From assembly GCF_003185895.1 (NCBI RefSeq), contig NZ_QHLY01000005.1, positions 705,476 to 769,475 of the forward strand: DNA of 64,000 bases, given 5' to 3'. Positions 1-64,000 of this stretch are shown here, piece after piece; the first letter of the stretch is position 1, and each line of letters begins with the position of its first letter. This DNA comes from Cryobacterium arcticum (lineage in GTDB: Bacteria > Actinomycetota > Actinomycetes > Actinomycetales > Microbacteriaceae). The position numbers and the translations under genes were made by a program. The notes below the pieces were generated by a model. That model did no database searches. It worked only from the letters and a program-made list of their open reading frames with translations, and had not been told where the DNA came from.

Positions 1-1
1 G

Positions 2-682
2 ATCATGGTGTCGCTGATGCTCAACCGGCACGTGCTCGCCGCGGATGCCCAGATGCGGGCCGGCCGTTGGCTCACCGTGGCCACCGACCCTGACGTGGCC
101 TTCCACGGCGTGCTCGCCGGCCGTTCCGTCGGCGTGCTGGGCCTCGGCGGCATCGGCCAGGAGGTGGCCAGGCTCGCCGGCGCGCTCGGCATGACCGTGC
201 AGGCCATCCGGCGCAATCCGCACGGCGCCGTGCCCGCCGACCTCGACCTGGCCTGGGTGGGCGGCCTGGCCGAGCTGCCCCGGCTGATGAGCACCTCCGA
301 CATCGTCGTTGTCACCATCCCGCTCAGCGACGACACCCGCGGGGTGGTGGATGCCGCGGCACTGGCCGAGATGCGGCCCACCGCGATCCTGGTGAACGTG
401 GCCCGCGGTGCCGTGGTCGATGAAGACGCCCTGTTCGCGGCGCTGTCCGCCGGCAGCATCGCCGGAGCGGGCATCGACGTGTGGTGGGGTGCCCCGACCG
501 GGGCCGATGCCCCGCCGGCCGCACGGCGCTTCGCAGCGCTCGACAACGTGGTGCTCACCCCGCACCACTCCGGCCACGCTCGAACCACCTTCGAGCTGCG
601 GGCCGCGGACATCGCCGCGAACGTGCGCAACCTCGCCGAGGCGAAGCCGCTGATCAACCAGGTGCGGGCGCCGCTGGCCTGA
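2..682 (+). CDS. D-2-hydroxyacid dehydrogenase, 5'-truncated by window edge
   Basis: C-terminal two thirds of a D-isomer-specific 2-hydroxyacid dehydrogenase (NAD(P)-dependent reduction of 2-keto acids). The reading frame is open to the window edge, so the true start lies outside; the ATG at 5 is probably internal. The Rossmann motif GLGGIG is followed by NVARGAVVDE, which carries the conserved catalytic Arg, and by LTPHHSGH with the catalytic His. The usual family Glu (in a DVFxxEP-like stretch) is not seen: the equivalent region reads DVWWGAPTG, as in some atypical subfamilies. Substrate unknown. It runs towards the peptide-transport operon on the other strand. Confidence 0.85.
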   Translation: MMVSLMLNRHVLAADAQMRAGRWLTVATDPDVAFHGVLAGRSVGVLGLGGIGQEVARLAGALGMTVQAIRRNPHGAVPADLDLAWVGGLAELPRLMSTSDIVVVTIPLSDDTRGVVDAAALAEMRPTAILVNVARGAVVDEDALFAALSAGSIAGAGIDVWWGAPTGADAPPAARRFAALDNVVLTPHHSGHARTTFELRAADIAANVRNLAEAKPLINQVRAPLA

Positions 683-709
683 GCCGGCCAGGCTGGCGGC
701 GTCACGTCG

Positions 710-1429
710 TCAGCCGACGAGCTGGGCGCCGATCAGCAGCACCGCGCCGAGAGTGGAGACGCCGAGCGCCACCAGCCGAAGCCGCCGGTGGTCGAGCAGC
801 CGGTTGGCGTAGCGCGAGAGCAGGTAGCCCAGAAGTACCGCCGGAATCATCCACAGGGCCAGGGTCACCGTCTGCCGGGTCACCGCGCCCACGGCGACCA
901 GGGCCACCAGGGAGATCGACGAGCCGACCAGGAAGAACGCCGACATCGTGCCGCGCAGTCGCGGTCCGTGCGAGCGCTGCCAGATGAGGGCCATCGGGGC
1001 GCCGCCGATCGAGGTGGTCGTGCCCATCACGCCGGATGCCGCCCCGGCCGAGATCAGGGAGAGCCGGCTGGGCACCGGTGCCCAGCCGGCGAAGGCCAGG
1101 ATGACCCCGCCGAGCACGACCAGGGCCACCAACCAGGCCAGGCCCTGCGCGGGCAGCACGGCGACCAGCCAGGCGCCCGCCAGGCTGCCCGGGATGCGGC
1201 CCACCAACGCCCAGCCCGCTCCCTTCACATCCAGTGCCGCGCGCTCCCGCACCGCCACCATCGCCGTCACCACGACGGCGAGCATGATGATGGAACCGGG
1301 CAGCAGGGTCGGATCGATCAGCCCGATCACCGGGGCAGCGAGCATACCCATGCCGAACCCGATCGACGCTTGGAGGGCGGAGGCCGCGATCAGGGTCACC
1401 GCGATGATGCTGATCTCCAGCCAGGTCAC
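710..1429 (-). CDS. TauE/SafE-family permease
   Basis: 239-residue polytopic membrane protein of the TauE/SafE (sulfite exporter/anion permease) family. Hydrophobic segments fill nearly the whole protein, and the N-terminal stretch ASIGFGMGMLAAPVIGL and the mid-protein GVMGTTTSIGGAPMAL are the two Gly-rich family repeats. I chose the GTG at 1429 because it overlaps the TGA of the upstream ATPase gene by four bases (GTGA); an upstream ATG at 1486 would put charged, non-membrane residues in front and overlap further. It is the last gene of the peptide ABC operon, so it may export an organic or sulfur anion derived from the imported compound (inference). Confidence 0.85.
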   Translation of the reverse strand: MTWLEISIIAVTLIAASALQASIGFGMGMLAAPVIGLIDPTLLPGSIIMLAVVVTAMVAVRERAALDVKGAGWALVGRIPGSLAGAWLVAVLPAQGLAWLVALVVLGGVILAFAGWAPVPSRLSLISAGAASGVMGTTTSIGGAPMALIWQRSHGPRLRGTMSAFFLVGSSISLVALVAVGAVTRQTVTLALWMIPAVLLGYLLSRYANRLLDHRRLRLVALGVSTLGAVLLIGAQLVG

Positions 1430-2445
1430 GAGGCGTGAGCCAGCTGTTCCGGTTCGTCGCGGGTGGGCTCGATCGGGAAGTGGCACTCACTGATGTGTTC
1501 CGGGTTGTCCAGCGCGGCCCGCGGCTCCGGGGCCAGGGTGGCGCAGATGTCCTGCGCCTTCCAGCACCGGGTGCGGAACCGGCAGCCGGACGGTGGGTCG
1601 AGCGGGGACGGCATCTCGCCCTCGAGGATGATCCGCTGCCGCGGGGCGGTCGCGGTCACATCGAGGTGCGGCGAGGCCGACATCAGCGCGGCGGTGTACG
1701 GGTGACTGGGCCGGTCGAAGACCTCCTCGGCGGTGCCGGTCTCCACGATCCGGCCGAGGTACATGACCGCGACCCGGTCGGCGACGTGGCGCACCACGGA
1801 GAGATCGTGCGAGATGAAGATGTAGGCCACGCCAAGCCGCTGCTGCAGGTCGTTGAGCAGGTTGAGCACCTGCGCCTGCACGGAGAGGTCCAGCGCGGAG
1901 ACCGGTTCGTCGAGCACGATGACGTCGGGGTTGAGGGCCAGGGCCCTGGCGATGCCGATGCGTTGCCGCTGCCCGCCGGAGAACTCCTGCGGGGACTTCC
2001 CGGCGTCGCTGGGGCGCAGGCCCACCAGGGTGAACAGTTCGCTCAGCCGGGCCTGGCGTGCCGCCTTCGTCGGGTAGAGATCCCGGTGGGTGGCCCACGG
2101 CTCCGAGACGATCTCGCCCGCGGTCATGCGGGCGTTCAGCGATGCGAACGGGTCCTGGAAGACCATCTGCACCCGGCGGCGCCAGGCGAGCAGTTCGCGG
2201 CTCTTGAGCCCGAACGGGTCGACCCCGTCGAAGCGCACGCTGCCGCTGTCTGGAGTCTCCAGCATCAGGAGCGTGCGGGCGAGGGTGGATTTTCCGCAGC
2301 CCGATTCACCGACCAGCCCGAGGGTCTCGCCGCGGTTTACATACAGGTTGATCTTGTCGAGAGCGCAGAGGGTGTTGTTGCCCTTCGCGCCGGGCACGTG
2401 GAAGTTCTTCGTGAGCTCACGCACATCCAGCAGTGCTTCAGACAT
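1426..2445 (-). CDS. Oligopeptide/dipeptide ABC transporter ATP-binding protein (DppF-type)
   Basis: 339-residue cytoplasmic ATPase of a peptide/nickel-type ABC importer. Walker A is GESGCGKST (residues 46-54), the signature is FSGGQRQRIGIARAL, and Walker B is VIVLDEPVSALD. The C-terminal oligopeptide_HPY domain has the cysteine pattern CRFRTRCWKAQDIC, typical of OppF/DppF. It forms a heterodimer with the product of the adjacent ATPase gene in this family. Its start overlaps the end of that gene by eight bases, and its stop overlaps the start of the TauE gene, so the chain is translationally coupled. Confidence 0.95.
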   Translation of the reverse strand: MSEALLDVRELTKNFHVPGAKGNNTLCALDKINLYVNRGETLGLVGESGCGKSTLARTLLMLETPDSGSVRFDGVDPFGLKSRELLAWRRRVQMVFQDPFASLNARMTAGEIVSEPWATHRDLYPTKAARQARLSELFTLVGLRPSDAGKSPQEFSGGQRQRIGIARALALNPDVIVLDEPVSALDLSVQAQVLNLLNDLQQRLGVAYIFISHDLSVVRHVADRVAVMYLGRIVETGTAEEVFDRPSHPYTAALMSASPHLDVTATAPRQRIILEGEMPSPLDPPSGCRFRTRCWKAQDICATLAPEPRAALDNPEHISECHFPIEPTRDEPEQLAHAS

Positions 2446-3463
2446 TGTCCAGCTCCTTCGAGAAGTGGCAGGCGACAGCGCGGTCGTCGCCGGCGGGTTC
2501 GAGCGGTGGGCTCACCGCGCGGCAGATGTCCTGCACCAGCGGGCAGCGGGACTGGTAGACACAGCCCACGGGGATGTTGTGCAATTCGGGTGGGGAGCCG
2601 GCGATGGATTTGAGGTCTTCGCCCCGGCCGATGTTGGCCGGCACCGAGTCCAGCAGTCCCCGGGTGTACGGGTGGTGCGGTCGGGCGAACACCTCACGCA
2701 CCGGGCCGGTCTCCACGACCTTGCCGGCGTACATCACCGCGACGGTGTCGGCCTCTTCGGCCACCAGGGCCAGGTCGTGCGTGATCAGTACCACTGCCAT
2801 GTGGGTTTCGGTGCGCAGGTCTCGCAGCAGCGCCATGATCTGCGCCTGCACCGTCACATCCAGTGCCGTGGTCGGCTCGTCCGCGATCAGCAGCCGCGGA
2901 TTGAGGGCGACGGCCATGGCGATCAGTACCCGTTGGCGCATGCCGCCGGAGAACTGGTGCGGGTAGGAGTCCACCCGCGACTCGGGTTCGGGGATGCCGA
3001 CCCGGCGCATCAGCTCGACGGCCTTGACCTTGGCCGCCTTCGCCGACAGGCCGTGGTGGATGCGGAACGCCTCGCCCAGCTGGGTGCCGACGGTGTACAC
3101 CGGGTTGAGCGCGGTGAGGGCGTCCTGGAAGACGATGCCGAGCTCAGGGCCGGCAAACTTGCGGCGCTCCTTGGGCTTCAGCCGGGCGAGGTCGGTGCCG
3201 TTCAGGCGCACCTCACCGCCGGCCACGTCGGCGACGGGGTCGAGCAGGCCGGCGATGGCCTTGGCGGTCATCGACTTGCCACAGCCGGATTCGCCCAGCA
3301 GGGCGATGGTTCGGCCGGAGAACGCCTGGAAGCTGACGTCGTTGACGGCGCGCAGCGTGCCCTTGGGGGTGCGGATCTCGACGACGAGCCCGTCGACATC
3401 CAGGACCAGTTTGTTCTCGGCCCGTACGGTGGACTCGCTGACGGTCTGGGTGATGGTGCTCAT
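2438..3463 (-). CDS. Oligopeptide/dipeptide ABC transporter ATP-binding protein (DppD-type)
   Basis: 341-residue ATPase, partner of the following DppF-type subunit. Walker A GESGCGKS is at residues 57-64, the signature is [14 protein letters not shown], Walker B is [12 protein letters not shown], and a C-terminal oligopeptide_HPY segment reads [11 protein letters not shown]. The ATG at 3463 has a strong ribosome site (GGAGGTGGCG just upstream) and shares one base with the stop of the permease gene (TGATG). A longer frame to 3631 exists but would run into the permease gene, so I rejected it. The substrate cannot be read from an ATPase. Confidence 0.95.
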
Positions 3464-4473
3464 CACGCCACCTCCTTGACGGGCATACGGGCGATGAAAC
3501 GCTTGCGCTTGTGCTTGAGGGTGAGACGCCAGCGCTGCGCCGGGTCGGTGGCGATGCGGAGCCACGCGGCGAGCACATTGGCCGCGACGGTGGTGATCAC
3601 GATGGCCAGGCCGGGGAACAGCGACAGCCACCAGGCGGTCTGCAGGTATTGGCGGCCCTGGGCCACCATCAGTCCCCAGCTCACGTCCGGCGGCTGGATG
3701 CCGATGCCGAGGAAGCTCAGCGACGACTCGGCGAGCATGACGTAACAGAACTCCAGCGTGGCGAGGGTGAGCAGGGTGGGCAGCACCACCGGGATGACGT
3801 GCCGGCGGATGATCGCGGCCGGTTTGGTGCCGAACGTGCGCGCGGCATCCACGAAGGTGCGGCTCTGCAGCTCGGCCGACTCGGCCCGGGCGGTGCGCAG
3901 ATAGATCGGGATGCGGGTGAGCGCGAGGATCAGCACGATGTTGGCCGCGCTCGGTGAGAAGACGTACAGCACGACGACGGCCAGCAGCAGCGACGGGAAG
4001 CTCATGATGACGTCGGCAATGCGCATCGAGATCGTCTCCCGCCAGCCGCGGTGGAAGCCGGCCCAGACGCCCCAGAGGGACCCGATCACCAGGGAGATGC
4101 CCACGGCCGGCAGCGCGACCGACAGAGTGGTCTGGGTGGCGACCACGAGCCGGGCGAGCATGCTGCGGCCCAGGGAATCGCTGCCCAGGATGAACTGCCA
4201 GCCCTCCGCCAGGCTGAACGGCGGCCGATTGGTGGCCGACAGGTTCTGCTGGGTGGCCAGGTCGCCCATCAGGGTGGGGCCGACGAGGGCCGTGAGCCCG
4301 ACGAGCACCAGCACGATCGCCGCCGCGGTGGCGAACCGGTCTTTCAGCAGCAGGTGGAACAGACCGGGCTTGCTGGTATCCAAAGTGCGGGGCAGCGCGA
4401 TGACCTCGGTGCTCGGCGGGGTGACGGACCGCCCGCCGGGCGGCAGCTGCGGGTTAGCGAGTGGGCTGGACAT
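3463..4473 (-). CDS. Peptide ABC transporter permease (DppC-type)
   Basis: 336-residue inner-membrane permease. A cytoplasmic N-terminal tail of about 40 residues precedes the first membrane segment (ATAAAIVLVLVGLTALVG), then comes an extracytoplasmic loop and five further membrane segments. The OppC/DppC-like C-terminal motif SLSFLGIGIQPPDVSWG is clear. In this family it pairs with DppB to form the channel. It overlaps the upstream permease gene by 20 bases. Nothing in the sequence fixes the substrate; nickel and opine importers use similar permeases. Confidence 0.93.
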   Translation of the reverse strand: MSSPLANPQLPPGGRSVTPPSTEVIALPRTLDTSKPGLFHLLLKDRFATAAAIVLVLVGLTALVGPTLMGDLATQQNLSATNRPPFSLAEGWQFILGSDSLGRSMLARLVVATQTTLSVALPAVGISLVIGSLWGVWAGFHRGWRETISMRIADVIMSFPSLLLAVVVLYVFSPSAANIVLILALTRIPIYLRTARAESAELQSRTFVDAARTFGTKPAAIIRRHVIPVVLPTLLTLATLEFCYVMLAESSLSFLGIGIQPPDVSWGLMVAQGRQYLQTAWWLSLFPGLAIVITTVAANVLAAWLRIATDPAQRWRLTLKHKRKRFIARMPVKEVA

Positions 4474-5443
4474 TGAGTTTCCGTTCCTGGGCTGCGGCCG
4501 GGGTGACCCGGCGCTTCCTCGCCCTGGTCGTTGGCCGCACTCGGGCGTCGAGCATGGCGTAGCCGAGGTCGATCAGAATGTTCAGGGCGAAGATCGAGAT
4601 GGCGGTGAGCAGCACGGCCGCCTGCAGCACGGCGAAGTCGCGCTGCAGGATCGAGTCGATCATCAGCTTGCCGATACCGGGCCAGCCGAAGATGGACTCC
4701 ACCACAACGGCGCCGTTGATCAGGCCGACGGCGAGGTCGCCGGCCACGGTGAGGGCCGGAGCGGCGGCGTTCCTCAGGGCGTGCCGACTGACCACTCGCA
4801 CCTCACTGGCGCCCTTGCTGCGGGCCAGTTTGATGTAGGGCTCAGACAGCGAGGTCACCATGGCGCCGCGCACGATCTGCACCAGCACCCCGAACGGCCG
4901 CATGAGCAGCACCGCGATCGGCAGCAGCCAGGAGGTGGGACTGCTCACCCCCGAGGTGGGCACCCAGCCCAGGGTGATCGCGAAGACCCAGATGCCCATG
5001 ATCGCCAGCCAGAAATCCGGGATGCTCGCGGCGGCCATCGAGGCAAAGCTCGAGATCCGGTCGACGATTCCGTTGGGCTTCAGCGCTGCCCAGCTGCCGA
5101 CGATGACGGCCAGCACGACGGCCAGCAGCATCGTCACCCCGGCCAGCTGGAGGGTGGCCGGGAAGGCCCGCAGGACCATTTCGCCTGCGGGCTCCCCGGT
5201 GCGAAGCGACACCCCGAAGTCCAGCCGGAGGACGCCACCGAAGTAGTTCGCCATCTGCACCAGGAGCGGGTCATCGAAGCCGTTGCGGGCGGTGAAGTCT
5301 TCCCGCATCTGTTCGGTGGCGTTCAGCGGCAGGTACAGGCTGGCGGGGTTACCGGTCAGCCTGGCCAGGGCGAAGACACCGACGATGACCACGATCAGCG
5401 GGATGGCGCTGGAGATGATCCGGCGTCTGAGGAAGGTCCACAC
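4454..5443 (-). CDS. Peptide ABC transporter permease (DppB-type)
   Basis: 329-residue membrane permease, first of the two channel subunits. The N-terminus MWTFLRRRIISSAIPLIVVIVGVFALARLTGNP is the typical DppB/OppB start with the first membrane helix. The EAA-like loop ARSKGASEVRVVSRHALRNAAAP, which contacts the ATPase in ABC permeases, is followed by SIFGWPGIG. It lies 36 bases after the binding-protein gene in the same operon. Confidence 0.93.
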   Translation of the reverse strand: MWTFLRRRIISSAIPLIVVIVGVFALARLTGNPASLYLPLNATEQMREDFTARNGFDDPLLVQMANYFGGVLRLDFGVSLRTGEPAGEMVLRAFPATLQLAGVTMLLAVVLAVIVGSWAALKPNGIVDRISSFASMAAASIPDFWLAIMGIWVFAITLGWVPTSGVSSPTSWLLPIAVLLMRPFGVLVQIVRGAMVTSLSEPYIKLARSKGASEVRVVSRHALRNAAAPALTVAGDLAVGLINGAVVVESIFGWPGIGKLMIDSILQRDFAVLQAAVLLTAISIFALNILIDLGYAMLDARVRPTTRARKRRVTPAAAQERKLNVQPTR

Positions 5444-5479
5444 GGGGGTTCACGTCCTTTCGGCTACAAAAACGGTGTC

Positions 5480-7063
5480 TCAGCTCACGGGCGTGATCTC
5501 GGCGAGGCGCAGCTCGTCACCCGACGAGGAGTTCGGCGTGTAGTCCACCGCGGCGGCCTTGCCGATCACTCCGGTCTGATGGGCGATGAAGGCGAACTGC
5601 ACGATCTCCTCGTTCTGGTACTCGAAGATGTCCTGGTAGGCGCTCTCGCGGTCGTCGCCGGTCAGCACCGAGGCATCCGTGAGCCGAGTGTCGAACTCCG
5701 GGGTGCCGTAGACGCTCTGCGCACCGGTGGTCGTCATGTACTGCTCGACACTGAACGCGGCGTCACCGGCCTGGTTGCCGTGCTGGATGAGTAGAGCGAT
5801 CGGTCCCTCGTTGGTGACGAACGGACGCAGCTGGTACTGCAGGTGGGCGGACGTGTCGACCATCTTCAGTTCGACATTGAGGCCGGCCTGGGTGAGCTGC
5901 TCCTGCAGGATCTGGCTCATCTCGGAGACCTTCGGGAACTGGGCGTTGCGGGCCACGATGGTGATCTTCTCGTCAACGGGCACGCCGTCGGCCTTGGCCT
6001 CGGCGACAAGGGCGCTGGCCTTGGCCACGTCGAACTCCCAGGGCTTGAGGTCTGGGTTGTGGCCGACGATGCCCTCCGGCACGAGCTGGGCAGCCGGGAT
6101 GTGGGCGCCCTGATACAGGGAGTCGGTGATGCCCTGCTTGTCGATCGCGTAGTTGATCGCCTGGCGCACCCGGATGTCATTGAGCGGGGCGATCTCTGCG
6201 GTGAGGCGGAGTGCCACGGTCTCGTTGTTCGGGTAGTCCAGGCCGAGGTCGCCCGCGCCGTCGTCGGCGCCGAGGCCCATGGCCAGGTCGGCTTCACCGC
6301 TGGTGATCATGGCCGCACGCACGGTGCCCTCCGCCCGCCACTGGTATTCGGCCTCGGCGTAGGCCGGAGCGTCACCCCAGTAATCGTCGTTGCGCTCCAG
6401 GGTGAGTTTGGTGCCGGCATCCCACTGCTTGACCTTGTACGGGCCGGTGCCAACGGGCTCCCGCACCTTGGCGGCGGTGTCTGTGCTCGGCGGCACGATC
6501 TCCACGAAAGAGAGGCGCAGGGGCAGGATCGGGTCTGGCGTGACGGTGCTCACGGTCAGCGTGGTCTCGTCGACGGCGGTGACCACGAGGTCGTTGTCGC
6601 CGAAGACGTAACCCTCGACGTTGCAGCCCAGGTCGGAGTTGACCGCCCGGTCGATGGCGAATGCTGCCGCCTCGGCGTTGAAGGGTGTGCCGTCCGAGAA
6701 GGTGACGTCATCGCGCAGAGTGAAGGTCCACTCGGTATCGCCCGTGGCTTCCCACTCGGTGGCAAGCAGCGGGTCGAGGTCGCCGGTCGTGGGGTTCCTT
6801 TCCACCAGCGGCTCGGTGATGTTGGAGCGCACAACAACCCCGGTCGAGGTGAGATTCGCCTCGCAGGGTTCCAGGGTCGGCGGCTCCTGGGGGAGCACGA
6901 TGCGGACCAGGTCGGCTGAGGTCGTGCCGGTGCTCGGCTCTGAGTTGGCCACTGCGCAGGAACTGAGGATGAGCATGGAGCCGGCAGCGATGGCTGCTCC
7001 GACGAGCCCGGAACGCGGGCTCCGAAATTTGTGGTTCGCTGAGGTTGAAGAAGAAGACGACAT
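5480..7063 (-). CDS. Peptide ABC transporter substrate-binding lipoprotein
   Basis: 527-residue SBP_bac_5 family protein that would capture the substrate outside the membrane. A hydrophobic signal segment ends in the lipobox LSSC, with the lipidated Cys at residue 36. The mature part shows family hallmarks such as LEPCEANLTSTG near the N-terminus and IRVRQAINYAIDKQGI in the second lobe. I chose the ATG at 7063 because GGAGGAACC lies just upstream; an upstream start at 7153 would precede the leader hairpin. First gene of the operon. Dipeptides, oligopeptides or other amphipathic substrates are possible. Confidence 0.93.
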   Translation of the reverse strand: MSSSSSTSANHKFRSPRSGLVGAAIAAGSMLILSSCAVANSEPSTGTTSADLVRIVLPQEPPTLEPCEANLTSTGVVVRSNITEPLVERNPTTGDLDPLLATEWEATGDTEWTFTLRDDVTFSDGTPFNAEAAAFAIDRAVNSDLGCNVEGYVFGDNDLVVTAVDETTLTVSTVTPDPILPLRLSFVEIVPPSTDTAAKVREPVGTGPYKVKQWDAGTKLTLERNDDYWGDAPAYAEAEYQWRAEGTVRAAMITSGEADLAMGLGADDGAGDLGLDYPNNETVALRLTAEIAPLNDIRVRQAINYAIDKQGITDSLYQGAHIPAAQLVPEGIVGHNPDLKPWEFDVAKASALVAEAKADGVPVDEKITIVARNAQFPKVSEMSQILQEQLTQAGLNVELKMVDTSAHLQYQLRPFVTNEGPIALLIQHGNQAGDAAFSVEQYMTTTGAQSVYGTPEFDTRLTDASVLTGDDRESAYQDIFEYQNEEIVQFAFIAHQTGVIGKAAAVDYTPNSSSGDELRLAEITPVS

Positions 7064-7089
7064 TGGTTCCTCCGGATTATTGTGAGACG

Positions 7090-7111
7090 CCGCCGGGAAG
7101 CTACCCGGCGG
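7090..7111 (-). promoter_or_regulatory. Leader hairpin of the peptide-transport operon
   Basis: An 8-bp perfect stem, CCGCCGGG paired with CCCGGCGG, encloses a six-base loop. It lies 27 bases upstream of the binding-protein start, in the likely 5' untranslated leader. There is no T-run, so it is not an obvious terminator. It may stabilise the mRNA or modulate translation (inference). Confidence 0.4.
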
Positions 7112-7345
7112 GTCACGTCTACAAGTGAAGCTAAGGTCTCGACTCGTAGACACGTTCAGCTTGTGCGGCAGCGGGGGACCGAGTCAAGGACCGAGTTCCG
7201 CCTCGGCCGAGCCGGAAGCCTTCCCAGCGCCGCCGGAGCGGCCCGCGGCGCGGAATCGGTGCTTCCCCAGCCACGGAATCATGCGGATCTTGACGTGTAG
7301 AGCCCTTTTCATGCTGGCAGGGTATCGATCAATTCGAATTACGTC

Positions 7346-7376
7346 TTGGACGGTTCCGCGCCCCGAAGCCTAACCT
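7346..7376 (+). promoter_or_regulatory. Candidate leaderless promoter of the dehydrogenase gene
   Basis: TTGGAC (7346-7351) and TAACCT (7371-7376) are separated by 19 bases. The -10-like element ends only six bases before the GTG at 7383, so transcription would start at or next to the start codon. No ribosome site is visible. Confidence 0.45.
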
Positions 7377-7382
7377 TCGAGC

Positions 7383-8366
7383 GTGACCACTCCCTCTGCA
7401 ACCGTCCTCAACGACCGTCACCTGCCGCCCCTGAGCGGGGCCGTCTTGCAGGTGGGACCGCTTCTGCCGGCCCTGCAGACGGAGATCACCGCAGAGTTCG
7501 CCGCGCGCCGGCTGCCCGACGATGGCACCCGCGCCGCCTTCCTCGCTCAGTTCGGCGCCGGTATCCGGCTCGCCGTCACGTCGGGCAAGGTGGGCGTTGA
7601 TGCGGCTCTCATCGACGCGCTGCCCAATCTTGCCGCGATCGTCAATTTCGGCGTCGGCTACGACACCACCGACGTCGGCGCGGCTCGGGCCCGGGGGATC
7701 GGCGTGAGCAACACCCCCGACGTGCTCACCGACTGCGTCGCCGATACCGCGCTCGCTCTCCTCCTCGACGTCTTCCGCCGCATCACCGTCGCCGACAACT
7801 TCCTGCGGGCCGGCAGCTGGAGCGCGGGTAACTTCCCCCTCGCGACCCGGTTCTCCGGCACCCGGATCGGGATCGTCGGGCTCGGCCGGATCGGCGGCGC
7901 GATTGCGACCCGGCTGGAAGGCTTCGGCTGCACGATCTCGTACCACAACCGCAACGCCGTGCCGGGGTCGCCCTACGCCTATGCGGCCTCGATCACCGAG
8001 CTCGCCGCCGGCTGCGACGCCCTGGTGGTGGCTGCGGCGGGCGGCCCGGACTCCGAGCGGATCATCACCGCCGAGGTGCTGACCGCGCTGGGGCCACGGG
8101 GCTACCTGGTGAACATCGCCCGCGGCTCCGTCGTCGACGAACCGGCCCTGGTCGACGCTCTGCTCGCCGGCCGGATTGCCGGTGCCGGGCTGGACGTCTT
8201 CGCAGACGAGCCCCGGGTGCCCGCGGCGCTGCTCGGCCTGAAGAACGTGGTGCTGCTGCCGCACATCGCCAGCGGAACGCACGAGACCCGCCGGGCCATG
8301 GCCGACCTCACGATCGAGAACATGCGCAGCTTCCAGGCCGACGGCACACTCGTCACCCCGGTCTAG
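7383..8366 (+). CDS. D-2-hydroxyacid dehydrogenase
   Basis: 327-residue NAD(P)-dependent dehydrogenase of the D-isomer 2-hydroxyacid family (glyoxylate/hydroxypyruvate reductase-like). The motif GIVGLGRIGGAI binds the cofactor. The catalytic triad is in place: Arg in NIARGSVVDE, Glu in DVFADEP and His in LLPHIASGTHET. It starts with GTG and reads away from the peptide transporter, so the two may share control. It is a full-length counterpart of the truncated dehydrogenase at the window start. Exact substrate unknown. Confidence 0.92.
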   Translation: MTTPSATVLNDRHLPPLSGAVLQVGPLLPALQTEITAEFAARRLPDDGTRAAFLAQFGAGIRLAVTSGKVGVDAALIDALPNLAAIVNFGVGYDTTDVGAARARGIGVSNTPDVLTDCVADTALALLLDVFRRITVADNFLRAGSWSAGNFPLATRFSGTRIGIVGLGRIGGAIATRLEGFGCTISYHNRNAVPGSPYAYAASITELAAGCDALVVAAAGGPDSERIITAEVLTALGPRGYLVNIARGSVVDEPALVDALLAGRIAGAGLDVFADEPRVPAALLGLKNVVLLPHIASGTHETRRAMADLTIENMRSFQADGTLVTPV

Positions 8367-8401
8367 GCCGCGGACAGGCCGCGCGAAGACGCGAGGCAGG
8401 G

Positions 8402-9556
8402 TCAGTCGAAGATGATGATCTGACGCACCGCGTTGCCGTCGGCCAGGGTGTCCATGCCCTCGTTGATGTCGTCGAGGCGGATGTGGCTGGAGATGAGGCT
8501 CTCCACCGGCAGTTTGCCCTCCCGCCAGAGCTGGGCATAGAACGGGATGTCGCGGGCGGGTACCGCCGAGCCGAGGTAACTGCCGATGATAGTGCGCGCC
8601 TCGGCGGTGATCGTGAGCGGGGACACCGCAGCGAGCTGGTCGGCGGCGGGAAGCCCCACCGTGACAGTCGTGCCGCCGGCGGCGGTGACGAGCACCGCAG
8701 TCTCGAAGGCACGCGGATGCCCCACCGCCTCGATCACGACGTTCGCCCGCACCCCCTGCTCCAGGGCCTGGTCCGGGGTGTAGACCGAATCGGCGCCCAG
8801 CTCGAGCGCCTGCTCGAGCTTCGCCGCCACGGAGTCGATGCCGACCACTCCGGCCACATCGAGCGACAGAGCCGTGATCAGGGCGGCCATGCCCACACCG
8901 CCCAGGCCGACGATCGCCACGGTGTCGGTGGGGCCGGGCTTGCCGGCGTTGATCACCGCGCCTCCGCCGGTGAGCACCGCGCAGCCGAGGACCGCGGCGA
9001 TGTCGGGCGGCACGTCGTCGTCCACCGGCACGACCGAGAACCGGTTGACCACCGCGTGATCGGCGAAGGCGGAGACGCCGAGGTGGTGGTGCACGGGTTC
9101 GCCGTCGATGCTGAGCCGGCGGGCCCCGCCGAGCAGGGATCCGGCATTATTGGCGGCACTGCCGGGCAGGCAGGGCAGCTTGCCGCCGGTGAGGCAGCCG
9201 GCGCACTCGCCGCAACGGGGCAGGAAGGCCATCACGACCCGCTGGCCCACCTCGAGGTCGGTCACTCCGGCGCCCAGTTGCACCACCCGGCCGGCGGCCT
9301 CATGGCCGAGCAGCATCGGGGTGGGACGCACCCGGCTGCCGTTGACCACCGAGAGGTCGGAGTGGCAGAGCCCGGCGGCCTCGATCCTCACCAGGATCTC
9401 GCCGGCGCCGGGACCGTCGAGGTGGAGGTCGAGGATTTCGAGTGGCCGCGAGGTGGCGTAGGGGCGGGCGGCACCGGTGCTGCGGAGCACGGCGCCGCGG
9501 ATGGTGCGAGCGGCGACGGTGGGCGGAACGGGGGCGACGACGGTGTCGGAATCCAC
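8402..9556 (-). CDS. Zinc-dependent alcohol dehydrogenase (MDR superfamily)
   Basis: 384-residue medium-chain dehydrogenase. Catalytic-zinc ligands are in AGLCHSD (Cys64, His65) and GHEAAG (His85, Glu86). Four structural-zinc cysteines occur at 115, 118, 121 and 129. The NAD-binding motif is GLGGVG. The class III-like architecture oxidises primary alcohols or reduces aldehydes. I chose GTG at 9556 because AAGGAG lies eight bases upstream; the open frame further upstream runs through intergenic repeats. A small hairpin (GGTGAG/CTCACC, 9571-9587) sits in the leader. It converges on the hydroxyacid dehydrogenase gene. Confidence 0.9.
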   Translation of the reverse strand: MDSDTVVAPVPPTVAARTIRGAVLRSTGAARPYATSRPLEILDLHLDGPGAGEILVRIEAAGLCHSDLSVVNGSRVRPTPMLLGHEAAGRVVQLGAGVTDLEVGQRVVMAFLPRCGECAGCLTGGKLPCLPGSAANNAGSLLGGARRLSIDGEPVHHHLGVSAFADHAVVNRFSVVPVDDDVPPDIAAVLGCAVLTGGGAVINAGKPGPTDTVAIVGLGGVGMAALITALSLDVAGVVGIDSVAAKLEQALELGADSVYTPDQALEQGVRANVVIEAVGHPRAFETAVLVTAAGGTTVTVGLPAADQLAAVSPLTITAEARTIIGSYLGSAVPARDIPFYAQLWREGKLPVESLISSHIRLDDINEGMDTLADGNAVRQIIIFD

Positions 9557-9597
9557 GGGGTGATCTCCTTGGTGAGGGGTACTCACCCTATCGCCGG

Positions 9598-9719
9598 CGG
9601 TTGAGGATGCGAGGGAAGTCACGGGTCTCGACAAGCTCGACCAGCGGACCAGCGGACCAGCGGACTGGCGGTTGAGGATGCGGGGGAGGTGACGGGGTCT
9701 CGACGGGCTCGACCGGCGG
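9598..9719. repeat. Two tandem copies of a TCGA-rich intergenic repeat
   Basis: Two units of about 50 bases, at 9598-9646 and 9668-9719, each read roughly CGGTTGAGGATGCG, then a G/A-rich spacer, then TCTCGACnnGCTCGACCnGCGG. The first copy is followed by extra ACCAGCGG iterations. TCTCGAC and GCTCGACC make a partial dyad. The same family appears at 42149-42360. It lies between the alcohol dehydrogenase and DUF4287 genes and has no coding character. Confidence 0.7.
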
Positions 9720-9755
9720 CCCGGCGTCACGCACCGGCGGGGTGAGCGGGGCGGG

Positions 9756-10310
9756 TCAGGCGATCTCGTAGGCGCGGCGCAGCCAGGCGAGCACCTCCGG
9801 GGTGAGGTCGGCCGGGTCGGCCAGGCGCACCCGGTGGGTGACCATGCTGTTCCAGCTGCCGGATGCCTCCAGCACGTCTGCCCCCTCCACCCGGGGCAGT
9901 TTGAGGCCGAGGTCGAGCCGGCCGGCGGTGACCTGCACGATCGCGAACTTGCCGGTGCCCTTGAGCAGGCTGATGTAGCTGTTGGTGGGCGCGAGATTCA
10001 CCTCGCCGAGTTCACGGGCGGCAGCGAGCAGCCGTTCATAGGTGCCCCGCCAGTGCGCCTTGGCGCCGCTGAACTGGGCGTTGATCTTCTCCTCCACCGG
10101 CAGGCGCTGGCCGGCGACCTGGCCCAGGGCGGAGACCAAGGCCATCGAGTGGCCGGTGCCGAGGCCGTAGTCGGCTTTGAGCCAGGCGACGATGTCGGCG
10201 GTCTTCACGTCGGTCCCGAGCAGGCCCTTCGCCGCAGCGGCCACCCGGAAGTCCTCCGGGCCGAGGCCGGTCTTCGCCTTGATCGTGTCCAGGTAGGCCT
10301 GGGAGGTCAT
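9756..10310 (-). CDS. DUF4287/DUF5655-like protein
   Basis: 184-residue soluble protein of two parts. Residues 1 to about 70 (SQAYLDTIKAKTGLGPEDF, then TADIVAWLKADYGLGTGHSMALV) match the DUF4287 pattern. The rest, with RVRLADPADLTPEVLAWLRRAYE at the end, resembles the DUF5655 domain that often follows it. The start has GAGGAG upstream. Function is not known for this family; it is common in actinobacteria. Confidence 0.8.
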   Translation of the reverse strand: MTSQAYLDTIKAKTGLGPEDFRVAAAAKGLLGTDVKTADIVAWLKADYGLGTGHSMALVSALGQVAGQRLPVEEKINAQFSGAKAHWRGTYERLLAAARELGEVNLAPTNSYISLLKGTGKFAIVQVTAGRLDLGLKLPRVEGADVLEASGSWNSMVTHRVRLADPADLTPEVLAWLRRAYEIA

Positions 10311-10393
10311 GGGGCTCCTCGCGACGGGTGGCCAGGGGCCACGATGAAATCGGTGGCCTCACCGTAGCAGGGCCGCACGGCGGGGAACGACGG

Positions 10394-10442
10394 AGGGCCG
10401 CGCATCCGCCCGCCGCTGATGCAGGAGGGGAGGCGCGGCCCT
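10394..10442 (-). terminator. Candidate terminator hairpin after the GH65 gene
   Basis: AGGGCCGCGC (10394-10403) is perfectly complementary to GCGCGGCCCT (10433-10442). It lies 14 bases beyond the stop of the GH65 gene, in the direction of its transcription. The long loop and the lack of a T-run make it a non-canonical terminator at best. Confidence 0.4.
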
Positions 10443-10456
10443 GGCCGGTGCGAACG

Positions 10457-12973
10457 CTAGTCGAGCGTGGGCATCTGCTCGGTGATGTGCGCGATCGTGG
10501 GGATCGACGAGGTGATCACGGTGCCGTCCGCGCGCCGGCTGCTCTCGATGAGCGCCGTCGTGGGTGCGCCGGGGTCACGGGCGCCCTGGTGCGAGAGCGG
10601 AATGACCTCTGGCATGCCGGCCGTCACGACGACCTGCAGGCCACGCACGGTGAGCCTGGCCTCTGTGCCTTCTTCGATGCTGAGGTGCACGTTGGTCTGC
10701 GACACCGCCACCCGCAGGCGTGAGCCCTTGAGAGTGACGCGGAAGACCAGTTCGTCCCAGTCCTCTGGCAGGCGTGGGTCGAGCGTGATGCGACCGCTGT
10801 GGTCGCGCAGGCCGCCGAAACCGTAGACCAGCGCGCTCCACACGCCACCGGCGGATGCGACGTGCACACCGTCGGCCGCGTTGTGGTGCAGGTCGGCGAG
10901 GTCGACGAACAGGCCGGAGGTGAAGTACTTGAGCGCGAGCTCGTGGTAGCCCACCTCGGCGGCGATGATCGACTGCACCACGTCCGAGAGCGTTGAGTCG
11001 CCCGTGGTCAGCGGGTCGTAGTAGTCGAAGTCGGCCCGTTTCTCTTCCGGGGTGAACTGGTCGCCCTGCAAGAGCAGCGCCAGCACCACGTCGGCCTGCT
11101 TGAGCACCTGGAAACGGTAGATCACCAGCGGGTGGTAGTGCAGCAGCAGCGGCCGGTTCTCCGGCGGGGTCTGCTCGAGGTCCCAGCGTTCCTTCTCCAG
11201 GAACTGGGCGTCCTGCGGGTGGATGCCGAGGTTGCGGTCGAACGGGATGTGCATCGCCTCGGCGGCGAAGGACCACTCCATCACCTCGGCCTCGTCGAGC
11301 TTCAGACGGGAGGCCATGGCGTCGAACGACGCCCGGTCCACCGAGAGCAGCCGGCGCACGCTCTTCACCGCGGCGCGCAGGTTCGAGCGCGCCATGATGT
11401 TCGTGTACAGGTTGTCGTTGACGACAGTGGTGTACTCGTCGGGTCCGGTGACGCCGTGGATGTGGAAGACATCGTTGCCGTTGCCGCGCCAGAACCCCAG
11501 GTCAGCCCACATTCGAGCGGTCTCCACCAGAATGTCGATGGCCTCGCGGGCGAGGAAGTCCTCATCGCCGGTGGCCGCGACGTACTGACTGAGCGCATAG
11601 GAGATGTCGGCGTCGATGTGGTACTGGGCCGTACCGGCCGCGTAATAGGCGCTGGATTCCAGGCCGTTGATTGTGCGCCAGGGGAACAGCGCGCCGAGCT
11701 GGTTGAGCTCGGTGGCGCGGGCACGGGCGTGGTCGAGCATGCCGTGCCGGAACCGCAGCGCATTCCGCGCCGCGTTCGGCGAGGTGTAGGTGAGGAACGG
11801 CAGCACGTAGACCTCGGTGTCCCAGAAGTAGTGCCCGCCGTAACCGGAACCGGACACCCCCTTGGCCGAGACACCCTGGCCGTCGGCGCGCATCGACGCC
11901 TGGGCCAGCTGGAAGAAGTTCCACCGGGTGGCCTGCTGCAGCGCCGGCTGGCCGGGCAGTTCGACGTCCGTGCGGGCCCAGAACGCGTCGAGCCAGTCGC
12001 GCTGCTCCTGGATGATGGCCGCGACGCCGGTCTCACGGGCCCGGTCGAGGGTGCGGTCGCAGCGGTCGGCGAGCTCGTGCGTCGGTACGCCGGCGGAGGT
12101 GTGGTAACTCAGCGTCTTGGTGATGCGGATGGGGTTGCCCATCTTGGCCTTCACCTTGTAGACGTGCTTGGCCAGGTCGTCACCGAGCTGCGAGGACTCG
12201 TCGAACTCGTTGATCGTGTCGATCGAGTGGTCGGACGCCGTGGCTATGGTCATGCCGGAGTTGGTGCAGCGGAAGCCGAGGATGTAGCGGCCGTTGGAGG
12301 CGCGCTTGAACCGCGGCTGCAGCACCCGGTCGGTGAACGACTCGGCCCGGCGGGGGTCCCAATCGTTGGTCGAGCCCGACTTGGGCCGGTCGTACTCGCC
12401 GATGCCGTCCTGCCGGTTGAGGGTCTGGCTGGAGATGACGACCGACGCGTCGGAGTCGAGCATGGTGACCTCGTATTCGAGCACGGCGAGGTGGCGTTCG
12501 GTGAACGACACCATGCGGCGCGAGCGAATCAGCACCTGCTTGCCCGACGGGGTGCGCCAGACCAGCGACCGCGACAGGATGCCGTCGGCGAAGTCGAGCC
12601 GGCGTTCGTAGCTGAGCAGTTCGGCGAGGGTGAGCACGAGTGGCTCGTCGTCGACGTAGATGCGGATGATCTTCGCATCCGGCGCGTTGACGATCGTCTG
12701 GCCGACCCGGGCGAACCCGAAGGCCTCCTCGGCGTGCCGGATGGGCCAGGTCTCGTGGAACCCGTTGATGAAGGTGCCGTGCACGTGGCCGTCGCGGCCC
12801 TCGTCGACGTTGCCGCGGAGGCCGAGGTAGCCGTTGCCGACGGCGAACAGGGTCTCGGTGCGGCCCATGTCGTCGCCGGAGAAGTCGGTCTCCACCAACG
12901 CCCACTCGTCGAGCGGGAAGCGGCTGCGGTCGAGCGGGTCGGAAAGGTTCTGGATGGCAGCGTCGATGGTCAT
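10457..12973 (-). CDS. Glycoside hydrolase family 65 disaccharide phosphorylase
   Basis: 838-residue GH65 enzyme, the usual size for maltose, trehalose or kojibiose phosphorylase, which cleave an alpha-glucosyl disaccharide with phosphate to give beta-glucose-1-phosphate and glucose. The order is an N-terminal beta-sandwich (TETLFAVGNGYLGLRGN), an (alpha/alpha)6 barrel with the catalytic acid Glu513 in GPDEYTTVVNDN, and a C-terminal beta domain. The start ATG overlaps the stop of the phosphoglucomutase gene by four bases; that partner would convert the product to glucose-6-phosphate. The exact disaccharide cannot be told from motifs alone. Confidence 0.92.
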   Translation of the reverse strand: MTIDAAIQNLSDPLDRSRFPLDEWALVETDFSGDDMGRTETLFAVGNGYLGLRGNVDEGRDGHVHGTFINGFHETWPIRHAEEAFGFARVGQTIVNAPDAKIIRIYVDDEPLVLTLAELLSYERRLDFADGILSRSLVWRTPSGKQVLIRSRRMVSFTERHLAVLEYEVTMLDSDASVVISSQTLNRQDGIGEYDRPKSGSTNDWDPRRAESFTDRVLQPRFKRASNGRYILGFRCTNSGMTIATASDHSIDTINEFDESSQLGDDLAKHVYKVKAKMGNPIRITKTLSYHTSAGVPTHELADRCDRTLDRARETGVAAIIQEQRDWLDAFWARTDVELPGQPALQQATRWNFFQLAQASMRADGQGVSAKGVSGSGYGGHYFWDTEVYVLPFLTYTSPNAARNALRFRHGMLDHARARATELNQLGALFPWRTINGLESSAYYAAGTAQYHIDADISYALSQYVAATGDEDFLAREAIDILVETARMWADLGFWRGNGNDVFHIHGVTGPDEYTTVVNDNLYTNIMARSNLRAAVKSVRRLLSVDRASFDAMASRLKLDEAEVMEWSFAAEAMHIPFDRNLGIHPQDAQFLEKERWDLEQTPPENRPLLLHYHPLVIYRFQVLKQADVVLALLLQGDQFTPEEKRADFDYYDPLTTGDSTLSDVVQSIIAAEVGYHELALKYFTSGLFVDLADLHHNAADGVHVASAGGVWSALVYGFGGLRDHSGRITLDPRLPEDWDELVFRVTLKGSRLRVAVSQTNVHLSIEEGTEARLTVRGLQVVVTAGMPEVIPLSHQGARDPGAPTTALIESSRRADGTVITSSIPTIAHITEQMPTLD

Positions 12974-13782
12974 GCGTGCACTCCATTCACGGTCGAATTC
13001 TCGGTGGAGGACGGGTCGGTGCCGTCGACCAGGGGCAGCAGTTCGTCGAGGTCGGTGACGACGGTGTCGGCGCCGGCCTCGAAGAGCACCTCGGCGCCCA
13101 CGCCACGGTTCACGCCGAGCACCAGGCCGAAGTTGCCGGCCCGGCCGGACTGGATGCCGGATTCGGCGTCTTCGACGACCACGCACTCGGCCGCGGTGAG
13201 ACCCAGCAGCTCCGCGCCGAAGGCGTAGGTGTCCGGGGCGGGCTTGCCGGCGAGTTTCTCGGCCCGGGCGCGCACGCCGTCGACGACGATCTCGAACCGG
13301 TCGCGGAGGCCAGCCGCGGTGAGCACCATCTCACCGTTCAGCGAGCTGGTGACCACGGCGACCTGCAGGCCGGCCGCGACGACAGCGTCGAGGAAGCGTA
13401 GCGAGCCGGGGTACGGGCTGACGCCGTCTTCGGCGAGGGTCTCGTTGAATGCCTTGTTCTTGCGGTTGCCGAGGCCGCACACGGTTTCGAGCTCCGGTCC
13501 ATCCGTCGGGTCGCCGTCGGGCAGGGAGAGGCCGCGGGAGGCCAGCAGGGAGCGCACGCCGTCGTAGCGCGGCTTGCCGTCGATGTAGCCGAAGTAGTCG
13601 GCGTCTGAATACGGTTTCACGTCCTGTGCGGCGAGGAAAGGGGTGAACAGGCGCGACCAGGCGCTCATGTGCACTTCGGCGGTGGGGGTGAGCACGCCGT
13701 CCAGATCGAAGAGCACGCCGCGCGCGCCCAAAATCCGGTCGCGAGTCTCAGCGGGGGACAGTGGGGAGTGGGGGGAAGTCAA
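12970..13782 (-). CDS. Beta-phosphoglucomutase (HAD family)
   Basis: 270-residue HAD-superfamily hydrolase/mutase. The nucleophile motif FDLDGVLTPTAEVH (Asp26 and Asp28 from this start) is the form found in beta-phosphoglucomutases paired with GH65 phosphorylases, and the late motif VVEDAESGIQSGRAG is also typical. It would interconvert beta-glucose-1-phosphate and glucose-6-phosphate. The start is uncertain: TTG at 13782 is the longest sensible choice and no strong ribosome site is visible. It is the first gene of a two-gene operon, divergent from an AraC regulator. Confidence 0.88.
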   Translation of the reverse strand: MTSPHSPLSPAETRDRILGARGVLFDLDGVLTPTAEVHMSAWSRLFTPFLAAQDVKPYSDADYFGYIDGKPRYDGVRSLLASRGLSLPDGDPTDGPELETVCGLGNRKNKAFNETLAEDGVSPYPGSLRFLDAVVAAGLQVAVVTSSLNGEMVLTAAGLRDRFEIVVDGVRARAEKLAGKPAPDTYAFGAELLGLTAAECVVVEDAESGIQSGRAGNFGLVLGVNRGVGAEVLFEAGADTVVTDLDELLPLVDGTDPSSTENSTVNGVHA

Positions 13783-14049
13783 TATGGAGCCCTGCTTGGT
13801 AGTTGCTAAAGAAGATGGCTAAAACCGGGTAGTCGAGCTTGTCACTAGCTCTGCAGATCACGAAATTCGTACCGGGACACGCCTCGAGGTCTGGGAGGCG
13901 CAATCATGCATCTCGATCCTAGAACTTGGACCTGTCCTGGGGGATGCCTCCGTGTTAACGTTCTGTTGCCGATCGGCCGGAACGCCGGTCTGGACGCCCC
14001 CAGAACGAGTCGCACGGCGCCGTGACTAATCCCACTATGATCAGACGCC

Positions 14050-14916
14050 ATGCAGGGAACTGGACAGATGATCGAGACGCTGTGGGCCACTTCGGTGCTG
14101 GGCGAGCACCCGGACAGCCCGCTGGACGAGGTGCGGACCGCCCTGACCGGTGAGCCGTGGTTGCTCACCACCCAGGCCATCACCAGCACCTCGGGGGAGC
14201 GCTGGGCCGACGGCGTGCATGACGAACACGAACTCATCTTCTCCGACAGCGGAGTGCTCACGGTCGAGGCCGACGGGCGTCTCTGGGTCACCCCGATGGG
14301 GCTCGGCATCTGGATTCCGGCGGGCATGACCCACCACGTGACGGCGGAGCCGGGCACCCTCTTCTACGTGACCTACTTCGCCAGGGACCGGGTCTCGGTG
14401 CCCTGGTCCGGTACGACCGGCATCGGGCTCACCACCCTGCTGCGCGAGCTGCTGCTCACGAACAAGTCGGCGATGCTCGACGACGCCGTGCGCCTGCGCA
14501 TCCAACAGCTCATCGTCGACCTGCTCGCCCCGGTGCGGTCGGCGTCGCTCGATGTGCACCTGCCCACCGACCCGGTGCTGCGCGCGGTCGCCGAAGAAAT
14601 CCTGCGCAACCCGGCCGACAGCGGCACGAGTGCGGACTGGGGCAGCCGGCTCGGGGTGAGCGGGCGCACCATCAACCGCCGCTTCGAACGCGAAACCGGG
14701 TCGAGCCTCACCCAGTGGCGCATCACGGTGCGGATGCGCCGCGCCCTGATCAGCATCGCCGCGGGCCGGTCGGTGGTGTCGGTCGCCCGGGATCTCGGCT
14801 ACACCAACGCGAGCACCTTCATCCAGCTCTTCCGCCAGACCACCGGCCACACTCCTGCCGCCTACTTCCGTTCCTTCGGCGCGGCCGGACTCGAGGGCGA
14901 CGCCGGCACCCGGTGA
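14050..14916 (+). CDS. AraC-family transcriptional regulator
   Basis: 288-residue regulator. An N-terminal cupin-like sensor domain (HELIFSDSGVLTVEADG, then GIWIPAGMTHHVTAE) precedes a C-terminal double helix-turn-helix (WGSRLGVSGRTINRRFERETG, then RSVVSVARDLGYTNASTFIQLFRQTTG). ATG 14050 follows a TATGAT element (14036-14041) by eight bases; a second ATG at 14068 is possible. It lies between the GH65 operon (divergent) and the siderophore operon (downstream, same strand), so it could regulate either; AraC proteins that control siderophore uptake are known, but the target here is inference. Confidence 0.88.
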   Translation: MQGTGQMIETLWATSVLGEHPDSPLDEVRTALTGEPWLLTTQAITSTSGERWADGVHDEHELIFSDSGVLTVEADGRLWVTPMGLGIWIPAGMTHHVTAEPGTLFYVTYFARDRVSVPWSGTTGIGLTTLLRELLLTNKSAMLDDAVRLRIQQLIVDLLAPVRSASLDVHLPTDPVLRAVAEEILRNPADSGTSADWGSRLGVSGRTINRRFERETGSSLTQWRITVRMRRALISIAAGRSVVSVARDLGYTNASTFIQLFRQTTGHTPAAYFRSFGAAGLEGDAGTR

Positions 14917-14983
14917 CGATCTGTCAACAAAACAGTATGAATTGTCCACCCACCTGGATGGCGACGTGGTTACGATCTCTTAG

Positions 14984-15002
14984 GTAGGTATGCCTTACCT
15001 AA
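14984..15002 (-). promoter_or_regulatory. DtxR/IdeR-type iron box
   Basis: Read on the minus strand, TTAGGTAAGGCATACCTAC matches 15 of 19 positions of the DtxR/IdeR consensus TTAGGTTAGGCTAACCTAA. On the plus strand it sits inside a larger TTAGG...CCTAA dyad (14980-15002). It lies 24 bases before the siderophore-binding lipoprotein start and just after a TACGAT element (14971-14976), a position suited to iron-dependent repression. Confidence 0.8.
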
Positions 15003-15026
15003 CTCACGCCTCCGAGAAAGACAACC

Positions 15027-16016
15027 ATGACCCGTCCTTCCCCGCGCTTCCGACTCGCCGCCCCCCTCGCGCTCGCTGCGCTCCTCGTCGGCCTGACCGC
15101 CTGCTCCGCTGACGCCGGCGACGCCGGCACCGCCGCGGACGACGACACCCGCACCGTGGCCACGGCCTACGGCGACGTCGAGGTTCCCGCCGACGCGCAG
15201 CGCGTCGTCGCGGTCTCCTACGACACCCCGTGGCAGCTTGCCGCGGTCGGCGTCACTCCCGTGGCGATGCAGGACTACTCGGCCTACGCCGAGTCGTTCA
15301 CGGCCTCGCAGCAGGAGCTGATCGCCGACACCGACACCGTCGGCGCATTCTTCGAACTCAACATCGAGGCCGTCATGGCGGCCGAACCCGACCTCATCGT
15401 GGGCGACGTGCTCGAGATCGACGAAGCGACCTTCACCGAGCTGTCCAAGATCGCTCCGACCGCGATCTTCGAGGGCGAGTACCGCGGCGACTGGCGGGCC
15501 ATCGGTGCCGGTATCGCCGACGCCGTCGGCCAGGCAGATGTCTTCGACAGTGCCAAGCAGAGCTATGACGACGAGCTCGCCCGGGTTCAGGGTGACTACG
15601 CCGATGTTCTCGCGCGCCCGTGGGCCGCGATCGGCGACGGCGACGTGGAGGGCGGCTTCTCCGTGCTCTACCCCGGCGGATCCGTGGGCGCACTGTTCTT
15701 CGACGACCTGGGCGCCACGCCGGCGTCGAGCATCCCCGAGGAAGAAGAGGGCGACAAGGGCTGGATGTACATCTCGCCCGAGCTGACCACCACCGTGCTC
15801 GGCGGAGCCGAGATCATCGTGACGGGTGCAGACCCGATGGGTGAGCTCTCCGACTCGCTGACCGGCACGCTGCAGACGCCGCTGTTCACCGCCCTTCCCG
15901 CCGCCCAGTCCGGTCAGGTCTACGGCGTCTGGTCGAGCGTGACCGACTACGGCACCGCGCTGGAGTGGTTGGGTGCTGTCGAAGAGACCGTGCTGATCCC
16001 CGCGTCCGCCAGCTGA
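15027..16016 (+). CDS. Iron-siderophore ABC transporter substrate-binding lipoprotein
   Basis: 329-residue periplasmic-binding-protein type 2 (FepB/FhuD-like) lipoprotein. The signal peptide ends in the lipobox LTAC, with Cys26 as lipid anchor. The mature protein has the family opening RVVAVSYDTPWQLAAVGV and AAEPDLIVGDV. It delivers a ferric siderophore to the two FecCD permeases encoded downstream. An iron box precedes it, so repression under iron sufficiency is likely. The siderophore type cannot be inferred. Confidence 0.93.
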   Translation: MTRPSPRFRLAAPLALAALLVGLTACSADAGDAGTAADDDTRTVATAYGDVEVPADAQRVVAVSYDTPWQLAAVGVTPVAMQDYSAYAESFTASQQELIADTDTVGAFFELNIEAVMAAEPDLIVGDVLEIDEATFTELSKIAPTAIFEGEYRGDWRAIGAGIADAVGQADVFDSAKQSYDDELARVQGDYADVLARPWAAIGDGDVEGGFSVLYPGGSVGALFFDDLGATPASSIPEEEEGDKGWMYISPELTTTVLGGAEIIVTGADPMGELSDSLTGTLQTPLFTALPAAQSGQVYGVWSSVTDYGTALEWLGAVEETVLIPASAS

Positions 16017-16036
16017 GGTTCCCCCGAGCCGCGCCG

Positions 16037-17092
16037 GTGACCGAGACCATCAGCAGTACTCCGGTACGCACGCCCCTGGCGCGCGGCACCGGAGTACGGA
16101 CGACCGTGCTGGTCGCCCTGCTGGTGGTCCTCGCGCTGTCCATGATCGGCAGCCTGGCCGTCGGCGCGCGCTACATCCCGCCGGCCGAGGTGTGGCGTGC
16201 CCTCGTCGACGCCGTCGAGGGGCACGGCGGCGGTGAGGTGCACGAGATCATCGTGGGGCTCCGCCTGCCGAGAGCCTTCGTGGGCGCCGTCGTCGGAGCG
16301 GCGTTGGGGGTGGCGGGCGCGCTCATCCAGGCGCTCACCCGCAATCCGCTGGCCGACCCCGGCATCCTCGGCGTCAACGCCGGGGCCGGGTTCCTCGTCA
16401 CCATCGGCATCGGCTGGTTCGGTGTCGGCGATATCCAGGGGTACGTCTGGTTCTCCTTCGCGGGAGCTGCCGCCGCGACCTTGCTCGTGTTCGTGATCGG
16501 GGCCGGCGGGCCGGCGGGAGCCACGCCGGTGCGCCTCACCCTCGTGGGCGTGGCCCTCGGGGCGCTGCTGGGCGGAGTGTCGAGCATGATCTCGCTGCTG
16601 AACCCCACGGTGTTCGAGGGCATGCGGTTCTGGGGCGCCGGCACCCTCACCTCCCGCGACGAGCACGTGTTGTGGGCCGTGCTGCCCTTCGTGCTCATCG
16701 GCCTCCTGCTCGCCGCCACGGTGGCCGCGCCGCTGAACGCCATCGCGCTGGGGGAGGACCTCGCCCGGTCGCTGGGGGCTGGCGTGCTGCGCACCCGCAT
16801 CATCGTGATCGTGGCGGTCACCCTGCTCGCGGGGGCCGCCACCGCCGCGGCGGGGCCGATCGGGTTCGTCGGGCTGATGGTGCCGCACGTGGTGCGCTGG
16901 TTCGTCGGCCCCGACCAGCGTTGGATCCTGCTCTACACGGCGGTCTGCGCGCCCATCCTGGTGCTGGCAGCGGATGTGGTCGGCCGGGTCGTGATGCCAC
17001 CGCAGGAGATGCAGGTCGGCATCGTGACGGCGTTCATCGGCGCGCCCGTGCTGGTGTTCCTGGCCCGGCGCAGAAAGATCACCGGCCTGTGA
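16037..17092 (+). CDS. FecCD-family siderophore permease (first subunit)
   Basis: 351-residue permease with the FecCD/BtuC pattern of about ten membrane segments. Family motifs are RLPRAFVGAVVGAALGVAGALIQ, followed by LTRNPLADPGILGVNAGA, and near the end AAAGPIGFVGLMVPHVVRW. I chose GTG at 16037, which directly follows the lipoprotein gene, because residues further upstream are Arg-rich and unlike the family. It would form a heterodimeric channel with the next permease. Confidence 0.92.
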   Translation: MTETISSTPVRTPLARGTGVRTTVLVALLVVLALSMIGSLAVGARYIPPAEVWRALVDAVEGHGGGEVHEIIVGLRLPRAFVGAVVGAALGVAGALIQALTRNPLADPGILGVNAGAGFLVTIGIGWFGVGDIQGYVWFSFAGAAAATLLVFVIGAGGPAGATPVRLTLVGVALGALLGGVSSMISLLNPTVFEGMRFWGAGTLTSRDEHVLWAVLPFVLIGLLLAATVAAPLNAIALGEDLARSLGAGVLRTRIIVIVAVTLLAGAATAAAGPIGFVGLMVPHVVRWFVGPDQRWILLYTAVCAPILVLAADVVGRVVMPPQEMQVGIVTAFIGAPVLVFLARRRKITGL

Positions 17093-18186
17093 CGCCCGAC
17101 GACGGCAGCGGGCGCGCGTCGTTTGTTCTGCGTTCGCCTGAGTTCCAGGCGCCACACCACCGCTCGACGCTCCGCCGCGCGCTGCCCGGGTTCTCGCTGC
17201 GCGTCGACGTGCGGTTGGTGCTGGTGTGCCTGGCCTTGAGCCTCGCCACCGTGGCCGTGTTCCTGGTCGCCCTGAGCGTCGGCGACTACAACATTCCGCT
17301 GGCCGACGTGATCAAGACGCTCACCGGCGGAGGAACGCCGCAGTCCCGGCTGGTCGTCGGCGAGTGGCGGCTGCCGCGGGCGCTGCTGGGCATCGCGATC
17401 GGGGCGGCGCTGGGCATGAGCGGCGCGGTGTTCCAATCCCTCACCCGCAACCCGCTCGGCAGCCCGGACATCATCGGCTTCTCGACCGGGGCGTACACCG
17501 GCGGACTCGTCGTGATCCTGCTCTTCGGCGGCGGGTACCTCCAGACCGCGGCGGGAGCGGTCGGCGGTGGCCTGGCCACTGCGGCGCTTGTCTATGCGCT
17601 CGCCTACCGGCGTGGCATCCAGGGCTTCCGGCTCATCATCGTGGGCATCGGCGTCTCCGCCACTCTCGCATCCGTGAACAGCTGGCTCGTCACCCGGGCG
17701 AACGTCGTCGACGCGATGCAGGCCGCGGTTTGGGGCAGCGGATCCCTGAACGGCCTGGGCTATGACCAGCTCTGGCCCGTGCTCGGCTTGCTCCTGGTCG
17801 TCTCGCCGGTGCTTCTCGCCCACGCGCCGGCCCTGCGGCAGCTCGAACTCGGCGACGATGCCGCCAGGGCCCTGGGCGTGCGGGCCGAGATGGTGCGTCT
17901 GAGTTCCCTGATGTGGGGCATCGTGCTGGTGGCGATCGCCACCGCCGCGGCTGGGCCGATCGCGTTCATCGCGCTGGTCGCACCGCAGATCTCCCGGCGT
18001 CTCACCGGCACGGCGACGCTGGCCCTGCTCCCGGCCGCGGTCGCCGGTGCGCTGCTGCTGCTCGCTTCCGACCTCGTCGCCCAGCGCGCCTTCGCCCCCA
18101 CCCAACTCCCGGTCGGGGTGATGACGGTCATCGTCGGTGGCGCCTACTTCGTCTGGCTGCTCATCCGTGAGGGCCGCCGACAATGA
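17089..18186 (+). CDS. FecCD-family siderophore permease (second subunit)
   Basis: 365-residue permease homologous to the preceding one. Motifs are RLPRALLGIAIGAALGMSGAVFQ, followed by LTRNPLGSPDIIGFSTGA, and AAAGPIAFIALVAPQISRR. The GTG start overlaps the TGA of the upstream gene by four bases (GTGA). A hydrophilic N-terminal tail of about 40 residues precedes the first membrane helix, longer than in its partner. Confidence 0.92.
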   Translation: MTPDDGSGRASFVLRSPEFQAPHHRSTLRRALPGFSLRVDVRLVLVCLALSLATVAVFLVALSVGDYNIPLADVIKTLTGGGTPQSRLVVGEWRLPRALLGIAIGAALGMSGAVFQSLTRNPLGSPDIIGFSTGAYTGGLVVILLFGGGYLQTAAGAVGGGLATAALVYALAYRRGIQGFRLIIVGIGVSATLASVNSWLVTRANVVDAMQAAVWGSGSLNGLGYDQLWPVLGLLLVVSPVLLAHAPALRQLELGDDAARALGVRAEMVRLSSLMWGIVLVAIATAAAGPIAFIALVAPQISRRLTGTATLALLPAAVAGALLLLASDLVAQRAFAPTQLPVGVMTVIVGGAYFVWLLIREGRRQ

Positions 18187-19025
18187 CAGTTCCCGAAAGG
18201 ACCTGCAGCATGCCCGTGACCCCGCCCGCGCACCCCGACTCCCGGTTGCGTGCCGACGACGTCACCATCGGCTACGACAAACGGCCGATCAGCGAGCACC
18301 TCTCGGTGCAGATTCCGGATGGCTCATTCACCGTGATCGTGGGACCGAACGCCTGCGGCAAGTCCACCCTGCTGCGCGGACTCGCCCGGCTGCTGCGCCC
18401 CAGCGCCGGCCAGGTGCTGCTGGACGGCCGCTCGATCACCACCTTCGGCGGTAAGGAGCTCGCCCGCGAAGTGGGGCTGCTGCCGCAGACCTCAGTCGCA
18501 CCCGACGGCATCACGGTTTTCGACCTCGTGGCCCGCGGCCGCTACCCGCATCAGAAGCTGATCCGGCAGTGGTCGCTCGCCGACGAGCGGGCCGTCACGG
18601 GCGCACTCGCCGCCACGAGCACCACCGCCCTGTCCGTGCGTCCGGTCGACGAGTTGTCGGGCGGCCAGCGGCAACGCGTGTGGGTGGCGATGGCCCTGGC
18701 ACAGGAGACACCGATCCTGCTGCTGGATGAGCCCACCACGTTCCTCGACATCGCCCACCAGATCGAGCTGCTCGAGCTGTTCCGGCACCTGCACTCCCAG
18801 GGCCGCACGCTGGTGGCCGTGCTGCACGACCTGAATCACGCCGCCCGGTACGCCACCCACCTGATCGCGATGAAGGACGGCCGTGTCGTGGCCGAAGGCA
18901 CCCCGCGCGAACTGGTCACCGAGGAGCTGGTCGAGGAGGTGTTCGGCTTGCGCTGCCGCGTGATCGACGACCCCGTCGCCGGCTGCCCGCTGGTCATCCC
19001 GCTGGGCACCGCGAGCCTGCCCTGA
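18183..19025 (+). CDS. Siderophore ABC transporter ATP-binding protein (FepC-like)
   Basis: 280-residue ATPase energising siderophore import. Walker A GPNACGKST is at residues 54-62, the signature is LSGGQRQRVWVAMAL, Walker B is ILLLDEPTTFLD, and the H-loop is in VLHDLNHA. ATG 18183 overlaps the permease stop (ATGA) and has GAGG upstream. A second ATG at 18210, behind GAAAGGA, is an equally plausible start and would trim nine residues. Last gene of the iron operon; it converges on the drug-efflux gene. Confidence 0.92.
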   Translation: MTVPERTCSMPVTPPAHPDSRLRADDVTIGYDKRPISEHLSVQIPDGSFTVIVGPNACGKSTLLRGLARLLRPSAGQVLLDGRSITTFGGKELAREVGLLPQTSVAPDGITVFDLVARGRYPHQKLIRQWSLADERAVTGALAATSTTALSVRPVDELSGGQRQRVWVAMALAQETPILLLDEPTTFLDIAHQIELLELFRHLHSQGRTLVAVLHDLNHAARYATHLIAMKDGRVVAEGTPRELVTEELVEEVFGLRCRVIDDPVAGCPLVIPLGTASLP

Positions 19026-19053
19026 GCCAAAGCCCGCGGCCGGTGGTGAACGG

Positions 19054-20547
19054 TCAGTGCGCCATCAGCGGAGCGTCGTGCCCGTCGGTGACCGAGACCG
19101 CGGGCTTGCGGATGAAGAAGGCCAGCGGGATGGCGAACAGGGAGATGATCGCGCCGTAGAGGAACGCGGCCTGGATGCCCGTGGCCGTTGCGGCGACTTC
19201 GCCGGCGCCGGCGGCCATCTGCGTGGCCGCGGTGGAGGACATCACGGTGATGAACAGCGCCGTGCCGGCCGCGCCGGCGAGCTGCTGGGCGGTGCCGACG
19301 ACGGCGCTGCCGTGCGAGTAGAGCCCCGGCCGGAGCGACGCCAGGGCGGAGGTGAACAGCGGCGTGAACAGGAAGGCCAGGCCGAAGCTCAGTGCGACGT
19401 GCGCCACGAGCACCCACCAGAACGGGGTGCTGGCGGTGAGCATGGTCATGAACCAGAACGCGCCGCTCACGATGATCGCACCGGGCACGAGCAGCACGGT
19501 CGGGCCGAACCTGTCGTAGAACCGGCCGACGAAGGGAGAGAGCAGCCCCATAGTGAGACCGCCGGGCAGCAGCAGCAGACCGGTGGTGAGCGCATCCAGG
19601 CCCAGCACGTTCTGCATGTAGATCGGCAGCAGGATCAGGGTGCCGAACAGCGCCATCATGCTCACCACGAGCATCACGATCGACAGGCTGAACGTGCGCG
19701 AGACGAAGGTGCGCAGGTCGAGCAGGGCCCGGTCCCTGCGCTGCAGGGCGAGCTGGCGCCAGACGAACAGGCCGATCGCCACAAGGCCGATGCCCAACGG
19801 AACCAGGCCGGCCGCGGCGCTGCCCGTGGCCGATTCGCCGAGGTTGCTCAGGCCGTAGACGAGCCCGCCGAAGCCGAACGCGGAGAGGATCACCGAGACG
19901 ACGTCGAGCGGCACCTTGGTGGGTGTGGTGACGTTCTTGATGCGTGCGGCACCGAGGGCGAGCGAGCCGAGCGCGATGGGCAGCACCAGGATGAACATCC
20001 AGCGCCAATCGAGCACGCTGAGGATGAGGCCGGAGATGGTGGGACCGATCGCCGGGGCGACCGAGATGACGATGGAGATGTTGCCCATGGTCTTGCCGCG
20101 CGCGGCCGGTGCGACCAGGGTCATCACCGTGGTCATCAGAAGCGGCATCATGATCGCGGTGCCCATGGCCTGCACCACCCGGCCCACGATGAGCACCTCG
20201 AAGCCGGGCGCGATGGCCGCGATCAGGGTGCCGAGGCTGAACAGCGTCATTGCCGCCAGGAAGACCGGGCGGGTGTTGAAGCGCTGCAGCAGGAAGCCGG
20301 TGATGGGGATGACCACGGCCATGGTGAGCATGAACGCGGTGGTCAGCCACTGGGCGGCGCTGGCCGTGATCGACAGGTCGACCATGAGGTGCGGCAGGGC
20401 CACACCCATGATCGTCTCGTTCAGGATGACCACAAACGCCGACACCAGCAGAAGCGAGATGACGAGCTTGGTGCCGGCGGCATCCGGTGCCGTATTGGGC
20501 ACGGCAGCGGTGGGGGCGGTGGTGGTGGCGACGGCGGGGTCGGTCAT
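19054..20547 (-). CDS. DHA2-family MFS transporter (EmrB/QacA type)
   Basis: 497-residue multidrug-type transporter with a 14-segment DHA2 layout. The motif VVILNETIMGVALPHLMVDL in the first helix and AAQWLTTAFMLTMAVVIP in the second are the DHA2 hallmarks. An N-terminal tail of 25 residues rich in Ala, Thr and Pro is probably disordered. I chose ATG 20547, preceded by TTAGGACCC; the open frame continues far upstream only because of GC bias. Drug efflux is the family role; siderophore export is possible given the neighbouring importer (inference). Confidence 0.9.
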   Translation of the reverse strand: MTDPAVATTTAPTAAVPNTAPDAAGTKLVISLLLVSAFVVILNETIMGVALPHLMVDLSITASAAQWLTTAFMLTMAVVIPITGFLLQRFNTRPVFLAAMTLFSLGTLIAAIAPGFEVLIVGRVVQAMGTAIMMPLLMTTVMTLVAPAARGKTMGNISIVISVAPAIGPTISGLILSVLDWRWMFILVLPIALGSLALGAARIKNVTTPTKVPLDVVSVILSAFGFGGLVYGLSNLGESATGSAAAGLVPLGIGLVAIGLFVWRQLALQRRDRALLDLRTFVSRTFSLSIVMLVVSMMALFGTLILLPIYMQNVLGLDALTTGLLLLPGGLTMGLLSPFVGRFYDRFGPTVLLVPGAIIVSGAFWFMTMLTASTPFWWVLVAHVALSFGLAFLFTPLFTSALASLRPGLYSHGSAVVGTAQQLAGAAGTALFITVMSSTAATQMAAGAGEVAATATGIQAAFLYGAIISLFAIPLAFFIRKPAVSVTDGHDAPLMAH

Positions 20548-20620
20548 CAGGGTCCTAACGGAACGGGCGCGGGTGCGATCCCCAGTATGAGGTACCCATG
20601 TTTCAACCAGAATGCGCCGG

Positions 20621-20686
20621 TTCTGTTCCCGAATCGGACAATTGCGTCCGGCGCACTGGGCGCAATCGTCCGATGCGGCGACAGTT
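20621..20686. repeat. 66-bp palindromic intergenic repeat, copy 1
   Basis: Outer arms TTCTGTTCCCG and CGACAGTT, inner arms CGGACAATTGCG and CGCAATCGTCCG, and centre TCCGGCGCACTGGG. Exactly the same length as the copies at 29736, 35301 and 62252. It lies between the divergent efflux and pnuC genes. Confidence 0.85.
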
Positions 20687-20715
20687 GGCTGCGGAGGGGG
20701 CGGGTCGGCGCCTCT

Positions 20716-20721
20716 TAGACT
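20716..20721 (+). promoter_or_regulatory. Candidate leaderless -10 element of pnuC
   Basis: TAGACT ends six bases before the ATG of pnuC. No ribosome site lies between, so the mRNA would begin at the start codon. No clear -35 element is visible. Confidence 0.5.
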
Positions 20722-20727
20722 CGGGGC

Positions 20728-21384
20728 ATGGGGGAATGGCTGGTAGACAACTGGACCGAGGTTCTGGGTTTCGGCACCGGGGCGGCGTGTGTGTGGCTGG
20801 CCGCGCGGCGCAACATCTGGAACTTCCCGATCGGCATCGCGAACAACCTGGTGTTCATCGTGCTGTTCTTCGGCGCCGCGCTCTACGCCGACCTCGGCCT
20901 GCAGATCGTCTACCTGGTGCTCGGCGTGATGGGGTGGTTGGGCTGGTCCCGGCACCGGGCCGCGGACTCCCGCGCCCTGATAACCCGGATGCCCCGCCGC
21001 ACCATCCTGCCGCTGGCCCTGGCCGCCGTGGCCGGCACGGCGATCATCGCCTTCGCCCTGCACTCCTACACCGACTCCACCACCGAGATCGCGGATGCCG
21101 CCACCACCTCGGTCAGCCTGATCGCGCAGTACATGCTCAACCGGCGCTGGCTGGAGAACTGGTTCGTCTGGATCGCGGTCGACGTGACCTACGTAGGGCT
21201 GTTCCTCTATAAGGGGCTGAACATCACCGCGGCGCTCTACCTGCTCTTCATCGGCCTGTGCGTGATCGGCTACCGCGGCTGGGCCCGCGCCCGGGCCCGG
21301 CAGGGCCAGACCGCCGGCCCGGCGGCCGACTCGGCCGCCGCCGGCCACCCCGCCTCGCTCTCTGGTGCCGCCACCGGTGCCTGA
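20728..21384 (+). CDS. pnuC: PnuC-family nicotinamide riboside/mononucleotide transporter
   Basis: 218-residue membrane protein of the PnuC family, which takes up nicotinamide riboside or a related NAD precursor. Membrane segments begin at VLGFGTGAACVWLAAR, and the family motifs NIWNFPIGIANN and QYMLNRRWLENWFVWIAVDV are present; the latter carries the Trp-rich substrate-site segment. The C-terminal 35 residues are Ala/Gly-rich and probably disordered. It overlaps the NadR-like gene by 20 bases, so import and phosphorylation of the precursor are coupled. Confidence 0.93.
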   Translation: MGEWLVDNWTEVLGFGTGAACVWLAARRNIWNFPIGIANNLVFIVLFFGAALYADLGLQIVYLVLGVMGWLGWSRHRAADSRALITRMPRRTILPLALAAVAGTAIIAFALHSYTDSTTEIADAATTSVSLIAQYMLNRRWLENWFVWIAVDVTYVGLFLYKGLNITAALYLLFIGLCVIGYRGWARARARQGQTAGPAADSAAAGHPASLSGAATGA

Positions 21385-22450
21385 GACAACCCCTGACCGG
21401 CACTTCCGGCACGGCCTGGTGCTGGGCAAGTTCTACCCGCTGCACGCCGGGCACTCCAACCTGATCCGCACGGCGCTCAGCCGCTCCGACCGGGTCACCG
21501 TGCAACTGCTCGGCGCGAGCCAGGAATCCATTCCGCTGAGCGTGCGCGAGGAATGGCTCCGCGAGGAGCACCCCACCGCCCGCGTCGTGAGCGCCATCGA
21601 CGACGCCCCGGTCGATTTCGACTCCGCCGACGCCTGGGAGGAGCACATGGTGCCGATCCGGGCGCTGCTCGACGCGCCGGTCGACGCCGTGTTCTCCAGC
21701 GACGCCTACGGCGCCGAGCTCGCCGCCCGTCTCGGCGCCGAATGGGTGCAGGTCGACCCGGGCCGCCGGCACACGCCGGTCTCCGGCACCGCGATCCGGG
21801 CGGATGTGCCCGGGCACTGGTGGGCGCTCGCCCCCGCCGTGCGTGCCTGGTTGACTCCGCGGGTGGTTGTGCTCGGCGCCGAGTCGACCGGCTCCACCAC
21901 CCTCGCTGAGGCGCTCGCCGCTCACTACGGCACCGAGTGGGTGCCGGAATACGGCCGCGAACACAGCGAAACGCGCGCCGGCGGCCTGGAGACCGCCTGG
22001 CGCAGCGACGAGTTCGACCTCATCGTGGACCGGCAGATCGGCTGGGAGGCCGCCGCGCTGCGCCGGGTGCCCCGCCCACTGTTGATCTGCGACACCGACG
22101 TGCTCGCCACCACCCTCTGGCACGACCGCTATGTGGGGCCGGCCCCGGCGCATCTGCTGGCGCGGGCCGCCGCGCATCCGCCGGCGCTGTACCTGCTCAC
22201 CGGCGACGAGATCCCGTTCGTGCAGGACGGCCTGCGCGACGGTGAGCACATCAGGCACGCCATGCAGCAGCGCTTCCGCGACACCCTCGCCGCCCAGCCG
22301 GTGCCCTGGCTCGAGACCACCGGGTCGGTGCCCGACCGGGTGGCCCAGGCATCCGTCGCCATCGACCGCATGCTCGCCGGCCGCTTCAGCTTCGCCCTGC
22401 CGCTGGAACAGCAGGCGGCCCTCTCCCGCTCGGCGCAGCCCGCCCGATAG
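21365..22450 (+). CDS. nadR: NadR-like NMN adenylyltransferase/ribosylnicotinamide kinase
   Basis: 361-residue two-domain enzyme of NAD salvage. The N-terminal nucleotidyltransferase domain has GKFYPLHAGH (HxGH at 27-30) and the later motif SGTAIR. The C-terminal kinase domain starts near residue 167 with VVLGAESTGSTTL. In E. coli NadR the P-loop contains the lysine of GKS; here the corresponding residue is Ser177. The N-terminal helix-turn-helix of enterobacterial NadR is absent. GTG 21365 or GTG 21377 could be the start. Kinase activity is therefore less certain than adenylyltransferase activity. Confidence 0.88.
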   Translation: MPPPVPETTPDRHFRHGLVLGKFYPLHAGHSNLIRTALSRSDRVTVQLLGASQESIPLSVREEWLREEHPTARVVSAIDDAPVDFDSADAWEEHMVPIRALLDAPVDAVFSSDAYGAELAARLGAEWVQVDPGRRHTPVSGTAIRADVPGHWWALAPAVRAWLTPRVVVLGAESTGSTTLAEALAAHYGTEWVPEYGREHSETRAGGLETAWRSDEFDLIVDRQIGWEAAALRRVPRPLLICDTDVLATTLWHDRYVGPAPAHLLARAAAHPPALYLLTGDEIPFVQDGLRDGEHIRHAMQQRFRDTLAAQPVPWLETTGSVPDRVAQASVAIDRMLAGRFSFALPLEQQAALSRSAQPAR

Positions 22451-22453
22451 GCT
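22448..22453 (+). promoter_or_regulatory. Candidate internal leaderless -10 element before the MoxR gene
   Basis: TAGGCT lies seven bases before ATG 22461, and its first three bases are the nadR stop codon. It could give the five-gene MoxR operon its own leaderless transcript. No ribosome site is visible for the MoxR gene. Confidence 0.4.
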
Positions 22454-22460
22454 GCCAACC

Positions 22461-24038
22461 ATGGCGCAGGGGAATCGTTGGAACAAGGTATCCGCATCAC
22501 CGACGCGCACGAACGGCGCCACCCTGCCGGAAGAGCTGACCGCGGAGGACCTCTTCACCGAGGCGCCCGCCGTGGCCGATACTGCCCTGGATGAGAAGCT
22601 CCGGCAGGCCTACTTCTGGCTGGTCAACCGCGCCGTGATCTCACCGTTCTACGACGTCGAGTTCTCCGCCGGCTCGCCCGTCACGTTCGCCCTCGGCGAC
22701 GCCGGCGCCGAACTGAACCTGCCCACCGACCAGTCCTACTCGTCGAACGTGCTGCTGCCGCTGCTCACCTTCGCTGTTGGCGGCCGGTGCCTGCTGGTGG
22801 GCGGGCCGGGCCGCGGCAAGACCACCCTGGCCATCCTGATGGGCGTGCTCGCCGGGTCGAGCCCGCGCGAGGTGCGCCGCAACGTGCAACAGGGCCAGCC
22901 GCAGATCACCGTGAGCGACCTGGTGGGAATGCCGTTGCCGCGCGACCTCGTCACCGCCGGCAGCCTGGCCGAGATCGAGATCGCCTGGCGGAGCTGGCTC
23001 ACCCAGCCGGTGAAGATCATCGACGAGTACAACCGCATCCCCACCAAGACCCAGTCGGCGCTGCTCACCATGGTGGCCGAGGGTTACGTGGAGAGCCACG
23101 ATCAGATGCACTCCACCGCACCGGAGTCCGGGGTGGAGAGCTGGTTCTTCACCGCCAACGACGATGCCGGCGGCGGTACCTTCCCGGTGATCCAGGCGTT
23201 GCGTGACCGGATGGATGTCACCGTCGCCGCGCAGGGCTTCAACAACCGGTTCTTCGACGAGCTCGTCGCCCGGGTCGAGGCCGGCGAACGGCCCGAGGAC
23301 CACCTGCCCGCCGAACTCGTCTTCGGCCCAGACGAACAACGCCTGCTCGAGGCCGCCATCCGCGCGGTGCCGCTGCCCGGTGCCGTTCGCCGCCAGCTCG
23401 AATTCTTCGCCAGCCACTTCGAGTTCGTGCAGCAGGGCGGCCGCCGGTTCGAGTACCGCACCAAGGACACCGTGCGCACCGGCGGCGGTGAGGTGGCCGA
23501 GACGATCGAGGCCAACTCCGGCGCCGACCTGCAGGTGGACCTGGGCTCGCAGACCACCAACAGCCTCTCAGTGCGGTCGCTGCAAACCCTCATCCGCTAC
23601 GCCAAGGCCATGGCCTACTTCCGCGGCCGGCCCGTGGTGGGGCTGGACGACCTGGCCGCTGTGCTGCCGTTCGCCCTGCGCGGCAAGCTGCTGCCCAACG
23701 AGCTGCACCCCCGGTTCGACGTGGGCGCCGACCGGGAGCTGGCCACCGATTCGATCAGCTGGCTCGCCGACCTCTTCGCGGAGTCCCGCCGCCAGTTCAC
23801 CGCCCTCGGCCTGGCCGCCAGCGACCCCATCAGTGACGCGCTCGACCTGTTCAACCAGGGCCTGGACGGTGTCACCTCCGCGCAGGCCGCCTCCCGGCTC
23901 ACCGGCATCGAATCCCTGATCAGCGGCATCGCCAAGCAGGGCAAGCTCTACGGCCGGCACTTCGACGACCTGCTGGCCCTCAAATACCTGCACCAGCGGT
24001 ACACCAATTACGTGAGCTGGCTGGGGTTCAGCGGGTGA
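22461..24038 (+). CDS. MoxR-type AAA+ ATPase
   Basis: 525-residue ATPase of the MoxR branch. Walker A is GGPGRGKTT (residues 114-122), Walker B is KIIDEYNRIP (Asp188, Glu189), and a sensor-1-like FFTANDD follows at 229-235. The MoxR family works as a chaperone or remodelling ring, usually with a VWA-domain partner, and one is encoded two genes downstream. The protein is longer than typical MoxR proteins (about 320-350), with an N-terminal extension of about 90 residues and a long C-terminal helical part. First gene of a tightly overlapping five-gene operon. Confidence 0.88.
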   Translation: MAQGNRWNKVSASPTRTNGATLPEELTAEDLFTEAPAVADTALDEKLRQAYFWLVNRAVISPFYDVEFSAGSPVTFALGDAGAELNLPTDQSYSSNVLLPLLTFAVGGRCLLVGGPGRGKTTLAILMGVLAGSSPREVRRNVQQGQPQITVSDLVGMPLPRDLVTAGSLAEIEIAWRSWLTQPVKIIDEYNRIPTKTQSALLTMVAEGYVESHDQMHSTAPESGVESWFFTANDDAGGGTFPVIQALRDRMDVTVAAQGFNNRFFDELVARVEAGERPEDHLPAELVFGPDEQRLLEAAIRAVPLPGAVRRQLEFFASHFEFVQQGGRRFEYRTKDTVRTGGGEVAETIEANSGADLQVDLGSQTTNSLSVRSLQTLIRYAKAMAYFRGRPVVGLDDLAAVLPFALRGKLLPNELHPRFDVGADRELATDSISWLADLFAESRRQFTALGLAASDPISDALDLFNQGLDGVTSAQAASRLTGIESLISGIAKQGKLYGRHFDDLLALKYLHQRYTNYVSWLGFSG

Positions 24039-24808
24039 CCCAGCGCCCGCTGCACGTGGTCAACGCCGGCCTGGAGCTCACCGACGAGCCCCTGCCCGAG
24101 GTTCCCGAGCTCGACCTGGCGCTGTCCCTCTCCCGCATCGAGGCGCTGCACGGCGCGGCGGCCGGGGCGCGCTACCGGCACTTCCTCGGCCGCGCCCTCG
24201 CCGCGCAGCCCGGCGGCGACCGGGACGATCTGCTCACCCTCGCGACCCTCGCCGCCTGGCGGGCCGGAGCGGTCGCGTTCCGCACGGATGCGCTGCGCCG
24301 GCTCGACGCCGCCCTGGCCACCGACACCGTGCGCATCCCCACCCTCGCCGCGGCCCTCGGCCTGCCCGAGCACTCCGTGGCGGCGTTCGCGGAGCTGCAG
24401 CGGGGCAGCCGGTTCGGCTGGCCGGACCTTGTCGCCGGTGGCCTGGTCGCTGTCGTCGGCGGGTTCCGCGGCCTGTTCGGACCCTGGCTGACCCCGGCCG
24501 TCGCCGTGCTGGCCGGCGACCGGCCGGGCACGTTCCTGATCCGCACGGCCGCCAGCCGCTCCGGCACCGCCCCGGCGGGCGCCGACGAGTCCACCGGCTC
24601 CGGCGACGCCTGGCTGCTCACGGTCGACGTCTTCGGCCACACTCTCACCCGGTTGGTGCCCGAGGAGACCGGCTCGCATCCGCTCGCCGCCCGCTGGGCG
24701 GAGGCGGGCCTCTCGAGCTCGAGTCCGGACGAGGCCGGCGCCCCCGGGGCGACGCTGCAGCTCGCCGGGTACACCGCGTACCTGCGCCTGCCGGAGGTCG
24801 CAGCGTGA
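24035..24808 (+). CDS. Hypothetical protein of the MoxR/VWA operon
   Basis: 257 residues; I do not recognise a domain. It starts with GTG overlapping the MoxR stop (GTGA), and its own stop overlaps the next gene in the same way. The first 120 residues look helical and Leu/Ala-rich. Near residue 125 there is a Gly/Ala-rich hydrophobic stretch (LVAGGLVAVVGGFRGLFG), too glycine-rich to call a membrane helix with confidence. No cysteines or catalytic signatures stand out. The position between ATPase and VWA protein suggests an adaptor or third complex subunit (inference). Confidence 0.75.
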   Translation: MTQRPLHVVNAGLELTDEPLPEVPELDLALSLSRIEALHGAAAGARYRHFLGRALAAQPGGDRDDLLTLATLAAWRAGAVAFRTDALRRLDAALATDTVRIPTLAAALGLPEHSVAAFAELQRGSRFGWPDLVAGGLVAVVGGFRGLFGPWLTPAVAVLAGDRPGTFLIRTAASRSGTAPAGADESTGSGDAWLLTVDVFGHTLTRLVPEETGSHPLAARWAEAGLSSSSPDEAGAPGATLQLAGYTAYLRLPEVAA

Positions 24809-26805
24809 GGCGTGGCGCGCCCGCGGTTCTCTCGCCGGAGCAGCGCACGGCCTGGCTGGCCGCGCAGCGACTCTGGGGCGTCGAACTGCACGATCCGGAG
24901 CTGGCCCCGAACGCGAAGGCGCCCTCGTTCGCCTGGTTCGCCTTTCCGCCGCAGGTCACGTTCGACCTGCCAGAGGCCAGCCGGCTGGGCGTCGGTGACT
25001 TTCTGGAAAGCATCTTCGCGCACGAGATCGGACACCACGCCCTCTCGCCGTCGACCCGCATCACCGGCCTCAAGATCGCCCACCAGCTGGCCCGGGCGCT
25101 GGCGGCCACGGACGCCCAACGCATCCCCAAGCCGGAAGACCAGGTTCACCAGCTCTCCAACCTGTGGTCGGACCTGCTGATCAACGTGCGCGTGGCCGAA
25201 CTGCAACGCCGCCGCGACGCGACCGGTGCCGCGCCGGAGATGGTGCGGATGTGGCAGGTCCTGGCCTGGCGCGGCGGCAGCGACCGGATGTGGTGGGTGG
25301 TGCTGCGCGCCTACGAGATGCTCTGGACGCTGCCGGCCGGCACGCTCTGCCCGGCCGACCCGCCCGCCGAGGAAATCGACCACGTGGAAGCGGAGCGGCG
25401 CGAGACCGCGAGGCGCGGTGCCGCCAGGCAGAAGGAGCTCGACATCGCCGCCGCCGTCGCCGCCGGAAATACGAGGCTCGTCGACGAGCTCGAACAGCAG
25501 GACTCGCTCGAGGTGCAGATCGAGTTCGACGCTCTGGCTCGCACGAATCCGGAGCTGGATTCCGCTCTGCTGGCCGAGACCGTGCGCGCGTTCGGGGACG
25601 ACCCGGTGAGCGGGGCGCTCCGGTTCGGCATGCTGATGGCCCCGTATTTGGTGCGGCCGGGCCTGCCGACGCCGACCACCCGCACGGTGGGCATCGTGCG
25701 CGCGGGCCTCTGCGCCGGTGAATCGGGCGCCACTGCTGCGACCGCCGGTGACCTAGTCGCCGTGCTCGGCGACGCCCGCCTGCAGGAAGCCCCCGAGCAT
25801 CCGGCTGTGGTCAAGGCACGTGCCTTCGCCGAACGCGCGCACAGCGCCGGAGCGGTGCTCAAGGCCGCCGCCAGTGCCGGCGCCCAGGGCGCGACCGGCC
25901 AGGGGTATGGCCTGGCCAACACCCTGCGGCTGTATCACGACAGCGACGCGAACGCCGTGATCGCTGCCTGGTACCAGACCCGGGCGCGGAGCTATGTGCG
26001 CCCGCTCCTGCAACGCTCGAGAACCGCCGCCGTGTCTGGCTCGGAAATTCCCGGCGCGCTGGAGACATGGGAGCTGGGCGACGACCTCGCCGACATCGAC
26101 TGGGCGGCCTCGATGGCGCGCGGCACCACCATCGTTCCCGGCGTCACCACCCGTCGGAGAGAGTACCTGCCCGACATCCCCCCGGTCGCGCCGATCAGCG
26201 TGGACCTCGACCTCTACATCGACTCCTCCGGCTCCATGACCAGCCCCGCCCGGGAATCCCCGGCCGTGCTGGCCGGCAGCATCCTCATTCTCTCGGTGCT
26301 GCGCGGCGGTGGCCGGGTGCGGGTCACCTCGTTCTCGGCCGCCGGGCAGGTGGCCGGCGGGGAACGGTTCACCCGCGATCGCCTCGAGGCGCTGCGCGAC
26401 CTCACCACATACTTCGGTAGCGGCACCGTGTTCCCGCTGGACCTGTACGGCGCACGCTACCGCGGTGTCACCGCAGCAACGGCGACGGTCGGCATCGAGG
26501 TGCGCCGGCACGTTGTGGTGCTGTCCGATGAGGGCCTGCTGTCGATGTTCGGCGCCGGCCAGCCCCAGTTCGCCGATGTCGCCGGCCAAGTGCGCCGCAC
26601 CCTGGATTCGGCCACGTTGATTCTGCAGGACTCCCGGCATTCGGTGGCCGAGCCCGCGGCCGCGGCCGGCTACGACGTGGAATACATCCAATACATGACC
26701 GACGCCCCGGCAGCATGCGCCCGGCTGGCTCGCCGGTTGGCCACTTCGCGGCCCGCCACCGCGGCAGCACGCCGGGCCCGAACCCGAGGAGGCTTCCATG
26801 GCTGA
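24805..26805 (+). CDS. Putative HEIGH metallopeptidase-VWA domain protein
   Basis: 666 residues combining two recognisable sites. FAHEIGHHAL at residues 71-80 is an HExxH zinc-peptidase motif (His73, Glu74, His77). DLDLYIDSSGSM ends in a VWA metal-ion site DxSxS (Asp473, Ser475, Ser477), with a later Asp575 in VVLSDEG. The central part is helical and charged, with a candidate coiled coil near residues 190-235. This resembles the DUF2201-type combination of putative metallopeptidase and VWA-like domains that accompanies MoxR ATPases; I cannot confirm membership. Peptidase activity is unproven. Confidence 0.82.
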   Translation: MRRGAPAVLSPEQRTAWLAAQRLWGVELHDPELAPNAKAPSFAWFAFPPQVTFDLPEASRLGVGDFLESIFAHEIGHHALSPSTRITGLKIAHQLARALAATDAQRIPKPEDQVHQLSNLWSDLLINVRVAELQRRRDATGAAPEMVRMWQVLAWRGGSDRMWWVVLRAYEMLWTLPAGTLCPADPPAEEIDHVEAERRETARRGAARQKELDIAAAVAAGNTRLVDELEQQDSLEVQIEFDALARTNPELDSALLAETVRAFGDDPVSGALRFGMLMAPYLVRPGLPTPTTRTVGIVRAGLCAGESGATAATAGDLVAVLGDARLQEAPEHPAVVKARAFAERAHSAGAVLKAAASAGAQGATGQGYGLANTLRLYHDSDANAVIAAWYQTRARSYVRPLLQRSRTAAVSGSEIPGALETWELGDDLADIDWAASMARGTTIVPGVTTRRREYLPDIPPVAPISVDLDLYIDSSGSMTSPARESPAVLAGSILILSVLRGGGRVRVTSFSAAGQVAGGERFTRDRLEALRDLTTYFGSGTVFPLDLYGARYRGVTAATATVGIEVRRHVVVLSDEGLLSMFGAGQPQFADVAGQVRRTLDSATLILQDSRHSVAEPAAAAGYDVEYIQYMTDAPAACARLARRLATSRPATAAARRARTRGGFHG

Positions 26806-27709
26806 CGCCAAAGTGCCGTTCTGGCGCCGGCTCGCGGAGGCGGCGGGCCTGACCGATGGGCAGCTGAGCAGCGGAATCCCGATGACGCCCGGCGCTCCGC
26901 CCACTCCGCCATCCCCGTCGCCCGCATCCCCTCCGCCGAGCGCCGCCGGGCCCGCCCCGGCTGCGGCCCGGCCGGCACCCTCCCCTCGAGCCGCCACCTC
27001 TGCTGCCCCGCCGGCGCAGGCCGACGATGAAAGCCTGGCCTCCGGACCGGGCGGGGAAGCCCTGCTCGAGCTCTGGTTCGCCCGCGCCGAAGACGATCTC
27101 GTGGCTTGGCGGCAGTGCCTGCCGGGGCCCAGCGCTGCCGAAATCGGCACCAGGCTTTCCCTCGTGCCCAAGACATTCCTCGACGACGATGTCGCCGTGC
27201 TGCGGCTCGCCGAGCATATTCTCGAACCGGAATACGGTGCGGCTCCTGACACGAGTGCTGACAGGCACGCCCGCGAGATCCTGGCCGTCGTCGACCAGGC
27301 CAGGGCCACCGGTTCCAGCGCCGCCCGCCGCGCCGCCGCGCTTGTGCTCTGGCTCTGGGCCAGCGACGACCTCCACGGGCCGTTGTCGGTGCCGCTGCGA
27401 CCGGTGCTGCGCGACCGTGCGATGGCGGCGATGGCCTTCCGGCTGGCCGCCGTGGTCGATCCGGCCGAGTGGGTGAGCGACGCCGTGCACCGTGACGAAG
27501 CCGCGCGGACCTTTTTGTTCTGGTCCGGGCACCTCCCCGCCGGAGAGGACGAGGCCGCGGCCCGGTCGCTGCTCTCGATGCGTGACTCGCTGCTGCAGAA
27601 CGCCGCGCTGGCGCAGACCCTCGCCGATCACGAACACCGCCTCGAGGTCACCCGTCGGCTGCAGGCGGCGCGGGCCCGCGAAGCCGCGGCCCGGTACTCC
27701 CATGAGTGA
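26798..27709 (+). CDS. Hypothetical protein with proline-rich N-terminal region
   Basis: 303 residues, no family recognised. After a short amphipathic start (VPFWRRLAEAAGL), residues about 29-75 are Pro/Ala/Ser-rich and surely disordered. From about 80 on it is helical, with several Trp residues (VLWLWASDDL) and a charged C-terminal helix (EHRLEVTRRLQAARAREAAARY) that could form a coiled coil. It overlaps both neighbours by eight bases, so it belongs to the same coupled operon. A linker or scaffold role is only a guess. Confidence 0.75.
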   Translation: MADAKVPFWRRLAEAAGLTDGQLSSGIPMTPGAPPTPPSPSPASPPPSAAGPAPAAARPAPSPRAATSAAPPAQADDESLASGPGGEALLELWFARAEDDLVAWRQCLPGPSAAEIGTRLSLVPKTFLDDDVAVLRLAEHILEPEYGAAPDTSADRHAREILAVVDQARATGSSAARRAAALVLWLWASDDLHGPLSVPLRPVLRDRAMAAMAFRLAAVVDPAEWVSDAVHRDEAARTFLFWSGHLPAGEDEAAARSLLSMRDSLLQNAALAQTLADHEHRLEVTRRLQAARAREAAARYSHE

Positions 27710-29099
27710 TCGCGCCGACAACGTCGTAACCGCACCCGCCGTCGCCGACCCCGATGACCCGCTCGCGCTGGCCGAATACGCCCCGGGCGGCGCCGTCGCA
27801 CTCACCGATGCCGAACGCTGGCCCACCCTCGACACGGCCGGCGCCGAACGACTGCGCCGGGTGCGCCACCATCCGCTCGCCCCCGCCTGGGTGCACCAAA
27901 CCGGCGACCGCCTGAGCGCCGACGCCGTGCACCGGGTGCAACAACCGCTCCCGCTGCCGGGTTGGCTGGACGAGCACCTCGCCACGGCCAGACGCTTGCC
28001 GGCCTACCGCCGCCAAGCGGATCGGCTACGCGACCTGGCGAGCTGGCCCACCCTCACCCGGGACGACCTGCTCGACGACATCTCAGCGTTCGTGCCGCTC
28101 GACGCCGACCTCGGTCGCCTGATCGAGGGCTCGAGTTCGGGCACCACCGGCCGGGCGCTACAGATTCCCGACGACGTCGAGGAGGTCGCCCGCACCTTCC
28201 ACCTCTTGGTGCGCCTGGTGACCGAGCAGGGAATCGACTGGCAGCCCGACCCCGACCGGATGGCGCTGGCCTACGTCGTGCACCAGCGCCAGGCCTTCAC
28301 CTACACCTCGTCTATTAGCAGTTTCGGCCAGGCCACAATGGCCCGGCTGAACCTGCACCCGTCCCAGTGGCCGCACGCCGGGCAGCGGACCGGGTTCCTG
28401 TTGGCGCAGCAGCCGCAGGTGATCACCGGCAATCCCACCAGCCTGGCCGAGCTGTTGCAGCCCGAGCTGGTGGCGGGGCTCCGCCCACTGGCGCTGTTCA
28501 GCGGCGCGATGGCACTCAGCCTGCCGCTCCGCCGTGACCTCGAGCAGGCATATGCCTGCCCGGTTATCGATGTCTACGGGTTGCACGAAACCCGCCCGAT
28601 CGCGGCCAGCGTCGACGGCGGGCCGTTCGTGATCCTGGATCGCCGGCTGCACGTGGAGGTGCTCGACGACGCCGGCACACCCGTGCCGGCGGGGGAGCGC
28701 GGCGAGATCACCGTCACGGCGGGGGAGAACCCGCTGCTTCCGCTGGTGCGGTATCGCACCGGCGACTTCGGCCGGCTCGTGCACGTGGCCGGCCGCCCCG
28801 CACTGGCCGACCTGGAGGGCCGCGAGGCCACCCGATTCGTGGCGCCCGCCGGCACCCTGGTGCCCTGCGTCGACCTCACCCAACATCTGCAGGCCGGCGG
28901 TGCGCGCGGTTGGTCCGTGCACCAGGCCGCCGACGGGGCGGTGGCCGCAACCGTGGTGGGCGGTGACTCCGGGCAGATCCGTGCGGCACTGGAGCAGCTG
29001 CTCTCGCGGCCCGTCGCGGTGACAGCGGTGGCGACCCTCCTCGAGCTCGGCGAGGGCAAGCCGCGGCGTTACCGGTCGGACGCGCCGGGCGTACTCTGA
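27702..29099 (+). CDS. Stand-alone adenylate-forming enzyme (PaaK/CapK-like)
   Basis: 465 residues of the ANL superfamily, which activate a carboxylate with ATP. Signature motifs are all present: the phosphate loop SSSGTTG (144-150), YGLHET (292-297), YRTGDFGRL near 350, and a C-terminal GEGKPRRYRSD with a candidate catalytic lysine. The form is closest to phenylacetate-CoA-ligase or CapK-like enzymes. No carrier protein, CoA-pathway gene or peptide-synthetase gene is nearby. Last gene of the MoxR/VWA operon; substrate and acceptor unknown. Confidence 0.82.
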   Translation: MSDRADNVVTAPAVADPDDPLALAEYAPGGAVALTDAERWPTLDTAGAERLRRVRHHPLAPAWVHQTGDRLSADAVHRVQQPLPLPGWLDEHLATARRLPAYRRQADRLRDLASWPTLTRDDLLDDISAFVPLDADLGRLIEGSSSGTTGRALQIPDDVEEVARTFHLLVRLVTEQGIDWQPDPDRMALAYVVHQRQAFTYTSSISSFGQATMARLNLHPSQWPHAGQRTGFLLAQQPQVITGNPTSLAELLQPELVAGLRPLALFSGAMALSLPLRRDLEQAYACPVIDVYGLHETRPIAASVDGGPFVILDRRLHVEVLDDAGTPVPAGERGEITVTAGENPLLPLVRYRTGDFGRLVHVAGRPALADLEGREATRFVAPAGTLVPCVDLTQHLQAGGARGWSVHQAADGAVAATVVGGDSGQIRAALEQLLSRPVAVTAVATLLELGEGKPRRYRSDAPGVL

Positions 29100-29188
29100 C
29101 GCTTCGGCAACATGTCGCACGGATGCGAATGGCAGTGTGTGTACGAACAATGGCAGTCGAATTCCGCCAGCGGGCAGGGTGATTTCCC

Positions 29189-29194
29189 TAGGCT
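29189..29194 (+). promoter_or_regulatory. Candidate leaderless -10 element of the DinB-family gene
   Basis: TAGGCT ends six bases before ATG 29201, with no ribosome site between. The same hexamer precedes the MoxR gene. Confidence 0.5.
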
Positions 29195-29200
29195 GTGGCC

Positions 29201-29719
29201 ATGCCGATCACACCCGACACCAAAGACTGGACCTGGGTGCTCGAGCGCCCGTGCACGGAATGCGGTTTCTCCTCCGCCGACGTGGTCTACGACGATGTTC
29301 CCGACCTGGTCCGACGGAATGCCGCAGCCTGGGCGCCGGTTCTCGCCCGAGCGGATGTTTCCGTGCGACCCGATGAGAACACCTGGTCCGCACTGGAATA
29401 CGGCGCGCACGTACGAGACGTGTTCCGGATCTTCAACACCCGGCTGGGCCTGATGCTGCGCGAGGACGACCCCCTGTTCGCCAACTGGGACCAGGACGCC
29501 ACCGCGGCCGCCGAGCGCTACAACGAGCAGGACCCGGCCACCGTGGCGACTGAGTTGGCCGCGGCCGGGGTGTCCGTCGCCGACGCGTTCGCCGCCGTGC
29601 CGCGGGTTGACCGGGGGCGTACCGGCCGCCGCAGCGACGGCGCCAGGTTCACCGTCACGACCCTGGCCCAGTACTTCATCCACGATCCGGTGCACCACCT
29701 GCACGACGTGGCCGGCTGA
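29201..29719 (+). CDS. DinB-family protein
   Basis: 172-residue four-helix-bundle protein of the DinB/YfiT superfamily, in actinobacteria often a mycothiol- or metal-dependent enzyme. The start TKDWTWVLERPCTECGF has a CxxC pair and is typical of one actinobacterial DinB subgroup. HDPVHHLHDV near the C-terminus supplies His residues for metal binding. ATG 29201 is preferred over GTG 29195, which overlaps the putative transcription start. Exact activity unknown. It stands alone, downstream of the MoxR operon. Confidence 0.82.
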   Translation: MPITPDTKDWTWVLERPCTECGFSSADVVYDDVPDLVRRNAAAWAPVLARADVSVRPDENTWSALEYGAHVRDVFRIFNTRLGLMLREDDPLFANWDQDATAAAERYNEQDPATVATELAAAGVSVADAFAAVPRVDRGRTGRRSDGARFTVTTLAQYFIHDPVHHLHDVAG

Positions 29720-29735
29720 CCCGACCCGAGCCCGC

Positions 29736-29801
29736 ACCTGTTCCCCGTGCGGACAAGTGCGCCCGGCGCACCGGCCGCAGAAGTCCGAAGCGGCCGCAGT
29801 T
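29736..29801. repeat. 66-bp palindromic intergenic repeat, copy 2
   Basis: Same length and layout as copies 1, 3 and 4: ACCTGTTCCCC on the left, CGGACAAGTGCG and CGCAGAAGTCCG as inner arms, and GCAGTT on the right. It lies between the DinB-family gene and licT. Confidence 0.85.
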
Positions 29802-29852
29802 GGACGGGGTCGGCCGGGCGAAATCGGCCAGCAACCGCGCTACCCGAGCCTG

Positions 29853-29858
29853 TACACT
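29853..29858 (+). promoter_or_regulatory. Candidate leaderless -10 element of licT
   Basis: TACACT ends seven bases before ATG 29866. The intervening GCCCCCT is not a ribosome site. Confidence 0.5.
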
Positions 29859-29865
29859 GCCCCCT

Positions 29866-30753
29866 ATGGCGACGGATAGCGATGTGGCGCGCGCGGCGGG
29901 CGTGATTGCGCACAAGGTACTCAACAACAACGTCGTCATTTCCATCGATCAGTCCGGTCAGGAGCGCGTGCTCATGGGCCGCGGTCTGGGCTTCAAGCTG
30001 CAGCCCACCGACACCATCGACCCGGCCAAGGTCGAGAAGACGTTCATCCTGGATCAGGGCAGCGAAGCGGACCACGCCCGCCAGTTGCTCGCCTCCGTGC
30101 CTTACCCGGTGATCGAAGCCGTCAACCGCGCCGTGGACGAAGCCGAACGCGCACTGGGCCGCAGTCTCGGGCGCAGGTTCCTCATCGCGGTCATCGACCA
30201 CGTGCAATATGTCCTGGAGCGCATGGAACAGGGCATCCGTATTCCCACCACGACAATGCCCGAGCTTCGGGTGCTACACCCGCAGGAGTTTGCCGCGGCG
30301 ACCGCGATGGCCCTGTCGGTCAGCCGCAGCCTGGACACCACCCTGCCCGAGGAAGAAGCCGTATTCCTCACGATGCATCTGTTGAACGCCACCCGGGATG
30401 AACCCAACGGCACGGCAGCGCTGCTCTTTCGACGGGTGCAGCACGTCGTCACGACGGTGGAAAGTGGGCTCGGGGTTCAGCTGGATCCGGCCAGCCCGGA
30501 CTACGCCCGGTTCATCCTGCATGTGCAGTTCCTGCTGCAGCGATTGGTCGCCAAGTCGATGCTGCGCGGCTCCGACACGTCGTTCTTCGAGTTCGCCAAA
30601 CTGAGCTATCCGCGCTCCTACGCGATCGCGGCCGACGTCAAGTCTTACGTCAATGCCGCCACGGGGTCTGAACTCACCGACGAAGAACTGCTCTACGTGA
30701 TCGTGCACGTCGAGCGGCTGGCCAACCAAGTTGTGGATGGCGGCACCGCATAA
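29866..30753 (+). CDS. licT: BglG/LicT-family transcriptional antiterminator
   Basis: 295-residue RNA-binding antiterminator. The N-terminal co-antiterminator domain (residues about 10-65) has VLNNNVVISID and MGRGLGF. Two PTS-regulation domains follow, with conserved phosphorylation histidines in IDHVQYV and FLTMHLLNA (first) and FILHVQFLL and VIVHVERL (second). When beta-glucosides are taken up, dephosphorylation by EII lets such proteins bind the RAT and prevent termination. The matching RAT lies 53 bases downstream, ahead of the PTS gene. Confidence 0.94.
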   Translation: MATDSDVARAAGVIAHKVLNNNVVISIDQSGQERVLMGRGLGFKLQPTDTIDPAKVEKTFILDQGSEADHARQLLASVPYPVIEAVNRAVDEAERALGRSLGRRFLIAVIDHVQYVLERMEQGIRIPTTTMPELRVLHPQEFAAATAMALSVSRSLDTTLPEEEAVFLTMHLLNATRDEPNGTAALLFRRVQHVVTTVESGLGVQLDPASPDYARFILHVQFLLQRLVAKSMLRGSDTSFFEFAKLSYPRSYAIAADVKSYVNAATGSELTDEELLYVIVHVERLANQVVDGGTA

Positions 30754-30805
30754 GCGTGTGCTATCGTGATCGACGCAGGGCGAGGACGACCTGCGAAGCA
30801 CTCAC

Positions 30806-30835
30806 GGATTGTTACCGCGCAAGCGGGCAAAACCT
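30806..30835 (+). promoter_or_regulatory. RAT: ribonucleic antiterminator of the first beta-glucoside operon
   Basis: GGATTGTTACCGCGCAAGCG begins a 30-base element ending GGCAAAACCT. It matches the LicT/BglG RAT pattern (GGATTGTTACTG...CAGGCAAAACC) almost base for base; the apical stem is CCGC/GCGG with loop GCAA. Its last four bases are the first arm of the terminator at 30832, so RAT and terminator are mutually exclusive. Confidence 0.92.
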
Positions 30836-30881
30836 GAATTCCCACCGCCGACAGCGGTGAACGGATTCAGGTCTTTTTTTT
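30832..30881 (+). terminator. Intrinsic terminator controlled by the RAT
   Basis: ACCTGAAT (30832-30839) pairs with ATTCAGGT (30865-30872), enclosing an inner stem CACCGC/GCGGTG, and is followed by TC and eight T residues. It lies about 70 bases before the PTS start, so the operon is off unless LicT binds the RAT. Confidence 0.92.
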
Positions 30882-30914
30882 GCCCAAAAACCCGTGCAGC
30901 GCTTCTTTTCGTGA

Positions 30915-32810
<1,896 letters not shown>

Positions 32811-32828
32811 GCACATCCCAGCAGTCCC

Positions 32829-32859
32829 GGTGGAGGGGCGGCACGCCCGCTCCTCCACC
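32829..32859 (+). promoter_or_regulatory. Intercistronic hairpin between bglF and bglA
   Basis: GGTGGAGG (32829-32836) and CCTCCACC (32852-32859) form an 8-bp perfect stem with a GC-rich loop that can pair further. No T-run follows. It could stabilise or process the bglF mRNA end (inference). Confidence 0.4.
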
Positions 32860-32893
32860 CTCTGCACTGCGGCACAACCGCGGTGCGTAATAA

Positions 32894-34327
<1,434 letters not shown>

Positions 34328-34357
34328 CGTCGATGTATACGCATTAACCCCTTGGGT

Positions 34358-34389
34358 GGTCTCCGGGACGTCGTCCAGTCCCGGAGACC
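34358..34389 (+). terminator. Strong hairpin after the phospho-beta-glucosidase gene
   Basis: GGTCTCCGGGAC (34358-34369) pairs perfectly with GTCCCGGAGACC (34378-34389) around an eight-base loop. It sits between the glucosidase stop and the HAD gene. The following GCCTCGTTTGG has no long T-run, so termination may be partial, which would lower HAD expression within the operon. Confidence 0.6.
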
Positions 34390-34408
34390 GCCTCGTTTGG
34401 AGCACTAC

Positions 34409-35266
34409 ATGACCGCCCAGCGCATCGCGTTCCTTGACGTCGACGGCACCATCATCGATGCGGGCGAGGTGATCGCCCCGTCCACCATCGAGGCGGTGCA
34501 AACCGCTCGGGCCAACGGGCACCTGGTGTACCTGAGCACCGGGCGGGCGTCGGTGGAGATCTACCCCAAGATCCGCGACATCGGCTTCGACGGCGCCATC
34601 AGCGCCGGCGGCGGGTTCGCCGAGATCGGCGACGACCTGGTGATCGCCCGCACGATGCCCGAAGAGGCCGTGGCTCGCATGGTCGGCTTCTACGAGGAGT
34701 CGGGCTACGACTTCTACCTGCAGGCGTTCGCCGAGCTGTACCCCAGCCCAGGCGTGCGCGGCCGGTTCGCGAGCTACCTGCAAGACGACCAGGAGCGCCG
34801 GGGCGAGACCCGCACCGATCTGGATTCCGTCACCGACGGTCGCGAACACCCCGCGCTGAAGGCGTTCGCCAATGTGCGCCCGCTCAGCTACACCGGTATC
34901 GCCAAGTCGGTATTCCTCGCCGGTGATCTCACCGCGTACGACCGGGTGTCCGAGGCCCTCAGCGACGACTTCCACGTGATCACCGGCACGATTCCGCACA
35001 TGGGCCGGGGCAGCGGCGAGGTCACACTCGGCGGGGTGAACAAGGGCACGACCATCCTGCAGCTGCTCGATCTGCTCGGCATCGACGCGGCATCCGCCAT
35101 CGGCATCGGCGACAGCACCAACGACATCGAGATGTTGCAGGTCTGCGGCGTCGGCATCGCCATGGGCAACGCCACGGATGTGGTCAAGGCGCACGCCGAC
35201 GAGGTCACCACCGCGGTGCTCGACGACGGCGTCTGGAACGCGTTCCACCGCCACGGCCTGATCTGA
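34409..35266 (+). CDS. Cof-type HAD hydrolase
   Basis: 285-residue haloacid-dehalogenase phosphatase of the Cof subgroup. Motif I is FLDVDGTI (nucleophile Asp10), motif IV is GIGDSTNDIEML, and the cap domain lies between. Such enzymes dephosphorylate sugar phosphates or related metabolites. Placement after the beta-glucoside genes suggests relief of sugar-phosphate stress (inference). The start ATG 34409 follows GGAGCACTAC. Confidence 0.88.
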   Translation: MTAQRIAFLDVDGTIIDAGEVIAPSTIEAVQTARANGHLVYLSTGRASVEIYPKIRDIGFDGAISAGGGFAEIGDDLVIARTMPEEAVARMVGFYEESGYDFYLQAFAELYPSPGVRGRFASYLQDDQERRGETRTDLDSVTDGREHPALKAFANVRPLSYTGIAKSVFLAGDLTAYDRVSEALSDDFHVITGTIPHMGRGSGEVTLGGVNKGTTILQLLDLLGIDAASAIGIGDSTNDIEMLQVCGVGIAMGNATDVVKAHADEVTTAVLDDGVWNAFHRHGLI

Positions 35267-35300
35267 CCCGCTGTTCCCTCAACCCGCCCTCCGGCGGCGC

Positions 35301-35366
35301 AACTGTTGCCCACGCGGACTTCTGCGTCCGGCACGCCGGGCGCAAAAGTCCGTTTCGGGAACAGTT
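35301..35366. repeat. 66-bp palindromic intergenic repeat, copy 3
   Basis: AACTGTT at the left and AACAGTT at the right are perfect inverted ends; inner arms CGGACTTCTGCG and CGCAAAAGTCCG flank TCCGGCACGCCGGG. It lies between the convergent HAD and thiolase genes, where it may also act as a bidirectional terminator. Confidence 0.9.
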
Positions 35367-35371
35367 TGGGT

Positions 35372-36565
35372 TTAGACGGCCTCGAGGATGCTGACGTAGT
35401 TGGCCACGCCCACGCCGCCCATGTTCTGCACCAGCGCGCGCCGGGCTCCGGGCAGTTGCATGTCGCCGGCCGTGCCGGTGAGCTGCATGGCCGCGACCAC
35501 ATGCTGCGAGACCCCGGTAGCGCCCACCGGATGCCCCTTGGCTTTCAGCCCGCCCGACAGGTTCACCGGCAGCCGGCCGCCGGGCTGCACCCAGCCCTCC
35601 TCGATGGCGCGGCGGCCCTGCCCCGGCTCGGTGAGGCCCATCGCCTCATAGAGCACCAGCTCGGCGATGGTGAAGCAGTCGTGCAACTCGGCGAAGTCCA
35701 CGTCGGCCAGGCCCACCCCGGCCATCGCCAGCGCCCGCTCGAACGACACCCGGGTGGCCGCGAACGCGGTGGGGTCGCGCCGGGCTGCCGGGAGGAAGTC
35801 GTTGGCCTGGCCGAACCCGGCCAGGCGCACCGGGTCGGTGGCCGCACCGGAGCCACGACGGGCATCCGTGCTGAGGATCACCGCGGCCGCGCCGTCGGAG
35901 ACGGGGGAGCAGTCGGTGCGGCGCAGCTGCCCGGCCACGATCGGGTTCTTCTCCGAGACGGTCTGGCAGAACTCCTCGCCGAGGTCCCGGCGGAGCTGCG
36001 CATATGGATTGGCGACGCCGTTGCGGTGGTTCTTTGCGGCGATAGAGCCGAGCACGTCACCGATCGCGCCGTACCTCTGGGCATAGGCGTCGGCGACGAC
36101 CGCGAACAGGCCGGCGAACCCGGTACTGGATGGTGTGCCGGCCAGGTCGTAGTCCGCGCCGAGCAGCGCCTCGCCGACCTGGTCGGCCGAGGCGTGGGTC
36201 ATCTTCTCTGCGCCGATCACGAGGACGGTCTTGGCGGTGCCGGCCAGCAGCGACTTCACACCCTGCTGGAGGGCGGCCGAGCCGGACGCGCAGGCGTTCT
36301 CCACCCGAGTGGCCGGCACGTTGGCCAGCACCGGGTCGGCCTGCAGCACCAGCGACGCCGGGAAGGCCAGTGGCACCAGCGCCGAGTTGAACTGGCCGAG
36401 GTAGACCTCGTCGATCTCGGCGGCGTCGATGCCGGCGCCGGCGATGGCCTCGCGGGTGACCTGCACGATCAGGGATTCGAGGGTGTCGTCGGTGAGCTTG
36501 CCGAACCGGCTGTGCCCCCAGCCGGTGAGCAGCACGTCGGTGCCGAATTCCTCGGAGAGGCTCAT
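35372..36565 (-). CDS. Acetyl-CoA acetyltransferase (SCPx-type thiolase)
   Basis: 397-residue thiolase. The acyl-accepting Cys92 is in [20 protein letters not shown] supplies a conserved active-site His, and [10 protein letters not shown] the second. The C-terminal block reads [11 protein letters not shown], where classical thiolases have a second catalytic Cys; this is the pattern of the SCPx/lipid-transfer-type subfamily. It would cleave acetoacetyl-CoA to two acetyl-CoA at the end of the ketone-body operon. The start overlaps the upstream gene by four bases (ATGA). Confidence 0.9.
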
Positions 36566-37215
36566 GCGACGGCCTCGGTCGGGGCGGCCACCGTGAACGC
36601 GGCCTCGGTGCAGTCACGCAACTGCTCCACGGTGACGCCGGGAGCGAGTCGGGTGAGCAGCAGGCCGGCATCCGTGACGTCGAAGACCGCGAGGTCGGAG
36701 ATTATGCGGTCGACCACGGCCACGCCGGTCAATGGCAGGGTGCACTCGGCGACGATCTTGGCCGAGCCGTCGCGGGCGACGTGCTCGGTGAGCACCACGA
36801 CCCGCGGCGTGCCTGCGACGAGGTCCATGGCGCCGCCCATGCCCTTCACCATCTTGCCGGGGATGGTCCAGTTGGCCAGGTCGCCCGACCCGGAGACCTG
36901 CATGGCACCGAGGATGGCGACCTTGACGTGCCCGCCGCGGATCATGCCGAACGAGAGCGCGGAGTCGAACACCGACCCGCCGGGCAGCACCGTCACGGTC
37001 TGCTTGCCGGCATTGATCAGGTCGGCGTCCTCCTCGCCGTCAAGGGGGAACGGCCCCATGCCCAGCAGGCCGTTCTCGCTCTGCAGGGTGACCTGCACGC
37101 CATCCGGCAGGTTGTTGGCCACCAGGGTGGGGATGCCGATACCGAGGTTCACGTAGTCGCCGTCGGCCAGTTCGGTGGCCGCGATCGCGGCCATCTCGTC
37201 GCGGGTCCAACTCAT
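36562..37215 (-). CDS. 3-oxoacid CoA-transferase subunit B
   Basis: 217-residue small subunit of a SCOT/AtoDA-type CoA-transferase, moving CoA to acetoacetate. [14 protein letters not shown] near residue 25 and [13 protein letters not shown] near 80, with the catalytic Glu of ENG, are the family motifs. It overlaps the A-subunit gene and the thiolase gene by four bases each, implying coupled translation. Confidence 0.93.
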
Positions 37216-37952
37216 CGGAGGGCTCCTTCGGTGCTGAAAGTGCTGCTGACGGTGTCGCGCTGGCGCACGGTGCGCTGCTCGATCGGCTTCTCGCGGCTGG
37301 TGGCGGGCACGAGCCTCTGCACGAATACGCCGGGGGTGACCACGTGATTGGGGTCGAGCTCGCCAGCCAGCACGATGTGTTCGGCCTCGGCGATGGTGAG
37401 CCGCCCGGCGGTCGCGACCACCGGGTTGAAGTTGCGGGCGGTGTAGCGATAGGTGAGGTTGCCGGCGGTGTCGGCGGTGTGCGCGCGCACCAGGGCAACA
37501 TCGGCGACGATGGCGCGCTCCTGCACGTAGCGTTGGCCGTCGAAGTCGGCGTGCGGTTTGCCATCAGCAACCAGGGTGCCCACCCCGGTCTTGGTATAAA
37601 AGGCGGGGATGCCGGACCCGCCGGCCCGCAGACGCTCGGCGAGGGTGCCCTGGGGGCTGAACTCCACCTCCAGGCGGCCATCGAGGAGCTGCTCGGCGAA
37701 GAGCTTGTTCTCGCCCACGTAGGAGGCGATCACCTTGCGCACCTGGCCGGCTTCGAGCAGCAGGCCGAGACCGAGGCCGTCGATGCCCATGTTGTTCGAC
37801 ACCACGGTGAGGCCGGTGACGCCGGAGTCACGCACGGCCTCGATCAGGTCGGCGGGGATGCCGCTGAGGCCGAAGCCGCCGACCGCGAGCACGCAGCCAT
37901 CGGTGAGGGTGCCGGCCAGGGCTTCGGCGGCAGTGAGGTGCAGGGTGGTCAT
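37212..37952 (-). CDS. 3-oxoacid CoA-transferase subunit A
   Basis: 246-residue large partner of subunit [15 protein letters not shown] is the glycine-rich CoA-binding motif, and [26 protein letters not shown] and [16 protein letters not shown] are all typical. ATG 37952 is preceded by GGAGGAGATTCC, an excellent ribosome site. A 72-base gap separates it from the dehydrogenase gene upstream. Confidence 0.93.
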
Positions 37953-38024
37953 CGGAATCTCCTCCGCTGGTGGAACAGGTGGGGGCGGGTCGAGCAAGAA
38001 TCGGGGGACGGATGGGCCGGCAGG

Positions 38025-38771
38025 TCAGGCGGTCCAGCCGCCGTCCATCACGTACGAGGAGCCGGTGACCATGGCCGCTTCGCGGGAGGCGAGGAAGGCC
38101 ACCAGGGCGGCGACCTCGTCGGGTTCGACGAGTCGTTTGATGGCGTTCTTCGCCAGGATCACCCCATGCATGACCTCGTCGGAGGGGATGCCGTGCGCCT
38201 CGGCCTGTGCCGCGATCTGGCTTTCCAGCAGCGGGGTGCGCACGTAGCCGGGGTTCACGCAGTTGCTGGTCACCCCGTGGTCGCCGCCCTCGAGCGCGGT
38301 CACCTTCGACAGGCCTTCGAGACCGTGCTTGGCGGTCACATAGGCCGATTTGAACGGCGAGGCGCGCAGCCCGTGCACCGAGGAGATGTTGATGATGCGT
38401 CCGTGCCCGGTGGCGTACATGTGTGGCAGGGCGGCCCGGATCAAGAGGAACGGCACCTCGAGCATGAGGGTCAGCATGCGGCGGAACTCGGCCGGGTCGA
38501 AGGCCTCGAGCGGGCTGATGGTCTGGTAGCCGGCGTTGTTCACCAGGATGTCTGCCGAGAGGGCCAGCTTTTCCAGCGGCGCGGTGTCGAGCAGGTCCAC
38601 GACCCAGGCCTCCCCGCGCACCTCCCCGGCCACCCGTTCGGCGGCTTCGGCGTCGCGGTCGGCGACGATCACGTGCGCGCCTTGGGCGGCCAGGGCGGCA
38701 GCGCAGGCCGCGCCGATGCCGCCGGCACCGCCGGTCACGAGGGCCGTCTGGCCGGAGAGGTCGGTCAACAT
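38025..38771 (-). CDS. 3-hydroxybutyrate dehydrogenase (SDR)
   Basis: 248-residue short-chain dehydrogenase. NAD motif TGGAGGIG, then NNAG, catalytic Ser in NISSVHGLRA and YxxxK in YVTAKHG, with NCVNPGYVRTPL after the active site. This last segment and the length fit D-3-hydroxybutyrate dehydrogenase, making acetoacetate. It shares one base (TGATG) with the end of the transporter gene. Context with CoA-transferase and thiolase supports the assignment. Confidence 0.9.
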   Translation of the reverse strand: MLTDLSGQTALVTGGAGGIGAACAAALAAQGAHVIVADRDAEAAERVAGEVRGEAWVVDLLDTAPLEKLALSADILVNNAGYQTISPLEAFDPAEFRRMLTLMLEVPFLLIRAALPHMYATGHGRIINISSVHGLRASPFKSAYVTAKHGLEGLSKVTALEGGDHGVTSNCVNPGYVRTPLLESQIAAQAEAHGIPSDEVMHGVILAKNAIKRLVEPDEVAALVAFLASREAAMVTGSSYVMDGGWTA

Positions 38772-40159
38772 CAGAGCGTTCCGGCGGGGGTGAGGCCGTG
38801 CTTGCGGGCATCCACCGCGTCGATCTCGCGGAGGGAGATGCCGCGGGTCTCCTTGAGGGTCACCACGGCAACCAGGGTGACGACGCAGGCGGCGGCCACG
38901 TAGAGGGCCACCGGAATCCAGGAGTCGAATTCCTTCAGCAGTGCCGTGGCGATGATCGGGGCCAGCGATCCGGCCAGGATCGAGGTGACCTGGTAGCCGA
39001 GGGACACGCCGGAGTAGCGCATCCGTGTGGGGAACATCTCGGCCATGATGGCGGGCTGGCCGGCGTACATCAGGGCGTGGAAGCACAGGCCGATGGTGAT
39101 GGCCAACACGATCAGTGCCGGGTTCTGGGTGTCGAACATCGGGAAGGCGAAGAACGCCCAGGTGGAGCCGAGGACGGCGCCGGCGAAGTAGACGGGCTTG
39201 CGGCCGACGCGGTCGGAGAGCCGGCCGACCTGCGGGATCACCAGGAAGTGCACGACGTGGGCGATCAGCAGGGCCAGAAGCAGGCTGCTGGTGTTGTACT
39301 CCCACACCGTGACCAGGTAGACGATGGAGAAGCTCACGATGATGTAGTACAGGATGTTCTCCGCGAAGCGCAGGCCCATGGCACCGAGGATGCCCTTCGG
39401 GTACTTGCGCACGACCTCCATCACGCCGTAGCTGATGGCCTTCTCGGCCTCGACCTGGGCGCGGGCCTCGAGGAAGATCGGCGCCTCGCTGACGTGGGTG
39501 CGGATGTAGTAGCCGACCACGACGATGATGGCGGACAGCCAGAACGCCACGCGCCAGCCCCAGCTGAGGAACTGGTCGGCGGGCAGGGTCCACGACATGG
39601 TCAGGAGAACGAGGGTGGCGAGCAGGTTGCCCACCGGAACCGCCGACTGGGGCCAGCTGGACCAGAAACCACGGGACTGGTTCGGGCTGTGCTCGGCCAC
39701 GAGCAGCACGGCGCCGCCCCACTCGCCGCCGACGGCGAAGCCCTGGATGAACCGCAGTGCCACGAGCAGGGCGGGCGCCCAGTAGCCGATGGTGTCGAAG
39801 CCGGGCAGGCAACCCATCAGGAAGGTGGCGACACCGACCAGGATGATCGTGACCTGCAGAGTGTGCTTGCGACCGAGCTTGTCGCCGATCTGGCCGAAGA
39901 CGATCCCGCCGAGCGGCCGGGCGATGAAGCCCACCGCGTAGGTGAGGAACGCGGCGATGATGCCGTCGAGCTGGCTGCCGGCGTTCGGGAAGAAGACCGT
40001 GGCGAAGACCAGGCTCGCGGCCGTGGCATAGAGGAAGAATTCGTACCACTCGACGACGGTTCCCACCATCGAGGCGGCCACGATCTTCTTCAGGCCCGAG
40101 GTCTCTGTGGTGTGGGATGGGCCGCTGGTGGCGGTGGTGACACGCGAATTCGCGCTCAT
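38771..40159 (-). CDS. MHS-family MFS transporter (metabolite:H+ symporter)
   Basis: 462-residue 12-segment transporter of the metabolite:H+ symporter family (relatives carry citrate, ketoglutarate, shikimate and similar acids). VVEWYEFFLYATAASLVF in the first helix and FGQIGDKLGRKHTL after the second are diagnostic. I chose ATG 40159, preceded by AAGGAG; ATG 40189 lacks a site. First gene of the ketone-body operon and probably the 3-hydroxybutyrate or acetoacetate importer (inference). Confidence 0.9.
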   Translation of the reverse strand: MSANSRVTTATSGPSHTTETSGLKKIVAASMVGTVVEWYEFFLYATAASLVFATVFFPNAGSQLDGIIAAFLTYAVGFIARPLGGIVFGQIGDKLGRKHTLQVTIILVGVATFLMGCLPGFDTIGYWAPALLVALRFIQGFAVGGEWGGAVLLVAEHSPNQSRGFWSSWPQSAVPVGNLLATLVLLTMSWTLPADQFLSWGWRVAFWLSAIIVVVGYYIRTHVSEAPIFLEARAQVEAEKAISYGVMEVVRKYPKGILGAMGLRFAENILYYIIVSFSIVYLVTVWEYNTSSLLLALLIAHVVHFLVIPQVGRLSDRVGRKPVYFAGAVLGSTWAFFAFPMFDTQNPALIVLAITIGLCFHALMYAGQPAIMAEMFPTRMRYSGVSLGYQVTSILAGSLAPIIATALLKEFDSWIPVALYVAAACVVTLVAVVTLKETRGISLREIDAVDARKHGLTPAGTL

Positions 40160-40297
40160 GGGGGTCTCCTTGAGTATCGGCATTGACACTGGATGGGGGA
40201 AGGCGTGCCGGCCGGCTCGCGATGTGCGGACGGTGAACGGCTCCCCTGAGTATTCCTCGCGGAGAATCCTGCGGCAATGACCACTTAACCACTCCCG

Positions 40298-40315
40298 ATG
40301 TGCATAATTGCAGAT
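40298..40315 (+). promoter_or_regulatory. Operator-like dyad and promoter at the LysR gene start
   Basis: ATGTGCATAATTGCAGAT is a dyad of the form ATnTGCA-N4-TGCAnAT. Its centre includes CATAAT (40303-40308), a -10-like element seven bases before ATG 40316, so the LysR mRNA may be leaderless. The overlap suggests autorepression by the LysR protein and perhaps control of the divergent ketone-body operon. Confidence 0.55.
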
Positions 40316-41248
40316 ATGTCAGATTCGCCCGCCGGCGCGCCCGCCAATCCCGACGACCTGCTGGTGCTGCTCGCGGTCGCGCGCACCGGCCGTTTCACCA
40401 CCGCGGCGGAGTCGCTCGGCCTCAACCACACCACCATCTCCCGCCGCATCTCGGCGCTCGAAACCGCGCTGGGCGGGCGGGTGCTCTCCCGCAGCGCGGG
40501 TGGCTGGGCACTCACCGACCTGGGCACCCGGGCGGTGCGCGCTGCCGAGAACGTGGAGGCAGCGCTGGACCTGCTGGGCGGCGCGGCCGATGCGCCCCGG
40601 GAACTGTCAGGTGTCGTTCGGCTGTCGGCCACGGATGGCTTCAGCGCGTTCATCGCCGCCCCGGCGGTGGCGAGGTTGCAACGAAAGCATCCGCTGCTGC
40701 GGGTGGAGATCGTCACCGTGACCCGGCAGGCGCTGCAGCACCGTTCCGGACTCGACATCGAGGTGGTGGTCGGCCGCCCGCAGGCGCACCGGGCGGAGGC
40801 GTTCGAGCTGGGCCGGTACACCCTGGGCATGTACGCCTCGCGGGAGTACCTGGAGCGCAACGGCACGCCCGCCAGCGTGGCCGAGCTGGTCGAGCATCCG
40901 CTGGTCTACTTCGTGGACTCGATGTTGCAGGTGGACGACCTGGATGCGCCCCGCCGGCTGGTGCCGACCATGCGCGGGTCGCTGAGCTCCACCAACGTGT
41001 TCGTGCAGATCGAGGCCACCCGGGTGGGCGGCGGCATCGGCCTGCTGCCCTGCTTCATGGCCGACCGGCACGACGACCTGGTGCGGCTGCTACCGGCCGA
41101 GTTCGCCGAGGAGCTGCCCTACTGGATGGTGCTGCGGCCCGAGGCCCAACGCCAGCCGGTGATCGCGGCCGTGGTGGACGCCCTGCGCGCCCAAATGCTG
41201 GCGGTGGCGCCGGCCCTCCGCGGCCAGAACCCAGTTCGCGAGCCGTGA
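40316..41248 (+). CDS. LysR-family transcriptional regulator
   Basis: 310-residue LysR protein. The N-terminal winged helix (LAVARTGRFTTAAESLGLNHTTISRRISALETALG) is complete, and the effector domain follows from about residue 85. ATG 40316 is preferred to the ATG at 40298, which lies inside the operator dyad. Divergent from the ketone-body operon, so it is the likely activator of that operon. Its last codons and stop lie in the first arm of the 61-bp hairpin repeat shared with cueP. Confidence 0.9.
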   Translation: MSDSPAGAPANPDDLLVLLAVARTGRFTTAAESLGLNHTTISRRISALETALGGRVLSRSAGGWALTDLGTRAVRAAENVEAALDLLGGAADAPRELSGVVRLSATDGFSAFIAAPAVARLQRKHPLLRVEIVTVTRQALQHRSGLDIEVVVGRPQAHRAEAFELGRYTLGMYASREYLERNGTPASVAELVEHPLVYFVDSMLQVDDLDAPRRLVPTMRGSLSSTNVFVQIEATRVGGGIGLLPCFMADRHDDLVRLLPAEFAEELPYWMVLRPEAQRQPVIAAVVDALRAQMLAVAPALRGQNPVREP

Positions 41249-41297
41249 CCTAAGCCCCGAAAATCCCGAACTTCAGGTGCTCAGGTCACAGCTCGCG
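41237..41297. repeat. 61-bp hairpin repeat, copy 1 (between lysR and cueP)
   Basis: Left arm CGCGAGCCGTGACCT and right arm AGGTCACAGCTCGCG pair at 14 of 15 positions. The left arm contains the LysR stop codon and the right arm the cueP stop codon. Same length and layout as the copy at 41998-42058; arm differences are compensated, so pairing is conserved. Confidence 0.85.
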
Positions 41298-41912
41298 GGG
41301 GTGCAGCTCTGCGGTTGTGACGCAGGTGGGGTCTTCGGCGCGGGTGCCCAGGGCCAGCTCAGCCGTGTTCTCGCCGTCGTCGATGAGCACGGTGATGTCC
41401 AGGCCTGCCGGCAGCGTCACGTCGAAGAACCCGTTGTCGTAGGTGGTGACCTCGTCGTCGAAGAGCACCTTCGCACTCGCGTCATCGGTGATGGTCACGT
41501 GGAAATCCTCGTCGCCGAGCTCACCGACGCAGGTGGTGAGCGAGTGGTAGAAGCACTCGTGGGTGTCGGTGAGGTACGGGGCGATGGAGAGATGGAACTC
41601 GTCCTCGGGCAGGGCGAGACTGATCTCGTCGTTCCCGCTGGAGAGAAGCAGCTCGCCGACCCGCACGGAGGCCATCAGCCCGTCGGGGCGGTCCGCGAGC
41701 GGCTGCGCCTGCAGCTGCTCGATCAGGTCGGGCGCGGTGGCCGGAGCCTCGATGTCGTAGCTCGCGAGCATGGCGTCGGCCTTCGCACCCAGTCCGGCGG
41801 ATGCGCCGGTGCCGGTCGAGTCGGCTGCCGACCCGCCTCCGCCGGTGCAGGCGGTGAGGGACAGGAGCAGGAGGGCGGCGCCGAGGCCAACGAGGGTTCG
41901 TGAACGGTTCAT
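41286..41912 (-). CDS. cueP: CueP-family copper-binding lipoprotein
   Basis: 208-residue exported protein. The signal peptide ends in the lipobox LTAC (Cys22). The core THECFYHSLTTCVGE with two Cys and two His, plus the C-terminal Cys in DPTCVTTAEL, match the CueP family; Salmonella CueP is a periplasmic copper-binding protein that helps metallate superoxide dismutase. An actinobacterial lipoprotein version would act at the outer face of the membrane. No copper regulator or pump lies next to it. The gene is flanked by two copies of the 61-bp repeat. Confidence 0.85.
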   Translation of the reverse strand: MNRSRTLVGLGAALLLLSLTACTGGGGSAADSTGTGASAGLGAKADAMLASYDIEAPATAPDLIEQLQAQPLADRPDGLMASVRVGELLLSSGNDEISLALPEDEFHLSIAPYLTDTHECFYHSLTTCVGELGDEDFHVTITDDASAKVLFDDEVTTYDNGFFDVTLPAGLDITVLIDDGENTAELALGTRAEDPTCVTTAELHPREL

Positions 41913-41997
41913 GATTCCAGCGTCGCCGCATCACTTCGGCGGTCGTAGTGACCAAAGACCCCACGCCCGGTACTCCCAGCTTCGGGCGTTCCCGGCT

Positions 41998-42058
41998 CGC
42001 GAACCGTGAGCTGAGCCCCAGAATTTTCGACTTTTGGGTGCTTTGCTCACGGTTCGCG
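41998..42058. repeat. 61-bp hairpin repeat, copy 2 (upstream of cueP)
   Basis: Left arm CGCGAACCGTGAGC and right arm GCTCACGGTTCGCG are perfectly complementary over 14 bases. The interior AGCCCC...GGGTGCT can pair as well. It is the same length as copy 1 and alignable throughout. Confidence 0.88.
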
Positions 42059-42148
42059 GATGGGCGTGAGGTCGCGCTACGTGCCCACACCGAGCCCTGG
42101 GGCCTCCCACCGGTCGAGGCCCCTTTCCTCAGTCGAGCCCCCTTTCCG

Positions 42149-42360
42149 CTGGTCGAGCTTGTCGAGACCTGGTGACCCAGCCTGCGGAAGTTCACGCCTC
42201 GTTGGTCGAGCTTGTCGAGACCTGGTGACCTGGTCTGCATCTCGTGCCCGGCGTCGTTCCGGTCGCGACGGTCGTCGTTCTTGCGGGATCTCGACAGGCT
42301 CGATCAGCGGCGGTGTGCGCCTGGAGGACGGCTTGGGGGATCTCGACAGGCTCGATCAGT
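42149..42360. repeat. Cluster of four TCGA-rich intergenic repeats in opposed orientation
   Basis: CTGGTCGAGCTTGTCGAGAC occurs at 42149, and its near-identical copy starts at 42203, both followed by CTGGTGACC. Two reverse copies reading GGATCTCGACAGGCTCGATCAG start at 42285 and 42335 (positions approximate to one or two bases). The pairs face each other. Same family as the repeats at 9598-9719. Confidence 0.75.
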
Positions 42361-42429
42361 GGTGGGGGGATCAATCAGCGGATGGGGCTCGATCGACGGT
42401 GCAGGCTCGATCAGCGGGTGGGAGGGGGA

Positions 42430-42435
42430 TAGCCT
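42430..42435 (+). promoter_or_regulatory. Candidate leaderless -10 element of the kinase gene
   Basis: TAGCCT ends six bases before ATG 42442, without a ribosome site between. Confidence 0.45.
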
Positions 42436-42441
42436 GAGCGG

Positions 42442-43257
42442 ATGCAGGAGTCGTCGCCCGAGATGCACCGGCTGATGGCCGCGTGGGGCGTGACGCCCTC
42501 CGGCCCGCCTCAGCTCACGCCGTCGAGCGAGCTCATCGCGGGCGTTCGGCAGGACCTCCCGGTGATGCTGAAAATCGCTCTGGTCGACGAGGAGGTCCGG
42601 GGCGGCGCGCTGCTGGACTGGTGGGGCGGCCGGGGCGCCGCGACGGTGCTGCAACGCGAGGACCGCGCCATCCTGATGGTGCGGGCCACCGGCCCGCGCG
42701 ACCTCGCGGTCATGGCCGCGACCGGGCGGGACGCGGCCGCCACTGAAATCCTCGTGCAGGCCGCGCTGGCCCTGCATGACCACCCGGCGCCGGCACCGCA
42801 CGACGGGGTCGATCTCGTGCCCCTCCGGGACTGGTTCCACGACCTGCTGGTGGCCGACACCGCCGATCCGCTCCTGCAGCGTGCCGCCCTCCTGGCCGAG
42901 CGGCTGCTGACCACCACGGCGCCGGCGGCTGTGACGGTGCTGCACGGCGACATCCATCACGGCAACGTGCTCGACTTCGGCGACCGCTGGGCGGCCATCG
43001 ACCCGAAGGGCCTGATCGGCCACCGCGCCTTCGACCTCGCCAACATCCTCTGCAACCCCACAGAGGCGGCCGCGCTCGATCACCTCGAGGAGCGTCTGGG
43101 CACCATCAGCCGGCTGGCGGCACTCACTCCGTCGGTGCTTCGCGAGTGGACGATCGCCTGGTGCGGGCTGTCCCTGATCTGGAGCCGCGAAGACACGGGC
43201 CGGAACTGGCACACCCGATCCGCACGGGCGATCGCCGAGCGCCTGCTCATCGGCTGA
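42442..43257 (+). CDS. APH-type phosphotransferase (streptomycin 6-kinase-like)
   Basis: 271-residue kinase-fold protein resembling APH(6)/hydroxyurea phosphotransferases. The catalytic loop VLHGDIHHGNVLDF and metal-binding AIDPKGLIGHRAFDLAN are intact. The N-lobe shows the nucleotide-binding lysine candidate in VMLKIALVDEE. Members inactivate streptomycin, but many chromosomal homologues have unknown substrates, so resistance should not be assumed. It is solitary, preceded by repeats and followed by the second beta-glucoside locus. Confidence 0.85.
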   Translation: MQESSPEMHRLMAAWGVTPSGPPQLTPSSELIAGVRQDLPVMLKIALVDEEVRGGALLDWWGGRGAATVLQREDRAILMVRATGPRDLAVMAATGRDAAATEILVQAALALHDHPAPAPHDGVDLVPLRDWFHDLLVADTADPLLQRAALLAERLLTTTAPAAVTVLHGDIHHGNVLDFGDRWAAIDPKGLIGHRAFDLANILCNPTEAAALDHLEERLGTISRLAALTPSVLREWTIAWCGLSLIWSREDTGRNWHTRSARAIAERLLIG

Positions 43258-43327
43258 GAGGTCGGTGGCCAGGGACCGCGTTGACCGGGTGTCACGGCTC
43301 ACGTGGAACGCGTGTTATCTTTGTGGC

Positions 43328-43358
43328 GGACATGTGACTGGTCGTGCAGGCAGGATCC
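43328..43358 (+). promoter_or_regulatory. Divergent RAT of the second beta-glucoside operon
   Basis: A 31-base element begins GGACATGTGACTGGTCGTG and ends GCAGGCAGGATCC. It keeps the RAT features TGTnACTG and GCAGGC and the outer GGA/TCC pairing but differs from the first RAT (GTGA for GTTA, GCAGGA for GCAAAA). Its 3' part overlaps the first arm of the following terminator, as in a functional RAT. Confidence 0.7.
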
Positions 43359-43398
43359 GACGAAACGCTTTTGAAGCGGGACGTTGGGTCCTTTTTTT
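43352..43398 (+). terminator. Intrinsic terminator of the second beta-glucoside leader
   Basis: AGGATCCGACG (43352-43362) pairs with CGTTGGGTCCT (43382-43392) with two G-T wobbles, enclosing CGCTT-TTG-AAGCG. A run of seven T residues follows. It lies 66 bases before the PTS start. Confidence 0.88.
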
Positions 43399-43464
43399 GT
43401 GCCCGAACGAGCCGGGAACGCATTGAAGCGTGTGCGCATGCCATCGGTTTCCAACGGAGGACCC

Positions 43465-46786
<3,322 letters not shown>

Positions 46787-46827
46787 GCTTCATCGTTCCA
46801 CTGCTCACCACGTCGACGGAGACAAGT

Positions 46828-47658
46828 ATGCAGACCATCAAGAAAGTGCTCAACTCGTCAGTTGTGCTCGTCGTCGACGAGCGTGGCGTCGAGAGGGTGC
46901 TGCTGGGCCGGGGAATCGGTTTCGGGGCGAAAGCCGGTTCCGAGATCCCCGGCTCGGCCGTCGACCAGGTGTTCGTGGCACTCGCCGATGCCGACCAGCG
47001 CAATCTGGTGGAACTGCTCGCGCAGATCCCGGCGGAGTTCGTGGACCTCACCCGGGCGATCGTGGCGGACGCCGATGCGCACGGGCTGCACCTCGATCCG
47101 CACATCTATCTCGCGCTCACCGATCACCTGCACTTCGCGGTCGAACGCCAACGCCGCGGGCTGCAGGTGGTCAACCGGCTGGCCTGGGAGATGCGCACGG
47201 TCTACCCGACGCACTACGCCGTGGGCGAGCGCGCCGTCGTGGCGCTGCGCGAACGTCTCGGCGTAGACCTGCCCGCCGACGAGGCCGCGAACGTCGCCTT
47301 CCACCTCGCCAACGCCGAGGTCGGCAAGGCCGGGGTCGATTCGATGCGGATCGTCGAGTTGATCCGGGCGATCACCACGATCATCCAGCACACCAGCCCG
47401 GTGCAGGTGAACCGCGACGACCTGCATTCCGCCCGGTTCGTCGCCCACCTGCAGTACTTCTCCGAGCGCTTCTTCGCCGGGCGGCTGTTGGAGAGCGCCG
47501 ACGACTTCCTCTTCTCCAGCCTCAGCGAACGCTACCCCCGCGCCGTGGCCTCGGCCGAACGCGTGCGCGCGTTCGTGCTGGCCGAGCACGGCGCGGCGCT
47601 GCCCAACGAGGAGGTTGCCTTCCTCGCCCTGCACATCGCGCGCGCCGCGCCCGAGTAA
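46828..47658 (+). CDS. licT: BglG/LicT-family antiterminator, second copy
   Basis: 276-residue antiterminator. The RNA-binding domain reads IKKVLNSSVVLVVDERG and LLGRGIGFG. PRD1 has His in TDHLHFAVE and FHLANAE; PRD2 has His in VAHLQYFSERF and LHIARA. Unlike the first locus, where the antiterminator precedes the RAT, this gene is last in its operon and so depends on read-through of its own terminator (positive feedback). It is clearly diverged from the first LicT, matching the divergent RAT. Confidence 0.93.
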   Translation: MQTIKKVLNSSVVLVVDERGVERVLLGRGIGFGAKAGSEIPGSAVDQVFVALADADQRNLVELLAQIPAEFVDLTRAIVADADAHGLHLDPHIYLALTDHLHFAVERQRRGLQVVNRLAWEMRTVYPTHYAVGERAVVALRERLGVDLPADEAANVAFHLANAEVGKAGVDSMRIVELIRAITTIIQHTSPVQVNRDDLHSARFVAHLQYFSERFFAGRLLESADDFLFSSLSERYPRAVASAERVRAFVLAEHGAALPNEEVAFLALHIARAAPE

Positions 47659-47686
47659 TCAGACCACCGAAAGGCACCATCCCCCT

Positions 47687-47734
47687 ATGGCCCAGCGCTT
47701 CACCACCAACACCACCGACCCGGATGCCGCATGA
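47687..47734 (+). CDS. Possible 15-residue leader peptide
   Basis: ATG at 47687, preceded at 12 bases by GAAAGG, opens a frame encoding MAQRFTTNTTDPDAA. Its stop overlaps the start of the phosphatase gene (ATGA). The phosphatase has no ribosome site of its own, so the short frame could couple translation. Only the sequence arrangement supports it. Confidence 0.35.
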   Translation: MAQRFTTNTTDPDAA

Positions 47735-48417
47735 GCGGGCGCATCCACTTCGTCCGGCACGCCGAAACCCTCTTCAACGTCAACGGCCAACTGCAGGGCT
47801 GGTGCGATTCCCCGCTGACCGCCCGCGGTGAGGCGCAGGTGGCCGCGCTCGGCGAGTGGATGCGCGACGTACCGCTGGCCGCGGCGTTCATGAGCGACCT
47901 CACCCGCACCCGCACCACCATGGCCGGTGCGCTCGCCGGGCATCCGCAGCTCGTGCCCACTCCGATGACGGAACTGCGCGAGTGGCACTTCGGCGGCTGG
48001 GAGGGCCAGCCCAACGCCTCGCTCTGGGATCCGGTGTTCGCCGAACACGGCACCGTTTACTCGCCCGGATCGGCGGCGTTCGGCGCTATGACCGCGAACG
48101 GGTTCGACAGCGTGCTCGACGCCATCCACCGCCTTGACCCGGTCGGTAGGGCGGAGAACGCGGCCGCCGTGAACGCTCGCATGACGGTGGCGCTGGCCAC
48201 GGTCGTCGCGGCCGCGAACCTGGCACTCCAGCAGGACGCCGGCGACATCGTCGTGGTCACCCATGGCGCCGTGCTCGGCACCCTGCTGCGGGCCCTCATC
48301 CCCGGGCACCGGGCCACCGCCGGGTTCCCGAACTGCGCGATCGTAAGCGTCAGCCCCCAGGGCGACGGCTGGGTGGCGGCGACGGTCGACGCCTCCTGCG
48401 CTGCACCGCTGGTGTAG
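47731..48417 (+). CDS. Histidine phosphatase (phosphoglycerate mutase family)
   Basis: 228-residue protein of the histidine phosphatase superfamily. The catalytic motif is FVRHAETLFNVNGQLQGWCDSPLT: His10 is the phosphohistidine, with Ala in place of the usual Gly in RHG. The second catalytic His is in VVTHGAVLGTLLRAL. It may dephosphorylate a sugar or nucleotide metabolite. Downstream of the beta-glucoside operon and possibly co-transcribed (gap of 72 bases). Confidence 0.88.
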   Translation: MSGRIHFVRHAETLFNVNGQLQGWCDSPLTARGEAQVAALGEWMRDVPLAAAFMSDLTRTRTTMAGALAGHPQLVPTPMTELREWHFGGWEGQPNASLWDPVFAEHGTVYSPGSAAFGAMTANGFDSVLDAIHRLDPVGRAENAAAVNARMTVALATVVAAANLALQQDAGDIVVVTHGAVLGTLLRALIPGHRATAGFPNCAIVSVSPQGDGWVAATVDASCAAPLV

Positions 48418-48511
48418 CTGAGCGACCGCCCACAATCCGGTGGAATTTCCAGCCTCGAAGCGTAGGGTCTGAGGTAGAAGCGCGCCACAGTGACAACGGA
48501 GGTTGCTCGTC

Positions 48512-49570
48512 ATGTCCCGACCCTGGCTGAAGTGGATGCCCGCCGTAGCGGTGCCCGCCGTGATCGTGGCGGGGGTACTCGCCGTGCCGCTGCAGGCCGG
48601 CGCCGCGGTCGACCTGCCCGAGAAGACGCCCCAGGGCGTGCTCGAACTCGCCGCCGGCAGCACCGTCGACACATTCTCCGGCACTCTCGAGCAGTCCTCC
48701 GAACTCGGCCTGCCCGAGGTGCCCAGCACCGGGGATGCCGCCACCGCTGAATTCGCCGACGCGCTCGACCTGCTCACCGGCAGCCACACCGTGCGGGTCT
48801 ACCAGAACGGCGACGACCAGAGCCGGGTGCAGGTGCAGGACACCATGTCGGAGCGCAACCTGATCCGCAACGGCTCCGACGTGTGGGTCTACGACTCGGC
48901 CGACAACACCGCCACGCACGTGACCCTGCCCGCAGACGCCGGCGCGACCGGCGACACCGGTGAGAGCTACACGCCGGGCGAGCTGGCCGACAAGTTCCTC
49001 GCCGACGTGACCCCGAGCACCATCGTCAGCCTGGCCGAGAACACCCAGGTGGCCGGCCGCAGCGCCTACGAACTCGTGCTCACCCCGAACACCGACGACA
49101 CCCTGGTGGGCTCGGTCTCGATCGCGGTCGACGCCGAAACCGGGCTGCCGCTGCGGGTGCAGGTCGAGGCTCGGGATGCCGATGAGCCGGCGGTCAGTGT
49201 GGCTTTCACCTCGCTCAGCCTCGAGGCCCCTGCCGCCGACCTGTTCTCCTTCGCCCCGCCGGCCGGGGCCACCGTGTCGGAGGAGACCCTGCCGACCAAG
49301 GATGACGCCGCGCACGCGGAGACAGACCAGAGCGGTGCCACCGTGATCGGCTCCGGCTGGGACGCCGTGCTCGCCGTACCCGCCGGCGAAGACGCCGACC
49401 AGCTCGCCGAGCTCACCGCCTCGCCGCTGTACACCCAGCTCACCGACGCCGTCGACGGTGGCCGGGCCCTCAGCACCACCCTGGTGAGCGTGCTGATCAC
49501 CGACGACGGCCGGGTCTTCGCCGGGTCGGTTCCGGTGGAGCGGCTGCAGGCCGCCGCCGCCCAGGAGTGA
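48512..49570 (+). CDS. Exported LolA/DUF2092-like protein
   Basis: 352-residue secreted or membrane-anchored protein. An N-terminal signal/anchor (AVAVPAVIVAGVLAVPLQAGA) is followed by a beta-rich domain with VRVYQNGDDQSRVQVQD and SERNLIRNGSDVWVYDSADN, like LolA/RseB/DUF2092 lipid-binding folds. ATG 48512 has GGAGG nine bases upstream. Its stop overlaps the ABC ATPase start, so it likely works with that exporter, perhaps as an extracytoplasmic lipid or envelope-signal protein (inference). Confidence 0.82.
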   Translation: MSRPWLKWMPAVAVPAVIVAGVLAVPLQAGAAVDLPEKTPQGVLELAAGSTVDTFSGTLEQSSELGLPEVPSTGDAATAEFADALDLLTGSHTVRVYQNGDDQSRVQVQDTMSERNLIRNGSDVWVYDSADNTATHVTLPADAGATGDTGESYTPGELADKFLADVTPSTIVSLAENTQVAGRSAYELVLTPNTDDTLVGSVSIAVDAETGLPLRVQVEARDADEPAVSVAFTSLSLEAPAADLFSFAPPAGATVSEETLPTKDDAAHAETDQSGATVIGSGWDAVLAVPAGEDADQLAELTASPLYTQLTDAVDGGRALSTTLVSVLITDDGRVFAGSVPVERLQAAAAQE

Positions 49571-50625
49571 GCGCGGTAGGAACGACAGCCGGCGCCGGTG
49601 TCGGCGACCTGGCCATCGAGACTCGCGCGCTCACCAAACGATTCGGTCAGCAGACCGCGGTCGACGCCATCGATCTCGCCGTGCCGCTGGGGTCGGTCTT
49701 CGGCTTCCTCGGCCCGAACGGGTCGGGCAAGACCACCAGCATCCGGGTGATGCTCGGGCTCGCAGCCGCCACCAGCGGCGAGGTCAGCCTGCTCGGCGAA
49801 CCCATGCCGGGCCGGCTGAGCCGGGTGCTGCCGCAGGTGGGCGCCCTGGTCGAGGGCCCGGCGTTCTACCCCTTCCTCTCCGGTGCCGCCAACCTGCGCC
49901 GGCTCGACAGCGCCGACCGGGCCGCTCCCAGTGGAACCCGCCGCACCAGGGTCGCCCGGGCGCTCGATCGGGTGGGGCTCACGAATGCGGCCGGCAAGAA
50001 AGTCTCCGCGTACTCGCTCGGCATGAAGCAGCGCCTGGGCATCGCCAACGCCCTGCTGATGCCGCGCCGCCTGCTCGTGCTCGACGAACCCACCAACGGC
50101 CTCGACCCGCAGGGCACCCGCGAGGTGCGGGCCCTGGTGCGCTCACTCGCCGACGAGGGCACCACGGTGTTCGTCTCCAGCCATCTGCTCGCCGAGGTGG
50201 AGCACGTGTGCACCCACGCCGCCATCATGAGCGCGGGCCGGCTCGTGGCCCAGGGCACCCTCGACGCCCTGCGGGCCGGCGAGTCCCGGGTGCGGGTGCG
50301 CACCCCGGATGCCGCCGCCGCCATCCGCGTGCTGGCCGATGCCGGCCTGTCGGCCGCGCCGGAGCCCACGCCGGGCGATCGCGGCGACGCGCGCTCCACC
50401 GACCCCTGGGTGAGCGCGTCCCTCGAGGTGCCCTCCTCCGGACGAGTTGCCCCGCCGCAACCGGGCAACTCGTCCGCGCCGGGGCAGCTCGCCGCCGCAC
50501 CCGAGGTGCTGGTGGCCGCGCTCGTGGCGGCCGGGGTGCGGGTGCGCGGCTTCGAGGTGCAGAACACCAGCCTCGAAGACCGGTTCGTGGCGCTCACCGG
50601 GGAGGGGTTCGACGTTGTCCGATAA
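49567..50625 (+). CDS. ABC transporter ATP-binding protein
   Basis: 352-residue exporter-type ATPase (CcmA/BcrA-like). Walker A GPNGSGKTT, signature YSLGMKQRLGIANALL, and Walker B LLVLDEPTNGLD. Between the ATPase core and the last 35 residues lies a Pro/Ser/Ala-rich insertion (about residues 255-315) that looks disordered. GTG 49567 overlaps the upstream stop (GTGA). The last 11 bases overlap the permease gene. Confidence 0.92.
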   Translation: MSAVGTTAGAGVGDLAIETRALTKRFGQQTAVDAIDLAVPLGSVFGFLGPNGSGKTTSIRVMLGLAAATSGEVSLLGEPMPGRLSRVLPQVGALVEGPAFYPFLSGAANLRRLDSADRAAPSGTRRTRVARALDRVGLTNAAGKKVSAYSLGMKQRLGIANALLMPRRLLVLDEPTNGLDPQGTREVRALVRSLADEGTTVFVSSHLLAEVEHVCTHAAIMSAGRLVAQGTLDALRAGESRVRVRTPDAAAAIRVLADAGLSAAPEPTPGDRGDARSTDPWVSASLEVPSSGRVAPPQPGNSSAPGQLAAAPEVLVAALVAAGVRVRGFEVQNTSLEDRFVALTGEGFDVVR

Positions 50626-51547
50626 CCCATCGGCATCCGGTGCGGGCCGGCCCGGTGCCGCACAGCCGGCAACCGCATCATCCGACCTTTCGGCCGCGGC
50701 GCAGATCGAGACACGTGCCGCCCGGCCCGGCGGCGCCTGGGCGCTGCTCGTCTCCGAGCTGACCGTGCTGTTCCGCCGCCGCCGCACCTGGGCGCTGCTG
50801 CTCGCGCTCGCCGCCGTGCCCGTGCTCATCGCCGTGGCGGTACGGCTCTCCGCCAGCACCCCGCAACCCGGCCGCGGGCCGCCCTTCCTCGACCAGGTCA
50901 CCCAGAACGGGCTCTTCGTGGCCGTGACCGGACTGATCGTCTCGATCCCGCTCTTCCTGCCGCTCACCGTGGGGGTCGTCGCCGGCGACACCATTGCCGG
51001 TGAGGCCGGGCTGGGCACCCTGCGCTACCTGCTCGTGGCCCCGGCCGGCCGGGTCTGGCTGCTCGTGGTGAAGTACGTCGGCGCCGCGGTGTTCTGCCTG
51101 GCGGCCACCGTCACCGTCGTCACGGCGGGGGTGCTGGCCGGGCTCGCGCTCTTCCCGGTAGGCCCGCTCACCCTGCTCTCCGGCGACACGATCAGCCTGG
51201 CCGAATCGTTCGGGCGCGCCCTGCTCATCGCCGGCTACGTCACCGTGTCGCTACTCGGCCTCTCGGCCATCGGCCTGTTCTTCTCCACCCTCACGGTGGT
51301 GCCCGTCGGTGCCATGGCCGCCACCATCGTGCTCTCGGTGGTGGCACAGGTGCTCGACTCGCTGCCGCAACTGGACTGGCTGCATCCGTGGCTGTTCAGC
51401 CACTATTGGCTCGATTTCGCCGACCTGTTGCGCCAGCCGATCGACGCCAGTTCGTTCGGCGCGAACGCCCTGCTGCAGGGCGGCTACCTGCTGATTTTCG
51501 GGGCTCTCGCGTACGGCCGGTTCGCCACCAAAGACATCCTGAGCTGA
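50615..51547 (+). CDS. ABC transporter permease (ABC-2 type)
   Basis: 310-residue membrane subunit with six predicted segments: LLLALAAVPVLIAVAV, GLFVAVTGLIVSIPLFLP, YVGAAVFCLAATVTVVTAG and others follow a hydrophilic 45-residue N-terminal tail. The TTG start at 50615 is supported by GGAGGGG upstream and lies within the ATPase gene. No ATG or GTG start of suitable length gives the tail plus first helix. Substrate unknown. Confidence 0.85.
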   Translation: MSDNPSASGAGRPGAAQPATASSDLSAAAQIETRAARPGGAWALLVSELTVLFRRRRTWALLLALAAVPVLIAVAVRLSASTPQPGRGPPFLDQVTQNGLFVAVTGLIVSIPLFLPLTVGVVAGDTIAGEAGLGTLRYLLVAPAGRVWLLVVKYVGAAVFCLAATVTVVTAGVLAGLALFPVGPLTLLSGDTISLAESFGRALLIAGYVTVSLLGLSAIGLFFSTLTVVPVGAMAATIVLSVVAQVLDSLPQLDWLHPWLFSHYWLDFADLLRQPIDASSFGANALLQGGYLLIFGALAYGRFATKDILS

Positions 51548-51701
51548 CCTCGCCCTAGTCGGCGGCAGACGTTACGGCTATATTGCCGCCACATATGAGT
51601 TCAACATGAGGATGCCTCGCGCGGCTCATTCTCGGCATTTTGCATAGATCTGCCGCATACGGTTTCTTCAGCCCGCTCTGCACCAAATGAAGGATCCAGC
51701 C
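51548..51701 (+). promoter_or_regulatory. Upstream region of the Mur-ligase gene
   Basis: 154 bases, less GC-rich than its surroundings. TATATT (51579-51584) is a good -10 candidate, flanked by the inverted repeat GGCGGCA (51561-51567) and TGCCGCC (51584-51590). The arms may be an operator or a terminator for the exporter operon. Confidence 0.4.
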
Positions 51702-53273
51702 ATGACCAGCGAAAGCATCCCCCCGGTAGTGCGTCCGCACCACCCGCCCGCCGTGACCCTGGCGCAGGTCGCCCGGCGCGCGGATGCCCGCCCCGGCAGC
51801 GATGCTGATTCAGTTGTCGTGACCGGCATCGCGGTGTCCACGCAGTCGGTGCAGCCGGGGGACCTGTTCGTGGCGCTTCCCGGCGCTCGGGGCCACGGTG
51901 CTGACTACGCCGACCGGGCTGTCGCGGCCGGTGCGGTGGCCGTACTGACCGATGTGGACGGCGAGGCCGCCGCGCGAGCCGCCGGCGCACCGATCATCGT
52001 CAGCGACCGGCTGCGGCAGCGGCTCGGCGACCTCAGCGCCTTCATCTACGGCACCGCAGAGCACAGCCCCAAGCTGTTCGGCATCACCGGCACCAACGGC
52101 AAGACCACCACAGCCCACGTACTCGAGGCGGTTCTGCGCCAGATGGGCCTGGCCACCGGACTCTCGACCACAGCGGAACGCCACATCAACGGCGAGGTGT
52201 TCGTTTCGCGGTTGACCACCCCGGAGGCCACCGATGTGCACGCCCTGCTCGCGCGGATGCGGGAAGAGAACGTGCAGGCGGTCGTGCTCGAGGTCAGCGC
52301 CCAGGGACTCACTCATGGGCGGGTCGACGGCATCGTCTTCGACTGCGTCGGCTTCACCAACCTCAGCATCGACCACCTCGACGACTACGGCACGATGGAG
52401 AACTACTTCGATGCCAAGGAGATCCTGTTCAGCCCCGAGCGCGCCCGCGCCGGCGTCGTCAGCCTGGAGACGACCTGGGGTGGCCGGCTGCTGGCCGAGC
52501 AGCGCATCCCCGTGCAGTCGATCTCGGCCGACGCTGACACCGAGCCGGACTGGCGGCTGGAGATCCTGGGGGCGGACCCTTCTGGCACCCGATTCCGGGT
52601 GACGAACCGAGCCGGTGAAGCGGTCGAGAGCAGCGTCGCCCTGCTGGGTGAGCACCTCGTGGCGGATGCCGGGCTTGCGATCGCGATGATCGTCACCGCC
52701 GGTTACCCGGCGGAGCAGGTGCAGGCCGCGATCGGCTCCGGCATCGAGGTTTACATCCCCGGCCGCACCGAGTGCGTCTCCGGGCCCGACGGCCCCCGGG
52801 TGTACGTGGACTTCGGCCACAGCTCCGACGCGTTCGAGAAGACCCTTCGCGCCGTGAGAGCGGTGACCGAGGGCCGGGTGATCATGCTCTTCGGCGCCGA
52901 CGGCGACCGCGACCCGCACAAGCGCGCCGAGATGGCGCGGGTAGCGGCGGCCGGTTCCGACATCGTGGTCATCACCGACCACCATCCGCGGTTCGAGGAC
53001 CCGGCCAGCATCCGGCGGATGCTGGTGGAACCCGCCCGCAAGGCATACCCCGGCATGCAGATCGTGGAGGTGTCACCGCCGGAGGCCGCGATCGACTACG
53101 CCGTCGACCTGGCCCGGGAGGGCGACGCCATTCTCTGGGCCGGCCCCGGGCATCAGGACTACCGGGATATCAGGGGCGTACGCACGCCGTATTCCGCCCG
53201 GGCGTTGGCCCGGGAGGCACTGGGCCGGCACGGTTGGCCGGCCTGGGACCAGAGCAGCCTCGCCGACGCGTGA
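51702..53273 (+). CDS. Orphan MurE-like Mur ligase
   Basis: 523-residue Mur-ligase protein. N-terminal substrate domain, ATP loop GITGTNGKTT (127-136), central domain with DHLDDYGTMENYFDAKEILF, and C-terminal domain. MurE adds the third amino acid of the peptidoglycan stem. Here the residue-selecting motif is TDHHPR (426-430 being DHHPR), where E. coli MurE has TDDNPR, and AGPGHQDY replaces AGKGHEDY. It stands outside a cell-wall cluster. It could be a paralogue acting on another substrate. ATG 51702 follows AAGGA. Confidence 0.85.
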   Translation: MTSESIPPVVRPHHPPAVTLAQVARRADARPGSDADSVVVTGIAVSTQSVQPGDLFVALPGARGHGADYADRAVAAGAVAVLTDVDGEAAARAAGAPIIVSDRLRQRLGDLSAFIYGTAEHSPKLFGITGTNGKTTTAHVLEAVLRQMGLATGLSTTAERHINGEVFVSRLTTPEATDVHALLARMREENVQAVVLEVSAQGLTHGRVDGIVFDCVGFTNLSIDHLDDYGTMENYFDAKEILFSPERARAGVVSLETTWGGRLLAEQRIPVQSISADADTEPDWRLEILGADPSGTRFRVTNRAGEAVESSVALLGEHLVADAGLAIAMIVTAGYPAEQVQAAIGSGIEVYIPGRTECVSGPDGPRVYVDFGHSSDAFEKTLRAVRAVTEGRVIMLFGADGDRDPHKRAEMARVAAAGSDIVVITDHHPRFEDPASIRRMLVEPARKAYPGMQIVEVSPPEAAIDYAVDLAREGDAILWAGPGHQDYRDIRGVRTPYSARALAREALGRHGWPAWDQSSLADA

Positions 53274-53285
53274 CTCGGGCGGGTC

Positions 53286-54476
53286 TCAGAACGTCGGGCG
53301 GAGGCGGGCGGCCCTCACCCCTTCGGTCCAGGTGGCCAGGCAGAGCTGCACGCCCGGCCGGTAGGCCAGGTGGGCCACCGACGGGGCGTCCAGCACCTGC
53401 AGGTCGGCGCGACCCCCGATCGTGAGTGAGCCCACCGCATCCGGCCCGTGCTCTCGGCCGACGGCCCGGGCGGCGCCGCGGGTGGCCGCCCACACCGCCT
53501 CCCGCACGGTGAGGCCCATCTGCAGCACGGCCGTGGCCACGCAGAACGGCATCGAGCCGGTGTAGGAGGTGCCGGGGTTGCAGTTGCTGGCCAGAGCGAT
53601 GTGCGCGCCGGCGTCGAGCAGGGCTCTGGCAGGCGGGAACGGCTCGCGAGTGGACAGGTCGCACGCCGGCAGCAGGGTGGCGACGGTGTCGGAGCCGGCG
53701 AGGGCGTCGATGTCGGCGGGCTGGAGGTGGTTGCAGTGGTCGACGCTGGCGCAGCCGAGCTCCACCGCCAGCTGCACCCCGCCGCTGAAGCCCAGCTGGT
53801 TGCCGTGCAGGCGGAGACCCAACCCGGCGGCGCGGCCGGCGAGGAGCACCTCGCGGCTCTCCTCCACGTCGAACGCCCCGGTCTCGCAGAATGCGTCGAT
53901 GAAGTCCACGTGCGGGGTGACGGCGGCGAGCATCGGTCCGGTGACCAGGTCGAGGTACTCGCGTCGATCCAGGCCCGGCGGAACGACGTGCGCACCGAGG
54001 AAGGTGACGACGTCGGCGACCTCCGCGGCCGCCCGGGCGGAACGGAGTTCACTGGTCAGGTCGAGGCCGTAGCCGGTCTTGGTCTCGAGGAACGTGGTGC
54101 CGGATGCTTCGGCTTCCCGTCGCAGCCGGCGGGCGTTGCCGATCAGGTCGGCCGTGCTCGCGGCCCGGGTGGCCGCCATGGTGGTGGCTATGCCGCCAGC
54201 GGCATACTTCTGTCCGGCCATGCGCGCTTCGAATTCGGCGGCGCGGTCACCGGCGAAGACGAGGTGGGTGTGTGTGTCCACCCAGCCCGGCAGAACCGCC
54301 CGGCCGCCCACGTCCACGGCGGTGTCGGTGGCGGGGGCGTCGGCGGCCGCGCCGATCCAGCTGATGCGTCCGTTCTCGATCACGAGCGCGGCATCCGTGA
54401 GCCTGTCGTCATCGTGAGCGAACTCGGCGGCCTGGGTGGTGAGTTCGCTGATTCCGGTGATCAGTTCGGCGGTCAT
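53286..54476 (-). CDS. hutI: Imidazolonepropionase
   Basis: 396-residue amidohydrolase that opens imidazolonepropionate to N-formimino-glutamate, third step of histidine breakdown. Metal ligands are in VDTHTHLVFAGDRAAEFEARM (His69 and His71). Further motifs are KTGYGLDL and LRLHGNQLG. Last gene of the hut operon; its start overlaps the end of hutF by four bases. Full length for the family. Confidence 0.94.
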   Translation of the reverse strand: MTAELITGISELTTQAAEFAHDDDRLTDAALVIENGRISWIGAAADAPATDTAVDVGGRAVLPGWVDTHTHLVFAGDRAAEFEARMAGQKYAAGGIATTMAATRAASTADLIGNARRLRREAEASGTTFLETKTGYGLDLTSELRSARAAAEVADVVTFLGAHVVPPGLDRREYLDLVTGPMLAAVTPHVDFIDAFCETGAFDVEESREVLLAGRAAGLGLRLHGNQLGFSGGVQLAVELGCASVDHCNHLQPADIDALAGSDTVATLLPACDLSTREPFPPARALLDAGAHIALASNCNPGTSYTGSMPFCVATAVLQMGLTVREAVWAATRGAARAVGREHGPDAVGSLTIGGRADLQVLDAPSVAHLAYRPGVQLCLATWTEGVRAARLRPTF

Positions 54477-55861
54477 CGGATGGCCTTTCCGTAGGATGCG
54501 GCGTCCAGGGCAGTGAGGGCGTCGCGGAGGAGGTGCGCGGGGGAGCCGTCGAGGGTGCCGGCCGCCGCTATGCTGCCGACCAGCCGGCCCCGGTCGGCCA
54601 CGATCCGGCCGGCCACGATCACGCGCTGCACATCGGTGGCGGTGGCGGCGAGCACGAGCTGCTCCGGGCGCGCGCCCAGGGTGCGGATGCTGGCCGCATC
54701 CACTTCAACCAGGTCGGCCGGGTCGCCCGCCGTGAGCAGCGTCTGGCCGAGACCGAGCGATCTGTATCCGTGTGTGCTCGCCGCGAGCAGTAGCTGGGCC
54801 GGGCTGAACCGGCCGCGGCCGCCGGAGGCGAGCCGTTCACCCATCTCCAGGCCGCGCATCTCCAGGAAGGGGTCGACGACGGCGTTCTGGTCGGAGCCCA
54901 GCGCGATCGGTGCTCCCGCGTCCGCGAGGGCACGGGCCGGGCCGATCCCATCGCCGAGGTCGGCCTCAGTGGTGGGGCACATCACCACGGTGACGCCCGC
55001 CTGGCCGAGAAGCGCCAGGTCGTCGTCAATGAGGTGGGTGGCGTGCACCACGCTCAGCCGCGGGTCGAGCGCCCCGAGCCCGGCCAACACGGCGGTCGGA
55101 GTCACGCCATACGCGGCCAGACAGTCGGCGTTCTCCTGCGGTTGCTCGGAGAGGTGGATGTGCAGGGGAAGCTCGGCCGGCAGGCCCGCCAGGATCTCCC
55201 GCATGGCTTCCAACGGAACGGCCCGCAGCGAATGGAGGGCCGCGCCGAGGGTGACGAGGGGCGCGCCGGGCGCATCCGTCTCGAGCACGCTGCGCAGGGC
55301 GGACCAGCGGTCGAGCCAGCCGGCGGCGGACCCGTCGCCGAAGCGCAGCTGCTCCGGCAGCAACGATCGGTGGATGCCGCCGGCCAGATAGCTGGTGTCG
55401 AGCAGCACCAGGCGGATGCCCACCTCACGGGCGGCGTCGGCCAGGGCGAGTTCCATGGCGTGTGGCTGCGGATATGGTGTGCCGTCGGCCCGGTGGTGCA
55501 GGTAGTGGAATTCACCGACCGCGGTGTAGCCGCTGACCAGCATCTCAGCGAAGACCGCCCGGGCGAGCTGCCGGTAGAGCTCGGGGTCGAGGGTACCGGC
55601 GGCGGCATACATCGACTCGCGCCACTGCCAGAAGTCACCGCCGTCGTCGTGGGTGCGCCCGCGAAGCGCCCGGTGGAACGCGTGCGAGTGCGCGTTCGCC
55701 AGGCCGGGCAGCACGGTGCCCAGCCGGATGTCGCCGGGCTCGGCCGCTACCTCGTCGTCGCGGCGCTCGATCCGGCCGGACTCGCCGACCGTGAGCCGAA
55801 CCCCGGAGACGGCCGCGCCGTCGGCCAGGAGGGTCTCGCACCAGTAGGTCACGTGGCTCAC
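54473..55861 (-). CDS. hutF: Formimidoylglutamate deiminase
   Basis: 462-residue amidohydrolase removing ammonia from N-formimino-glutamate to yield N-formyl-glutamate. Metal site ANAHSHAFHRAL (His58, His60), then HIHLSEQPQE, VHATHLID and GSDQNAVVDPF, all typical of HutF. GTG 55861 overlaps the stop of the amidase gene (GTGA). Its presence shows that the five-step route is used and that a deformylase is required next. Confidence 0.92.
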   Translation of the reverse strand: MSHVTYWCETLLADGAAVSGVRLTVGESGRIERRDDEVAAEPGDIRLGTVLPGLANAHSHAFHRALRGRTHDDGGDFWQWRESMYAAAGTLDPELYRQLARAVFAEMLVSGYTAVGEFHYLHHRADGTPYPQPHAMELALADAAREVGIRLVLLDTSYLAGGIHRSLLPEQLRFGDGSAAGWLDRWSALRSVLETDAPGAPLVTLGAALHSLRAVPLEAMREILAGLPAELPLHIHLSEQPQENADCLAAYGVTPTAVLAGLGALDPRLSVVHATHLIDDDLALLGQAGVTVVMCPTTEADLGDGIGPARALADAGAPIALGSDQNAVVDPFLEMRGLEMGERLASGGRGRFSPAQLLLAASTHGYRSLGLGQTLLTAGDPADLVEVDAASIRTLGARPEQLVLAATATDVQRVIVAGRIVADRGRLVGSIAAAGTLDGSPAHLLRDALTALDAASYGKAIR

Positions 55862-57066
55862 AGCAGCTCCCGCAGCAGGGTATCCAGCGCCTCGACGCCG
55901 GCGAGGCAGTCCTCGAGGGTGGCGAACTCGTCGGGCGAGTGCGAGATGCCGGTGGGGTTGCGCACGAACAGCATTGCGGTGGGCACGCGGGAGGCGAGCA
56001 CCCCGGCATCGTGGCCGGCGCCGGTGGGCAACGCGGGGATGCCGCCGAGCACCAGGGCGAGCCGGGCCGCGAGCTCGGCATCGAAGGCGACGGTGCTGGT
56101 CCAGGACTCCTCGACCACGGTGGCAGAGCAGCCGGCGTGCGGGGCTTGCAGCCGGGCGGTGATGTCGGCCACGACGGCGCGGGCCTGGACGTCGGTCTCG
56201 GCGCGGGCGTCGAGCCAGGCGTGCACGGCGGAGGGGATGACATTGGTGCCGCCGGGCACCGCCTCGATCCGTCCGACCGTGGCGCGGGCGCCGGGGCTGG
56301 CCAGGGCGGCCTGCTGCACGGCGACGATGGCGTGCGCGGCGGCGACCATCGGGTCGCGGCGGTCGGTCATCAGGGTGGCGCCGGCGTGATTGCCCTGGCC
56401 GGTGAAGCTCAACCGCCAGCGGCCGTGGGCGAGAATCGACGAGGCCACCGCGAGGGGCTCGCCCAGGTCGATCAGACCGCGGCCCTGCTCCACATGCAGT
56501 TCCAGGAATATGCCGATGCGGTCGATGGCGTCCTGGTCGCGGCCGAGGTGTGCCGGGTCCAGTCCGGCGGTGACGGCGGCCTCGGCGAGGGTGATGCCGG
56601 CCCGGTCGGTGAGTCGGCGGGCGGCGTCTGCGTCGATGGCGCCGGAGAGCAGCCGGGAGCCCAGGCAGGCCACACCGAAACGAGAGCCCTCCTCCTCGGC
56701 GAAGACCAGCACCGCGCAGGGGCGCGTAGGCACGAAGCCGGCCGCCTGCAACCGGGCGACGGCGTCGAGGGCGGAGACCACGCCCAGTGGCCCGTCGTAG
56801 GCGCCGCCGCCGGGAACGGAGTCGAGGTGGCTGCCGACGACAACGGCGCCCGGTCCCGGAGCGCCCCACCAGGCCCAGGTGTTGCCGTTCCGGTCGACCT
56901 CGACCGCGAGGCCGAGCCGTTCGGCACGTTCGGTGAACCACGCGCGCAGCTCGAGGTCGGCGCCCTGCCAGAGGTGCCGGGAGTAGCCGCCGGCGCGCAG
57001 GTCGCGGCCGGTGCCGGCGATCTCGTCCAGGCCCGCGAGCAGGCCGTGGGCGACGAGGTCAGGCAT
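55858..57066 (-). CDS. M20-family amidase (allantoate amidohydrolase-like)
   Basis: 402-residue binuclear-metal amidohydrolase of the N-carbamoyl-amino-acid/allantoate type. Metal ligands are in [19 protein letters not shown], then [11 protein letters not shown] and [19 protein letters not shown] and GGTNVIPS are family motifs. It sits between hutU and hutF. No HutG-type deformylase appears in the operon, so this enzyme may hydrolyse N-formyl-glutamate (inference). ATG 57066 overlaps hutU by eight bases. Confidence 0.88.
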
Positions 57067-58825
57067 CCGGCGCATCCGTGGCGGCAGCGGCGGCCGGTGC
57101 CGGCGCATCCGTCTCCCACATCGGCACCCGCAGACCGCGCTCGCGAGCGACCTCTTCGGCGCGTTCGTAGCCGGCGTCGACGTGCCGCATCACGCCGGTG
57201 CCGGGGTCGTTGGTGAGCACCCGGGCGATCTTCTCGGCCGCCAGCGGCGTGCCGTCGGCCACGATCACCTGGCCGGCGTGGATGCTGCGGCCGATGCCGA
57301 CCCCGCCGCCGTGGTGGATCGAGACCCAGGTGGCGCCGGAGGCGGTGTTCAGCAGCGCGTTCAGCAGCGGCCAGTCGGCGATGGCGTCGGAGCCGTCCTT
57401 CATGCCCTCGGTCTCGCGGTAGGGCGAGGCCACCGAGCCGGAGTCGAGGTGGTCGCGGCCGATCACGATCGGGGCGGTGAGCTCGCCGGAGGCGACCATT
57501 TCATTGAACTTCAGGCCCGCCAGGTGGCGTTCCTGGTAGCCGAGCCAGCAGATGCGGGCGGGCAGGCCCTCGAACTGCACCTTTTCACCGGCCGCGGTGA
57601 TCCAGCGGCGCAGGTGCTCGTCGTGCGGGAAGAGCTCGACGATGGCCTTATCGGTGGCCGCAATGTCGGCCGGGTCGCCGGAGAGCGCGGCCCAGCGGAA
57701 CGGACCCTTGCCCTCGGCGAAGAGCGGGCGGATGTAGGCGGGCACGAAACCGGGGAAGTCGAATGCCCGCTCGCAGCCGCCGAGCAGTGCCTCGGCGCGG
57801 ATGGAGTTGCCGTAGTCGAAGACCTCGGCGCCGGCATCCTGGAAGTCGACCATGGCCTGCACCTGCTTGGCCATGGCGGCCCGGGCCCGGTCGGTGAACT
57901 CCTCCGGCTTATCGGCCGCGTAGGCGTGCCAGTCGGCGACAGTGACGCCCTCGGGCAGGTAAGCGAGCGGGTCGTGGGCGCTGGTCTGGTCGGTGACGAT
58001 GTCGATTGGCACGTTGCGGGCACGCAGTTCGGGGAAGACGGTGGCGGCGTTGCCGACCAGACCTACCGAGAGCGGCCGGCGTTCAGCCTTGGCGGCGAGC
58101 ACCCGGGCGATCGCGTCGTCGATGTCGTCGGTCATCTCATCGAGGTAACCGCGCTCCACCCGGCGCTGCAGCCGGGACGGGTCGACGTCGACGATCAGCA
58201 CAACACCCTCGTTGAGGGTGACTGCCATCGGTTGGGCGCCGCCCATGCCGCCGGCGCCGCCGGTGAGGGTGAGGGTGCCGGCCAGGGTGCCGCCGAACCT
58301 CTTCGCGGCCACGGCGGCGAAGGTCTCGTAGGTGCCCTGCAGGATGCCCTGGGTGCCGATGTAGATCCAGGAGCCGGCGGTCATCTGGCCGTACATTGTG
58401 AGGCCGAGGGCTTCGAGTTTGCGGAACTCCGGCCAGGTGGCCCAGTCGCCAACCAGGTTGGAGTTGGCGATCAGCACCCGCGGCGCCCACTCGTGGGTGC
58501 GGAACACACCGACGGGCTTGCCGGACTGCACGAGCAGGGTCTCATCCTTCTCGAGCGTGGTGAGGGTGCGCACGATCGCGTCGTACGCCTCCCAGTTGCG
58601 GGCGGCCTTGCCGGTGCCGCCATAGACCACGAGCTTCTCCGGGTGCTCGGCCACCTCAGGGTCGAGGTTGTTCATCAGCATCCGCAGCGGGCCCTCGGTC
58701 TGCCAGCTCTTGGCGGTGAGGGTGGTGCCGCGGGCGGCGCGCACGACGCGGGGCGGATGCGCGTCGATGGCGGGTGCATCCGTCACCGCGGAGTCGGCGG
58801 GGCTGGTCTCGGTCAGGTCGGGCAT
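57059..58825 (-). CDS. hutU: Urocanate hydratase
   Basis: 588-residue NAD+-dependent enzyme converting urocanate to imidazolonepropionate. [49 protein letters not shown] and [16 protein letters not shown] are the expected motifs. About 30 extra residues at each end are low complexity (Ala/Asp/Thr). The gene lies 41 bases after hutH. Confidence 0.95.
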
Positions 58826-58866
58826 GAGCGGGGTCTGCTTTCTCGAGAGCTGAAGGGAGTGACGGT

Positions 58867-60513
58867 TCAGTACAGGTCGCCGGTGGCGCTCTGGGCGGCG
58901 GCGAGCACGGCGCCGCTCCGCACGGAGGCAGCGACCGACTCGATCTCAGGGGAGAGGAACCGGTCGGGGCCGGGGCCGGCGACGTCGCGGCGTACCTCGG
59001 CGAGCACGGCGCCGGTGGCGGGACCGGGCAGGAGGGGGGCGCGCAGGTCGAGGGCGCGGCTCGCGGTCATGACCTCGATGCCGAGCACCCGGGCGAGCCC
59101 GTCGATGCCGGTGCGTAGCTTGCGGGCGGCGTGCCAGCCCATCGACACGTGGTCTTCCTGCATGGCCGAGGAGGGGATGGAGTCGACCGAGGCGGGCACG
59201 GCGAGGCGCTTGAGCTCGGAGACGATGCCGGCGGCGGTGTACTGGGCGATCATCAGGCCGGAGTCGACCCCCACGTCGTGGGCAAGGAAGGCGGGCAGGC
59301 CGTTGTTGCGGGCCGGGTCGAGCATCCGGTCGGTGCGGCGCTCGGACATGCTGGCCACGTCGGCCACGGCGATGGCGAGGAAGTCGAGCACGTAGGCAAC
59401 CGGGGCGCCGTGGAAGTTGCCGTTGGACTCGACCCGGCCGTCGATGGTGACGACGGGGTTGTCGATGGCGCTGGCCAGTTCGCGGTCGGCGATGCGGCCG
59501 GCGTGGTCGACGGTGTCGCGGGCGGCACCGTGCACCTGTGGGGCGCAGCGCAGCGAGTAGGCGTCCTGCACCCGGGTGCACTCCGGCCCCTTGTGGCTGG
59601 CCACGATGGAGGAGTCGGCGAGCAGGTGGCGCAGGTTCGTGGCGGAGGCCTGCTGGCCGAGTTGCGGGCGCAGGCTCGCGAGGTCGGCGGCGAAGACGGC
59701 ATCCGTGCCGAGCAGGGCCTCGATGCTCATTGCCGCGGCGATGTCGGCGCTGGCGAGCAGGGTGTGCAGGTCGTGCAGGGCCAGGCTGAGCTGGCCGAGC
59801 ATGCCGTCGGTGCCGTTGATGAGGGCCAGGCCCTCTTTCTCGGCCAGCAGCACGGGTTCGAGGCCGGCCGCGGCGAGGGCGTCGGCGGCGGGCATCTCGG
59901 TGCCGGTGTGGTCGCGCACCGTGCCTTCGCCCAGCAGGGCCAGGGCGCAGTGGGCCAGCGGGGCCAGGTCGCCGGAGCAGCCGAGCGAGCCGTATTCGCG
60001 CACGATCGGGGTGATGCCGGCGTTGAGTAGGCCGGCGTAGGCCTCGGCCGTCGACAGCCGGATGCCGGTGCGGCCGGTGAGCAGGGTCGACAGGCGCAGC
60101 AGCATCAGGGCGCGCACCGTCTCCCGTTCCACCTCGGCGCCGGAGCCGGCCGCGTGCGAGCGCACCAGGCTCTGCTGCAACCGGGTGCGGTCGGCGGCGT
60201 TGATGAAGGTGGTGGCCAGGGCGCCGAAGCCGGTGGAGATGCCGTAGTGCGGCGCCGCGTCGGTGGCGAGCACCTCGATGGTGGCCCGGCTCGCCGACAC
60301 GGCCGCGCGGGCGTCGTCGCCGATGACCACCGGGGCGTCGTGGCGGGCCACGTTGACGACATCGGCGACCGAGACCGGCCCGGTGCCCACGGTGACGGGT
60401 GCGGTGGCGGTCACTCCGTCGGTGCTGACGTTGGCGGTGCGGGCGGTGTCGGTGCTGGCGGGGAGGCCGGAGGGAGTGCCGGTGCCGGGGAGGATGGTGT
60501 CGAGGGGCTGCAT
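58867..60513 (-). CDS. hutH: Histidine ammonia-lyase
   Basis: 548-residue aromatic-ammonia-lyase that converts histidine to urocanate. Tyr90 in HYGISTGFG is the catalytic base region. The cofactor-forming triad is Cys179-Ser180-Gly181 in [14 protein letters not shown], where many family members have Ala-Ser-Gly. The first 40 residues are low complexity, so the start is uncertain: ATG 60513 was chosen, and ATG 60540 with AAAGG upstream is possible. First gene of the hut operon. Confidence 0.93.
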
Positions 60514-60565
60514 GGTTCCATCTGACTCCAGTCGGGGCATCCGCGCAGTGCCTTTCGGGCACCTC

Positions 60566-60585
60566 GTGTCTCGCATGCGAGACAC
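60566..60585. promoter_or_regulatory. Perfect 20-bp palindrome upstream of hutH
   Basis: GTGTCTCGCATGCGAGACAC is fully self-complementary and lies 52 bases upstream of the hutH start used here. Length, symmetry and position suit an operator for a dimeric repressor of the hut operon. No regulator gene is adjacent, so the protein is unknown. Confidence 0.65.
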
Positions 60586-60772
60586 TCTGGCTCCCACTGC
60601 CTCTCGGCCAGCAGCGGATCCGCGAAACGCGGGTCAGGCGCCGCTCCGCCCGTGGCGCGCCACCCGCGAACCGGCGCCGCACCCGCGCGGCTCCCGGGGC
60701 GCCGCCCCGCCGGGCTACGGTGGGAGGAGAGGCCGGACCGTGCCGGTCGCATGACCCACAGGAGGACCCCGG

Positions 60773-61288
60773 ATGCTCTCGACCGACCTGATGCGCGACG
60801 CCTTCAGCCGGGTGCACGACAGTGTGCACGCCAGCCTGCTCGGCGCCGGACCCGAGCTGCTGGAGTACCGGGCCGACCCGCAGGCCAACACCATCGCCTG
60901 GCTGGTCTGGCACCTCACCCGCGTGCAGGACGACCACATCGCCGGCTTGATGGACGGCCCGCAGCTCTGGACGACGGCGGGCTGGCACAAGCGCTTCGAC
61001 CTGCCGTTCGCCGCATCCGCTACCGGCTACGGCCAGAGCGCCGGCGACGTGGCCGCCGTGAAGGTGGGCGCCGACCTGTTGCTCGGCTACTTCGACGCCG
61101 TGCACGAGCGCACCCTCGACTACCTCGACACCCTCACCGAAGCTGACTACGGCCGCGTCGTCGACACCCGCTGGACCCCGGCGGTGACCCTGGCCGTGCG
61201 GCTGATCAGCGTGATCAACGACGACCTGCAGCACGCCGGCCAGGCCTCCTACGTGCGCGGCCTCGCCCAGCGGGCCGGCCTGCACTGA
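60773..61288 (+). CDS. DUF664/DinB-like protein
   Basis: 171-residue four-helix protein of the DUF664 group, related to mycothiol-dependent DinB enzymes. NTIAWLVWHLTRVQDDH and NDDLQHAGQASYVRG give the three conserved His for metal. CAGGAGGACCCCGG precedes the ATG, an ideal ribosome site. Divergent from the hut operon, but no functional tie is evident. Enzymatic substrate unknown. Confidence 0.85.
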   Translation: MLSTDLMRDAFSRVHDSVHASLLGAGPELLEYRADPQANTIAWLVWHLTRVQDDHIAGLMDGPQLWTTAGWHKRFDLPFAASATGYGQSAGDVAAVKVGADLLLGYFDAVHERTLDYLDTLTEADYGRVVDTRWTPAVTLAVRLISVINDDLQHAGQASYVRGLAQRAGLH

Positions 61289-61302
61289 CCGGTCACACGA
61301 CC

Positions 61303-61362
61303 CGCGAGAGCGGCCCTGTGGCCGCCTCGCTGCGCTGTGGTGACCGCAACTCCGCTTTCGCG
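61303..61362. repeat. 60-bp hairpin repeat, copy A
   Basis: Arms CGCGAGAGCGG and CCGCTTTCGCG pair at 10 of 11 positions plus one wobble. The interior contains TGTGGCCGCCTCGCTGCGC and TGTGGTGACC, shared with copies B and C. Confidence 0.85.
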
Positions 61363-61413
61363 AGCTGAGGGAATCCGCGAGGTGAGGGGCTCCGCGAGCG
61401 GATGGGGTTGGTT

Positions 61414-61473
61414 CGCGAGAGCGGCCCTGTGGCTACCTCGCTGCGCTGTGGTGATCACAACCCCGCTTTCGCG
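61414..61473. repeat. 60-bp hairpin repeat, copy B
   Basis: Identical arms to copy A; the interior reads TGTGGCTACCTCGCTGCGC and TGTGGTGATC. Same orientation as A, 111 bases downstream. Confidence 0.85.
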
Positions 61474-61485
61474 AGATGCTGCATC

Positions 61486-61545
61486 CGCGAGAGCGGGGGT
61501 GTGGCTGCCTCGTTGCGCTGTGGTGACCATAAGTCCGCCCTCGCG
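61486..61545. repeat. 60-bp hairpin repeat, copy C
   Basis: Arms CGCGAGAGCGG and CCGCCCTCGCG; the interior reads TGTGGCTGCCTCGTTGCGC and TGTGGTGACC. The right arm differs from A and B (CCC for TTT) but can still pair largely with the left arm. 72 bases after copy B. Confidence 0.8.
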
Positions 61546-61604
61546 AAGGGTGTGGCGGGAGGGCCCGGCTAGGCTCTGAGCAGCACCTCGACACTGGAGA
61601 GCCC

Positions 61605-62234
61605 GTGGCCCACTCGTATCCGCTGTATGTGAACGTGCTGGCGCAGTGCTTCTGCTGCCAGTCGTTGCAGCCGTTCCACTTCACCTCGGCGACCGACCAG
61701 GTGGTGTGCATGCATTGCCTGCGCCACCTGGGGCCGGACAAGGCCGAGCAGCGCGACACCGACCACATCCAGCTCTGGCTCGGCCAGTTCGCCGCCCAGC
61801 AGCAGACCCTGCACGAGCTCAGCATCAGCACCACGGCCACCATCGCTGCGCGCGACGCCGAGATCGCGGCGCTCGCCGCCCAGGTCGCCGACCTCACCGG
61901 CATCGTGGCCGGCCGGTTCGACCGCGGCCCCGACGCGGGCCTGCGCGGCCTGCTCGAGACCGAGGTGCTCAAGCGCGCCGAGCGCAAGGCCGAGCTGGGC
62001 CAGCGCCGCACGGATGCCGCGATGGCTGTGCTCTGGCAGATCGACCGGTTGCACCGGGTGAAGCCGGCCGACCCGCAGCACTGCGGATGCGGCAAGTCCG
62101 CCGCGAAGTGCCCCGAGGCCCGAGCGCTCGGCCCGATGCGCCAGGCGCTGGGCGACTGGGAGGCCAAGAACATCAAGCTCCACGCCGCTGGCCAGCGGCA
62201 CGCCCTACCCGCCGGTCACCCCGCCCTCGCCTGA
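61605..62234 (+). CDS. Hypothetical zinc-ribbon/coiled-coil protein
   Basis: 209 residues, no family recognised. Cys pairs at 15/18 and 35/38 (CFCC, CMHC) look like an N-terminal zinc ribbon. Residues about 55-105 are Ala/Gln-rich helical and likely coiled coil. A second Cys cluster, CGCGKSAAKC (from 160), follows. GTG 61605 has GGAG seven bases upstream. The layout suggests a soluble, metal-binding, oligomeric protein; role unknown. Confidence 0.75.
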   Translation: MAHSYPLYVNVLAQCFCCQSLQPFHFTSATDQVVCMHCLRHLGPDKAEQRDTDHIQLWLGQFAAQQQTLHELSISTTATIAARDAEIAALAAQVADLTGIVAGRFDRGPDAGLRGLLETEVLKRAERKAELGQRRTDAAMAVLWQIDRLHRVKPADPQHCGCGKSAAKCPEARALGPMRQALGDWEAKNIKLHAAGQRHALPAGHPALA

Positions 62235-62251
62235 CCGACACCCGCGCAGAC

Positions 62252-62317
62252 AACTGTTCCCGGTGCGGACTTCTGCGGCCGGCGTGCCGGGCGCAATTGT
62301 CCGCATCGGGAACAGTT
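62252..62317. repeat. 66-bp palindromic intergenic repeat, copy 4
   Basis: AACTGTTCCCG and CGGGAACAGTT are perfect inverted ends; inner CGGACTTCTGCG and CGCAATTGTCCG flank GCCGGCGTGCCGGG. It lies between the convergent zinc-ribbon and gluconokinase genes. Confidence 0.9.
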
Positions 62318-62359
62318 TCGGCAGAGGTGACGCGGGCGCCGCGCTGCGAGGGCCCTGCG

Positions 62360-62938
62360 TCAGACCGCGGGGCGGGCGACCGAGGACCGGCCGGGGGTGG
62401 GGGCGCCCAGGGCCGACGAGCCGGGGCTGGGAGTGAGGCCCAGGAGGCGCACGATCTCGGCGGCCTCCTCGGCGGGCTTCCGGCCGGCGTCGATGGTGAT
62501 GGCGTTCTCGTCGGCCTCCGGCGGTTCGAGCGTGGCCACCTGCGAGTCCAGCAACGCCGGCGGCATGTAGTGGTCGCTGCGGGTGGCCAAGCGCCGCCCG
62601 ATCAGGTCTTTTGTGCCGGTGAGGTGCACGAAGATCACGTTCTGCTCGCGCAGCACGTCGCGGTAGCGGCGCTTGAGCGCCGAGCAGGTGATGATGCCGG
62701 GCACGCCCGCCATGGTGTGCTCGATTATCCACGATGAGATGGTGTCGAGCCAGGGGGCCCGGTCCTCGTCGTTGAGCGCCTCGCCGGAGGACATCTTGTC
62801 GATGTTCTCCTGCGGGTGCAGGTCGTCGCCCTCTTCGAGGTCCCAGCCGAGCTGGCCGGCCAGGATGCCCGCCACGGTGGACTTGCCCGAGCCGGACACC
62901 CCCATGATCACGAGAACGGGTTGCTGCGTCGCGATCAT
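62360..62938 (-). CDS. gntK: Gluconokinase
   Basis: 192-residue P-loop kinase forming 6-phosphogluconate. P-loop MGVSGSGKST, then EGDDLHPQENIDKMSSGEALNDEDRAPWL and CSALKRRYRDVLR, all standard for GntK. The last 20 residues (SALGAPTPGRSSVARPAV) are extra and disordered. ATG 62938 shares one base with the permease stop (TGATG). Confidence 0.94.
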   Translation of the reverse strand: MIATQQPVLVIMGVSGSGKSTVAGILAGQLGWDLEEGDDLHPQENIDKMSSGEALNDEDRAPWLDTISSWIIEHTMAGVPGIITCSALKRRYRDVLREQNVIFVHLTGTKDLIGRRLATRSDHYMPPALLDSQVATLEPPEADENAITIDAGRKPAEEAAEIVRLLGLTPSPGSSALGAPTPGRSSVARPAV

Positions 62939-64000
62939 CAGATCACCACGTTCAGGAGCAGCACGCCGGCCAGGCCGGTCACCGAGATGAGGCATTCCAT
63001 CACGGTCCAGGTCTTCAGCGTCTGCGGCACGTCGGTGCCGAGGTACTCCTTCACCAACCAGAAGCCCGCGTCGTTGACGTGTGAGAGGAACAGCGACCCG
63101 GCGCCGATGGCCAGAACCATGAGCGAGACATCCGTCGCGCCCAGGCTGGCCGCGACCGGTGCGAGGATGCCGGCGGCCGTGACGGTGGCGACGGTCGCCG
63201 AACCGGTGGCGACGCGCACGAGCGCGGCGACGACCCAGGCCAGCACCAGCACCGAGATGCTCGAGCCGTTCACGGCGTCGGCGATGACCGTGCCGATGCC
63301 GGTGTCGATGAGCACCTGCTTGAAGCCACCGCCGGCGCCGACAATGAGCAGGATGCCGGCGATGGGCGGCAGTGAATCGGAGAGCGACTTCGAGACGGCG
63401 GCGCGGTCCATGCCGCCGCCGCGGCCGAAGACGATCATGGCGTAGATCACGGCGATGCCCAGCGCGATCATCGGAGTACCGAGGAAGTCCAGCGCCGCGT
63501 TCAGCGGGTCGGTGGAGTTGGGGTTGATCGCGTCGGCGATCGAGCGCGCCAGCATCAGCACGACGGGCAGCAGGATGCCGGACACCGTGGCGAGGAAGCT
63601 CGGGCGCTTGACGTTCTCGTCGAGACCCTGGTCGGCGGCGGTGATGAACATCTCGGGAACGGGAACCTTGACCCAGCGGCTGGCCAGCTTGCTGAACAGC
63701 GGGCCGGCGATGATCACGGTGGGGATGGCGATGAGCACGCCGATCGCCAGGGTGAGGCCGAGGTTGGCGTTCAGGGTGGTGACGGCCACGAGCGGGCCGG
63801 GGTGCGGCGGCACCAGGCCGTGCATGACCGACAGGCCGGCCAACGCCGGGATGGCGATGCGGATGAGCGACTGGCCGCTGCGGCGGGCCACGAGGATGAT
63901 CACCGGGATGAGCAGCACCAGGCCGACCTCGAAGAACATCGGCAGGCCGATGAGGCCACCGATGAGCGCCATGGTCCACGGCAGGGTCCGCACGCTCGAC
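62938..64000 (-). CDS. gntP: GntP-family gluconate permease, 5' end beyond window
   Basis: The C-terminal 354 codons or so of a gluconate:H+ symporter, usually about 450 residues. PPHPGPLVAVTTLNANLG is the GntP signature, and the last segments (GSLFLSHVNDAGFWLVKEY, then LISVTGLAGVLLLNVVI) are intact. The frame stays open to the window edge, so the start is outside; the ATG near 63993 is internal. Operon with gntK. Confidence 0.93.
   Translation of the reverse strand, partial: SSVRTLPWTMALIGGLIGLPMFFEVGLVLLIPVIILVARRSGQSLIRIAIPALAGLSVMHGLVPPHPGPLVAVTTLNANLGLTLAIGVLIAIPTVIIAGPLFSKLASRWVKVPVPEMFITAADQGLDENVKRPSFLATVSGILLPVVLMLARSIADAINPNSTDPLNAALDFLGTPMIALGIAVIYAMIVFGRGGGMDRAAVSKSLSDSLPPIAGILLIVGAGGGFKQVLIDTGIGTVIADAVNGSSISVLVLAWVVAALVRVATGSATVATVTAAGILAPVAASLGATDVSLMVLAIGAGSLFLSHVNDAGFWLVKEYLGTDVPQTLKTWTVMECLISVTGLAGVLLLNVVI

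What the first reader, a model, noticed from the sequence alone, without database searches (positions are those of the whole stretch)
22461..29099. Five-gene operon: MoxR ATPase, unknown, HEIGH-VWA protein, proline-rich unknown, adenylate-forming enzyme
Seen: five genes on one strand overlapping by 4, 4, 8 and 8 bases, encoding Walker A/B AAA+, HExxH plus VWA DxSxS, and full ANL motifs. Known: MoxR ATPases often pair with VWA proteins as remodelling machines, and putative metallopeptidase/VWA-like proteins accompany some of them. Not known to me: such a pair linked to two unrecognised subunits and a carboxylate-activating enzyme. Inference: the ATPase and VWA protein may open or load a client while the ANL enzyme activates a small acid for transfer or ligation; a conflict or self-modification system is also possible.
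Basis: partly seen in the sequence, partly recalled or inferred. Interest (0 to 1): 0.8.

Follow-up and report, generated by a model that had tools for sequence, protein, structure and literature searches.

The report
MoxR-ligase operon tied to NAD salvage
In a scattered set of actinobacteria, five neighbouring genes for a molecular motor, its partner proteins and an acid-activating enzyme travel together, often right behind the genes that turn a vitamin B3 compound into NAD, which suggests an undescribed protein machine connected to NAD metabolism.

Summary
In detail: five same-strand genes overlap by 4, 4, 8 and 8 nt. They are not chance neighbours. All 9 other family genomes with the VWA gene keep the five-gene order. 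Of the 80 best named loci, 71 have all five in order, one scrambled, six are cut by contig ends, two lack a g2 hit. A g5 ortholog was absent from 27 operon-free genomes.

Elsewhere nadR is usually in the same genome: by my count 40 of 42 g1/g3-positive genomes carry it, against 6 of 239, 31 of 391 and 9 of 93 negative ones. Two mycobacteria break the rule.

Best reading: a NorQD-like MoxR/VWA remodelling machine with its own adenylate-forming enzyme, coupled to NAD salvage. Client and acid are unknown. No held paper combined these parts in the searches made.

The parts
20728..21384 (+). pnuC, nicotinamide riboside/NMN-type importer (PF04973), first gene of the wider unit
   Evidence: Pfam 186.2 bits vs cut-off 27.3; pnuC and nadR both upstream of g1 in 54 of 80 named loci
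21365..22450 (+). nadR-like NMN adenylyltransferase / ribosylnicotinamide kinase; ends 10 nt before g1 (start codon uncertain)
   Evidence: TIGR01526 180.6 bits over residues 15-319, below its cut-off of 341.15; PF13521 above cut-off; GKFYPLHAGH motif present; kinase P-loop lysine replaced by serine
22461..24038 (+). g1, MoxR-class AAA+ ATPase (Walker A GGPGRGKT, Walker B region DEYNR)
   Evidence: PF07726 and PF17863 above cut-off; both motifs invariant in 11 of 11
24035..24808 (+). g2, unknown two-domain subunit: helical N-terminal half, beta-rich C-terminal half with a conserved VGGFRGL-GPW stretch
   Evidence: no Pfam/NCBIfam family; AlphaFold model pLDDT 90.4; no Foldseek match at E 0.001
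24805..26805 (+). g3, HExxH (HEIGHH) zincin-like N-terminal region plus C-terminal VWA with complete MIDAS
   Evidence: H73 E74 H77 H78 and D473 S475 S477 T541 D575 invariant in 28 of 28; weak M48 and VWA_2 hits in some orthologs
26798..27709 (+). g4, unknown all-helical subunit with a long C-terminal helix; disordered Pro-rich N-terminus in the window copy
   Evidence: AlphaFold model pLDDT 83.9, ordered from about residue 84; no Foldseek match at E 0.001
27702..29099 (+). g5, PaaK-like ANL adenylate-forming enzyme
   Evidence: PF00501 above cut-off; best solved relatives are PaaK-type ligases, 2y4o E 6.4e-20; RYRTxD invariant, K453 in at least 90% of 41

Best explanation
A conserved actinobacterial machine made of a MoxR-class AAA+ ring (g1), a VWA/zincin-like adaptor (g3), two dedicated subunits (g2, g4) and a PaaK-like adenylate-forming enzyme (g5), often co-expressed with nicotinamide riboside uptake and NAD synthesis (PnuC, NadR). 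Shown by sequence: the parts, their order, their intact catalytic and metal-site motifs, and the statistical link to nadR. Inferred: g1-g3 work as NorQ-NorD do, with the VWA protein docking a client through its MIDAS and the ATPase twisting it open; g5, tethered by g4, activates a carboxylic acid with ATP and hands it to the client or to a ligand that the ring loads or removes; the client or ligand depends on pyridine nucleotides, which is why NadR is kept in the same genome.
For: Five-gene order in 9 of 9 further family genomes and 71 of 80 named loci (7 of the 80 are the same loci as in the family set). Pairwise distances of g1-g4 track g5 (r 0.89-0.93, 71 loci) and those of adjacent nadR track g1, g3 and g5 (r 0.87-0.92, 48 loci). 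No g5 ortholog in 27 of 27 operon-free genomes. nadR in 10 of 10 g3-positive vs 6 of 239 g3-negative family genomes (only 2 of the 6 are intact pnuC-nadR pairs); Fisher 3e-16 on intact pairs, 6e-8 by genus. In one search, 28 of 28 operon genomes had nadR, 22 of them with an operon not next to it. NadA was found in 19 of 21 operon-bearing and 13 of 15 operon-free genomes, so this is not simply vitamin auxotrophy. NorQ/NorD remodelling with an essential MIDAS: PMC9976466 (passages) and PMC13036017 (abstract).
Against: 2 of 5 g1-positive mycobacteria in a 98-genome sample lack nadR at E 1e-30; their operon sits behind genes that read as sdhCDAB. 26 of the 80 named loci were not scored as having both pnuC and nadR upstream; only two of these (L094, L126) start near a contig edge. 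nadR is common without the operon (31 of 391 in the class sample). The correlated distances may be plain vertical descent, and related genomes are not independent. No substrate, client or complex was shown; the acid for g5 is unknown. g2 and g4 matched no known fold, so nothing ties them to a role.
Confidence: 0.4

Rival explanations
1. A MoxR/VWA maturation chaperone for a respiratory or dehydrogenase complex, like RavA-ViaA or CoxDE; the pnuC-nadR neighbourhood is an ancestral arrangement of little functional meaning.
For: Upstream partners vary: genes reading as sdhCDAB in two mycobacteria, a membrane-protein gene that by eye looks like an ABC-type exporter part in five Pseudonocardiaceae-type loci, other genes elsewhere. 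RavA-ViaA acts on fumarate reductase and CoxD-CoxE in metal-cluster insertion (PMC7159879 passages), NorQD on nitric oxide reductase (PMC9976466 passages).
Against: nadR is present elsewhere in 22 of 22 tested genomes whose operon is not next to it, and is rare in operon-free family genomes. Among the 30 largest neighbour clusters listed the two largest are pnuC and nadR; the others were not annotated by profile, so a recurring respiratory gene is not excluded.
Confidence: 0.27
2. A conflict or stress-response system: the motor and zincin act as a trigger, g5 makes an effector molecule, and PnuC-NadR refills NAD after damage.
For: Patchy distribution among relatives (g1 in 3 of 394 in the class, g3 in 10 of 249 in the family); MoxR-vWA pairs do organise conflict systems in actinobacteria (PMC7159879 passages).
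Against: PADLOC scan of six proteins gives only weak hits, best E 0.02; the gene set is constant, without swapped effectors; no match to g1 in viral contigs or g3 in plasmids. Flanking genes other than nadR were not scanned for defence families.
Confidence: 0.12
3. A dedicated uptake-and-use route for an environmental pyridine compound: PnuC imports it, NadR phosphorylates/adenylates it, g5 activates its acid form, and the AAA+ part assembles the enzyme.
For: Operon order with pnuC and nadR first; both NadR and g5 are adenylyl-transfer enzymes by family.
Against: PnuC and NadR resemble those of operon-free genomes; no catabolic enzyme was recognised beside the operon, though neighbours were not profiled systematically.
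Confidence: 0.12
4. Chance adjacency of unrelated genes.
Against: Conserved order and overlaps over many families; g5 not found apart in 27 genomes.
Confidence: 0.01

Closest known systems
NorQ-NorD, CbbQ-CbbO, RavA-ViaA, CoxD-CoxE MoxR/VWA pairs
   Same: MoxR-class ATPase encoded with a VWA protein that has a MIDAS
   Different: g3 carries an HExxH motif; three extra constant genes, one an ANL enzyme; often joined to pnuC-nadR
MoxR-vWA ternary conflict systems (Kaur et al. 2020, PMC7159879; passages seen)
   Same: MoxR plus vWA core with further partners, in actinobacteria
   Different: No swapped effectors; the words NadR, PnuC, AMP-ligase and acyl-CoA do not occur in that text; only one g3 ortholog of 28 shows a weak fvmX3 hit (E 0.063)
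PaaK-type phenylacetate-CoA ligases and the DVU_1553 family
   Same: g5 shares ANL core motifs; best HMM and PDB matches
   Different: Far below both equivalog cut-offs (37.8 of 646.3; 72.8 of 300 bits), so the substrate should not be copied over
NadR/PnuC nicotinamide riboside salvage
   Same: The two upstream genes belong to these families
   Different: No held paper names NadR, PnuC and MoxR together (0 papers)
MoxR/VWA pairs of other actinobacterial families (L046-L048)
   Same: g1- and g3-like pair, segments 24-37% identical
   Different: No g2, g4 or g5 by HMM in these three loci

Membership tests
MoxR AAA+ ATPases | AAA_3 core with lid domain, Walker A and B | tested here: met
   PF07726 28.5 of 27 bits, PF17863 28.2 of 22.7; motifs invariant in 11 of 11
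MoxR AAA+ ATPases | Partner VWA protein with intact MIDAS in the same operon | tested here: met
   DxSxS, T and D invariant in 28 of 28 g3 sequences
MoxR AAA+ ATPases | Hexameric ring that remodels a client | not testable with these tools
   needs biochemistry or structure of the complex
Zincin metallopeptidases (M48-like) | HExxH motif | tested here: met
   HExGHH invariant in 28 of 28
Zincin metallopeptidases (M48-like) | Family-level profile match | tested here: inconclusive
   PF01435 in 12 of 28 orthologs at E up to 5, best 2.4e-4; none for the window protein
ANL adenylate-forming enzymes | AMP-binding domain with P-loop, YRTGD and C-terminal lysine | tested here: met
   PF00501 32.2 of 29.9 bits; motif columns. 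Motif roles are recalled
Phenylacetate-CoA ligase PaaK (TIGR02155) | Equivalog score cut-off | tested here: not met
   37.8 of 646.3 bits
DVU_1553 family CoA ligase (NF045666) | Equivalog score cut-off | tested here: not met
   72.8 of 300 bits
MoxR-vWA ternary conflict systems | VMAP, iSTAND, FtsH or beta-propeller third component | tested here: inconclusive
   No Pfam family in g2 or g4; one weak fvmX3 hit among 28 g3 orthologs
MoxR-vWA ternary conflict systems | Hypervariable effector modules | tested here: not met
   Same five genes in order in 71 of 80 loci
Known anti-phage defence systems (PADLOC 2.0) | Profile match of core proteins | tested here: inconclusive
   Six proteins scanned, only weak hits, best E 0.02
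NadR (TIGR01526) | Equivalog-domain cut-off | tested here: not met
   180.6 of 341.15 bits although residues 15-319 align
NadR (TIGR01526) | Kinase P-loop lysine (recalled as canonical) | tested here: not met
   Serine in the window; S or T in 54 of 55 named loci with a nadR hit, one not covered
PnuC (PF04973) | Pfam cut-off and transmembrane character | tested here: met
   186.2 of 27.3 bits; 29 hydrophobic windows

The most novel reading that the evidence does not exclude
The seven genes build and load a new pyridine-nucleotide-derived ligand or cofactor: NadR-made NMN/NAD, or an acid derived from it, is adenylated by g5 on g4, and the g1-g3 AAA+/VWA/zincin engine inserts it into a client enzyme. 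This would be an ANL-equipped MoxR loading machine and a second NAD-derived cofactor route beside the nickel-pincer one (recalled).
Probability: 0.12. Interest if true: 0.9.

Novelty: new variant of a known kind. Interest (0 to 1): 0.62.

Why it matters
MoxR/VWA pairs are widespread but few clients are known (recalled). Here is a pair with a constant set of partners, including a catalytic enzyme whose substrate can be screened, and with a genome-wide link to a defined pathway. That turns 'MoxR of unknown function' into a testable question: which acid does g5 activate, and what does the machine do with nicotinamide riboside or NAD? It would also give a context to gene families that Pfam and NCBIfam leave unnamed here (g2, g3, g4).

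Tried and rejected
Chance adjacency: rejected. NR auxotrophy as the reason for nadR: NadA, the only de novo gene tested, was found in 32 of 36 genomes; it was missing from 2 of 21 operon-bearing (G558, G608) and 2 of 15 operon-free ones (G491, G411). A NadR kinase-site change tied to the operon: the P-loop lysine is S or T in operon-linked nadR, but also in 18 of 20 full-length nadR read from genomes without a detected operon (one K, one A), and one operon-bearing genome (G162) has K, so it is a group trait. Conserved g4 C-terminus (SHE) as a target of g5: the last residues are partly dictated by the ATGAGTGA-type overlap with g5 and differ where the overlap differs. Riboswitch upstream: nothing in Rfam for 14000-32000 beyond a chance miRNA hit at E 0.94. 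Promoter/terminator scan: no sigma-70-like promoter; 4 terminator-like sites against 2.4 expected. Fold searches: g2 and g4 had no Foldseek match at E 0.001; VIA gave Z up to 8.3 for g2's beta half against WD-repeat domains and 4.5 for g4; by the tool's notes such values may mean only a common arrangement. Viral contigs (g1) and plasmids (g3): no relative.

Papers: eight searches, seen as listings. 0 papers for NadR+PnuC+MoxR (46), MoxR+phenylacetate-CoA ligase+VWA (47), MoxR+NAD+adenylate-forming+von Willebrand (62); one search gave one gut-microbiome paper, two NAD papers and three papers unrelated by title, none opened. Most subscription papers are not in that library.

Limits: g1 defines presence, g3; the five genes were not checked one by one in G991 and G984. 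L073 has the genes scrambled and was left out of order and distance counts. Start codons were chosen nearest to a 4-nt overlap, so the overlap tally leans towards it. The locus titled Rhodococcus rhodnii (L109) is almost identical to Kibdelosporangium aridum and may be mislabelled. Paired samples (17/45, 53/54, 85/86) are taken as the same genomes because sizes and handles agree; only 85/86 are listed in full.
Full report
What is there. The finding's five genes are real and where stated: g1 22461-24038, g2 24035-24808, g3 24805-26805, g4 26798-27709, g5 27702-29099, with overlaps of 4, 4, 8 and 8 nt. Pfam supports a MoxR-type AAA+ ATPase for g1 and an AMP-binding (ANL) enzyme for g5; g2, g3 and g4 match no family, and NCBIfam's best names for g5, DVU_1553-like and PaaK, are far below cut-off.

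It is a conserved unit. A g3 search found it in 10 of 249 family genomes including its own. All nine others carry g1, g3, g4 and g5 in the same order. g2 lies in its place too: by tblastn in seven of nine, in L041 by HMM, and in L043 as a matching ORF that is itself in the HMM. One genome of another family (L045) has the same layout; there g2 was not found by HMM, only by eye, and aligns at 23% identity. In a phylum-wide g3 search 18 of 396 genomes had a hit: the own copy, L045's genome and 16 weaker ones; the three of these read (L046-L048) have g1- and g3-like genes but no g2, g4 or g5 by HMM. A scan of named species genomes with the g1 alignment gave 445 relatives at tblastn E 1e-3; the 80 best are all actinobacterial by title. 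Profile HMMs find all five genes in 72 of these 80, in order in 71. Six misses are contigs that end early; L120 also ends early and lacks a g2 hit, and L127 lacks a g2 hit. Seven of the 80 are the same loci as in the family set. The distances of g1-g4 correlate with those of g5 (r 0.89 to 0.93 over 71 loci), as for genes that move as a block, though vertical descent alone could give this. A g5 profile finds no ortholog in 27 genomes in which the g1 or g3 searches had found no operon: the own copy scores E 5.5e-220, the next best hit 1.4e-24.

The front of the operon. Just upstream, on the same strand, lie pnuC (20728-21384) and nadR (21365-22450), the latter ending 10 nt before g1. Both are upstream of g1 on the same strand in 54 of the 80 named loci, in Microbacteriaceae, Nocardioidaceae, Demequinaceae, Intrasporangiaceae, Dermacoccaceae, Cellulomonadaceae, Promicromonosporaceae, Sanguibacteraceae, Ruaniaceae, Allobogoriellaceae and two mycobacteria (names). 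In 52 of the 54 nadR lies within 300 nt of g1; in two Oerskovia loci it is about 3.4 kb away, with a gene resembling a P-type ATPase between. On the g1 tree adjacency needs seven changes, at least one of them an artefact of a contig edge (L126), and the tool flagged long branches (FastTree).

The link holds in trans. In one sample of 249 family genomes, nadR was found in all 10 g3-positive genomes and in 6 of 239 others. In five of the ten it is not next to the operon but belongs to a separate pnuC-nadR pair. Of the six others, two (G414, G585) have an intact pair, one (G491) is broken and three have only a kinase-like protein. Fisher's test gives 3e-16 on intact pairs and 6e-8 by genus; related genomes are not independent. 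Of 28 operon genomes picked by locus, 22 of them without adjacency, all 28 carry nadR, the weakest being G162 at E 9.9e-52 and 38% identity. In a class-wide sample g1 is in 3 of 394 and nadR in 34 of 394, and all three g1 genomes have nadR adjacent by coordinates. Counter-evidence: among 98 mycobacteria, g1 is in 5 and nadR in 12, overlapping in 3; G1089 and G1106 have the complete operon but no nadR at E 1e-30, and there it follows genes that read as sdhCDAB, in L204 with a 22 nt gap (sdh names from reading the ORFs, not from a profile search). That sample alone gives p 0.012. In 28 other Pseudonocardiaceae-group genomes nadR is in 5; how many of these carry the operon is unknown because the matching g1 search could not be run. 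By my count, taking G659 and G564 as one genome, 40 of 42 distinct g1- or g3-positive genomes have nadR. The relation is one-way: nadR often occurs without the operon.

Anatomy. g1 has invariant Walker motifs in 11 of 11. g3 has HExGHH, then N119, D123, N127 and R129, and a full MIDAS, all invariant in 28 of 28; Pfam gives weak Peptidase_M48 hits in 12 of 28 and VWA_2 in 5 of 28, and no solved structure matched by sequence. g5 keeps the catalytic ANL motifs and is nearest to PaaK-type structures. g2 is predicted with confidence (pLDDT 90) as a helical half plus a beta half, and g4 (pLDDT 84) as helical with a disordered start; neither has a significant fold match. A simple hydropathy scan shows no clear membrane segment in g2-g5; g1 has three windows just above threshold.

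How it may work. From NorQ-NorD work (PMC9976466, passages read; PMC13036017, abstract), a MoxR ring drives a VWA adaptor whose MIDAS is needed for client function. By analogy g1-g3 remodel a client. The new elements are a built-in acid-activating enzyme and a strong though not absolute tie to NadR. My reading is that g5, on g4, makes an activated acyl group or ligand, and that the client or ligand is tied to NAD(P) or NMN. NadA is present in most genomes with or without the operon, so the need is not mere vitamin auxotrophy. The client, the acid and the direction (loading or stripping) are inferred and unknown.

Compared with known systems. It works like a MoxR/VWA pair, and g1 and g3 meet the tested features of one. 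It is not shown to be a member of the MoxR-vWA conflict systems: their hallmark of variable effectors is not met, the third component test is inconclusive, and the text of Kaur et al. 2020 has no NadR, PnuC, acyl-CoA or AMP-ligase. g5 is not PaaK by score. Paper searches with the combined terms returned nothing; only open-licence papers are held. I therefore file it as a new variant of a known kind, with the NAD-salvage link as its surprising feature.

Noticed in passing
window 21365-22450, and nadR in L038-L203: NadR kinase P-loop reads GAESTG(S/T)TTL instead of GAESTGKTTL in the window and in most actinobacterial full-length nadR read, with or without the operon (18 of 20 without; K kept in G162 and G839); whether the kinase still works is open.
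   Followed up: partly
L204 (about 4400-8030) and L205: In two mycobacteria the five-gene operon follows what read as succinate dehydrogenase genes, with a 22 nt gap in L204.
   Followed up: partly
L152 (G491): Broken pnuC-nadR remnants in a genome without the operon and without a NadA match.
   Followed up: no
L046, L047, L048: Distant MoxR/HExxH-VWA pairs in other actinobacterial families without g2, g4 or g5; neighbouring 281-300 aa genes in L046 and L047 match no Pfam family.
   Followed up: no
window 29800-32810: BglG-type antiterminator (PRD, CAT_RBD) followed by a beta-glucoside PTS IIABC gene.
   Followed up: no
window 15027-19025: Lipoprotein-like binding protein and ABC genes resembling an iron-siderophore importer (binding protein judged by eye; ABC ATPase by Pfam).
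   Followed up: no
L073: Mycolicibacterium houstonense copy has the five genes scrambled or in pieces, possibly an assembly effect.
   Followed up: no
L109: Contig titled Rhodococcus rhodnii carries a g1 almost identical to Kibdelosporangium aridum, so the label is doubtful.
   Followed up: no
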